44,412 nucleotides of DNA from Oligoflexia bacterium (lineage in GTDB: Bacteria; Bdellovibrionota; UBA1018), in NCBI GenBank assembly GCA_014376785.1, contig JACMQW010000081.1, forward strand, positions 1 through 44,412. Direction: 5' to 3'. Both the position numbers and the translations under genes were made by a program. The notes under the pieces were generated by a model. It had not been told where the DNA came from. It made no database searches and saw only the letters and a program-made list of their open reading frames with translations. Numbering within the stretch: position 1 is the first letter of the stretch; every line of letters begins with the position of its first letter. Below, piece after piece: positions 1 to 44,412 of the stretch.

Positions 1-1176
1 ATTCTGATCGAGGTCCATCACCAAGTACCCGATGTCATTATCGGTCGAAAGGACTTGGCCACGAATGTTTGCATGGAGGTCGGACACGATTTTATTAATG
101 TCACGCAAAACGCCGGGAACGTTCCGGTGGACGTTCAAAATGCGGTGAGCCCCCGGCACGATCATCGGATCGATGCGAGGAAAATTTACCGCGGAAGGAG
201 TTGCGCCTTCATTCATAAACCGAATTAAGGAACCCGCGACTTCGATTCCGATATTCGCTTGCGCTTCTTCGGTCGATCCACCGATGTGCGGAGTGAGAAT
301 CACGTTCGCCAAACCTTGAAGTTCAGATACGAATTTTTGATCGTTGCCCGAAGGCTCTTCTGGGAAAACATCAACTGCCGCGCCGCCGAGTTTTCCTTCT
401 TTTAGAATCGCGGCCAAAGCGGCGATGTCGACCACTGTCCCGCGCGACGCATTGATCAGGTAAGCACCCTTCTTCATTTTTCGAAGCTGGGGAGCAGAGA
501 TCATATTCTTCGTTGCGGTGGTTTCGGGCACATGTAGAGTCACGAAATCAGATTGGGACAAAAGGTCATCCAACATCGGCACCGAACGCGTATTCCCAAT
601 CGAGAGTTTCGATGCGATATCGTAAGTTAAAACTCGCATTCCCATACTCTCAGCAAGCACGCCCACCTGACCGCCGATGTGGCCATAACCCACGATACCC
701 AGGGTTTTTCCACGCACCTCATAGCACTGATTTGCAACTTTCTTCCAAGTTCCCTCGTGCACCTCTTTTGAGCGGTCGGCCAATTGGCGCGCGAGCACGA
801 TGATTTCAGCGATCACCATTTCAGCCACGCTGCGCGTGTTGCTAAACGGCGCATTGAATACCGGTACGCCTCGGCGGTTTGCCGATGCAAGGTCGACTTG
901 GTTTGTGCCGATACAAAAACAACCGATCGACAAAAGGTGTTTCCCGGCAGCAATAACTGGATCCGTGATTTGAGTCTTACTCCGAATTCCCAAGACATGG
1001 ACCTGACTGATTTTTTCGATCAGTTCGCTTTCAGAAAGCGAGCTTTTCAGACTTTCGACTTGAAAACCCTCGCCGGTAAAAAGGTCGGAAGCGTTCGGAT
1101 GAATGTTCTCTAAGAGGAGGACTTTAATCTTATCTTTAGGATAGGAGGTCGGGGCGTTCGGATTCGCGAGGGTCAT
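1..1176 (-). CDS. serA: D-3-phosphoglycerate dehydrogenase, 3' end outside window
   Basis: This enzyme oxidises 3-phosphoglycerate to 3-phosphohydroxypyruvate with NAD, the first step of serine synthesis in the cytoplasm. The window holds 392 codons with no stop; the E. coli type has about 410 residues, so only about 20 are missing. Visible motifs are the Rossmann glycine loop GYGHIGGQVG, the catalytic arginine in INASRG, the glutamate region VDVFPEEP and the catalytic histidine in TPHIGGST. The C-terminal stretch NVHRNVPGVLRDINKIVSD, followed by GYLVMDLDQ, is the start of an ACT domain of the short E. coli type, which normally binds serine for feedback inhibition. The ATG at 1174-1176 is the only sensible start because an upstream ATG is out of frame. 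It is divergent from the redoxin operon. Confidence 0.93.
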   Translation of the reverse strand, partial: MTLANPNAPTSYPKDKIKVLLLENIHPNASDLFTGEGFQVESLKSSLSESELIEKISQVHVLGIRSKTQITDPVIAAGKHLLSIGCFCIGTNQVDLASANRRGVPVFNAPFSNTRSVAEMVIAEIIVLARQLADRSKEVHEGTWKKVANQCYEVRGKTLGIVGYGHIGGQVGVLAESMGMRVLTYDIASKLSIGNTRSVPMLDDLLSQSDFVTLHVPETTATKNMISAPQLRKMKKGAYLINASRGTVVDIAALAAILKEGKLGGAAVDVFPEEPSGNDQKFVSELQGLANVILTPHIGGSTEEAQANIGIEVAGSLIRFMNEGATPSAVNFPRIDPMIVPGAHRILNVHRNVPGVLRDINKIVSDLHANIRGQVLSTDNDIGYLVMDLDQN

Positions 1177-1234
1177 GGTCAAAAACTCTCATGACTCGGC
1201 CCCACCGTCCGCATAAAACGGAATTGAACTTAAA

Positions 1235-1254
1235 AAACGTTCGGACGAACGTTT
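1235..1254. promoter_or_regulatory. 20-bp perfect palindrome, probable operator
   Basis: AAACGTTCGGACGAACGTTT reads the same on both strands: two 9-bp arms around GA. It lies in the 116-bp gap between divergent serA and the redoxin operon, 38 bp before the redoxin ATG. Size and symmetry fit a homodimeric repressor site such as those used by TetR-family regulators (inference). No regulator gene lies beside it. Confidence 0.5.
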
Positions 1255-1292
1255 CAGTTTTCGCGCCACGGCAATTCTGATAAATCCGACCT

Positions 1293-1886
1293 ATGCGGAC
1301 TCAGACCTTTCGTTTTTCTTCCCTGCTGGTTTTACTTTTCACCTCGACCTCCGGGATGGCCGGAATTCCGCCCTCGCTGAGCGGAGCTGATATCGGACAG
1401 AAGAGCGAGGAGTCGTCGTTGGTGAAAAAAGATTTAAAGGATGCGAAAGCTACGGTGGTGGTTTTTTTATCAGCAAAATGTCCTTGTTCAGCAAGTCATG
1501 AATCGTCTCTTCGCTCTCTCGCAACGGAATATGGCGCAAAAGGATTCCAATTCATCGGCATCCACTCGAATCGGGATGAAACGGCCGAGTTCGCGAAAGC
1601 TCACTTTCAATCTCTCCACCTTCCCTTCCCCGTCATCGAAGATGGTCAAGCGAACGAAACTCCTCCTCTAGCTACCGCCTACGGAGCGCTGAAAACCCCG
1701 CACGCGTTTGTGGTCTCCCCCTCGGGCGAAATCCTTTATTCGGGTGGAGTGGACGACAGCAAGGATGCCACCCGTGCAACCAAACTTTTTCTAAAAGACG
1801 CCTTAATTGCCGTAGCAACCGGTAAGAAACCCGAAGTTACCGAGTCCAGAACGCTCGGATGCGTGATCCAGCGCACTCCGAGATAA
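1293..1886 (+). CDS. Secreted redoxin (AhpC/TSA, thioredoxin-fold) protein
   Basis: The protein starts with a signal peptide (residues 1-23, ending SGMAG) and continues as a thioredoxin fold of the AhpC/TSA or redoxin group. The active-site region is FLSAKCPCSASHES, with C63 and C65 arranged CxC rather than CxxC. The cis-proline loop is seen as LKTPHAFVV and the last strand as GEILYSGGVDD. A further cysteine lies near the end in RTLGCVIQR, which could act as a resolving residue (inference). It is the first gene of a three-gene run with a FixH-like lipoprotein and an outer-membrane barrel, which suggests periplasmic redox or metal handling. No clear ribosome site precedes the ATG. The family call is good; substrate and partner are unknown. 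Confidence 0.8.
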   Translation: MRTQTFRFSSLLVLLFTSTSGMAGIPPSLSGADIGQKSEESSLVKKDLKDAKATVVVFLSAKCPCSASHESSLRSLATEYGAKGFQFIGIHSNRDETAEFAKAHFQSLHLPFPVIEDGQANETPPLATAYGALKTPHAFVVSPSGEILYSGGVDDSKDATRATKLFLKDALIAVATGKKPEVTESRTLGCVIQRTPR

Positions 1887-1933
1887 CAACAGGTTTTCGA
1901 CACTTTTCCTTTAATTTTCACCCAATCTCCACA

Positions 1934-2446
1934 ATGAGGCTCCCCATTAAAACCAGACTGTTCAAATCATTCGCCAGCGCTTTGTCATTCTTTTCCTTCC
2001 TTATTCTTACTGCGTGCATCGAGTCTCCGATTCTTCACCACGCGGACGCGGACACGGTGACTCCCCAAGCCCAAACAGAAGCGGATTGCCCCCTTCATTT
2101 TCCGACGGCCGGGCTCTGCGCCAGCATCACTTGGGACCAAATGCAGACCGAAGACGAACCCGGTTCTTTCAAGTTGAAATTTTGGGATGCGAAAACCGCA
2201 ACCTCGGACGGACCCTACTTGACTCCCGAGAATGCCGTCTTCACCCGACTGATGATGCCATCGATGGGTCATGGCTCCTCTCCCGTGAAAACCGAACAAC
2301 TTCAGGCAGCGGATGGAAGTTTAGTCGCCGGAGTCTATCATGCCACGGGCGTTTATTTTTCGATGCCGGGTCACTGGGAAATCTGGATCCAACTCCGGCG
2401 TGACCGGGGTGTGCTTGAGCAAGCGAAGGTCGACATCACAATCTAG
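1934..2446 (+). CDS. FixH/YtkA-like lipoprotein
   Basis: A 170-residue protein beginning MRLPIKTRLFKSF with a hydrophobic segment that ends in the lipobox LTAC, so it is probably a lipid-anchored periplasmic protein. The second half looks like the immunoglobulin-like FixH/YtkA fold: MMPSMGHGSSPV, then GVYHATGVYFSMPGHWEIWI, the usual order of a methionine- and histidine-bearing strand followed by a GxY...F.MPG.W signature. Such domains occur beside copper-handling or oxidase-assembly proteins, but no function is shown here. An open frame reaches back to 1859 and overlaps the redoxin gene; the ATG at 1934 is preferred because the signal peptide starts there. The stop codon directly abuts the next start, so translation is probably coupled. 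Confidence 0.7.
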   Translation: MRLPIKTRLFKSFASALSFFSFLILTACIESPILHHADADTVTPQAQTEADCPLHFPTAGLCASITWDQMQTEDEPGSFKLKFWDAKTATSDGPYLTPENAVFTRLMMPSMGHGSSPVKTEQLQAADGSLVAGVYHATGVYFSMPGHWEIWIQLRRDRGVLEQAKVDITI

Positions 2447-3430
2447 ATGTTGTCTTTCATAGCGATCCCACTGAAGCTCGGATGCAGGCGCAAGGTGTTT
2501 TTGCTTCTCGTGTTTTCATGGGTTTCCGCAACCGACGCGAATGCGGCGCCCTGCTGCTCCGGGAGCTCTGCCATCCCGGCAATGATCACCGGCGACGACC
2601 GCGCCCAAATTTCGGCATCTTTCTCACATGCGACCGTGATCGGAGACGCTTTTGAAGGCGGGCTCCCTCAGTTTCGTTCCAGTGACCAATCGGAAACGAC
2701 GAATTTTTTCCGCCTCGATGGGGCTCGTCTCATCTCGGACCGCATGCAAGTGGGAGCAGGCCTCTCACTCCTCAGTCGGCAGTTCAGCACTCCCAGTTCG
2801 CATGCTGGGAAATCTCTCCCAGGCGATTTGATTTTGAACTTCGCTTATGAGGCGCTTCCGGAATGGGAGTATTCGGAATGGAAGCCACGCGGTCATGTGT
2901 TTATTGCCACGACCATTCCCACCGGGAGATCCATTTATGAGGCGAATGAACCGGGCCTCATCGATTCGACCGGAAAAGGATTCTTTCGCATCGCGATGGG
3001 AGCCATTTTAACGAAACGCTGGGATTTGTGGGACGCGAGTTTCATCACAGAAATTCACCGATCCCTTCCCAGGACTTTTCCTCCGACCGCGTCTGACCCC
3101 GATCCCCTTCGAGTCGACGCAGGTTTCGGCGGAAGTTTCGCGCTCGGCATGGGCTACAGCCCGGGAGGAGGAAATTTTCGTTTCGGAATTCGGCTGCAGC
3201 CAAGCTTTAACCAACCGAAAGAACGCACCACTCTCACGGGGGTGACGAAATCGAGTCGCTCCCAAGTGATCGACACTTCTCTCGAGGCCAGTTACCTCTT
3301 ATCCGACCAAGGCGGAGGAACTTGGACCGGATTCGGAAATTTCAATGACCAGACCCTGATCGGACCCGCGGTCAGCTCTACCTTAAACCGTACAATCGCC
3401 TTGGGAATTCAACACCGGTGGGATCGCTAG
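2447..3430 (+). CDS. Putative outer-membrane beta-barrel protein
   Basis: A 327-residue exported protein. A hydrophobic signal segment ends near ATDANA and is followed by the mature start APCCSGSSAIPAMITGDD with an adjacent cysteine pair. The rest alternates short polar turns and amphipathic strands (for example FRFGIRLQPSFNQP, ALGMGYSPGGG) and ends in a strand closing with HRWDR, the general look of a barrel that sits in the outer membrane. It begins on the base after the stop codon of the lipoprotein gene. I do not recognise a named family. The context with a redoxin and a FixH-like protein suggests metal or redox stress transport, but that is inference. No terminator was found in the 69 bp before the next gene. 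Confidence 0.6.
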   Translation: MLSFIAIPLKLGCRRKVFLLLVFSWVSATDANAAPCCSGSSAIPAMITGDDRAQISASFSHATVIGDAFEGGLPQFRSSDQSETTNFFRLDGARLISDRMQVGAGLSLLSRQFSTPSSHAGKSLPGDLILNFAYEALPEWEYSEWKPRGHVFIATTIPTGRSIYEANEPGLIDSTGKGFFRIAMGAILTKRWDLWDASFITEIHRSLPRTFPPTASDPDPLRVDAGFGGSFALGMGYSPGGGNFRFGIRLQPSFNQPKERTTLTGVTKSSRSQVIDTSLEASYLLSDQGGGTWTGFGNFNDQTLIGPAVSSTLNRTIALGIQHRWDR

Positions 3431-3499
3431 GAGTTTTTTCCATTTCGGAAGCTCTCTCTCGGCGTTAGCGTAAATGAAAACCTTTTCCTGGAGAACACC

Positions 3500-4339
3500 A
3501 TGCTTCGTCAGCTTCGACAAACTTCGCTCAAGTCACATTTCCTGGGGGTGACCCTCGCTTCGCTTGCGACAAGCGGAACTAGTATCGCCGCTCCGAAAGA
3601 AATTCATTCGCTAGACAACACCGGCAAGAATTTTACCTACCGGGAAGGGACCACCGACCTAGAAGGCTATTTGGTGCTTCCGAAAAAGCTGACGAAGAAA
3701 ACTCCAGCGGTCGTCCTCGTCCATGACTGGATGGGAGTCGGCAGTGATGTGAAACGCCGAGCGCGCATGATCGCCAACCTCGGCTACATTGCGTTCGCAG
3801 CCGATATTTATGGAAAAACGACCCGCCCGAAGAACAGCGACGAAGCGGCCGAGTATGCGACGAAGTTTCGCGGAGGCGACCGGGCCCTCTTTCGGAAAAG
3901 AATTCTTTCCGCCATCGACACGGCATCGAAGATTCCCAATGTCGATGCGTCTCGAATCGCGATTCTCGGTTACTGCTTTGGAGGTACCGGGGCAATGGAA
4001 GCGGCAAGACTGAAAGCTCCCGTTGTTGCGGCCATTAGTTTTCATGGCGGACTCTCACAGGGCACGCAAAAAGAAGAGAAAGAAATCACTGCGAAAGTCA
4101 TTGCTTTCCATGGTGCGGAAGATCCCCTTGTCGATGCGAATGAGGTGAAGGGTTTTCAAGAGGAAATGCGAGCGGCCAAAGCGAACTGGGAGTTTGTGAC
4201 CTACAGTGGAGCAGTCCACGCGTTCACAAACCCAGAAGTCCCTTATAAGCAGGGTGCTCCTTTTGGTTACAATGCCCAAGCGGACGCTCGCTCATGGACT
4301 GCGATGACGAATTTCTTAGCGGAAGTCTTCACGAAATAA
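3500..4339 (+). CDS. Dienelactone hydrolase family protein, exported
   Basis: An alpha/beta hydrolase of the dienelactone hydrolase type, 279 residues. The nucleophile elbow is GYCFGG with C159, the acid is D208 in GAEDPLVD, and the histidine is H240 in SGAVHAFTNP: the Cys-Asp-His triad of this family. The N terminus has a basic start and a hydrophobic core ending near SIAA, so export to the periplasm is likely. The family usually acts on lactones or esters; members of this exported subgroup have no agreed substrate. A ribosome site GGAG lies seven bases before the ATG. It stands alone between the barrel operon and a membrane protein gene. Confidence 0.85.
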   Translation: MLRQLRQTSLKSHFLGVTLASLATSGTSIAAPKEIHSLDNTGKNFTYREGTTDLEGYLVLPKKLTKKTPAVVLVHDWMGVGSDVKRRARMIANLGYIAFAADIYGKTTRPKNSDEAAEYATKFRGGDRALFRKRILSAIDTASKIPNVDASRIAILGYCFGGTGAMEAARLKAPVVAAISFHGGLSQGTQKEEKEITAKVIAFHGAEDPLVDANEVKGFQEEMRAAKANWEFVTYSGAVHAFTNPEVPYKQGAPFGYNAQADARSWTAMTNFLAEVFTK

Positions 4340-4358
4340 TCTCATTAAAAATATTCGC

Positions 4359-4925
4359 GTGATCACTCGACTCAGACAATTTCTGGAGACACTCCAAAGC
4401 TTCTCGAACCGCAGTTGGTACGTGCCTCTCATGGGCGCGCTGATTTTTTTCGGAATGCTGGTTCCGTTCGTACCCAGCGATGCGGTGGTGATCACGACCT
4501 TTTTCTTAAAAAGACGGCGCTGGTTTTTGATCGCCGTCTTTTTTGCTTTTTGCGCAGCCAGTTCGGCTACGCTGCTTGCCCACTTGCTTTCGGTTTATGG
4601 TGAGACCCTTCTGAGTCAAGTGAGCCAGGATGGATTCACGCGCAGTGGAACTTGGCTAGATACGAAAGTCCTGATCCAGAATTATGGCGCCGGAGCGCTT
4701 GGCATTCTTTCCCTCTCGCCGATCCCCCAGCAACCGGGAATCATCGCGGCGGGACTTGCTCACCTCGAACTTCCGAAAATTTTCGCGGCTTTCATGCTTG
4801 CCAGGACTCTGAAATATTCAGCTTACCGATTTTTCCTCGTGGGTCTGCCCGCCCGAATTAAGAAAGCGCACGAATCCGGTGGGTCTCGCCGACGATCCAA
4901 AGTAAGTCACCCGCCTCCAGTTTGA
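4359..4925 (+). CDS. DedA/VTT-type inner membrane protein
   Basis: A 188-residue protein with about four membrane segments. Two features recall the DedA/VTT family: the early PFVPSDAVVITT stretch after a hydrophobic helix, and SPIPQQPGIIAAGLAHLELPKIFAAFMLARTLKY-like sequence in the second half (PxP turn, then AGL, then a helix ending R-x-x-K-Y). Family members are lipid flippases or related transporters of the inner membrane; no substrate can be read here. The start is GTG at 4359; an ATG at 4431 would cut off an amphipathic N terminus. The last 68 bases overlap the end of the convergent antiporter gene, an unusually long convergent overlap. Confidence 0.6.
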   Translation: MITRLRQFLETLQSFSNRSWYVPLMGALIFFGMLVPFVPSDAVVITTFFLKRRRWFLIAVFFAFCAASSATLLAHLLSVYGETLLSQVSQDGFTRSGTWLDTKVLIQNYGAGALGILSLSPIPQQPGIIAAGLAHLELPKIFAAFMLARTLKYSAYRFFLVGLPARIKKAHESGGSRRRSKVSHPPPV

Positions 4926-7128
4926 AGTCAGCCGTAGGATTCACGATCCGAGAACCTGCCCTCTCGATTCCTACCACCAGCCCATTTGCTTTTTCGCGAA
5001 TCCCCGAAGCACGGATGCTTTGGCCGAGAAAATGCGAATCCGCGGCCAATGCGTAAGACTGGAGCGAATAGGAATCGGCCGTCGTCGCATCGATCGACGA
5101 GGCGGCAACTTCGATAAATTCACGAAATGCCTGAAATTGGTCTTCCGTGCCGATGACGTGCAGTCGGTCCTTCGGATAGATCCGCTCGCTTCCCGCCGGC
5201 GCCGCCATCCTTCTTTCGCCTCTTTCAATCAAGGTCACTGTCACTCCGTAACGCTCGCGAACTTGAAGCTCAATGAGAGTTTTACCCACCGCCAGAGAAT
5301 CATAAGAAACTTCAAAAACGGCGATGTGCGAATCCCAAATCGTATCTCCGGCAAGCGCACCGACCTCCGGATTTAACGACCCGGCCCCAGAATCACTGCC
5401 TAGACTATCCTGCGAAGCAGTGTCTTCTTCTGATAACGAAAGTAGAAATCTCTGCACGAAACGCTCGTAGACACTTTCGACTCGATCAGAAAACAAGAGG
5501 ACTACACCGACCGCAAGCGCTCCCAGCGCAAAAACCGAGAACCGAAGGAGAAAAAATCTTGTAAACAAAAAACTGGCGAGCAGGAAAAAGACAACTGCCC
5601 GGAAAATCATGAACAGAACTAAGATCGGACGGAGGGTTCGATTCACCCAATACTTCTGAACTTTACCTCTCCGGAGTCCACCCTTCGCAACTCCCCAGAA
5701 AAAGGGCGCGGCTAGAAGGAGCGCAAGTAGTAAAGCGCCGGACCGAACTTCCAAGCTCGATCCAAATTTATTGAAAATCCAGTCCTTCACTCCGTATTGA
5801 AAACCAATTGCAATCGCACCAATCAACGCCGAATTTACGAAGACAACCGCGAGCTGCTTTCGAATCATCCTTCGCCAGTCACTGATATGACCACTCCGCT
5901 GAACAGAAGCGCTGTAGCGGTCGAGCCCCTCCCGCCAGCGCCGCGGCAAAGATTGGTCGACCCAGGCTGCGATCGATTTGGACCGCTTCACTGCATGGGG
6001 CGTCGTCAGTGCGGTGATCGTGGCCAACATCACGATGAGCGAGTGCGAATCTTTCTTTAAAACTCCAAGCGAAATCCCCAGCGCCGCCATGATGAAACTA
6101 AATTCGCCGATTTGCGCCATCGAAACCCCCGAACGAACTGCAGGCTTCAGCGGTTTGCCCGAGACGAGGGTTCCGACGGTCACAAAAAAAGATTTTCCAA
6201 AGAGAATCACCGCTAAAAATGCGGCCGCGTGGAGTGGATGGCGGGCGAGCGCTCCTGGCTCAATCAACATCCCGACCGAAATAAAGAAAATGGCGCCGAA
6301 TAGTTGCTGAACCGGAAGCAAGAGCGTTTCGATGCGACGGGCCTCTCTTGTGCCCGCAAGCAGAGATCCCATGATGAAAGCACCCAGCGTCGGGGAGAAC
6401 CCAAGTTTCGCGGCACCCACGACCATGATGAAACAAAGACCGAGTGCCAAAATGAGCCGCTTTTCATCGCTCAATATTCTCTGCGTTTTTTGAATCAAAA
6501 GCGGGAGGACTGAAACGCCGATTACGAAAACGACGGTGAGGGCAAACGCGAATTTGAAAAGAGTCGAGAATACAATTTGAACGCCGGATGAGCCCTCGGT
6601 ACCGCCCGCAAGTGTCGAAAGGAGCACCAAAAGGAGAACTGCGAAAATGTCTTCCACAATCAGAATTCCAAAAATATTTTGGGCAAAGCGAGCCGACTTC
6701 GTACCTGAGTCCTCGATCGCGCGCAGAAGAACGGTGGTCGAAGAAATGGCGAGCATTCCGCCGAAGAACAGAGATTCCAAGTCTTGGTACCCTAGCTTGT
6801 GCGCAATCCAAGTCCCGAGCAGGAAAGTTGCCCCCACCTCTATCGACGCAGCGACTAACGCAGACGGGCCCATTTCCATAAGCTTTTTGAAACTAAATTC
6901 TAACCCCAGACTGAAAAGTAAAAATATGACGCCGATCTCACCCCAAAGTGAAATGCTTTCAGGCTCTGCCACATGCGGGAAAAAAGGACAATTCGGCCCA
7001 AGTAAAAATCCTGCCAGCAAGTAACCCACGATCAGCGGTTGCCGGAGAAAACTGAAGAGGAGCGCAGCCAGGCCTCCGGTGAGGAGTAAGATGCCGAGAT
7101 CTCCGATTAAAGGCGGTAAATGATTCAC
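4858..7128 (-). CDS. Monovalent cation:proton antiporter (CPA2) with two RCK_C domains
   Basis: A 756-residue KefB/RosB-like antiporter. Residues 1-370 form a sodium/hydrogen exchanger domain with many membrane segments, beginning LGILLLTGGLAALLF and containing GYLLAGFLLGPN and the typical ISSTTVLLRA and SVGMLIEPG stretches. A second hydrophobic block (about 410-560) follows. The C terminus holds two RCK_C (TrkA-C) type modules, about 600-675 and 685-755, each ending in the characteristic L-x-V-I-G or LLWIVGET strand. No nucleotide-binding RCK_N domain lies between membrane part and RCK_C, so it is not a classic KefB/C. It likely exports K+ or Na+ against protons, with ligand gating by the paired RCK_C domains (inference). 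The start is GTG at 7128. Confidence 0.85.
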   Translation of the reverse strand: MNHLPPLIGDLGILLLTGGLAALLFSFLRQPLIVGYLLAGFLLGPNCPFFPHVAEPESISLWGEIGVIFLLFSLGLEFSFKKLMEMGPSALVAASIEVGATFLLGTWIAHKLGYQDLESLFFGGMLAISSTTVLLRAIEDSGTKSARFAQNIFGILIVEDIFAVLLLVLLSTLAGGTEGSSGVQIVFSTLFKFAFALTVVFVIGVSVLPLLIQKTQRILSDEKRLILALGLCFIMVVGAAKLGFSPTLGAFIMGSLLAGTREARRIETLLLPVQQLFGAIFFISVGMLIEPGALARHPLHAAAFLAVILFGKSFFVTVGTLVSGKPLKPAVRSGVSMAQIGEFSFIMAALGISLGVLKKDSHSLIVMLATITALTTPHAVKRSKSIAAWVDQSLPRRWREGLDRYSASVQRSGHISDWRRMIRKQLAVVFVNSALIGAIAIGFQYGVKDWIFNKFGSSLEVRSGALLLALLLAAPFFWGVAKGGLRRGKVQKYWVNRTLRPILVLFMIFRAVVFFLLASFLFTRFFLLRFSVFALGALAVGVVLLFSDRVESVYERFVQRFLLSLSEEDTASQDSLGSDSGAGSLNPEVGALAGDTIWDSHIAVFEVSYDSLAVGKTLIELQVRERYGVTVTLIERGERRMAAPAGSERIYPKDRLHVIGTEDQFQAFREFIEVAASSIDATTADSYSLQSYALAADSHFLGQSIRASGIREKANGLVVGIERAGSRIVNPTADFKLEAGDLLWIVGETHRIRALS

Positions 7129-7196
7129 GCCATCACTTCACCTGATTTTCAGATGATTATCAAACGCTCTTGCGGAACCGCGCCTCATTCGATTGA

Positions 7197-7682
7197 ATGG
7201 GATTCATGAACGACTCAACCAATAAATTCAGCCAAACCCTCCAAAATCTGAAATCCGCCGTAGAGCTCGGAGTCGTGACCCTGACTACGAAAGCTCCGGA
7301 AGCCGCGAAGGCAGTGAAAGCGATGATCGACGAATATGGCGGGGTCGGCAACTTCATTCAAGCCATAACAAAAGACTTTCAAGAAAGTGACGTTGCGGGC
7401 AAAGCGAAAGTTTGGATTGAGGATGGGAAAAAATTTGTTCTCTCTCAGGAACAAGTTCAGAAACTTCTCGGTGATGAGCGGATTCAAAAAATTTCCGCCG
7501 AACTCAAGACCACTCCCGACAAACTCGCGACCCTTCTCGGAGAAGCCCTCCCACCGATTCTAGAAAAGGTGGAATTCGCCCGAAAAAAATTGGAAGAAGC
7601 TTCCAAAGCGGTCCCTCAAGACAGCTTGGTTGCGAACGTTTTAAATAAAGTGACGAATTTTCTCGGAAATTCGAAGACGTAG
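7197..7682 (+). CDS. Hypothetical small helical protein
   Basis: A 161-residue protein without signal peptide, cysteines or recognised motif. It is rich in Lys, Glu, Ala and Val and predicted largely helical, with stretches such as KFSQTLQNLKSAVELG, TTKAPEAAKAVKAMID and KVEFARKKLEEASKAV that look amphipathic and could form a helical bundle. It stands 68 bp from the divergent antiporter start and 71 bp ahead of purF in the same direction, so it may share a promoter with the purine operon, although nothing shows that it takes part in purine synthesis. A second ATG at 7206 is equally possible as start. Codon use resembles its neighbours, so I regard it as a real gene of unknown role. Confidence 0.7.
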   Translation: MGFMNDSTNKFSQTLQNLKSAVELGVVTLTTKAPEAAKAVKAMIDEYGGVGNFIQAITKDFQESDVAGKAKVWIEDGKKFVLSQEQVQKLLGDERIQKISAELKTTPDKLATLLGEALPPILEKVEFARKKLEEASKAVPQDSLVANVLNKVTNFLGNSKT

Positions 7683-7753
7683 TGTCACCGAGATCGATTC
7701 CTAACCAAATCCTAAAAGACCGGAAGTCTTCCGCGAAGTAAGAGAGTCTCACG

Positions 7754-9223
7754 ATGTGTGGTGTGATTGGGGTTCTCGGAACTTCTCAAGCAAGCCTACG
7801 AGTCCTTCAGGGGCTCCAATTGCTGCAACACCGCGGCCAAGATGCCGCAGGCATCCTTACACACGATGAAGACGGTTTTCACTTCATACGGAATCTTGGC
7901 TTGGTAGAGTCCGTTTTCCCCAAAGACTCTCCCGAGGTCCTTAAGGGACAAGTCGCGATCGGTCACGTTCGTTACGCCACCGTTTCCAAAGCAAAGGCCG
8001 AAAGGTCGATCCCTGGAACGCCCCCACTCAGTGAGCTTCCAAACGTCCAGCCCTTCATCATGAACTTCCCGTACGGGATTGGGCTCGTGCACAACGGGAA
8101 TCTAGAAAATTTCAAAGAACTCGGGGCTCGGCTCCAATCGAAGTCTCGCCGCCACCCATTAACCCGGTCCGATAGCGAAGCGATTTTGAATCTCTTTGCC
8201 GAAGCACTTGCTGAACAAACGAAAGCAGAGACCATTTCGTTTCGTCACATCTGTGAAGCCGTCCGGGCCGTCCACCGTGAAGCGGTCGGATCCTACTCCG
8301 TGGTCATTATGATCGCAGGTTATGGTTTGATCGCATTCCGAGATCCACTGGGTCTTAGGCCGCTCGTTTTTGGAAAGCGGCGCGAAGCCGACGGGAAGAA
8401 CTCGTACCTTTTTGCTTCTGAAAGTACGGTTGCGCAGTTTCTGGACTACACCGAATGTGTCGACGTGGGCGCCGGGGAACTGATCGCAACCACTCTGGCG
8501 GGCGAGGTGTTCCGCGCTCGCATCGTAGAAGAAAAATCACGCCCCTGCATGTTTGAATGGGTGTATTTCGCCAGCCCGCAAACCGAATGGGAAGGCGTTC
8601 CGGTTTACAACGCCCGCATTCACCTGGGTCGGAACGTCGCGAGAAAAATCCGGGAAGAAATTTCCGCTGGCCGCATTCAACCGGATTTAATCGTCCCCGT
8701 TCCTGAAACGGCAAGAATCGCGGCAATTTCACTTTCAGAAGAACTCGGCATTCCCTACCGCGAAGTTTTAATCAAAAATCGCTACATCTCGCGTACTTTT
8801 ATTCTCGACACTCAAGACAAACGAGAAAAAGCCGTTCAGTTGAAACTCTCCCCGGTCGAAAGCGAAATTCGCGGGAAGAGAATCATGCTCGTCGACGATT
8901 CGATCGTTCGCGGAACGACTTCTAAGAAACTGATCGCACTCGTACGGGCCTGCGGCGCCAAAGAAGTCTATTTCGTTTCGACCGCACCGCCGATTCGTTA
9001 TCCTTGCCATTACGGAATTGATTTTCCGAATGCAAACGAGCTCATCGCTCACGACCGAAGTGACACAGAAATAGAAAAAGCCTTAGGCGCAGACCGCGTG
9101 ATTTATCAATCGGTGGACGATCTCGTGTCGGCCCTGCAGCCCATTCCGGGATCTGGCCGAAAAGAAGTCACTCCTTGCTTAGCGTGCTTAAACCGCGAAT
9201 ATCCCACCGCCCAAAAATTATGA
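7754..9223 (+). CDS. purF: Amidophosphoribosyltransferase
   Basis: Makes 5-phosphoribosylamine from PRPP and glutamine, the committed step of purine synthesis. The N-terminal glutaminase starts directly with MCGVIGV, so Cys2 becomes the nucleophile after removal of Met and there is no propeptide. LQHRGQDAAG and HNGNLENF are typical glutaminase motifs. The phosphoribosyl part carries the PRPP loop MLVDDSIVRGTT. All four cysteines that hold the 4Fe-4S cluster in the Bacillus-type enzyme appear present: C265 (RPCMFEW), C418 (YPCHYG), and C475 and C478 (CLACL). Such clusters make the enzyme oxygen-labile. It is the first gene of the operon, and its TGA overlaps the ATG of purCD in ATGA. Confidence 0.96.
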   Translation: MCGVIGVLGTSQASLRVLQGLQLLQHRGQDAAGILTHDEDGFHFIRNLGLVESVFPKDSPEVLKGQVAIGHVRYATVSKAKAERSIPGTPPLSELPNVQPFIMNFPYGIGLVHNGNLENFKELGARLQSKSRRHPLTRSDSEAILNLFAEALAEQTKAETISFRHICEAVRAVHREAVGSYSVVIMIAGYGLIAFRDPLGLRPLVFGKRREADGKNSYLFASESTVAQFLDYTECVDVGAGELIATTLAGEVFRARIVEEKSRPCMFEWVYFASPQTEWEGVPVYNARIHLGRNVARKIREEISAGRIQPDLIVPVPETARIAAISLSEELGIPYREVLIKNRYISRTFILDTQDKREKAVQLKLSPVESEIRGKRIMLVDDSIVRGTTSKKLIALVRACGAKEVYFVSTAPPIRYPCHYGIDFPNANELIAHDRSDTEIEKALGADRVIYQSVDDLVSALQPIPGSGRKEVTPCLACLNREYPTAQKL

Positions 9224-11649
9224 CGAACCGGAATAACCCCCTTCCAAAAACTGTCGCTGATTTGCCACTCTTGAAAAGGGGTAGCGTAAAAAACCTCCGC
9301 GGGCCGCTCCCCAGCGGAGAAATCGTTTTCGAATTCACGGATGATTTCTCGGTTTTCGACTGGGGAAAGATGCCAGATGCGGTTCCCGAAAAAGGACGCT
9401 CCCTGCTCAGATTAGCGAGCCATTTTTTCCGCGACTTGGGACATCCCGTTTCTTGGCGTGAATTTTTCGCAACCGAAAAAGCTAAGCAGGCGATGAGCTT
9501 GCTTTCAAGCGACCGTACGAATTCGGCGGCTGCACTAAAGGCGGAACTCGAGTCCATCGGCATGAGGTCTTGTTACCGTGGACTCTATCCGGAAGGCTCG
9601 ACCCCTCTCACAGCAGAAGGGGTCCGAGTCGAACGACTTGAAATCATCGAGCCCATCCGACTCTCAAAAGAAGCCGCACAAAAGAGGGGTTCTGCGTATG
9701 ATTACGATTTACCGAACAATTCTGCAGATCGAGTCGACCCTCGCGGCGCCCTGATTCCGCTCGAAGTGGTCTTCCGCCATGGTCTGACGAACAACTCCTC
9801 TTACTTCGAGCGTAACCCAGAAACTCCGCTGAAACAGGGCGACCGCTTTCCATCACCACTCATCGAATTTTTCACGAAATTAGAACCTTCCGACCGCTTT
9901 ATTGCCACGGAAAGCGAAGCCCTGATCGTGGGTCGACTGAGTCCTCCCCGCCTGATCGAAATTCGACTGCGCTCCATTCTCCTCTCGCTTTGGCTGGAAC
10001 ACACTTGCGCGGTTCGCGATCTCGAACTCGTGGATGGAAAGTTCGAATGGGGACTCGATGCCGAAGGTCGCATGATCCTCGCAGACGCAATCGGTCCGGA
10101 TGAACTCCGCTTGATGGAACTTCGCGGATCGGCGAAAAATCCTGAGCGCCTCTCGAAGGAATTTCTGAGAGAATATTACCGCGACTCAAAATGGTTTGCG
10201 GAGATTACCGAACTGAAGAAAAAAGCTCTCGCCCCCGGATGGCAAAAAACGATTCGCCAACCGGTTCCCCACCTCCCGACAGAGGGCTTACAGAAAGCCA
10301 CCTCTCTCTACCGAAAGCTCGAACGCCGGTTCCGACCGGAAAATGTGCTTTTGTTTGGGAGCGGCGGGCGGGAACACGCACTTGCCCGAAAGCTTCTCGA
10401 GTCTGCGAACTTATCGACCCTCCACTGGGCACCCGGACAAGACGCCGCGGTCGTCCAACTTGAAGCGATGTTGAAAGCAGGCCCGCTGAAAGGCGGAGCA
10501 AGAAAGCGCATCGTCCGGTGGAAAGATGCCCCTTGGAACTCCCAGCAAACCGAAAAATTAATCTCCTTGGCGCGGGATCACGCGATTACCTTGGTTATTT
10601 TTTCTCAGGACGCTGACTTGGCAAGCGGCGCTGCAGACCACTTCCGAGATGCGGGTTTCCCGGTTTTCGGTCCTTCGATGCAATCGTCCCGAATCGAGTG
10701 GAGTAAATCCTTCGCAAAAGAAATTTGTAAATCAGCTGGTGTTCCATCGCCGAAATCTTTTTCGGTACAAGGAATTCCTGCAGCATCCGCCCAACTGGGT
10801 TCGCTCGCATGGACTGACGAAGTCCAATGGGTTCTGAAAGCCGACGGCCTAGCCCTTGGCAAAGGAGTCGTGGTCGCTCAGTCTAAAGAAGAAGCAATCG
10901 CTGCTCTCCCCGACCTCGCTCGCTTCGGAAATGCATTTTTAATCGAAGAGCGCGTAAAGGGAGTGGAGTCATCCTGGTTTGCATTCGCGGACGGCGAAAC
11001 CTTTTCGCTTCTCGATCCCGCACGCGATTACAAACGCCTCGGAGAAAACCAAACGGGGCCTAACACTGGGGGAATGGGATCGGTCTCACCTCTGCCTGAG
11101 TTTAATTCTGAGCTGCGCGAACGCATTCGCTCGGAAGTCTTTACGCCTATCTTCGCGGAACTGAAAAGGCGGGGCGTGAAGTACCAGGGCCTGCTTTACG
11201 CGGGGTTGATGATCGATGGCGAAAGCTTGAATGTTCTCGAATTTAATGCACGCTTCGGGGATCCGGAGACCCAAGCCCTGCTCCCTCGGATGCAAGGTGA
11301 TTTACTCGAATGGATGGGAGCGATCGCGGGCGGTACGTTAGTCGATTATCCTCGGGACGTTCCTTTCACTGATGATTTTGCGGTCTATGTGGTCGCTGCC
11401 GCGAGTGGATATCCCGTAAATCCGAACTTAGGCGAAACCACTCCGTTCACGGAATCCCTCATTTCCAAAGATGACTACCGCTTCGCTGGACTGACCGAAA
11501 AATCAGGACATTTCGTCGTTTCGGGCGGTCGGGTTTTCGGTGCGCTGGGGCGCGGGAATACCGTCGGAGCGGCGAGAGCGGATGCCTATGCGAAGCTTGA
11601 ACTCGGGCTCTTCCCGGGCGCTCAGTTTCGAAAAGATATCGGACTATGA
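9220..11649 (+). CDS. purCD: PurC-PurD fusion: SAICAR synthetase / GAR synthetase
   Basis: An 809-residue bifunctional protein. Residues 1 to about 350 are SAICAR synthetase (PurC): RGSVKNLRGPL, FEFTDDFSVFDWGKMPD, LIPLEVVFRHGLTNNSS and LVDGKFEWGLD follow the family order, although this PurC is longer than the usual 240-300 residues. Residues from about 374 are GAR synthetase (PurD): NVLLFGSGGREHALARKL, an ATP-grasp lysine region WVLKADGLALGKGVVV, TGPNTGGMGSVSP and LNVLEFNARFGDPETQA. It therefore carries steps 2 and 8 of the ten-step pathway, which are not consecutive. The ATG at 9220 overlaps the purF stop and gives the PurC start; an in-frame codon at 9175 lies inside purF. Its own stop overlaps purN. 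Confidence 0.93.
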   Translation: MTNRNNPLPKTVADLPLLKRGSVKNLRGPLPSGEIVFEFTDDFSVFDWGKMPDAVPEKGRSLLRLASHFFRDLGHPVSWREFFATEKAKQAMSLLSSDRTNSAAALKAELESIGMRSCYRGLYPEGSTPLTAEGVRVERLEIIEPIRLSKEAAQKRGSAYDYDLPNNSADRVDPRGALIPLEVVFRHGLTNNSSYFERNPETPLKQGDRFPSPLIEFFTKLEPSDRFIATESEALIVGRLSPPRLIEIRLRSILLSLWLEHTCAVRDLELVDGKFEWGLDAEGRMILADAIGPDELRLMELRGSAKNPERLSKEFLREYYRDSKWFAEITELKKKALAPGWQKTIRQPVPHLPTEGLQKATSLYRKLERRFRPENVLLFGSGGREHALARKLLESANLSTLHWAPGQDAAVVQLEAMLKAGPLKGGARKRIVRWKDAPWNSQQTEKLISLARDHAITLVIFSQDADLASGAADHFRDAGFPVFGPSMQSSRIEWSKSFAKEICKSAGVPSPKSFSVQGIPAASAQLGSLAWTDEVQWVLKADGLALGKGVVVAQSKEEAIAALPDLARFGNAFLIEERVKGVESSWFAFADGETFSLLDPARDYKRLGENQTGPNTGGMGSVSPLPEFNSELRERIRSEVFTPIFAELKRRGVKYQGLLYAGLMIDGESLNVLEFNARFGDPETQALLPRMQGDLLEWMGAIAGGTLVDYPRDVPFTDDFAVYVVAAASGYPVNPNLGETTPFTESLISKDDYRFAGLTEKSGHFVVSGGRVFGALGRGNTVGAARADAYAKLELGLFPGAQFRKDIGL

Positions 11650-12266
11650 ATCGAACGATGAAAGAGAAGAAGATCATTGTCCTGACTTCCGGTCGCGGCA
11701 GTAATTTTAGGGCTCTCATCCAAGCCATCGAATTGGGAAAGTTGAACGCGACAATCCATGCTCTCGGAACCTCAACTCCCGGTAGCGGTGCCGTTAAAAT
11801 CGCGAATGATGCCGGCATTCCGGTGCTGATAAGACCTTCCGAAACAGAGCTCACGCAGTTCGTGCGAGAAAACTCCGTGGACGCAGTGGTGCTCGCGGGC
11901 TACCTGAAAATTCTCTCTCGCGAATTCATAGACGCCCTCCGTGATGCTCGCGGGGTTTCCCGCATCGTGAATATTCATCCCTCGCTCCTCCCGGCATTTC
12001 CCGGATTAAACTCCTATCGACAGGCTTTCGAACACGGAGTGGCCATTACGGGCGCGACGGTCCACCTGGTCGAGCCGGCCGTAGACAGCGGTCCTATCCT
12101 GGACCAAAGTAGTTTTAGAATCGATGAAATGAAATCAACCGAAGAGGTCGAATCACGCGGGCTCGAAGTGGAACATTCTCTTTATGCCTCCACCCTGAAT
12201 TGGTTCATGGGCGGAGAATATACCATTGAAAAACGGGGAGCTCGAATCCATGTCGCCCGCAGTTAA
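11646..12266 (+). CDS. purN: Phosphoribosylglycinamide formyltransferase
   Basis: Transfers a formyl group from 10-formyltetrahydrofolate to GAR, step 3 of purine synthesis. A 206-residue protein of normal family size. Visible motifs are the phosphate loop SGRGSNFRAL, the catalytic NIHPSLLPAFPG (N109 and H111) and the late aspartate D147 in EPAVDSGPILDQ. It overlaps purCD by ATGA at 11646; a second ATG lies five codons in. Its last 17 bases run past the start of purL, so the two are tightly coupled. There is no sign of the formate-dependent PurT in this window. Confidence 0.96.
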   Translation: MNRTMKEKKIIVLTSGRGSNFRALIQAIELGKLNATIHALGTSTPGSGAVKIANDAGIPVLIRPSETELTQFVRENSVDAVVLAGYLKILSREFIDALRDARGVSRIVNIHPSLLPAFPGLNSYRQAFEHGVAITGATVHLVEPAVDSGPILDQSSFRIDEMKSTEEVESRGLEVEHSLYASTLNWFMGGEYTIEKRGARIHVARS

Positions 12267-15200
12267 GCCAAATTCTTTTCTTGCCGAGCGATTCGAACTC
12301 TTTCCCTGGTCCGATGACCTCGATGTCCACGCACGACGCATTCATTCCGATTTCCTCCGAGAAAATCCCGATGTCAAGCCGGCGGATTTTAAAATCGAAA
12401 CCGCGAAAGCTTACGTCCTCTTCCACAGCGGGATCGACGACGTTCAGGAAATCGGGGAAGAGATCCTACTGAACCCGGTGCTCGACCGGGCGACGGCGCC
12501 GAGCGGATGGCGCCCGTCTTCTGAAAACGCATCGCGAGTGATCGAACGGCGCTACCGTCCGGGTATGACCGATAATTCCGCGCGAGCCTTCGAAGAAGCT
12601 CTGGGAATTCGCTTATCTGTTCCGAGGTTAAATCCTGCTTTTACGGCTCACCGAATGGATCTTTTCCGCATTAGGGCAGGAAACCAGAAGTTACTCGATC
12701 GAATCGAGGCCACTCTCTCGCATCCTCTCTTGCACGTCGCCCGAACGTTGGAAGAAAAATCTTGGTCCGACCGAAAAGATCTCGAGCGACTCCGCGAGCT
12801 TTTCCCCGAAGAAAATAAATCTGCCGCGAAAATTTTGGACTACCATGCTCCGACATTTGAGATTCGGGAGTTAGATTCCGCGACTTTAGAAAAAGCTTCA
12901 AAAGATCATCTCTGGGCGCTTTCTCTGAAAGAAATGCAAACCGTGCAAGCCCATTTCGCGAAGACCGGTCGCAATCCCACCCTGGGAGAGATGGAAGTCA
13001 TCGCACAAACCTGGTCTGAGCACTGCAAACACAAAATTTTTCGCGGAACGATTCACTTTGAAGGTCCCGAAAGCATTCCCGACGGCTACCCGAAAATCGA
13101 AATTCCGAAGACCACGCCCGGACTCTTCCGAACCACAATAAAGGCCGTGACCGACGCCTGTCCGAAACCTTGGCTCCTCTCCGTCTTTAGCGATAATGCA
13201 GGCATTCTGGCATTCACACCGCAGGACGCAGTCTGCATTAAAGTCGAAACTCACAATTCCCCTTCTGCGATCGATCCGTTCGCAGGCGCCATCACGGGAA
13301 TCGGCGGCGTTCACCGAGACATCATCGGAACCGGGTTCGGAGCGAAACCGCTTTTCAATCTCGATGTCTTCTGTGTGGCACCGGCCAGGTTCGACACCGA
13401 TCGTCCGGACGGCATCTTCCCACCGAGCAGAATTCTTGAGGGCATCCGAGCGGGGGTGGAGGCTGGCGGAAATCCCGCCGGCATTCCGACCATTGCCGGG
13501 GCTTTGGTGTTTGATAAATCCTACCTCGGAAAACCGCTCGTATTCTGCGGCTCGGGGGGGGTTTTACCTCGGGAAATCGAACTTCACCCGCTCGTGCGTT
13601 GTGAGAAAAAAGAAATCTTATCTGGGGACCGAATCGTCATCGTCGGCGGCCGAGTCGGGCGTGACGGCATCCACGGTGCGACTTTCAGTTCGCAAGCCCT
13701 CGACACCTCCGACGCATTCCTTCTGAACTCAAGCGTCGTCCAGCTCGGAGATCCCTTCACGCAAAAGCGGGCGCTCGATTTTATTTTGAAAGCGAGAGAC
13801 CAAGGTCTTTTCCGAACCCTCACCGATAACGGAGCGGGTGGACTTTCGTCTTCGATCGGCGAACTGGCGACACTTTCAAACGGTGCCAAACTCGATTTGA
13901 CGAATGCGCCTTTGAAAGCCATGGACCTCCGGCCCGAAGAAATTTTGATCAGCGAGTCGCAAGAACGCATGAGCCTCGCGGTCCCACCCGAATGTCTGGA
14001 ACGTTTTCTTTCTCTCGCAAACTCCATGCGGACAGAAGCAACCGACATGGGTGAGTTCATCGATTCAGGATTTTTTGAAGTCGTTTATCGAGGAGAAACC
14101 GTCGCCAAACTCGATCTCGAATTTCTCCATGAAGGATGTCCAAATTTAGAAATACGCGCGGTGTGGAATCCGAAAGCACTCGCTCGCCTTCCCGCACCAG
14201 TTAAGAACCTCCATTCTGACGGAGATTCGATTCGGACTCGCCTCCTGAAATTACTCGGATCAGAGAACATCCGTTCGAAAGCGTCGCTCATTCGGCAGTA
14301 CGATCACGAAGTTCAAGGGGGCTCGCTCGTAAAACCGGAGACCCAAATCAATTCTCATCGCTCGCCGAACCAATCGGGAGCCGTTCTTCTAAGGCCCGAC
14401 TCCGAAGTGGCAGCCGTCATCGGAGTCGGTATTTTGCCCGAATACTCACGGTATGATGCCTACACCATGGCCCAAGCGTCCCTCGATGAAGCGATTCGGA
14501 ACGTTCTGTGTTCAGGTGCTGAATACGGAACTTCAGACTCGGTCTTGGCTTTGCTCGATAACTTTTGCTGGCCGGATCCCCTCACAAACAGGGACTATGC
14601 GGCTGACCTCGTCCGCGCCGGATATGGACTCCGGGACGCGGCCTTGGCCCTGGAGCTTCCTTTTGTTTCCGGCAAAGACAGCATGAAGAACGACTTTCGA
14701 GGCCAGCAAAACGGGAAAGCCGTGAAAATTTCCGTATTGCCCACCGTGCTCGTCACTGCACTCGGTCGCATCCCAGACCTTGCCCGCGCACGCACCAGCG
14801 AATTTAAAAATACTGGCGAAACCGTTTACCTTCTTGGACCCGCGGCCTTTACTCTCGTCGGATCGCAATTTGAGCGCATCGGACTCCACCATGATGAAGC
14901 AAGACGGCTCCCCCTCCCAAACTGGCCACTTGCTAAAAAACTTTACGGGTGGCTAGGATCACCGGCGTCGCAAGTCTTACGTTCCTGCGCAGACATTTCC
15001 GAAGGGGGTCTGCTCACCGCAATATCCGAAGGACTCTTCGCTTACGAACTTGGGTTCACTTTCGATTCTGCGTTCAGCGAAGCTGAATCGCCTAGCTTCT
15101 TCTATGGTGAGGGATTTCACACTTTCATCGTCTCGCTAGAAGCGGATTCAAACCAAGCAGTCACCGAGAGTTGGACTGAGCTCGGTATCCCTTGGAAGCG

Positions 15201-15285
15201 GCTAGGAATGACGACGACCACTCCGAAACTGATCGTTGGAAATACCGTAATCAAAGCGAGCGACCTGGAAGGAGCTTGGCGATGA
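12250..15285 (+). CDS. purL: Phosphoribosylformylglycinamidine synthase, synthetase subunit
   Basis: Converts FGAR to FGAM with ATP and ammonia passed on from PurQ, step 4. About 1,011 residues: far longer than the small PurL (about 740) but lacking the glutaminase domain of the large type. The first 230 residues hold PurS-like segments (YVLFHSGIDDVQEIGEEIL and RRYRPGMTDNSARAFEEALG), followed by the synthetase with GEMEVIAQTWSEHCKHK, VKVETHNSPSAIDPFAG-like sequence, GGNPAGIPT, DNGAGGLSSSIGE and a second half with SGKDSMKND. So PurS appears built in, as known for several deltaproteobacterial-type PurL proteins. ATG 12250 is chosen over 12226 because GGGGAG lies nine bases before it. Confidence 0.93.
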   Translation: MSPAVKPNSFLAERFELFPWSDDLDVHARRIHSDFLRENPDVKPADFKIETAKAYVLFHSGIDDVQEIGEEILLNPVLDRATAPSGWRPSSENASRVIERRYRPGMTDNSARAFEEALGIRLSVPRLNPAFTAHRMDLFRIRAGNQKLLDRIEATLSHPLLHVARTLEEKSWSDRKDLERLRELFPEENKSAAKILDYHAPTFEIRELDSATLEKASKDHLWALSLKEMQTVQAHFAKTGRNPTLGEMEVIAQTWSEHCKHKIFRGTIHFEGPESIPDGYPKIEIPKTTPGLFRTTIKAVTDACPKPWLLSVFSDNAGILAFTPQDAVCIKVETHNSPSAIDPFAGAITGIGGVHRDIIGTGFGAKPLFNLDVFCVAPARFDTDRPDGIFPPSRILEGIRAGVEAGGNPAGIPTIAGALVFDKSYLGKPLVFCGSGGVLPREIELHPLVRCEKKEILSGDRIVIVGGRVGRDGIHGATFSSQALDTSDAFLLNSSVVQLGDPFTQKRALDFILKARDQGLFRTLTDNGAGGLSSSIGELATLSNGAKLDLTNAPLKAMDLRPEEILISESQERMSLAVPPECLERFLSLANSMRTEATDMGEFIDSGFFEVVYRGETVAKLDLEFLHEGCPNLEIRAVWNPKALARLPAPVKNLHSDGDSIRTRLLKLLGSENIRSKASLIRQYDHEVQGGSLVKPETQINSHRSPNQSGAVLLRPDSEVAAVIGVGILPEYSRYDAYTMAQASLDEAIRNVLCSGAEYGTSDSVLALLDNFCWPDPLTNRDYAADLVRAGYGLRDAALALELPFVSGKDSMKNDFRGQQNGKAVKISVLPTVLVTALGRIPDLARARTSEFKNTGETVYLLGPAAFTLVGSQFERIGLHHDEARRLPLPNWPLAKKLYGWLGSPASQVLRSCADISEGGLLTAISEGLFAYELGFTFDSAFSEAESPSFFYGEGFHTFIVSLEADSNQAVTESWTELGIPWKRLGMTTTTPKLIVGNTVIKASDLEGAWR

Positions 15286-15998
15286 AATCCGCATGGATTC
15301 TCACCGGCGACGGAATCAACTGCGAAGAAGAGTCCGCCGAGGCTTGCCGGCGCGCAGGATTCACCACTGAAATCATTCACCTCTCCGAGCTTGTGAGTCA
15401 GCCTCGTGATTTAGCTCAGTGTTCGCTGCTGGTTTTGCCCGGCGGGTTTAGTTTCGGCGATGAACTCGGATCCGGGCGCGTGCTCGCGCTGAAAATTCGC
15501 TACGAGCTCGGGTGGAACCTCACGCAGTTCGTAGACGGCGGTGGACTCGTCTTAGGGATCTGCAATGGATTCCAAACCCTCGTGGCACTCGGTGCGTTCG
15601 GAACCGGGGTCGCACTGGCTTCGAATGAGTCGGGGCGATTTTTGAACGAATGGGTGAAACTTAAGGTCGATCCCGCGATGAAAACATCTCCTTTTCTTCG
15701 GGACATCGATTCGATCGAACTCCCGATCCGGCATGGAGAGGGACGAGTTCTTTACGGTGATGGAACGGCTCCGCTCCGCGCAGCAATGACCTATGTGACC
15801 ACTCCGAATGGCAGTCACGCAGGCACAGCCGGACTCATCGATAAAACGGGACGTATTTTTGGACTCATGCCGCACCCCGAAGGTTATTTACGGGCTTCCC
15901 AACATCCGGGGAGTTTCAGAACTCCCGGGCCCGCTCATGCGGCGGGGGATGGTTTGAAAATATTTAAAAACGCTTTTCATTCTGCGAGGTCCCTATGA
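15282..15998 (+). CDS. purQ: Phosphoribosylformylglycinamidine synthase, glutaminase subunit
   Basis: Releases ammonia from glutamine for PurL. A class I glutamine amidotransferase of 238 residues with nucleophile C94 in LGICNGFQTL and the His198/Glu200 pair in MPHPEGYL. The N terminus has VLPGGFSFGDELGSG, the PurQ signature loop. The ATG at 15282 overlaps the purL stop as ATGA; an earlier in-frame ATG at 15192 lies inside purL and gives no domain sequence. Its own stop overlaps the start of purH. Length is typical for a free-standing PurQ, so PurL and PurQ must act as a complex. Confidence 0.96.
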   Translation: MKSAWILTGDGINCEEESAEACRRAGFTTEIIHLSELVSQPRDLAQCSLLVLPGGFSFGDELGSGRVLALKIRYELGWNLTQFVDGGGLVLGICNGFQTLVALGAFGTGVALASNESGRFLNEWVKLKVDPAMKTSPFLRDIDSIELPIRHGEGRVLYGDGTAPLRAAMTYVTTPNGSHAGTAGLIDKTGRIFGLMPHPEGYLRASQHPGSFRTPGPAHAAGDGLKIFKNAFHSARSL

Positions 15999-17581
15999 CT
16001 TTTCTAAAACCCCGCCGCGCCCTCCTCTCAGTATCGGATAAAACCGGACTCATCCCACTGGCGAAAGCGCTCAGCGAAAATGGATGCGTGCTCTACGCGA
16101 GCGGTGGGACACGTAAGGCGCTGCTCGAAGAAGGCCTTCCGTGTTTAGCGGTCGAAGACATTTCGGGGTCTCCGGAGGCTTTTCAGGGTCGAATGAAAAC
16201 GCTTTCGTTTTCTCTCTTCGGGGGAATACTCGCCCGTCGGGGGTCAGAAGCCGACGATGCAGACCGTGAAAAACTACGCATCCCGCTCATCGACGTGGTG
16301 GTCGTGAACTTTTACCCTTTTACTTCGGCCGGACTGAGCGCAACGAGCGATGAGCTTACCGAACTCATCGACATCGGTGGGCCGGCACTCGTCAGAGCTG
16401 GGGCAAAAAATCAAAAGGATGTTTTGGTGCTCGCGGATCTAAGCCTCTACGCGGAGACATTGGAGGAACTTAAAACTCAAGCCGGAATTTCTGCCGATCT
16501 TCGTGAAAAAGCCGCAGCAAGGGCCTGGGAATCGGTTCGTTTTTATGACGAAGCGATCGCGCGGAAGTTCGGAGCCGAGCGCGAAAGCCCCCTTCGCTAC
16601 GGAGAAAATCCGCACCAGTCCGCCACTTTCCGTCTCGCGAACGAATCCCCGATCGACTGGAAAAATCCCTGCACCGAAGCCGCGGTCTCCTATAATAATA
16701 TCTTAGATTTTTCGGCGGGCTTTCGCCTCCTCTCTGATCTCGCAAATTGGAAACCAGAGGCGGCTCATGCCGTGATCATCAAACACCAAAATCCTTGCGG
16801 AGTTGCAACCGATGCCGATGGTCGAATCGCAAACGCGCTCGACTTGGCGTGGGCGTGTGATCCGACCTCCGCATTCGGTGGATTGGTTTTGCTCTCAAGG
16901 CCTTTAGATGCGGACAGCGCGAATTTTTTACAAACGAGATTCATAGAAGGAATCGCTGCGCCTGGACTCTTTCCGGGCTCTGCGGAACTCACGGTCGTCG
17001 CCTCAAAACGTAAAAATCTGAAAGCCGTCACCATCACGCAAGTCGACTACCAAGAAAAGCAAACCACAGTTTCGGTGCCGGGTGGCACCCTCGCCCAAGC
17101 CGCGGATGCTTTCTCCTTAGAAAAATTCGAATTGAAGACCGAAGGCGTCTGGCGGGACGCCGACACGGAGCTTGCGCAGTTTGGAGTCTTGGTTGCGAAA
17201 GCGCTGAAATCAAACGCCATCGCGATCGTCGAAAATCCGACGGAAAGGTGCTTTAGACTCCTCGGGGCCGGACAGGGGCAGCCCAACCGAATCGAAGCCA
17301 TCGAAAAACTTGCGATTCCCCGCGCGCGCGCCGTTCTCATCACTGAAGCAAGATCTGGAGTGGCGTCCAGCGAAGCGTTCGTGAATGCACGGTTGTCGGC
17401 AGCCCTCTTAGTCAGCGACGCCTTTTTCCCTTTCGCAGATGCAGTCGAAGTTGCTGCCGCGGCGGGCATCAAACGCATCGTCGAACCCGGGGGGAGCATG
17501 CGAGACAACGAAGTGATCGCGCGTGCAACCGAACTAGGAGTTGAACTCGCATTCACTGGAGTTCGACACTTCCGGCATTAA
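15995..17581 (+). CDS. purH: Bifunctional AICAR formyltransferase / IMP cyclohydrolase
   Basis: Catalyses the last two steps to IMP. A 528-residue protein of normal length. Residues 1 to about 200 are the cyclohydrolase, with SVSDKTGL, YASGGTRKAL and GRMKTLSFSLFGGIL. The rest is the AICAR transformylase, with RYGENPHQSA, the catalytic pair K263-H264 in IIKHQNPCG, and DPTSAFGGLV. The C terminus ends IVEPGGSMRDNEVIARA followed by FTGVRHFRH, as in the family. It starts in an ATGA overlap with purQ. It is the last gene of the overlapping chain; purM follows after 15 bases. Confidence 0.96.
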   Translation: MTFLKPRRALLSVSDKTGLIPLAKALSENGCVLYASGGTRKALLEEGLPCLAVEDISGSPEAFQGRMKTLSFSLFGGILARRGSEADDADREKLRIPLIDVVVVNFYPFTSAGLSATSDELTELIDIGGPALVRAGAKNQKDVLVLADLSLYAETLEELKTQAGISADLREKAAARAWESVRFYDEAIARKFGAERESPLRYGENPHQSATFRLANESPIDWKNPCTEAAVSYNNILDFSAGFRLLSDLANWKPEAAHAVIIKHQNPCGVATDADGRIANALDLAWACDPTSAFGGLVLLSRPLDADSANFLQTRFIEGIAAPGLFPGSAELTVVASKRKNLKAVTITQVDYQEKQTTVSVPGGTLAQAADAFSLEKFELKTEGVWRDADTELAQFGVLVAKALKSNAIAIVENPTERCFRLLGAGQGQPNRIEAIEKLAIPRARAVLITEARSGVASSEAFVNARLSAALLVSDAFFPFADAVEVAAAAGIKRIVEPGGSMRDNEVIARATELGVELAFTGVRHFRH

Positions 17582-17596
17582 TTTCAGGAGCGGACC

Positions 17597-18685
17597 ATGA
17601 CGAAATCAAAAAAGAAAAAGACCCTCTCTTATGCGGATTCCGGAGTTGACCGGTTGGCAGCGGATCGACTGGTGGAGCGAATTAAGGTCATCACCGGTGG
17701 AAAGAAGAAGCCGAAAGCCCTGAGGTCCACCGTCGGAGGCTACGCTTCTCTCTATGAACTTTCTAAAACTCAGTGGATTGCCGCGTCGACGGACGGAGTA
17801 GGCACCAAACTCAAACTCGCGTTTGAGACAGGAAATCACGCGACCGTTGGAGAAGACTTGGTGGCGATGTCGGTGAACGATTTACTTTGTGTCGGCGCAA
17901 AACCCCTCTTTTTCCTCGATTATTTTGCGACTGGAAAACTCAAATTACAAACCACGGAATCCGTGATCTCCGGAATTCAAGCCGGCTGCGAGAAGGCAAA
18001 AGCGATCCTAGTCGGCGGAGAAACAGCCGAGATGCCAGGGTTTTATGCTCCGGGAGAATACGACCTCGCTGGCTTCGCGGTCGGAATCGTGGATCCGAAA
18101 CTTGCGCTACCGTCCGCCTCATCGAAAGCCGTGCGAGCGGGGGATCTTCTGATTGGACTGAATTCCAGTGGCCTTCACAGCAATGGCTACAGCTTAGTCA
18201 GAAAACTTCTCGATTCCTGGAAACCATCAGATACGAAACTCTCTTGGGCAAAATCGAAATCAGCATTGCTTCGCGAACTTTTAATCCCGACGCAGATTTA
18301 TACCGACGCCCTCCTCCCGGCGACCGAGAAAGGCCTTTACCGTGGGCTCGCGCACATCACCGGGTCTGGGTTTCTGAATGTTCCAAGGCTTGGCGAACAC
18401 GTTTCTTATGAAATCGATCTTCCACCGGCCGCGGAACTTCCCCGCATTTATGAATGGTTAGAAGCGACGGGAAAGGTCACGACTTATGACCGACTCACGA
18501 CCTTTAATTGTGGCCTCGGCATGATCGGCGCGGTTCGTCCCGAAGATGCGTCGGCAGTCATTCGGATTGCGAAACGCGCGGGCGTGAAAGCATCTGTAAT
18601 CGGAGAAGTCTTTCCAAATTTGAAAAAAGGCGAGTGTGTTGTGATCGTTCACACCGATGATGGACGATTTGAACTGAAAGATTAA
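17597..18685 (+). CDS. purM: Phosphoribosylformylglycinamidine cyclo-ligase
   Basis: Closes the imidazole ring to give AIR, step 5. 362 residues with the PurM/ThiL fold: SYADSGVDRLAADRLVERIK at the N terminus, STDGVGTKLKLAF, MSVNDLLCVGAKPLFFLDYF, GGETAEMPGFY and GLNSSGLHSNGYSLVRKLL. The N terminus is preceded by a basic run (TKSKKKKT). A ribosome site CAGGAG lies six bases before the ATG. This is the last intact gene of the operon; the remains of purE, which acts on the next intermediate, follow within about 40 bases. Confidence 0.95.
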   Translation: MTKSKKKKTLSYADSGVDRLAADRLVERIKVITGGKKKPKALRSTVGGYASLYELSKTQWIAASTDGVGTKLKLAFETGNHATVGEDLVAMSVNDLLCVGAKPLFFLDYFATGKLKLQTTESVISGIQAGCEKAKAILVGGETAEMPGFYAPGEYDLAGFAVGIVDPKLALPSASSKAVRAGDLLIGLNSSGLHSNGYSLVRKLLDSWKPSDTKLSWAKSKSALLRELLIPTQIYTDALLPATEKGLYRGLAHITGSGFLNVPRLGEHVSYEIDLPPAAELPRIYEWLEATGKVTTYDRLTTFNCGLGMIGAVRPEDASAVIRIAKRAGVKASVIGEVFPNLKKGECVVIVHTDDGRFELKD

Positions 18686-18723
18686 CCCAAGGAGAATACC
18701 GCTCTGACCAAAGACTTGAATAG

Positions 18724-19089
18724 ATAATCGACATCGGCGTGCATGCGGAAGTTTCTAGTGCGCACCGAACGCCAGAAAAAACCAAAGCCCTCACTCCGCA
18801 CGCGCGCGCGAATGGGGTGCGTGTTCTGATCGCGGGTGCCGTGGCCGCAGCACTTTACGCAATCGTGCAGATTCCTAAAGGGATTCCGGTCGCGACATTG
18901 GCGATTAACGGCGCCGCAAACGCCACCATCCTGGCTCTGGAAATCCTCTCAATCGAAAACGGTGCGGATGGATGGGGTGGCAGCACGCGCAACCTTGATG
19001 ACCTGCCGTCAGGAGATGAAAACCACGGCACTGGGAAAGAAAATGCCCTTATAGGATGGCCGCGAATCAAGGCGGGCAAATTCGTGTGA
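18724..19089 (+). pseudogene. purE: Decayed purE (N5-CAIR mutase) relic
   Basis: Translation of this stretch matches PurE in pieces: EVSSAHRTPE, then ANGVRVLIAGA, then YAIVQIPKGIPVATLAIN and GAANATILALEIL, all in order and in one frame. What is missing is the start (GSxSD loop, replaced by a stop at 18721) and about 35 residues between IAGA and YAIVQ, which in PurE hold the GGAAHLPGM active-site loop and the PVIGVPV strand. After about 18960 the C-terminal helix seems to continue in another frame (CRQEMKTTALGKKMPL), so a frameshift is likely. The only in-frame start is GTG at 18739. Its place straight after purM suggests the operon once ended with purE. It cannot make a working mutase; a functional purE should exist elsewhere. 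Confidence 0.8.
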
Positions 19090-19112
19090 AAGTCACCGTT
19101 CGCCCGTCTGAT

Positions 19113-19331
19113 TTAAGTTTTTGATTTCTCAATCGCCTTCTCAGTCGGTGCCCCCTTGGCACCCTTTTTCCTCATCTTCTCGCCACTGCCTGCGCGAATG
19201 CGCTTTTTCTTCTTTTGAATGTTTGCCCAGAGGCCTGGCTTTTTTTTCTTCGCAGATTTCTTTTTCTTCGCAGTCTTCTTTTTGACCGACTTTTTCTTAG
19301 CTGCCTTCTTCTTCATTTTTTTCCCTTTCAT
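19113..19331 (-). CDS. Small lysine-rich basic protein
   Basis: A 72-residue protein whose first half is almost only Lys, Ala, Ser and Thr (KKKAAKKKSVKKKTAKKKK), like the tails of histone H1-type bacterial proteins. The second half, GLWANIQKKKKRIRAGSG followed by EKMRKKGAKGAPTEKA, resembles a short conserved domain that I recall from phage, algal-virus and bacterial proteins of unknown function. Binding to DNA or RNA is a fair guess from charge. Start is either ATG 19331 or ATG 19316; the second has AAAGGG five bases upstream. It is convergent with the purE relic. The Phe-rich frame on the other strand is its shadow. Confidence 0.65.
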   Translation of the reverse strand: MKGKKMKKKAAKKKSVKKKTAKKKKSAKKKKPGLWANIQKKKKRIRAGSGEKMRKKGAKGAPTEKAIEKSKT

Positions 19332-19434
19332 CCGTATTTTTTATAAAATTCCACATCGGTCGAAATTTTCTATGAGAAGGGACATTTTACAAGGGTGGAA
19401 TCTTGTGCAGATCCTAAATCGACAGTCGGGATAT

Positions 19435-19737
19435 TCACTTTAATCCTTCAGGTCTCATGATGAGAAATTTGTTCCTATTACTCGGCTTCACCCGCGCCAG
19501 CGGCGCCGCCGAATCGATCACCCCAAAGAGACCGGCGCTTTCAGAATAAACAGTTCTGTCGAAGCCTACCAGTCGGACAGTCGAGGAATCTTCTGGCCGA
19601 ACCGTTTTCTCCCAGCTTTCCGAACATTTCTGGATATCGAGTGAATCCAGAAAATCCCGGTCGAGGATGCCTTGATATGCGTGTTACCGGGCTTTCATGT
19701 CGATCGTAGCGATTCGGACTGCATCGGTGGGAATCAT
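19435..19737 (-). pseudogene. Chimeric relic: GNAT acetyltransferase start joined to a thioesterase end
   Basis: Read on the minus strand from an ATG at 19737, one frame gives MIPTDAVRIATIDMKAR, a stop (19684-19686), then HAYQGILDRDFLDSLDI, the typical N-terminal part of a GNAT N-acetyltransferase. After RLVGF the frame becomes DRTVYSESAGLFGVIDSA and PLARVKPSN, which is the C-terminal end of the thioesterase encoded 1.1 kb away (LVGLDGTVYSESAGLFVVID). The two DNA stretches 19486-19572 and 20632-20718 are about 83% identical by eye. So this is a broken acetyltransferase gene whose 3' part was replaced by a copy of the neighbour's 3' end. It has no function as a protein. Confidence 0.6.
19486..19572. 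repeat. Diverged copy of the thioesterase 3' end
   Basis: These 87 bases align without gaps to 20632-20718, the end of the intact thioesterase gene, with about 15 mismatches. A shared 20-base core is ACCGGCGCTTTCAGAATAAA. Similarity stops abruptly at the codon pair for GF/GL, which marks the recombination joint. Confidence 0.7.
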
Positions 19738-19854
19738 TTTTCTAACCACGAACCAAGCTCGGGGCGCTAAATGAAAGAGAACGCCTCCAGGTGGAAGCAT
19801 CCCCTCTCGTTATTTATATAAATTAGTAAGCGAGCCGCTGGTCTGAATCTAGAG

Positions 19855-20385
19855 TTATTGGCGTGATTCGGAGAACATTTTTCCCGGCTTCACCTGCGGT
19901 ACGCTTCCACAGTCATAACGCGAATAAAGTTTTCCCTGAGTTTTCTCGATCCAATAGCATCCATTATAATTTTGTGAATAACGCGGAAGCGTCAGTTGTA
20001 GACTTAAGAATCTTCCGGCTCCGCTCTCAATATAAGTTGTAAAAAAGCTGAATTCATTTGCCGAACCGTCTTCTAAATTTTGGAAAATCACACCGAATTT
20101 AGGCTTGATCCAAGAACCATCACTTACTTTAGAAAAACGCATTGAGGATACTTTGACTAAGAATGGAATTGAATTATGTGAAATCAATGAGCCTTCTGAA
20201 AAATTGACTACAGAGCCATCTTTCTGTTTCTCCATAGTAGAAATGATAGAATCAGCCTCCACTTCGCTGAACTCACAAGTGATGCCACTTTTTGTATTAT
20301 TGGAATTGCAACCAATGTCGTTCGCTGCAGCAGAGTGTACTGTGATCGCTGCTAACGCAAATAAAGAGGTGATGAGAGTCTTCAT
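19855..20385 (-). CDS. Hypothetical secreted protein
   Basis: A 176-residue protein with a clear signal peptide, MKTLITSLFALAAITVHSAAA, and a mature part rich in Ser, Asn and Phe with four cysteines (IGCNSNN, ITCEFSE, NGCYWIE, YDCGSV) that could form two disulfides. I do not recognise a family. The ATG at 20385 has the ribosome site GAAGGA six bases upstream; the frame is open ten codons further. The gene and its surroundings are clearly richer in A+T than the rest of the window and use codons such as ATA and AAT more freely, which suggests acquisition from elsewhere. It lies between two thioesterase copies, one intact and one decayed. Confidence 0.7.
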   Translation of the reverse strand: MKTLITSLFALAAITVHSAAANDIGCNSNNTKSGITCEFSEVEADSIISTMEKQKDGSVVNFSEGSLISHNSIPFLVKVSSMRFSKVSDGSWIKPKFGVIFQNLEDGSANEFSFFTTYIESGAGRFLSLQLTLPRYSQNYNGCYWIEKTQGKLYSRYDCGSVPQVKPGKMFSESRQ

Positions 20386-20495
20386 AAAATTTCCTTCTCG
20401 GAATTCGGTTTTCATTGTCGCTACTCGATATGCGAAACTTATGCCCGACTGTACTCTCGACTAATTCGATTACCCAATTTCGAAAGTGTAGAAGA

Positions 20496-20513
20496 TTTGG
20501 TCACATGACCAAA
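20496..20513. promoter_or_regulatory. 18-bp inverted repeat upstream of secreted protein gene
   Basis: TTTGGTCACATGACCAAA has two 8-bp arms around CA. It sits 111 bp upstream of the secreted protein start and 89 bp beyond the thioesterase stop, both on the minus strand. It could be an operator; as a terminator it would lack a run of T. Confidence 0.35.
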
Positions 20514-20601
20514 GTTTTCAGGTCGGATCGTGCGCCGGAGTCCTTCCCTCTAGAACGCCCAGAAAACCTGCTCGATTTTCTCGGCCACACTCATTTTTCG
20601 C

Positions 20602-21144
20602 TCACGGGCGCTCTGGATTTTCGGATCTCGCCTTCACCCGTGCCAGGAGCGCAGCCGTATCGATCACCACGAAAAGACCGGCGCTTTCAGAATAAACCGT
20701 TCCGTCGAGGCCGACTAAACTCCCCCGGACGAAAACTTTCTTCCCCTCAATTCTTTCAACGTTCGCCCGAACTTCGACGTGGGTTCTAAGCGGCAAAGAT
20801 TTTCGAAAATTCACCTCGAGTTTTGCGGCGAGCACCGGGTGGCCCGCGGTCCATGCCGCTGCCCCCATTCCTTCATCAAGCAAGGCTGCTTGGGATCCGC
20901 CGTGCGCATGTCCGGGGGGACCCTCGGTCTCCGGCCCAAACCAGGCTCGACCAATAAAATCACCGAGTCCTTTCCGAGCGAAATAGCGCACCCGAATGGC
21001 TCCTGAATTTGGATTGCCCGAAACGAACGACGACTTTGTTCCGGTATCCGGAAAAGGCCTCACCTCTGTCCATGCTTCTTCACCCGCGGGGACTGCGGGG
21101 GGTAGAAGTTCGCTGATCAGCGGAGATAATTCCGTCATTTTCAT
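20602..21144 (-). CDS. PaaI-type hotdog-fold thioesterase
   Basis: A 180-residue hotdog-fold protein. The helix signature GHAHGGSQAALLDEGMG, followed by LEVNFRKSLPLRTHVEVRA and SLVGLDGTVYSESAGLFVV, fits the PaaI/YbgC-like acyl-CoA thioesterase group (PF03061), which hydrolyses acyl-CoA in the cytoplasm. The N-terminal 60 residues are an extension with FPDTGTKSSFVSGNPNSGAIRV, as in some longer members. Start: ATG 21144 is six bases after AAGG; GTG 21147 and ATG 21138 are alternatives. Its 3' end has a diverged copy at 19486-19572. The substrate cannot be read from the sequence. Confidence 0.8.
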   Translation of the reverse strand: MKMTELSPLISELLPPAVPAGEEAWTEVRPFPDTGTKSSFVSGNPNSGAIRVRYFARKGLGDFIGRAWFGPETEGPPGHAHGGSQAALLDEGMGAAAWTAGHPVLAAKLEVNFRKSLPLRTHVEVRANVERIEGKKVFVRGSLVGLDGTVYSESAGLFVVIDTAALLARVKARSENPERP

Positions 21145-21170
21145 CACTCACCTTAAAAAATGTTTCATGT

Positions 21171-21201
21171 CGCATCGGTAACTTTCTATCTGCCCGATGC
21201 G
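21171..21201. other. Stem-loop in the thioesterase-gltA gap
   Basis: CGCATCGG (21171-21178) can pair with CCGATGCG (21194-21201) around a 15-base loop. A second perfect hairpin, TTTCGC-TTTT-GCGAAA, lies at 21342-21357, 37 bases before the gltA start, in the transcribed leader. The 249-bp gap holds nothing else I can support. A role in gltA control is only a possibility. Confidence 0.3.
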
Positions 21202-21393
21202 TAAGACCATTATGAAGCTGACCAGAGCGGAAAGCCAAGGGCGGCTTGCATGAAAATGCGCGACGCAGCACCCGTTTCACGCTTGAACGGAAATTCCCCC
21301 TCAGGCACGATTTAGAATACTTTTAGTTTTTTCATGTGGCATTTCGCTTTTGCGAAACTCCCTCCAACCGATCGCCAACTCGTAGGACACCGA

Positions 21394-22689
21394 ATGAACA
21401 ACACCAAACCCACTCCTGGCAAACCTGCACAAATCATCGTCGATGGAAAAACCCTCGAATGCCCAACCTTTGTCGGGACTGAAAACGAAAAGGCGATGGA
21501 TATTTCGAAACTTCGCGACTCGACTGGATACGTGACCTTTGACAACGGGTATGCAAACACTTCCCCGACCACGAGCTCGATCACTTACCTCGACGGCGAT
21601 AACGGAATCCTTCAGTACCGGGGCTATCCGATCGAACAACTCGCCTCCCAGTCGACTTTCCTCGAAGTGGCTTTCTTGCTCATGAATGGCGAACTTCCTT
21701 CGAAGACCGAATTAGAAGCATTCGAAAAAGAAATCGAATCCCACCAAACGGTGGATGAGAGCTTCTTAAAGTTTTTCGATATTTTTCCGAAAAAAGCTCA
21801 TCCGATGGCGATGCTCACCGGAGCGACGGTTGGACTGTCGACGATTTATCAAACCGAAGTGGACCCAGCGAATAAGGACTTCACGAAGAAAAACGCGATC
21901 CGACTCCTCGCCCAATTTCCCGCATTAACCGCTGCCGCCTATCGCCACGGCAAAGGTGAGAAGCGCGTCGCTCCGAAAAAGGGCCTCGATTACGCCTCAA
22001 ACTTCATGCACATGATGTTCTCCCAAAACGATTCTTATTCGGTGCCGAAAGAAATCGTCGCAGCCTTGAACCTCCTCCTCATCCTCCACGCCGATCATGA
22101 ACAAAACTGCTCGACTTCGACCGTTCGCTTAGTCGGCTCTTCGGCAGCGAACCTCTACGCCTCGGTCGCAGCCGGTATCACGGCTCTCTGGGGACCACTT
22201 CATGGCGGCGCAAACCAAGCCGTGATGGAAATGCTCGAGGAGATTCAAAAAGACGGCGGCGACATCGCTAAAACCATTGCGAAAGCAAAAGACAAAGCCT
22301 CCGGCTTCAAACTCATGGGCTTTGGTCACCGAGTCTATAAGAACTTCGATCCCAGAGCTAAAATCATCAAAGTCGCCTGCGATCAGGTGCTAAAGACGAT
22401 GGGAATTCAGAACCCACTCCTTGATATCGCAAAAAAACTGGAAGAAGCCGCACTGAAAGACACCTACTTCATCGAGAAGAAGCTTTACCCGAACGTCGAC
22501 TTCTATTCCGGAATCATTTACAGCGCATTGAAAATCCCTACCGATATGTTCACGCCGATGTTCGCCCTTGGTCGTATGCCAGGGTGGGTCGCACAGTGGA
22601 AAGAAATGGTCGAAGGAGGCACGACGAAAATCGGTCGCCCACGCCAAATCTACACGGGCTACACCAAACGCGATCTGAAACGCGGATAA
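21394..22689 (+). CDS. gltA: Citrate synthase
   Basis: Condenses oxaloacetate and acetyl-CoA, the entry to the citric acid cycle. 431 residues, type II hexameric E. coli-like length. Signature regions are ITYLDGDNGILQYRGYPIEQ, DHEQNCSTSTVRLVGSS (catalytic His), WGPLHGGANQAVMEML (catalytic His) and MGFGHRVYKNFDPRAKI (with the catalytic Asp later near PNVDFYSG). The ATG at 21394 has AGGA eight bases upstream; a longer frame to 21334 runs through a leader hairpin and adds nothing family-like. It is followed after 13 bases by an M48 protease gene in the same direction. Confidence 0.95.
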   Translation: MNNTKPTPGKPAQIIVDGKTLECPTFVGTENEKAMDISKLRDSTGYVTFDNGYANTSPTTSSITYLDGDNGILQYRGYPIEQLASQSTFLEVAFLLMNGELPSKTELEAFEKEIESHQTVDESFLKFFDIFPKKAHPMAMLTGATVGLSTIYQTEVDPANKDFTKKNAIRLLAQFPALTAAAYRHGKGEKRVAPKKGLDYASNFMHMMFSQNDSYSVPKEIVAALNLLLILHADHEQNCSTSTVRLVGSSAANLYASVAAGITALWGPLHGGANQAVMEMLEEIQKDGGDIAKTIAKAKDKASGFKLMGFGHRVYKNFDPRAKIIKVACDQVLKTMGIQNPLLDIAKKLEEAALKDTYFIEKKLYPNVDFYSGIIYSALKIPTDMFTPMFALGRMPGWVAQWKEMVEGGTTKIGRPRQIYTGYTKRDLKRG

Positions 22690-22702
22690 GGAACTAAAGT
22701 TC

Positions 22703-23998
22703 ATGACCTTCGATGCACCGACTCTCTTTCGTTTCATTGCGGGTCTCTGGATCCTGGTCTGGATTATTGAAAGGGCGGCGGAACTCCTGCAGTACCAAAC
22801 CGCCGCCCTTCCTTATCCAGAAGCCCTTTCTGAAATTCAATCACCCACAGAGCATGAAAAGGCGCTGATTTACCTAGGCGAAAGAAATCGCATGACCTGG
22901 CTTCACGAAGTGCTGGCGCTTGCGACGTTTCTCGCATTTCTGGCGCTCGGCGGTTTCGGCTGGGTAGCTGAATACGCCGACCACCTCTTCGATGCAGGCT
23001 GGCTCAGGGGCGTTACTTTCATTGTCATTCTCTCCGTTTTAAAAGGCGCGCTCGATCTTCCCTTCGCGTGGTGGTCGACCTTTCGGATCGAAGAAAAATA
23101 CGGATTTAATCGCACGACCGTGAAAACATTTATCCTCGACCGAGTAAAAGGGGCCGTACTCGGAGTGGTGCTGATGCTACCCATTATGGCTTTCGCGATT
23201 TGGATGCTCGAAACCGCGGAAGATCGCGCCTGGTTCTACATATGGGCCGGATACACGGCTCTCCAATTCCTTCTCCTCTGGATTGCTCCGATTGCGATCC
23301 TCCCACTCTTTTTAAAGCTGACTCCGCTGCCTGCGGGAGAATTGAAAATTGCGATCGATGCTTATGTAAAAAACCAATCGTTTAAGCTCGACGGCGTTTA
23401 CGTGTGCGACGCATCGACTCGTTCGACGAAAACGAATGCTTTTTTCACGGGGTTTGGAAAATTCCGGCGGCTGGTGCTTTTCGATACGATGATTACGAAA
23501 CTCGACGCGGCTGAAACCACGCCGGAACGAAAGCGTGAAATGATTTCAGAAATTGTGGCGATCGCTGCACACGAAGCAGGACATTTCCGGCTCGGGCACA
23601 TCTGGAAGGGCGTTCTCGTTTCGACCGTGTTTACGGCGGGAGTTCTTTTTCTTGCGCAGCGGATTCTCGAAGCCCCCGAGCTTTACCTCGCATTCCACGT
23701 CTTCCCCCCTCATGCGGCTTACGGTCTGCCGCTTGCTGTGCTCTTGCTCGGAAAGATCGGATTTTTCGCCTCGTTTGCGACGAGTTATTTCTCTCGCCGA
23801 AACGAATACTCCGCCGACCGCTTTTCGGTGGAAACTTACGGAGATGGCGAAGCGCTGATTCGCGGTTTGCGTTACCTTTATGTCGAGAACCTTGCGATTC
23901 TCGTCCAGCATCCGCTTTTCACTGCGCTTTTTGCGACCCATCCTCCGCTGGTACCGCGCTCGAACGCGATTCGTCTCGCGGAAAAAACCGCCAGTTAA
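22703..23998 (+). CDS. M48-family (Ste24/CAAX protease-like) membrane metalloprotease
   Basis: A 431-residue integral membrane zinc protease. The zinc site is H290-E-A-G-H294, with the third ligand E368 in RRNEYSADRF. The order of membrane segments, the N-terminal M48_N domain with DLPFAWWSTFRIEEKYGFNR, the CDASTRSTKTNAFFTGFGKFRRLVLFDT stretch seen in parts, and the ending ATHPPLVPR all fit Ste24-type CAAX prenyl proteases. In bacteria, which lack prenylated CAAX proteins, these enzymes are thought to serve membrane protein quality control. AAGGA lies ten bases before the ATG. It follows gltA by 13 bases and is convergent with guaD. Confidence 0.92.
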   Translation: MTFDAPTLFRFIAGLWILVWIIERAAELLQYQTAALPYPEALSEIQSPTEHEKALIYLGERNRMTWLHEVLALATFLAFLALGGFGWVAEYADHLFDAGWLRGVTFIVILSVLKGALDLPFAWWSTFRIEEKYGFNRTTVKTFILDRVKGAVLGVVLMLPIMAFAIWMLETAEDRAWFYIWAGYTALQFLLLWIAPIAILPLFLKLTPLPAGELKIAIDAYVKNQSFKLDGVYVCDASTRSTKTNAFFTGFGKFRRLVLFDTMITKLDAAETTPERKREMISEIVAIAAHEAGHFRLGHIWKGVLVSTVFTAGVLFLAQRILEAPELYLAFHVFPPHAAYGLPLAVLLLGKIGFFASFATSYFSRRNEYSADRFSVETYGDGEALIRGLRYLYVENLAILVQHPLFTALFATHPPLVPRSNAIRLAEKTAS

Positions 23999-24022
23999 TC
24001 ACCTATCATCAGTGACCGCGGG

Positions 24023-25393
24023 TCAGCCGAAAGATTCGCCGCGCGAATAGGCTAATTCGCCTGCGACATAAACCGCGCGGGTTGCTCGGTCGTCGCCCAT
24101 CATCATTTGGATGAAGAGTGATTCCTGCAGGGTCGTACAGTGGTTCATTCTAAAATCGATCAGCGGGGTCGACCTTAAATCGAGGACGACTAAGTCGGCT
24201 TCGAATCCCGGCGCGATCGTTCCGATTTTATCTTCGAGGTAAAGCGCTTCCGCCGCTCCCCGCGTGGCTAAGTAATACGCTTGAATGGCCGACAGTGAAA
24301 ACCCAGAAAGCTGCGCGATCTTATACGCTTCATTCATCGTCTGGAGCTGCGAAAAGCTTGTTCCCGCGCCTAAGTCAGTCGCTAATCCGACGCGCACTGG
24401 CCGAGCATTATTTTTAGCGATGTCGAAACGAAAAAGTCCGCTCCCCAAGAATTCATTCGAGGTCGGACAGTGGGCAATTGCCGCTCCCGCATCATAACAA
24501 CGCTGCCACTCGTTTTCACCCAGGTGGATTCCATGACCGAAAACCGCGCGTTTACCCACCAGCCCATAATGGTCGTAGACATCGAGGTAATTCTTACGTT
24601 CAGGAAAGAGATCGCGTACCCATTCGACTTCGCTCTGATTTTCTGACAAGTGCGTCTGCATGTAGACGCCGGGAAATTCTTTCCAAAGTGCGCCTGCGGC
24701 TTCGAGCTGCGCCGGTGTGCTGGTCGGCGCGAAACGCGGAGTGATCGCGTAGGAAAGCCTTCCGCGGCCGTGCCATTTTTCTAATAGTTTTTTAGAATCA
24801 TCATACCCGCTGACTGCCGTATCCATCAGCGCATCGGGCGCGTTTCGATCCATGAGCACCTTACCCGCAATCATCCTCATGTTTCGGCGTTCGGCCTCTT
24901 CAAAAAAAACATCGACTGAGACCGGGTGCACGGTTCCGTAAACAAGCGAAGTGGTCGTCCCGACTCGGAGGCATTCGCCTAAAAAAAACCGCGCTACATC
25001 CCGCGCATGACCTTCATGACTGAACTGCTGTTCAGCGACAAACGTGTACCGATTCAACCAGTCGATCAGCTGCTTTCCATAAGCACCGATAATCTGCGTT
25101 TGCGGATAGTGGACATGGATGTCGATGAATCCAGGCAAAATGAGTGAGTCTCGGTAATGGACGACTTCCACACCGGACGGAATCCTGTCCTTTAGGGAAT
25201 CGAAATTCCCAAATTCCGTGACCTTTCCCCCTTGCATCAGAACGAGGGCGTCTGACTCATAACGAGTGGCCGCCTCATCCCCCACCCGGAAAGGATCCGC
25301 TTTAAAACTAAGCGCTGCCCCGCGAAGAGCGGTGAATGAGGCAGCGACTTGGGCGGTTCTGGAGTTTTCCACATTTCGAGCAGGGTTCAGCAT
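24023..25393 (-). CDS. guaD: Guanine deaminase
   Basis: An amidohydrolase of 456 residues that turns guanine into xanthine in purine salvage. The metal-binding start is FIDIHVHYPQTQIIGAYGKQ, followed by LIDWLNRYTFVAEQQF, which is specific for guanine deaminases. Further marks are YAITPRFAPTST, MQTHLSENQSEVEWV (His), FGHGIHL (His), AHCPTSNEFLGSG and the metal aspartate in GLATDLGAGTSFS. The ATG at 25393 has GAGG eight bases before it. The gene lies 24 bp from the convergent M48 protease gene. Together with the nearby purine operon it covers both synthesis and salvage, but there is no sign of shared control. Confidence 0.93.
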   Translation of the reverse strand: MLNPARNVENSRTAQVAASFTALRGAALSFKADPFRVGDEAATRYESDALVLMQGGKVTEFGNFDSLKDRIPSGVEVVHYRDSLILPGFIDIHVHYPQTQIIGAYGKQLIDWLNRYTFVAEQQFSHEGHARDVARFFLGECLRVGTTTSLVYGTVHPVSVDVFFEEAERRNMRMIAGKVLMDRNAPDALMDTAVSGYDDSKKLLEKWHGRGRLSYAITPRFAPTSTPAQLEAAGALWKEFPGVYMQTHLSENQSEVEWVRDLFPERKNYLDVYDHYGLVGKRAVFGHGIHLGENEWQRCYDAGAAIAHCPTSNEFLGSGLFRFDIAKNNARPVRVGLATDLGAGTSFSQLQTMNEAYKIAQLSGFSLSAIQAYYLATRGAAEALYLEDKIGTIAPGFEADLVVLDLRSTPLIDFRMNHCTTLQESLFIQMMMGDDRATRAVYVAGELAYSRGESFG

Positions 25394-25511
25394 GCGGGCA
25401 TCCTCGACGGAAAGGCCTAAGGCGTCAACCCCCGGCGAATCTTTTCAGCGAGAGAGGATCCGTCGACCGAATTTGATAGCAGGCTTTCACCTTTCGTCTT
25501 CAAATACAGGG

Positions 25512-26642
25512 ATGCAGCCCACGCCTCTCCCAAATGAATCCCCGACGCTGACCTCTCATTTCCACCGCGTCCGAAACCACCCCTGGACCCCGGTGGCGTT
25601 TTTTTTCGCCGGATTCATCTTTGACGCTTTTCTGCTCCACCGGCCCGACACGGTTCTCCAGATCGCCCATCAGGCCCTTTACCTCTTTTTATTAACGCTT
25701 CTCCTCTCGGCGGCCATTTTAGAAAATTACGGTCTTTTCTCCGTCAGTCCGCGATTTAAAAAAATCTGGCACTATCACGAACACCTCACGCAGTTCCTGC
25801 TCGGCACGCTCTTGAATGTTTACGCGTTCTTTTATTTCAAAAGCGCATCGCTACTCAGCTCGATTGTTTTCATGCTCGTGGTGGGCGGACTTCTGGTCGC
25901 CAACGACTTCGTTAAACTGAAAGACCACCAAATCACTTTGAAACTGGTGCTCTACTTCCTCTGCATCACTTCATTCTGGCTCTATGTCGTTCCGATGATG
26001 ATCGGTTATGTGGGAATCGTTTCCTTCATCCTCGCACTCGTCGTCTCGAATGGCTTTATTTACGCCATTTATGGAATAGCGGGACGAACCGCCACAGATA
26101 AAGGGGCATCTATGGAAGCGAAGCGCTCTATCCAAAAGAAAATCCTCGGGTCTGGATACGGAGTGCTCACGGCTTTTGCTCTTTTCTACGCGCTTGCGAT
26201 CATTCCTCCGGTTCCTCTTTCGCTTCAGTACATGGGCATTTTTCACGAAGTTCGAAAAGAAAATGGGGAGTTTATTCTTTCGCACTCACGACCGTTTTGG
26301 AAATTTTGGCAGAATGGAGATCAGACTTTTCTGGCACGTCCGGGCGATTCCGTCGTGGCCTTCGTCCGTGTGTTTGCTCCTCGCGGATTTCAGGACCAAC
26401 TTTTCGTCCGTTGGATGCTCGACACTCCGAGAGGGTGGGAAAAACAAGATCTCATCCCCATCACCGTGAATGGGGGCCGAGAGGAAGGGTTTCGCGGATA
26501 CACGGCAAAAGCGAACTACCAGCCGGGCCTCTACCGAGTCCAAATCGTCACGACCGACGGCAGAGAAGTCGGCCGGATTTCGCTCTCAATCAAACCGGAC
26601 GAATCGACGGAGCCGAGGGTTTATCAAGAACTCCACCAATAG
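25512..26642 (+). CDS. DUF2914 membrane protein
   Basis: A 376-residue protein with about seven membrane segments in residues 25-240 and a soluble C-terminal domain. That domain has the marks of DUF2914: SVVAFVRVFAP, VRWMLDTPRGWEKQD, then GGREEGFRGYTAKANYQPG and YRVQIVTTDGREVGRI. It probably folds as a beta-sandwich in the periplasm (inference from the order of membrane part and domain). The function of this family is not established. The start ATG at 25512 has no clear ribosome site; the frame is open back to 25266, but that part overlaps guaD in antisense and looks non-coding. Confidence 0.82.
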   Translation: MQPTPLPNESPTLTSHFHRVRNHPWTPVAFFFAGFIFDAFLLHRPDTVLQIAHQALYLFLLTLLLSAAILENYGLFSVSPRFKKIWHYHEHLTQFLLGTLLNVYAFFYFKSASLLSSIVFMLVVGGLLVANDFVKLKDHQITLKLVLYFLCITSFWLYVVPMMIGYVGIVSFILALVVSNGFIYAIYGIAGRTATDKGASMEAKRSIQKKILGSGYGVLTAFALFYALAIIPPVPLSLQYMGIFHEVRKENGEFILSHSRPFWKFWQNGDQTFLARPGDSVVAFVRVFAPRGFQDQLFVRWMLDTPRGWEKQDLIPITVNGGREEGFRGYTAKANYQPGLYRVQIVTTDGREVGRISLSIKPDESTEPRVYQELHQ

Positions 26643-26678
26643 AGTCGCAAGTCCAATGGATGCGTGAGCCTCTCCCCT

Positions 26679-27179
26679 TTACTCGATTAACCGGCCTTCA
26701 CTGACGAGCGCTTTCACCACTCGACTCGAACAGATCCAATCCGCATTCGCTTTCGCGCATTTCAAGAAATCGCTTTCCGGTCGGGGCGCAACGGGAGCTT
26801 CTTTTCCTAGAGCGGAAGCATACGCTTCACACCGACACCGGGCTTCGCACATCGAGGCGCGTTTCGGTTCGCGGAGGTAAGCTTCCAGCGTTTTCGCCAT
26901 ACGCATTCGGCCGAGTTTGGTTTCGATCTCCGCTTCGAGTAATTGGGGTAGCGCCGCTTTCGCTCCGGCGTTAAGTCCCGAAAACTCCCGCGTGCAGACC
27001 GATTCACCGATGAGCTCGACTCTCAGTAGGTTTTGGACGGCGTAGAGCTGATCGAGCGTCGCCTTAGCGGCGGGGACCGTCACACCCGTTTTCGGATTTT
27101 CGCCGGCGAAGCTCGAAAATACCGATGCGGATACTCCTGCCAAGACCAGGATGAAAGAAAGCACGCCGAAATTTCTCAT
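26679..27179 (-). CDS. Hypothetical exported cysteine-containing protein
   Basis: A 166-residue protein with an N-terminal signal sequence, MRNFGVLSFILVLAGVSASV, and a helical mature part with six cysteines, among them the cluster SMCEARCRCEAY. No family recognised. ATG 27179 is preferred over an upstream frame because GAGGAAA lies just before it and the signal peptide begins there. It overlaps the archease-like gene by ATGA, so both are translated from one mRNA. The pairing of an exported protein with an archease-like protein does not suggest a known function. Confidence 0.65.
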   Translation of the reverse strand: MRNFGVLSFILVLAGVSASVFSSFAGENPKTGVTVPAAKATLDQLYAVQNLLRVELIGESVCTREFSGLNAGAKAALPQLLEAEIETKLGRMRMAKTLEAYLREPKRASMCEARCRCEAYASALGKEAPVAPRPESDFLKCAKANADWICSSRVVKALVSEGRLIE

Positions 27180-27676
27180 TTTGTTTCCTCTTGTGAAAGC
27201 GACCAAAGTTCTCGCAGGGGTAAGGGATGGCGTCTATCATCGTTTAATACGACTGACACCCGAGCGGGTTTCCCGAGCGCCGGGTTTCCTTCATCCGTCG
27301 CCAGTTCCTTAAATCCCGCACCGCCTAAGAATTCACGTTTCAAAGGGTGCCGAGCAGAATCGATCTTTTCTCCCTTCATCACTCCTCGGACTTGAATGCC
27401 GTCCACCTGGATTTCGAATTCTGAAAAAATCATCCCTCTCTCGCGACTTTCGTAAATAAGCGTATTCAGCCAGTCGGCAAAGAGAAAGTCCGTATCCGAG
27501 CTTTCGCAGTTAATCCGCACGGACTGAGTGGGCCGGATCGATGAAACCTCGGTAAAGATCCCGAAAAACTGTCGCGCCGCTTCGCTAAAGGCAGTCGTGA
27601 GATCGGTGCCTTCTGCGCTTATTTTCGGGTAGACTCGACCGGATGCCGATGTCCATTCCTTGATGTCATCCTTCAT
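27176..27676 (-). CDS. Archease-like protein without the usual metal motif
   Basis: A 166-residue protein that follows the archease pattern: AEGTDLTTAFSEAARQFFGI (helix one), then CESSDTDFLFADWLNTLIYES, then VRGVMKGEKIDSARHPLKRE and ARVSVVLNDD at the end. Archease activates the RNA ligase RtcB. The usual N-terminal DHTADxxI motif, which supplies metal ligands, is replaced by SGRVYPKI, so function as a classic archease is doubtful. Start ATG 27676; a longer frame to 27880 overlaps the divergent ferritin-like gene and is not family-like. Only 23 bp separate it from that gene, so promoters must reach into coding sequence. Confidence 0.68.
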   Translation of the reverse strand: MKDDIKEWTSASGRVYPKISAEGTDLTTAFSEAARQFFGIFTEVSSIRPTQSVRINCESSDTDFLFADWLNTLIYESRERGMIFSEFEIQVDGIQVRGVMKGEKIDSARHPLKREFLGGAGFKELATDEGNPALGKPARVSVVLNDDRRHPLPLRELWSLSQEETK

Positions 27677-27699
27677 CCCGAGACTGTAGACTAAGGAGC

Positions 27700-28557
27700 A
27701 TGTTGATTCCACGAAATGATCTCGACTTTTCGTTCGGTCCGACCCAGTTTCATCCGAAAGCAGACCGCGACTTCTTAGGCTGGGTATTTGACCAGTTTCT
27801 CTACGGTGAAGTGACCGGAATCCAATGCGGTTACTGGCTCTACCGCGCTCCGACCCTGGCGGCGGCGAGTTTCCTCGCACGCCAGGCTGCAGAGGAACTT
27901 TCTCACGTGAAACGAATCATCCGCATCCAAACCCTGCTCGGAGTCCTCCCAAACAAACCGCATCGCGCGGTAAAGTTCCTCTCCACAGGGATGATGGGCG
28001 GGAGCTGGGGGGAACACGTCTGCATGGAAATGGCACTCGGCGAAGGACTCGTGCTCACGATTTTCTACGCGCTCGCCGCCACCATCGATAATCCGGAAAT
28101 TCAGAAAATCATCGAGTCCGCGATCGTCGACGAAGAAAAGCATGTCGAATTCGGTGAAAAAGAAACGCTAAATTGGTTGAAGCGCTATCCGGAGGACCGC
28201 TCGACCCTACTTGCGGAGGCCGTGCTCCAAGCCATCGCCATGCGCTGGTTAAAAAACTTCGCCCTGAAGAAAATCCCAGCGGGTCATCCCGTACTAAAAA
28301 AATTTCCAGAATTTTACGACCACACGGTTTCCCAATTCGAAAGCCGGGTTTTCAAATTAGGTCTCACCGATGTTCCGCTCCGCGAAATCGGCACGTTTAG
28401 TCGGTTGAAACTTCTTCTACTCTTACCGCTGAGACGGATGAAAATGCGGTTCCGTCGTTCGACTCGTAAGTTACTGACCGAGACCTACCTGAGTGACGGA
28501 TGGTTGGTCGCGCCAGAAGCTAAGAATCCTGCCCCCCCAATGGACTCAGCGCTCTAA
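27700..28557 (+). CDS. Ferritin-like di-iron protein
   Basis: A 285-residue protein whose first 160 residues form a four-helix ferritin-like bundle. Possible iron ligands follow the usual E, ExxH, E, ExxH order: E37 (YGEVTG), E66 and H69 (EELSHVKR), E110 or E115, and E145 and H148 (DEEKHVEFG). Such domains serve oxygen-dependent oxidases or hydroxylases as well as iron storage. The C-terminal 120 residues are basic, with the run KLLLLLPLRRMKMRFRRSTRK, which may bind membrane or lipid (inference). AAGGAG stands two bases before the ATG region (27692-27697). Convergent with the FHA gene; the two overlap by four bases. Substrate unknown. Confidence 0.72.
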   Translation: MLIPRNDLDFSFGPTQFHPKADRDFLGWVFDQFLYGEVTGIQCGYWLYRAPTLAAASFLARQAAEELSHVKRIIRIQTLLGVLPNKPHRAVKFLSTGMMGGSWGEHVCMEMALGEGLVLTIFYALAATIDNPEIQKIIESAIVDEEKHVEFGEKETLNWLKRYPEDRSTLLAEAVLQAIAMRWLKNFALKKIPAGHPVLKKFPEFYDHTVSQFESRVFKLGLTDVPLREIGTFSRLKLLLLLPLRRMKMRFRRSTRKLLTETYLSDGWLVAPEAKNPAPPMDSAL

Positions 28558-29840
28558 CGCTTCTTCATCCGACGAACTTTTTCTTCAAGAAATTCGATCG
28601 GCACACCGCGAGGCATTGCCCATTCACTGAATCCTTTTGCCGGGCCCTGCGAATCCTCTTCCACGCTGTGATTCCAGATGCGGAATGCACTCACGGCAAG
28701 GGTAAGCGCAAAAGCTGCCGCAAGCAGAAAAACGATGGCCCTTCCGCGAAGCCTGGCCGCTGGATTTTCCGCTTGCGGAATGAAGGCCGCAGGCCGCATC
28801 AGGGGCGGAACGGCTTTGCCCTTGAGGGCAATCGGCCGAGTCACGGTGCGAGCTTTCAATTCTGGCTGCGATTCCCAACCCTTGATTTCTCCATCGAGTG
28901 GAAATGGTTCAGCGGGAGGACCCAAGTCATCTCGCCGGAGAACCGATGCAACTACGGCGAGAATTTTTTCCGCAAAAGTCTGCTTTGAATTCAGATTTGC
29001 TTTATCTGCATAAAAGGGCTTCACCCCGCCAAAGGACGCACCGGTCATCGCGGCCATTCGGTCCTCAAGGCTTTCATCTCGAGCCGCATGCGGAACGTTC
29101 GCCAGTTCCACTTTCGGCTCGGGTGGGTGAACGTACGCGGACCTTCCACTCGATCCGGGCGAAAGTTCCGGGCGAACGGTTTCTTTGGTCAGTGATTCGG
29201 AAACCGGAGCCACAACCGGAACTAAGAAAGAGGGCTCGTGAACATCGATCGGCACGTTCGTGAGGTCTGCGAACATCGGATCTGATTTCTGAGCGACTCG
29301 CGGGACTGCTTGAGGCGCGCTGGTTGGGGTGGTTTTAAGCGTATCGAGTGAAAGAATGAGCGTCGGGCCATCCTCTGAACCCGCAATCGATGGATAATCA
29401 GGCACCGGGGAAATAGGAGCGACCGGTGCGGGAGAAAAAAACGCCGGCTCTTTTCTCGATTGCGATTGAACTCGCGCTTCGGGGGCGAGGATCACCTCGA
29501 TCGAGACGGTCTCGCCGATTCGAATCCGGTCACCCATGCCGATAATCGCTTCTTTTTTCGGAACTCCATTCACCGCGGACGTGCGGTCAGAATCCAAAAG
29601 CCGAAAATTCAAGATGCCTTCGGAGACGGAAAAGATACAAACCGTTTTCGGTGGAGTTTCCTGGAACGGAAGTTTTAAAAGGTGATCCGTTACATGGAAC
29701 TCTTCCAAGCCAAGCAAACTCACTCCCCACTTCTCAGTCCAGCGAGCTTCGGAATTTTCAGCGCCGCCTTCGAACGCGGAGACGCGAAATTTCAGTCGGA
29801 TTTTCTCACTTGGATTCGTCTGGGCGGAGGTCGGATTCAT
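28554..29840 (-). CDS. FHA-domain protein with a C-terminal membrane anchor
   Basis: A 428-residue protein. Residues about 65-115 look like a forkhead-associated domain, a phosphothreonine reader: FRLLDSDRTSAVNGVP followed by EAIIGMGDRIRIGETVSIEVI. A long Pro-, Ser- and Val-rich linker (about 120-340) follows, then a single membrane helix (about 367-386, AIVFLLAAAFALTLAVSAF) and a 42-residue basic tail. The topology would place the FHA domain in the cytoplasm if the tail is outside (inference). AAGGGAG is three bases before the ATG. No kinase or phosphatase gene is adjacent. The stop overlaps the end of the ferritin-like gene. Confidence 0.7.
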   Translation of the reverse strand: MNPTSAQTNPSEKIRLKFRVSAFEGGAENSEARWTEKWGVSLLGLEEFHVTDHLLKLPFQETPPKTVCIFSVSEGILNFRLLDSDRTSAVNGVPKKEAIIGMGDRIRIGETVSIEVILAPEARVQSQSRKEPAFFSPAPVAPISPVPDYPSIAGSEDGPTLILSLDTLKTTPTSAPQAVPRVAQKSDPMFADLTNVPIDVHEPSFLVPVVAPVSESLTKETVRPELSPGSSGRSAYVHPPEPKVELANVPHAARDESLEDRMAAMTGASFGGVKPFYADKANLNSKQTFAEKILAVVASVLRRDDLGPPAEPFPLDGEIKGWESQPELKARTVTRPIALKGKAVPPLMRPAAFIPQAENPAARLRGRAIVFLLAAAFALTLAVSAFRIWNHSVEEDSQGPAKGFSEWAMPRGVPIEFLEEKVRRMKKR

Positions 29841-29959
29841 GCGCTCCCTTTAGGCTGATCTGTTTATTCTAACCTAGAAAGGTGCAGAAAAAAAAGCGCA
29901 TCCCTATTTGAACGAAGAAGCGGAGTGAATGACGGAGTCAGAAAACCGACACTTGCTAT

Positions 29960-32098
<2,139 letters not shown>

Positions 32099-32105
32099 TC
32101 AATGA

Positions 32106-32585
32106 CTAGTTCGAAGGAGAGCGCGTCCATTCGCGGTGGAAGCGAGTGGCTTCGATGCCTAAGAGAGAAAGGATCAGCACAATCGGAATGAAGAAGAGAA
32201 AGCCCATGGCCATGTTCACAAAAATGGCGGCGTTTGAGGGATCGATGCCCACCCAATTTTCTGGATGAAGGTGAGTGTCGCGACTCACCCACAAACCTTT
32301 CAGAAAAACCTGATCAATGAAACCGATGAGAAGAACTGTGGAAATCACTTGAAATCGATTGCGCCCCGCGTAGCGAGTCAATGCGTATCCGAGAAAAACG
32401 AGTCCTAAGATCCGGACCACAGTGTAAATCGTTCCGGCAAACGCTGGGTTCACCGCTTTGCTCATAAACGGCTCTAAAAGAAAAAGGTTTGCCGCGAAAA
32501 GCGCAATCCCACCTGAAAAAAGGCCGAAAAAAATCCCCATCGATCGTGGCCGAGGCGAGATCGTTGCGCTCGTTGTCATGTTCAT
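32106..32585 (-). CDS. Small four-helix membrane protein
   Basis: A 159-residue protein with about four membrane segments (GIFFGLFSGGIALFAANLF, TIYTVVRILGLVFLGYALT, FQVISTVLLIGFIDQVFL, FVNMAMGFLFFIPIVLILSL) and an extramembrane loop with SRDTHLHPENWVG between the third and fourth. No family recognised. AAGGA stands before the ATG. It is divergent from actC with a 93-bp gap, so the two may share a control region. Whether it is linked to the quinol-oxidising complex is unknown. Confidence 0.68.
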   Translation of the reverse strand: MNMTTSATISPRPRSMGIFFGLFSGGIALFAANLFLLEPFMSKAVNPAFAGTIYTVVRILGLVFLGYALTRYAGRNRFQVISTVLLIGFIDQVFLKGLWVSRDTHLHPENWVGIDPSNAAIFVNMAMGFLFFIPIVLILSLLGIEATRFHREWTRSPSN

Positions 32586-32678
32586 CCAATATTCCTTAGC
32601 TTCTCCCTAGGCAGAAGTAAAATTCTCAATTAAGCTCGACACATCCATCAATTTTAATTTCGCGGGAAACCCTACTCT

Positions 32679-34082
<1,404 letters not shown>

Positions 34083-34086
34083 AGTT

Positions 34087-34226
34087 GGGCATTGCTGCGC
34101 TTAAATATAAAAACACCGGGGAGAGACTCGACGCGCATCGTGCGCTTGGGACCCTTTGGGGAGGCCATCCTGGCCTTTCCCCACTCGCTCTCCCCGGTGT
34201 TTTTATATTTAAGCGCAGCAACGCCC
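34087..34226 (+). repeat. Inverted-repeat element 1 (structured core inside a long stem)
   Basis: Arms 34087-34125 and 34188-34226 are complementary over 39 positions with a single mismatch. The inner 62 bases fold into two hairpins: P2, GCGCA-TCG-TGCGC (34133-34145), and P3, GGCCA-TCC-TGGCC (34163-34175), giving a three-way junction. The core aligns without gaps to that of element 2 read on the other strand, with about 56 of 70 bases identical. It begins four bases after the actC stop in sense orientation. The right arm includes a run of T after a G+C-rich part, so it could end transcription. It could equally be a mobile DNA element or a structured RNA. Confidence 0.75.
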
Positions 34227-34333
34227 CCACCTTCGTCAGCGCTAGGTTGAATTCGAAAGCGCTCCCCAACGTTCGAACCTGAAGCGATATGGGGCGGCGA
34301 TGACTCGGCAGCGTCCCCGATGACAAAGACAAA

Positions 34334-34493
34334 CGCTCGTCTCGCGCGCGCAGAGGCCTCACTGGAAAATATCCCGCTGAGAGCGAATGGGGAAGGCGCA
34401 GGATGCGCTCTTAAAAGGGTCCCGAGCACACGATGCGCGTTGAGCTTCTCGGCGGGATATTTTCCAGTGAGGCCTCTGCGCGCGCGACGAACG
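34334..34493 (-). repeat. Inverted-repeat element 2 (same core, different stem)
   Basis: Arms 34343-34384 and 34445-34486 pair almost perfectly and extend to 34334 and 34493 with a two-base bulge. Read on the minus strand the core has P2, GCGCA-TCG-TGTGC (34438-34426), and P3, GCGCA-TCC-TGCGC (34408-34396). Loops TCG and TCC and the joining TGGGACCC/CGGGACCC stretch are kept relative to element 1, while two base pairs in P3 are swapped in a compensatory way. The arm sequence (with CAGAGGCCTCACTGGAAAAT) shares nothing with that of element 1. It begins 18-25 bases after the stop of the minus-strand gene at 34512, again in sense orientation. Confidence 0.75.
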
Positions 34494-34511
34494 CCCGAGA
34501 GAAACCGGACC

Positions 34512-35399
34512 CTACCGCCCCGCCGCCCGGCATCCTTCGAAACGACGTAAACGATTTGCAAACTCCCCATTCGGCTTCCGAAGCTGCGCAAAATAACTCA
34601 TATCCGAGAAAAGCCTCCCACTGGAGAGACCCTTGAGATCGACCCGCTGTTCGGAATCGTCCGAGCCTGGGGCCGCAAACTGAGTGGCTAAGATGGCTAG
34701 AGCGCAGTGGGTGTTTGGCTTGGTGTCGTAGATTTGGGCGCGGGCTCCATAGAACCGCCGAAAATTTTCTTGCCAGCAAATCGCGGGTCTCATGGCTCGG
34801 CGGGTGGAATCTTTGTTTTCCATTTGGAAGGCCCCGTTCCCGAGAGGCGCCACTTTTTGGTATTCTTTCAAATCACACTGACTCTCATTGAAAGAAAGTT
34901 GCATCATCATCCACACCCAAAACGTCTCGCGGCTTCCCCGGGTCATGCGGCGATAACCGGGGCAGTAAAGCCTCAGGTCCTTCGGAGGGGAGTTGATGAA
35001 ATGATTCAAATCGATCATTTTACCGCCCGCGTTTTCTGCTTGGCGCTTGAAAAGTTTTTTGATGAAGGCGCCTTTTTCCCCAAGGACGCAGTCTTCGTCC
35101 ATGAACGCCATGCACGAATCTTTCGGCAGCGGGCAAGACGGGTTCGCGTTTTTTATGCGTGACGCTTTCGATACGGAAACACAGGCATTCGCGCCCAGAC
35201 CCTTTCCCGATGTTGAAAAATCGATCGCTTCGAGTACCTTTGTCGGGCTCGGAATGCCTTCCTCTTTCCATTCGGACCCTAAGCCCTCGAAATAAGTTCG
35301 GTCATCTGGCGGTGTGGCATCCGCAGAAAAAGCCTGTTTGATGGGGGAATAGAGCAGCGCGCAGGTCAGCAAAACACCTGCGAGACGACTCGACATCAT
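34512..35399 (-). CDS. Secreted protein with a possible lysozyme-like fold
   Basis: A 295-residue protein with a signal peptide (MMSSRLAGVLLTCALLYSPI, cut near AFSA). The middle has LSFNESQCDLKEYQKVAP, then GNGAFQMENKDSTRRA, and later THCALAILATQF; the order E, then GxFQM, then a helix with ALAILATQ recalls soluble lytic transglycosylases (ESxFxxxAxSxxGAxGLMQ). If so, the glutamate in NESQC would be catalytic. This is a weak resemblance only. Eight or more cysteines suggest disulfides and an extracytoplasmic place. It overlaps the gene upstream in ATGA. Its 3' end is followed by inverted-repeat element 2. Confidence 0.6.
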   Translation of the reverse strand: MMSSRLAGVLLTCALLYSPIKQAFSADATPPDDRTYFEGLGSEWKEEGIPSPTKVLEAIDFSTSGKGLGANACVSVSKASRIKNANPSCPLPKDSCMAFMDEDCVLGEKGAFIKKLFKRQAENAGGKMIDLNHFINSPPKDLRLYCPGYRRMTRGSRETFWVWMMMQLSFNESQCDLKEYQKVAPLGNGAFQMENKDSTRRAMRPAICWQENFRRFYGARAQIYDTKPNTHCALAILATQFAAPGSDDSEQRVDLKGLSSGRLFSDMSYFAQLRKPNGEFANRLRRFEGCRAAGR

Positions 35400-35905
35400 T
35401 CGGGTTCCGAAGCTTTCCGAACGGAATCGCGATCGGATTTTTTTCTCAGAGGAGATGTCGACTTACTCACCTTTTCATAAACACAGTTAGACTCACCATC
35501 TGAGTAGCGAATCAATTCCCCCTGCACTTCCAAGCGAGACGTGGTGATCTCCTCAGGGGCATTCGGACAAGCAATGCGATCGATCGTGGTAAGCCGTGAA
35601 CTTTGAGAGGTGGTGAGCCTGCGGAATTGGCAGCTGCCGCCTTCTCCTTCTTCCGACTCCGGTTCGTCGATTCCGGAAAGAAGAATGTTCGAACCTAAAC
35701 GAAATTGGACCGATTCCCCCGAGAGCCTCTTCAGTGAGCCGGCGCTGCATTTGCTTCCCTCTCCACTCAGGAGTCGGTACTCACCCGCCGCTCCTTCTAG
35801 GACCGCAATGAAGGGTGAGACAGATTTTGGTGCGCCTGCCTTTGCAGGGTTCACGCACAGAACTCCCATTCCAACCGCAATGAAGCAGCAAAAAATCGAT
35901 TTCAA
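35396..35905 (-). CDS. Hypothetical small exported protein
   Basis: A 169-residue protein. The start is TTG at 35905 with AAGGA nine bases before it; it gives the signal peptide MKSIFCCFIAVGMGVLCVNP with cleavage near AKAG. The mature part is Ser- and Glu-rich with four cysteines (SKCSAG, GSCQFRR, IACPNAP, SNCVYEK) and looks like a small beta-fold. No family recognised. Its stop overlaps the start of the lysozyme-like gene, so the two products are made together and may act together in the envelope. Confidence 0.62.
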   Translation of the reverse strand: MKSIFCCFIAVGMGVLCVNPAKAGAPKSVSPFIAVLEGAAGEYRLLSGEGSKCSAGSLKRLSGESVQFRLGSNILLSGIDEPESEEGEGGSCQFRRLTTSQSSRLTTIDRIACPNAPEEITTSRLEVQGELIRYSDGESNCVYEKVSKSTSPLRKKSDRDSVRKASEPE

Positions 35906-35950
35906 TAGGACTGTCCTTTGGTGATGGATAATCGATTCGGCGAATTTGCG

Positions 35951-36313
35951 TTAAGCGAATTTCGATTTACGACGATCCCGAATCTCGGCGCCTTCGACGC
36001 TGAGACGGGTCCAGGGCAACGCAAGCAACCGCTCTTCTTCGATCGGTTCTTCGGTCTCTTCGCAGATTCCATACTGATCGTCGTGAATGCGGTTCATCGC
36101 CTGATCGATTTCCCGAATTTGGCGGAGTGCGGACTCCCGCATCGCGAGGGCGGCTGCTTTGGTTTGAAAGTCTGCGGCTTGGTCGGCCTCATCGCCGCCT
36201 GTGATGACTTCGATATCCGCCTTGGATGCTTGAAGGCCGTTCATGAGGTCTTGCTTCGTCTTTAAGAGTCGTTTGGTGCATTCCGCTAAAAGCGCTGCGC
36301 GTGTACGTGCCAT
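35951..36313 (-). CDS. DksA/TraR-like protein lacking most zinc ligands
   Basis: A 120-residue cytoplasmic protein with the DksA layout: a long coiled-coil (LLAECTKRLLKTKQDLMNGL onward, with TGGDEADQAADFQTK at the tip region) followed by the C-terminal globular part DDQYGICEETEEPIEEERLL. True DksA zinc fingers read CxxC...CxxC; here only the first cysteine remains and the others are Thr or non-cysteine residues. Cysteine-poor DksA variants are known to keep RNA polymerase binding without zinc, so it may still act on transcription. The ATG at 36313 has GGAG about ten bases upstream. It is divergent from the secreted protein gene at 36632. Confidence 0.78.
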   Translation of the reverse strand: MARTRAALLAECTKRLLKTKQDLMNGLQASKADIEVITGGDEADQAADFQTKAAALAMRESALRQIREIDQAMNRIHDDQYGICEETEEPIEEERLLALPWTRLSVEGAEIRDRRKSKFA

Positions 36314-36564
36314 TGCCGGTACTCCCTTCCTTGAGAGGTCTCGATCTAGTGAGGGCCCTTCGTCATTCCGAAATCCATGGAACCGAAGAAGCCCAGAGCC
36401 CATTCATTCTGACACGAGCCCCGGAAAGAACGCAAATTTCTCGGTCATTTAGACTTCATTCAGGAGCCCGCAGCATACTAACTCGGAGCAATATACCCCA
36501 AATTCTGTTAATTCATTAATAACTTCAACTACTTAGATATAACTAACTTAATTTTGAAATAACT

Positions 36565-36593
36565 TTGACACTTAGCCCTGTTAGAAATATATA
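36565..36593 (+). promoter_or_regulatory. Near-consensus sigma-70 promoter
   Basis: TTGACA (36565-36570), a 17-base spacer and TATATA (36588-36593) lie 38 bases before the ATG at 36632. The surrounding 36470-36600 is very A+T-rich, which would help opening. The rest of the 318-bp gap from 36314 holds no gene I can support. Confidence 0.7.
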
Positions 36594-36631
36594 CACTGCG
36601 TTAATAACCTTTTCTCTGAGGAAGAAACCCC

Positions 36632-37537
36632 ATGTGCTCAATCGCTAGAAATTCGAACTCATTACTTCGCAGGCTTGGTTTGGTTGCATTGGCTTTTGTC
36701 TGCACTTCATTCTCAGCCTATGCAGCTCGGTCGTCGGCCGACGGCGTTCGCGCCGCCGAGATGCGTGCGGAGGCCCAGCGAGAGGAACTGAAATATCTTT
36801 CGCGAAAAAACCCATTCGGGACCGCAACGCCAGCCGCAATCGATCCGATCACCAAAAAGAAGTATTCAGATGTGATCGTCGGACCTGCGTTCGACGTTCG
36901 CTATTACAGCCCGACATTCGAGACGCGAACCGATGGCGGAGATTTCGATTACTATCGATACGTGACTTTTTACGATGTGGAGCGGCGGTCTGAAAGATTT
37001 TTCCCACTGCCCATTCAAAGGCAAGATTGCTTTGACGTATCCCCTCTTTTTGCAGGCTACAACTGGTCGGATACTTACACTTGCTCGATCACCGCGGGAG
37101 TAACGGTTGAAGGCATTGGGCTGAGCAGCACTTTTACTGCGGCTAAAACAGTGGGGAACAGTCATAACCCGACACCTCAATACGGGATCGTCGCGGATTA
37201 TATTCCGATGATGGAAAAACAGGACTGGGAAGGCAGCACTTTCATCCAAACTTACAACTCGAAAACTCACAAGACCCGCTTCATTACCCGCGAACAGAAA
37301 TCGAGTGCATGGTGGGTAGGAATGTTCTTTCCTACTTTGGAACATGGAGAGTATCCGATGCCGTTCGCAGTTCAGGACGCGGATTGGACATTCTGGGTGG
37401 ATGTAAAGGTTTTAAAACGTTGCAAAAACATGCCGCCGCAAGCGGGAACCCCGACTGCCCCATCGAGCACAACGCCGAATCCGAGCGTTCGCGATGTGCA
37501 AGCTCTTCGAAATTCCGCCCCACCATTCGGAAAATAG
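36632..37537 (+). CDS. Hypothetical secreted protein
   Basis: A 301-residue protein with a signal peptide ending near SFSAYAA. The mature protein is rich in Tyr, Phe and Thr (PAFDVRYYSPTFETRTDGGD, FDYYRYVTFYDVERR) and ends in a Pro/Thr-rich tail, with three or four cysteines that may form disulfides (QDCFDVS, YTCSITAG, KRCKNMPP). No recognised family; the strand-rich look suggests a beta-sandwich in the periplasm or outside. GAGGAAG stands eight bases before the ATG, and a strong promoter precedes it, so it is probably well expressed. It is convergent with the very large gene that ends at 37596. Confidence 0.68.
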   Translation: MCSIARNSNSLLRRLGLVALAFVCTSFSAYAARSSADGVRAAEMRAEAQREELKYLSRKNPFGTATPAAIDPITKKKYSDVIVGPAFDVRYYSPTFETRTDGGDFDYYRYVTFYDVERRSERFFPLPIQRQDCFDVSPLFAGYNWSDTYTCSITAGVTVEGIGLSSTFTAAKTVGNSHNPTPQYGIVADYIPMMEKQDWEGSTFIQTYNSKTHKTRFITREQKSSAWWVGMFFPTLEHGEYPMPFAVQDADWTFWVDVKVLKRCKNMPPQAGTPTAPSSTTPNPSVRDVQALRNSAPPFGK

Positions 37538-37595
37538 CCTGAAGCGAAACCTGCTTTTTTAGGACGGTCCTTTGTCTGCAGTTTTCTCACTCCGG

Positions 37596-40500
37596 CTACT
37601 TTGTCACGGAACTCGGCACGAATTCGTCCAGTCGGAGTGTTCTCACTCGGTACTGAGAAGGATTCGCTAGCATTCGCGTAGGATCCGCTTTTCCGAAACT
37701 TCCATCGTCATTCACGAAGAAGTCAGGCCGGCCCTTTGCTGCTTTTCGTTCGGCTTTTGCGCGTTGACTTGCGAGTTCCCAGTCTGAGACCAGGTATTCG
37801 TAGTCACTATAAGCTAAACCGATACTCTTGCGAGTATCCGCGCCCAGAAGCTTCTTCGAATTGAGAAACGTGTTTCTCAAATAAGACAGTTCGGAGACAT
37901 CGAGGTGATCGAAGAATGATACGGTTTCAGCCTCTCCGCTTCCGATGAGCTTTTGTTCGCCGCTAGTCGGGGAGAGCCGATCCATGAAAGATCGGAAGAG
38001 TTGCTCGTCACGCTTCGCGCTACTCGCCTTAGCGTAGAGCGCGAGCATCGAAGCCCGAAGTTTTTTCTCTGACTTAGAAGGCGAAAGCAGATCCCTCAGG
38101 GTCGCTTCTGATTCTAAAACCTCATCGAATTTTTCCGAATAAGCGACGGAAACGTAAAGGTCTTGGCCTTTATACTGTTCCATTTCCTGCAGCAGCCTTT
38201 CTCTCATCTGGGTCGCTTCGGCGAGATCTTGCAAATCGGCTAACTGTTTTGGATGCACTTCTTGAATGGTGCGCATGAGATTTCGAGTCGACTCTTCATG
38301 CTCATCCGCTAATTTCGAAAAGAAATTTAAGAGCACTTTTCTCTCCGGAAAAATAGCCCCGAGCTTATCGGCCATCATCACTTGCAGGCCAGCATGCGCC
38401 CTCTCCGATCCTCGAACCACCGAAACTCGCGAGCCGCGAACGACGGGAACGACCGAACGAAGGAAGTATTCCTTCAGTCCCGCTTTCACACTTCCTTTTT
38501 CTTTAATGAGTTCCGGTAGTGAGGGCGCACGCACCGCGGCTTTTAACTCATCCGAAGACGCAATGGAAAGCCGAGCAAACTTACTGGCTCCCGCGATTCC
38601 GAGCGCATGATAAAGCCCGGTCCCGACCGCTAATCCATTTAAAGGCTCCATCAAAATAGCCATGTCTGCAGATGCAAGTTGCTTATTCAGCTCTTGGTTA
38701 TCTGCGGTCATCTTCTCTCGGTTCGTCATCGGACGCCCGGCGAGTGGACCGGTTTCCATGTTTTGCACGCGGGAGTTTGCGACCTGATAGGTAAACAACT
38801 GGGGGGGGAGACGGTAATGATTTGTAGAAACCATCAGGTAGGTCTGCATCGAAAAGATCACCATGGTCGGCGTCCCGAGAAGCCACATCGTAAGGGTCCC
38901 AAATCCCCCGAAGAACGTCGTCATCGCGACGCCTGCGGACGAGAAGAACGCCGTGACGGAGGTCATCCCGAGGAGCCCGAATACAACTGGAGCAAACTGC
39001 CAAAACATCAGAAGCAGCATCGCGAGTCCGATGGCGCTCATGTAAGGATCGAGGGCTTGCAGAGCCCCTTCTTGAGTACTCCGCACGTCGGACGCGATTT
39101 GGCGGTCGTATTTCGCCAGGTCCGGATTACTCGATAGAGCATCGCGAATGCCGCTCACCGATTCAAACATTTTTCTAAAATTTCGGTCGCTCTGGTAATT
39201 TTTGATTTCTGCCTTACAGAACGTCTCTACTTTACCGAGGTCATTGCCGCTCGCTTGATCGAAAGACCAGCGAAGCGTATCGCGGTAAAATTTTTCATTC
39301 CAACCGCTCTTCGCATTCCAGGCTCGAGCCAACCGATGAAGCAAGATGGGCTCGTCTTTGGCTTCCTTTTTTCCGAATGAAAAGAATGAATCGTCTTCCT
39401 CGTTCCAACGCTCGGATGTATTTTGAATTCCGAGAATGGGTGCTTTCATGATCGCTTCTGCTTCGAGAACTTTTCCAAAAACAAGCTGATCAGTAACCGT
39501 CGCAAACATACGGTCGATCACTCGTGCGTTCGGCATCTGCATCTGAATCAACCGCTCCGTCGTCATCAGATTTCTAACCTGATCGGGATAGTAAGTCTTT
39601 TTTCGATCAAACGCCCAAGCGCCTCCTTTTTCGACGTGCATCGAAAGTCCAAGCAGCGCTAAACTCTCTCGAAAGAGTGCTAAAGCTTTTTCTTTCTCAG
39701 CATTATCCTTCGCAGCGTACTCCCCTTTATCTAGAGTGAACGATCCGTCACGACCGGTTCGAAAGTAGCCGATACGGCGCAGATGGAGTTCTCGAATCCG
39801 AGCTGCTTCGCGGTCTAATTCGGATTGATTGCGTGCTAATCTTGTTTTCGTCTTTTGTACGCCGGGAGCAACCCGCTGATTAGAGGTCGCATCCTGAACC
39901 GCGGATCGACTTTCTCTTTCCTTTGCTCGAAGCGCATCGGTCTGTTCAGAAAATTTCTTAGCCGCGAGGTCGGGATATTTATAAGCACGCGCCTCCCCAA
40001 GTTCAGTAACGAACTGGGTGTAAGCTGTTTTTGCAGCCAGGATTGCTGCCGCACTTAAATGATCCGCTTCATCCGCGACCTTTGGCTCTGGCTTCGGACA
40101 TACAACTTCTTTCGGCTCATTTTTAGCGCGCACGCGCCCGGACAAAAGAGGAACCAATGCCTTCGAGCAGGAGTTTACGGAAACGATTCCGCTCACCCCT
40201 TTACCATGTTCTGCGTCGGGAGCTTTTTTCTGGAATTCTTTCGCGAGTTCCGAAAAAAAGATTTCCATTCCATGCGACGCGAAGCGATTCGACGCGATTT
40301 CTTCCGCAATGGAAGGTTCGATGTATCCTGACTTCCCTTCCCCGAATCGGACGAGGTAATTTAATTTTTTGTAGAAAAACTGAGAAACGTGTTCCGCAGT
40401 TTTTGGGAGCTGAATAGACTTCATTCCCGCGTTTTTTGCCAAAATTCGGAATGGCGCATTCCCTAGGTAGAGAGTCGGATCCGCACTATTTTTCTTCATC

Positions 40501-42335
40501 ACTCCCAGGCGATAGGCTTCTTCGGTCAAGCAGTCCGTACGTCCCGTGATTCCACCGCGTCCAGTCGACGTCGGTCGACAGTCTGAATCCGGGCGAGAAC
40601 GGCCCTCGAGCATTCCGAAAGCTTTCGTCACTTTTTCCGCTTGTGCGGAGAGAAGAAATCCGAGGCTTCCGGATGCAGCAATGGTGCGGTAATCATCCGT
40701 CGCTTTTTCGAAGCGAAGGCTATTTTGATCATTCATGAACCCTTGGGCTGTGGGTTGCTTCAGTGCTCCGAGGACATTTCCACCCATTGCAGCAGTGAGC
40801 GCTTTCTCGAGATCTGAACGTTGAGCACTTTTCCACTGCGATTCACTTTTTGCGAGAGCTTGGTCTACTGCGAATTGTACCAGACTCGAATGCGATTTCA
40901 GCTCCGGATAGAGCGCTTGGCCCTTTTTTTCCCCACCGGTATAATGATCCGCACTAAGCGCTTTCCAAATTCCATTAATTAAGAAAGCCCGACGAAGGGC
41001 GTAGGCCTTGTCTGTGTAGCGACTGCCAACTGCAGAAATCGACATGTCATCCGCTGGGAAACTCGCACCCGAAAAAGCAACCGAAGCCGCATTGGCGCCT
41101 TCGGTATCGAGATCACTCCAACTCACCTCTTCCACGCGGCGAGCGGGCTCGCCGTAAGCTTGGCTGAGATCACCAAGTAAAGCGTCGGGTTTGTCCCGGT
41201 ACTGAGGCAACATATTCGTTTGGAAGCTAGGAAGCTGGGACAGGACTTGGAGGACGACTTCCCCGGATTGGTCCATTGATAAGAGAGGATGAGCAAGCGT
41301 TGCCGCCACTGCTTTTTCTCGACCGACGGACAAAAGATCACCGAAACGGTCATCTTGCCAAAGAGAGTCGTATGCCTCTAATGAACTGACTAAAGAGATT
41401 TTTCCAGAAGTTCTGAAGGAGACGAGGTCTGCACCGCAAGACGAAATCGGAGACTCCGCAAAATAGGTATGCCCCATCATTCGACGAATGGCCCATCGAT
41501 TAGACAGTCCTTCCCGAATCGCTGCGAACTGGAGAAGTTTCAAATATTCCGGTTTGTCTTTCGGACGTGCCAAGGCTGCGAACTCCACCATTTGCTTATC
41601 AAAGGAGTTTAAGAAAAGTTCGACTCGGGAATAGATTCCACGCGAGTCTTTCACGTGCCGGAGACTGAACTCTTTATTGAAATCTTTATGAGTACGGATG
41701 TAGGCCGCAGTTTTCGGATCGAGTTTAATATTCAGGTAATCGAGCGCGTTTGAGGAAAAACTACGCGCGCCTGAAGTCGCTAATGCCGCTTTATTTAGAC
41801 TGAGCCAACGTTGTAATTCATCTCGCTGAACGGAAGCTTCCGAACCAGAAAAGTACCTTCCGATGTTTTCTAAAAGGTAGTCAACACTATCGGTCTTGGT
41901 GATCGTCTTGAAAGCGGAGTCATGCGCAAGTCGTAAGTAGTTTGCGTAGAGTCTGGTTTGTAAGTTTGCGTAGATGACCGCGGCTTCCGCGACCGCCCGG
42001 TTCTGATCGCTAGCGACTTTTACAGTGGGGTCCAGTGCTCGGGAGAAGCTTTCTCGTGAGACTTTCCGTCCGAACTGGAATACGGAACCGTGAATCGATC
42101 GATAGACTTCGCTCTCGGGGCCGAACGTTTTTTCGTCGGGGCCGAAGAGCTCGGACTGAGTTGCCGTTTTAGGATCTTTGTTAATTTTGAAAACTTTATC
42201 GAAATCTTTTGCAAGCGTGATGGCTTCTACGACGAGGGGGTCCTTTACTTTCGCTTTTCCGAGCGTGAGTGAAAGCACCCCGCAGACGAGAAAAGTAGAG
42301 ACGGCGTATTTCCAGCGAAACTGAACTTTCTTCAA
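37596..42335 (-). CDS. Very large envelope protein with a membrane region, unknown
   Basis: A 1,579-residue protein that I do not recognise. It has a signal-like N terminus (KYAVSTFLVCGVLSLTLGKA), then about 1,050 residues of mostly helical soluble sequence with few cysteines, a hydrophobic block of about three helices at roughly 1098-1170 (IGLAMLLLMFWQFAPVVFG, then SSAGVAMTTFFGGFG, then TMWLLGTPTMVIFSMQTYL), and about 400 more helical residues. So a large domain would lie outside the cytoplasm, anchored by the late helices. The start is TTG with GAGGTG seven bases ahead. It shares strand with the lipoprotein and coiled-coil genes upstream. No repeats or catalytic motifs are visible. Confidence 0.75.
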   Translation of the reverse strand: MKKVQFRWKYAVSTFLVCGVLSLTLGKAKVKDPLVVEAITLAKDFDKVFKINKDPKTATQSELFGPDEKTFGPESEVYRSIHGSVFQFGRKVSRESFSRALDPTVKVASDQNRAVAEAAVIYANLQTRLYANYLRLAHDSAFKTITKTDSVDYLLENIGRYFSGSEASVQRDELQRWLSLNKAALATSGARSFSSNALDYLNIKLDPKTAAYIRTHKDFNKEFSLRHVKDSRGIYSRVELFLNSFDKQMVEFAALARPKDKPEYLKLLQFAAIREGLSNRWAIRRMMGHTYFAESPISSCGADLVSFRTSGKISLVSSLEAYDSLWQDDRFGDLLSVGREKAVAATLAHPLLSMDQSGEVVLQVLSQLPSFQTNMLPQYRDKPDALLGDLSQAYGEPARRVEEVSWSDLDTEGANAASVAFSGASFPADDMSISAVGSRYTDKAYALRRAFLINGIWKALSADHYTGGEKKGQALYPELKSHSSLVQFAVDQALAKSESQWKSAQRSDLEKALTAAMGGNVLGALKQPTAQGFMNDQNSLRFEKATDDYRTIAASGSLGFLLSAQAEKVTKAFGMLEGRSRPDSDCRPTSTGRGGITGRTDCLTEEAYRLGVMKKNSADPTLYLGNAPFRILAKNAGMKSIQLPKTAEHVSQFFYKKLNYLVRFGEGKSGYIEPSIAEEIASNRFASHGMEIFFSELAKEFQKKAPDAEHGKGVSGIVSVNSCSKALVPLLSGRVRAKNEPKEVVCPKPEPKVADEADHLSAAAILAAKTAYTQFVTELGEARAYKYPDLAAKKFSEQTDALRAKERESRSAVQDATSNQRVAPGVQKTKTRLARNQSELDREAARIRELHLRRIGYFRTGRDGSFTLDKGEYAAKDNAEKEKALALFRESLALLGLSMHVEKGGAWAFDRKKTYYPDQVRNLMTTERLIQMQMPNARVIDRMFATVTDQLVFGKVLEAEAIMKAPILGIQNTSERWNEEDDSFFSFGKKEAKDEPILLHRLARAWNAKSGWNEKFYRDTLRWSFDQASGNDLGKVETFCKAEIKNYQSDRNFRKMFESVSGIRDALSSNPDLAKYDRQIASDVRSTQEGALQALDPYMSAIGLAMLLLMFWQFAPVVFGLLGMTSVTAFFSSAGVAMTTFFGGFGTLTMWLLGTPTMVIFSMQTYLMVSTNHYRLPPQLFTYQVANSRVQNMETGPLAGRPMTNREKMTADNQELNKQLASADMAILMEPLNGLAVGTGLYHALGIAGASKFARLSIASSDELKAAVRAPSLPELIKEKGSVKAGLKEYFLRSVVPVVRGSRVSVVRGSERAHAGLQVMMADKLGAIFPERKVLLNFFSKLADEHEESTRNLMRTIQEVHPKQLADLQDLAEATQMRERLLQEMEQYKGQDLYVSVAYSEKFDEVLESEATLRDLLSPSKSEKKLRASMLALYAKASSAKRDEQLFRSFMDRLSPTSGEQKLIGSGEAETVSFFDHLDVSELSYLRNTFLNSKKLLGADTRKSIGLAYSDYEYLVSDWELASQRAKAERKAAKGRPDFFVNDDGSFGKADPTRMLANPSQYRVRTLRLDEFVPSSVTK

Positions 42336-42346
42336 GGGGCACCTCT

Positions 42347-42460
42347 GATGGACACACTTCGATAAAAACCTATCGGCGGGAGAGGTCTGTAACTTAAGTG
42401 GGTCATCGGGAACCCGGCCACCTCATCGCCTCCCCCAACCATTGCTCAAGAAGTGTCCAT
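42347..42460 (-). other. Possible structured leader of the 1,579-residue gene
   Basis: On the minus strand ATGGACACTTC (from 42460) can pair with GAAGTGTGTCCATC (to 42347) with a two-base bulge; inside it GGGGGAGG (42436-42429) can pair with CCTCTCCC (42385-42378), and a hairpin around GGGTTCCC lies within. The element ends about 12 bases before the TTG start. Pairing was found by eye only. Confidence 0.3.
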
Positions 42461-42488
42461 AGGAACCTACCCACCGCGAGCAAAATTG

Positions 42489-42522
42489 AAAAAGTCCCCA
42501 GAACGGAGTTCCGGAGACTTTT
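42489..42522 (-). terminator. Intrinsic terminator of the lipoprotein gene
   Basis: On the minus strand AAAAGTCTCCGGAAC and GTTCTGGGGACTTTTT form a stem with two mismatches around TCC, followed by the run of T. It lies 35 bases after the stop of the gene at 42557, so that gene and the 1,579-residue gene probably have separate transcripts. Confidence 0.8.
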
Positions 42523-42556
42523 CATTCGAGGGTTTCGAAAGAGACTTTATTCTAAA

Positions 42557-43540
42557 TTACTTACAAGCTGGGCGACGGTTTCCTTCAGGAAGTGCCTTCA
42601 CGGCCTGGCCGATTTCTTCTGGAATGTAGTCGCAAGGACTCGCCATTTCTTGAACGGCACGTGCAGCAACGCCTTGGGGAATCGAACGGCCGAGTTCACC
42701 TTGGAAGTTCACGGCAGCAAAAGCATCCAGCGATCGCGCGCATGCAACCGCTCCTTCGGCTTTCGACATTCCAGCGACTTCTTTGTTCATCATTCGTACC
42801 ATTTTCGTGTAAGAACGAACGCCCTCGAGGCCGCCCATTTCTTTACAGGTATTCGGCGTGATGAATGAAATACCGGTATTTTTATACTGTGCTGCGACTT
42901 CAACTCCAAGCTCGCGAATGGCTGCAGTACCTTCAGCAGTGGATAAGCTTGGGTCCGATGCTTTGATTTGATCTAAAAGATCAGAGAGCTTAATAGAAGG
43001 CTTTTTCACCGTGGCGTTCGTTCCAGACTGACCGAAACCGGTACCGGTCGAAAGAAGACCTGTTTTTGCTTCCGCAAACTTTGAATTACCTACGCGCGCG
43101 ACGTCCGCGTTTACTTGTTCACGAAGGCTCGAAAGAGCTGGCATGTCTTTATAGCGGCTTTGCTTTAAGAAAGCACTCGCGAGTCGTGCTTGCTCAGCCG
43201 CTGGAATGAGGTCGACGTTTTCGGAGGTGATTTTGCGGCCGGTGCCTTTGAGCGCGGCTTCCATCGCAGGAGTTTTCGGCTGGCTATTTAACCACTGATA
43301 AAAACGCGGAACTTCGGCTCCCGCTACGGCTTTCGCACCGACTTTTACACCGCGAAGGGATTCTTCGACTCGAATGAGGGATTTGATTCCATCTCCTGGG
43401 TTCGAAGCCGGAACGCGGTCCGCGCCGTATCCTGGAACATCGATTTCTTCGGCCGTGTATTGTTTTTGCGTCGTTTGGCAGCCGGCCAGAACTGCCGTGA
43501 CAACTGCGAATGCCATAAAATTCTTTTTGCTCATGAACAT
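42557..43540 (-). CDS. Hypothetical lipoprotein
   Basis: A 327-residue protein whose lipobox LAGC follows a short hydrophobic stretch (FMAFAVVTAVLAGCQTT), so it is lipid-anchored. The mature part is helical, Ala- and Lys-rich, with four further cysteines placed in pairs (TPNTCKEM, AVACARS, ASPCDYIP, RRPACK). No family recognised. Start ATG 43540 is chosen because GGAG lies nine bases before it; ATG 43534 and an upstream codon at 43555 are alternatives. It sits between a helical protein gene and the 1,579-residue membrane protein on the same strand and ends in a good terminator. Confidence 0.72.
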   Translation of the reverse strand: MFMSKKNFMAFAVVTAVLAGCQTTQKQYTAEEIDVPGYGADRVPASNPGDGIKSLIRVEESLRGVKVGAKAVAGAEVPRFYQWLNSQPKTPAMEAALKGTGRKITSENVDLIPAAEQARLASAFLKQSRYKDMPALSSLREQVNADVARVGNSKFAEAKTGLLSTGTGFGQSGTNATVKKPSIKLSDLLDQIKASDPSLSTAEGTAAIRELGVEVAAQYKNTGISFITPNTCKEMGGLEGVRSYTKMVRMMNKEVAGMSKAEGAVACARSLDAFAAVNFQGELGRSIPQGVAARAVQEMASPCDYIPEEIGQAVKALPEGNRRPACK

Positions 43541-43727
43541 TGATTCTTTCTCCATTCGTAGGTCTCTTGACTAGTCACGACCCCTGTCGCCCATCCTCGA
43601 GCACAGACTCGCTATGAATATCGTACGCGGAACGAATAAAAGTAAAAGGCGATAATTCGGGCCCATTAAATTTCCAGGCTTAGCGTCAACTTTGATGAAC
43701 CGGACTAGACGCGGATCACATCGACCA

Positions 43728-44412
43728 TTAACGGCTATCCGACCAGAATCGAATGCCACTCTTCTTCGGAGCTGGCACGCCAACGTCGGATAAAACACGA
43801 CTTAAAAGCGTCTTAGCTGCGGTAATGAAATCTGATTGAGAGGTAAGAGCGGTAGAAGCGGCCGCCCGGCTGAAAGAAAATAACTCAGACTGGATGCGCT
43901 CACACTTTCGCTGCTCACCTTCCAAGCCCTTTTCCATTTGTGAAAACTCTGCCTTCAGATCCGTCAAACGGCTGACAATACGAGCGAGTTCTAACTTTCG
44001 GAGTTGTTCAGCATGGGAAAACTCTCCACTCCCGGGAGCGCCCATTCTCGCCTCTCCTCCATGTGTCAGCGGTAGGAGCGCGTCGACCACTTGCGCAAGT
44101 ACTTTTCTTTGCCGACCCAAACTGAGTGCATATTTTTCAACATGCGCAATGTAAGCGTCCATTTTCCTGACCCATTTTGAACGAGGGGTGATCGCCATTT
44201 CGGGCGTGTTGAAAAGTGCTGCGAAGTCATTCCAAAGGGCCCGCGAACGAAATGCTTCCTCATCCGTCATTCCGACTAAGGCCGCTTCATGTGCGATCCG
44301 CCGAAAATCTTGATCGAGTGTCACAATAGATGAAACTGATCCGAATTGATCTGCGTTTGGTAGCCGACCTACTCGCACGATTAATTCGTTGAAAGCTTCC
44401 GCCTGGAGAGGA
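43728..44412 (-). CDS. Hypothetical helical protein, 5' end outside window
   Basis: The reading frame is open to the right edge of the window, and the part before the GTG at 44378 still looks coding (QAEAFNELIVRVGRLP), so the gene very likely begins outside. The visible 227 residues are mostly helical with a coiled-coil stretch (LARIVSRLTDLKAEFSQME and on to GLEGEQRKCERIQSELF). There is no membrane segment in the visible part. No family recognised. It precedes the lipoprotein gene by 187 bp, a gap in which I see nothing else. Confidence 0.6.
   Translation of the reverse strand, partial: PLQAEAFNELIVRVGRLPNADQFGSVSSIVTLDQDFRRIAHEAALVGMTDEEAFRSRALWNDFAALFNTPEMAITPRSKWVRKMDAYIAHVEKYALSLGRQRKVLAQVVDALLPLTHGGEARMGAPGSGEFSHAEQLRKLELARIVSRLTDLKAEFSQMEKGLEGEQRKCERIQSELFSFSRAAASTALTSQSDFITAAKTLLSRVLSDVGVPAPKKSGIRFWSDSR

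Follow-up and report, generated by a model that had tools for sequence, protein, structure and literature searches.

Purine biosynthesis locus with a dead purE gene

The stretch directly downstream of purM in the draft genome studied here (G000) is probably a recently dead purE gene, superseded by another purE acquired elsewhere in the genome. The window, i.e., the whole 44,412-nucleotide stretch of DNA that was analyzed, carries a pur operon, and positions 18733–19054, immediately 3' of purM (stop codon at 18683–18685), were identified as a purE pseudogene. The corresponding features are summarized in Table 1. In a Pfam search, PF00731 (AIRC) matched the open reading frame (ORF) at 18739–19089 in two stretches with an E-value of 3.8e-18. 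When 18724–19089 was codon-shuffled 1000 times and three frames were searched for each shuffle, no phmmer match to the PurE of G001, a genome of the same genus, was obtained at E ≤ 10. Against TIGR01162, the model for functional class I PurE, the remnant scored 64.5 bits, below the curated cut-off of 149.6.

Table 1. Features of the pur operon and of the purE remnant in the window.
Feature	Coordinates	Strand	Basis
purF, purC-purD fusion, purN, purL, purQ, and purH, full-length frames	7754–17581	+	Pfam matches
purM (AIR synthetase), the final pur gene with a full-length frame	17597–18685	+	PF00586 and PF02769 above cut-off
AAGGAG, Shine-Dalgarno-like leftover; no start codon at the usual spacing	18689–18694	+	Read in the sequence
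TAG ahead of purE piece 1, in frame with it	18721–18723	+	Translation
purE remnant, piece 1 (IGVHAEVSSAHRTPEKT...IAGAVAA), SAHR loop retained	18733–18849	+	Alignment to G001
In-frame internal deletion junction; 29 codons (87 nt), AHLPG...GTD block, missing	18849–18850	+	Alignment to G001
purE remnant, piece 2 (ALYAIVQIPKGIPVATLAINGAANATILALEILSIENGAD)	18850–18969	+	Alignment to G001
4-bp tandem duplication GGAT/GGAT, GGATGGAT, frameshift	18966–18973	+	DNA alignment to G001, letters
purE remnant, piece 3, C-terminal part, shifted frame	18971–19054	+	Alignment to G001

The lesions were read against the intact purE of G001. At the 5' end, the residues corresponding to the first 33 of G001 PurE were not recognizable, the start codon was absent, and the N-terminal MGSxSD was missing; at the position of the leftover AAGGAG, the DNA alignment gave AAGGAG-CAGTC-ATG for G001. 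Piece 1 comprised 39 codons and was 82% identical to residues 34–72 of G001 PurE, and piece 2 comprised 40 codons with 82.5% identity. The AAHLPG loop was lost with the block missing between them. Behind the duplication, piece 3 (27 codons) matched the C-terminal end of G001 PurE with 52% identity, and its stop codon, 19052–19054, lies at the place where G001 purE also stops. The frame of pieces 1 and 2 runs past the duplication to a stop at 19089, the end point given in the initial annotation, and the tail encoded there is unlike PurE. The initial annotation had described purE in decay behind purM, with the N terminus deleted, an active-site block of about 35 residues missing, and a frameshift likely near 18960. 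The decay, the missing N terminus, and the frameshift were all recovered in the alignment; the active-site block was indeed deleted, but its size was overestimated.

Directly behind the remnant, on the reverse strand at 19113–19331, the window holds a very lysine-rich ORF of 72 amino acids, for which no Pfam match was found at E ≤ 0.001.

The same locus in relatives

The pur operon of G001 was identical in gene content and order upstream, and a full, intact purE of 167 amino acids stood directly after purM, in the same place as the remnant. Thus, the undamaged version that the initial annotation expected in relatives was found. The PurE of G001 passed the TIGR01162 cut-off and contained the SAHR and GAG-AAHLPG motifs, and the remnant was paired with it in the tree with support of 100/100. 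The purM gene was 71% and 70% identical to those of the two congeners; the branching among G000, G001, and G002 received support of 87/51, which gave no firm order.

An ancestral purM-purE operon had also been proposed. The adjacency does exist in G001; however, purE-like sequence followed purM in only 2 of 23 purM loci (G000 and G001; tblastn, E ≤ 1e-3), and an old family-wide purM-purE operon was rejected. Among these loci, G042 offered only 3 nt after purM, which was unreadable, and G002 offered a short 576 nt. In G002, a threonine dehydratase-like gene (named by eye) was located immediately 3' of purM, and no purE match was obtained in those 576 nt at E ≤ 1e-3.

Several other observations were made in the window and in the family. 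The genes purC and purD were fused in an 824-aa frame (9175–11649; SAICAR synthetase, then GAR synthetase), the listed start of which overlaps the end of purF, and the fusion in G001 was 61% identical. An ORF of 1579 amino acids on the reverse strand (37596–42335) and its neighbors (36632–37537 and 42557–43555) had no Pfam match at E ≤ 0.001. Neither purE nor purM was found in five genomes of the same family (G013, G015, G017, G018, and G020), four of which are 93–97% complete, and these organisms may no longer make purines de novo.

Age of the decay and constraint on the remnant

Pieces 1 and 2 together (79 codons) were compared with G001, giving 82% identity and a pN/pS of 0.156. The corresponding pN/pS values were 0.313 for purM (70% identity), 0.184 for purF, and 0.319 for purH, and five intact purE pairs ranged from 0.145 to 0.272. 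As the remnant falls among these intact genes, most of its divergence arose while purE still worked. The remnant departed from the other PurE rows at 2 of 19 near-invariant columns (those conserved in ≥97% of the other rows, with G005 left out), both of which were unvarying in 203 other PurE rows, and G001 PurE departed at none of the 19. On this comparison of sequences, the decay looks recent.

The low pN/pS fits a recent death, and selection acting on a short product would give a low value as well. A new short protein with a new function, translated from the 116-aa ORF at 18739–19089, was accordingly weighed; its frame is open over 116 codons. However, the listed start, GTG at 18739, has no Shine-Dalgarno sequence nearby; AAGGAG lies 44 nt upstream with an in-frame TAG in between. 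Moreover, approximately one third of the ORF is the tail unlike PurE, and the two unvarying columns were changed. The initial annotation had named relatives keeping the same short form as the sign of a new small protein, and none was found in the 58 genomes searched: purE is full length in G001 and absent from this place in G002. Given the missing start signal, the tail unlike PurE, and the lack of this short form elsewhere in the 58 genomes, the small-protein reading was considered very improbable and was rejected in favor of a dead purE.

An intact purE-purK pair on another contig

The supposition that the cell must have another purE agrees with the rest of the genome. One intact purE was found in G000 (G000:C61:1271-1711), followed by a purK that overlaps it by a few bases. 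The PurE encoded on this contig, C61, was grouped with E. coli PurE and the PurE of G039, a genome from another family within the same order, with support of 99/96 and apart from the remnant. Similarly, its PurK was grouped with that of G039 (100/99), and the PurK of G002 fell in a clade with most family members. The PurK tree was built from 24 rows out of 30 purK loci, without G006 (a frame of 1092 amino acids), G016, G029, G036, G044, and G053. Among the genomes compared, G039 provided the nearest match to the C61 pair, with a purE-purK of the same type and gene order. Since the C61 proteins were grouped with E. coli and G039 and not with their own family, the pair was probably acquired from outside the family. 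A single acquisition common to G000 and G002 was rejected because the PurK clades differ and the gene order is purE-purK on C61 and purK-purE in G002. No empty purE-purK insertion site was found; G022 and G025 share with C61 just a FadL-like gene, plus chance-like fragments.

Whether C61 belongs to this genome matters for the argument. C61 is 5.2 kb long and short, the genome is a draft of 103 contigs with an estimated contamination of 2.15%, and the FadL-like gene (PF03349) next to the pair was matched in 3 of 58 genomes, including G000 itself, and in neither G001 nor G002; C61 might therefore be mis-binned. The deletions could be assembly errors, or C61 could be a contaminant and the cell truly without PurE. 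However, a single gene carries three separate lesions while the operon upstream of it is intact, and the loss of a start codon together with an 87-nt in-frame deletion is atypical of base-calling errors. The best match of the FadL-like gene (66%) was in G022, a genome of the same family, and the tetranucleotide correlation of C61 with the window was 0.885, compared with 0.889–0.930 among pieces of the window and 0.665–0.874 for seven stretches from other genomes. Both fit the genome, and C61 probably belongs to it. A cell without any PurE would also be hard to explain, as the rest of the pur operon is intact. An artefact of either kind was thus judged improbable.

The preferred reading remains that a second purE took the place of the operonic one. 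The ancestor would have had the arrangement of G001, with purE last in the pur operon. The acquisition of purE-purK would have lifted selection from the old operonic purE. That gene would then have been eroded, twice by deletion and once by slippage that duplicated 4 bp, while the upstream genes kept their frames.

Absence of purK and residues 51 and 79

The purE and purK searches covered the relatives set of 58 genomes and were repeated on 46 genomes of the class, with purK counted as present at E ≤ 1e-20. In the relatives set, a true purE was found in 31 of 58 genomes, and five of these 31 had purE without purK at the cut-off (G001, G004, G007, G019, and G035). In G001, no purK was detected at E ≤ 1e-20, and the best match to the purK model had an E-value of 2.5e-4; as this genome is 93% complete, a purK could have been missed. 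The absence of purK from a draft can be a gap, which is unlikely for all five genomes together (86–98% complete).

Two positions of PurE, 51 and 79 in E. coli numbering, separated these groups. The numbering was counted on the E. coli sequence, and the residues were taken from the alignment. Thr was found at position 51 in all five purK-less relatives and in piece 1 of the remnant, compared with Met, Leu, or Val in the 26 genomes with purK. Position 79 was Val or Phe in the five and Met in 25 of the 26, the sole exception being G011, a class genome with purK and Phe79. G001 PurE has Thr51 and Val79, position 79 is deleted in the remnant, and the PurE of G005 has Met at both positions. The five purK-less PurEs and the remnant were grouped together in the class tree, with weak support of 29/87 from a bootstrap that had not converged, and the G001-remnant pair was placed on a long branch (2.11).

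The prediction was tested on a draw from the phylum of 191 genomes that were ≥90% complete. Among these, 113 had a true purE, and 91 of the 113 were new. In the 86 new genomes with purK, Met79 was present in 86/86 and Thr51 in 0/86. The remaining five, without purK, had a residue other than Met at position 79 in four cases (Val, Ile, Ala, and Val) and Thr51 in two. The purK-less genome with a Met/Met PurE, G181, has a purE that begins approximately 110 nt from a contig end. When both sets were combined, non-Met79 was found in 9/10 purK-less and 1/112 purK-bearing genomes, and Thr51 in 7/10 and 0/112, respectively.

A FastTree tree of the PurE rows gave 10–13 changes of each trait. The tree-corrected test of the markers against purK showed no significance, with five independent pairs on supported branches: approximately one in the expected direction, 0.2 (Met79) or 0 (Thr51) in the opposite direction, and approximately four with no difference. 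G005 and L166 (a duplicate of G019) were left out of this test, and L127, L133, and L140, the only match of which was a weak paralog, carried no purK label. The association is thus largely clade-wide, a property of the subfamily more than of repeated change. As the marker is carried mostly by that subfamily, the association is strong in counts and weak as evidence of cause.

Near-complete one-contig genomes in family f11 (genus g62; G136, G151, and G202, among others) gave no match over the purE cut-off. Their only matches, near 1e-28, were frames of approximately 240 amino acids, which may be LarB-like.

The lost PurE could have made CAIR without PurK, either by carboxylating AIR directly with CO2 or by using N5-CAIR that had arisen spontaneously, a proposal to which we give about even chances. 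It was derived from the sister gene in G001, a genome without detectable purK, and from the marks of a mostly purK-less subfamily in both proteins. The dead gene and its displacement would stand equally if the operonic PurE had been a normal N5-CAIR mutase working with an ancestral purK, the redundant purE being lost later. G001 PurE carries SAHR and HLPG, both motifs of class I, and passes TIGR01162, which speaks for such a mutase, as does the family-type purK-purE carried by the congener G002. However, G001 has that PurE alone, with no purK at E ≤ 1e-20, and the G001-remnant pair, besides its long branch, carries the marker residues of a subfamily in which purK is mostly lacking. A normal mutase was therefore regarded as rather unlikely, although a serious alternative.

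Thr51-type PurE beyond the phylum

Class I-like PurEs of the Thr51 type were sought with a sequence pattern in named genomes, which gave at least 119 stretches, with 80 loci listed. Among these 80 loci, a residue other than Met was found at position 79 in 78, and it was Val in 65. Fifty genomes were chosen by eye from the listed loci for variety and tested for purK; as they were selected for Thr51, they are not an unbiased sample, and 43 of them had no match at E ≤ 1e-20. In three of the seven with a match, the sole match was near 1e-52, which is the strength of second matches elsewhere. G065 and G086 contained a second, Met-type PurE adjoining purK. In G097 and G107, the Thr/Val PurE itself adjoins purK, and these are true exceptions. 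Names among the listed loci include actinobacteria, acidobacteria, and Burkholderiaceae. Many of the organisms named there are anaerobes, which would fit high CO2.

A purK-like ATP-grasp paralog, with E-values of approximately 1e-52 to 1e-60, was observed in G085, G089, and G095 and as the second match in many phylum genomes. It occurs beside a better purK match or in place of one.

We tentatively propose, at somewhat less than even chances, that PurEs with Thr51 and mostly Val, Ala, Phe, or Ile at position 79 form a widespread bacterial subfamily, class I in sequence, that evolved within this class into an AIR carboxylase needing no PurK. In the genus studied here, CAIR synthesis would then have switched in the opposite direction, with ATP and bicarbonate taking over from CO2 as its driver, and the residue pair would be a marker of the route that can be read from genomes. 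A genome lacking purK does not necessarily encode an altered PurE because E. coli PurE is able to work without PurK at high bicarbonate (PMC3261824). Neither the Thr51/Met79 marker nor this purE pseudogene was found described in the literature that our search covered.

Comparison with known systems

Two classes of PurE serve as the frame of comparison. Class II PurE is an AIR carboxylase, as in animal PAICS and the PurE of Treponema denticola, and it works without PurK; for the G001 type, the same would follow from the genomic pattern. The remnant is homologous to class I PurE, the N5-CAIR mutase (TIGR01162, PF00731). However, the remnant is broken, and the intact G001 type differs in having Thr51 and Val79 and in coming from a genome where a PurK to partner it was not detected. 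Human PAICS, a class II PurE, has the motif SAHK (Ser301-Ala-His-Lys304; PMC9376930). In contrast, both G001 PurE and the remnant have SAHR and not SAHK, and G001 retains the class I AAHLPG loop, which places neither in class II.

Class I-like PurE without PurK was previously described in methanogens, Desulfurococcales, and some Thermococci, where the use of CO2, spontaneous N5-CAIR, or another enzyme was left open (PMC3261824). Much the same situation is indicated for Methanomassiliicoccales in a further study (PMC4153887). The G001 type likewise looks like class I without purK, and it is bacterial. In Archaeoglobus, purE was displaced through horizontal transfer by a class II-like enzyme without PurK (PMC3261824). 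Here, too, a purE of another lineage probably replaced the resident one; however, the direction would be opposite, and a remnant of the old gene persists.

A pseudogene by itself is ordinary. The value of this one lies in its setting, in which three species of one genus represent three states of the same purine step: G001 with a PurE and no detectable PurK, G000 with a dead PurE and a PurE-PurK of another lineage, and G002 with a family-type PurK-PurE. Moreover, two residues distinguish most purK-less genomes of the phylum sample from those with purK, and this marker makes testable how class I-like PurE functions without purK, the question left open in PMC3261824. As PurK and PurE inhibitors are described in a review of antibacterial targets (PMC10912719), knowing which bacteria bypass PurK would be useful. 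The remnant may be the trace of a route that did not need PurK and gave way to one that does, namely ATP- and bicarbonate-driven CAIR synthesis. Judged from the genomes compared, a change within the genus in how one purine step is performed is likely, and residues 51 and 79 are a candidate marker of PurK independence.
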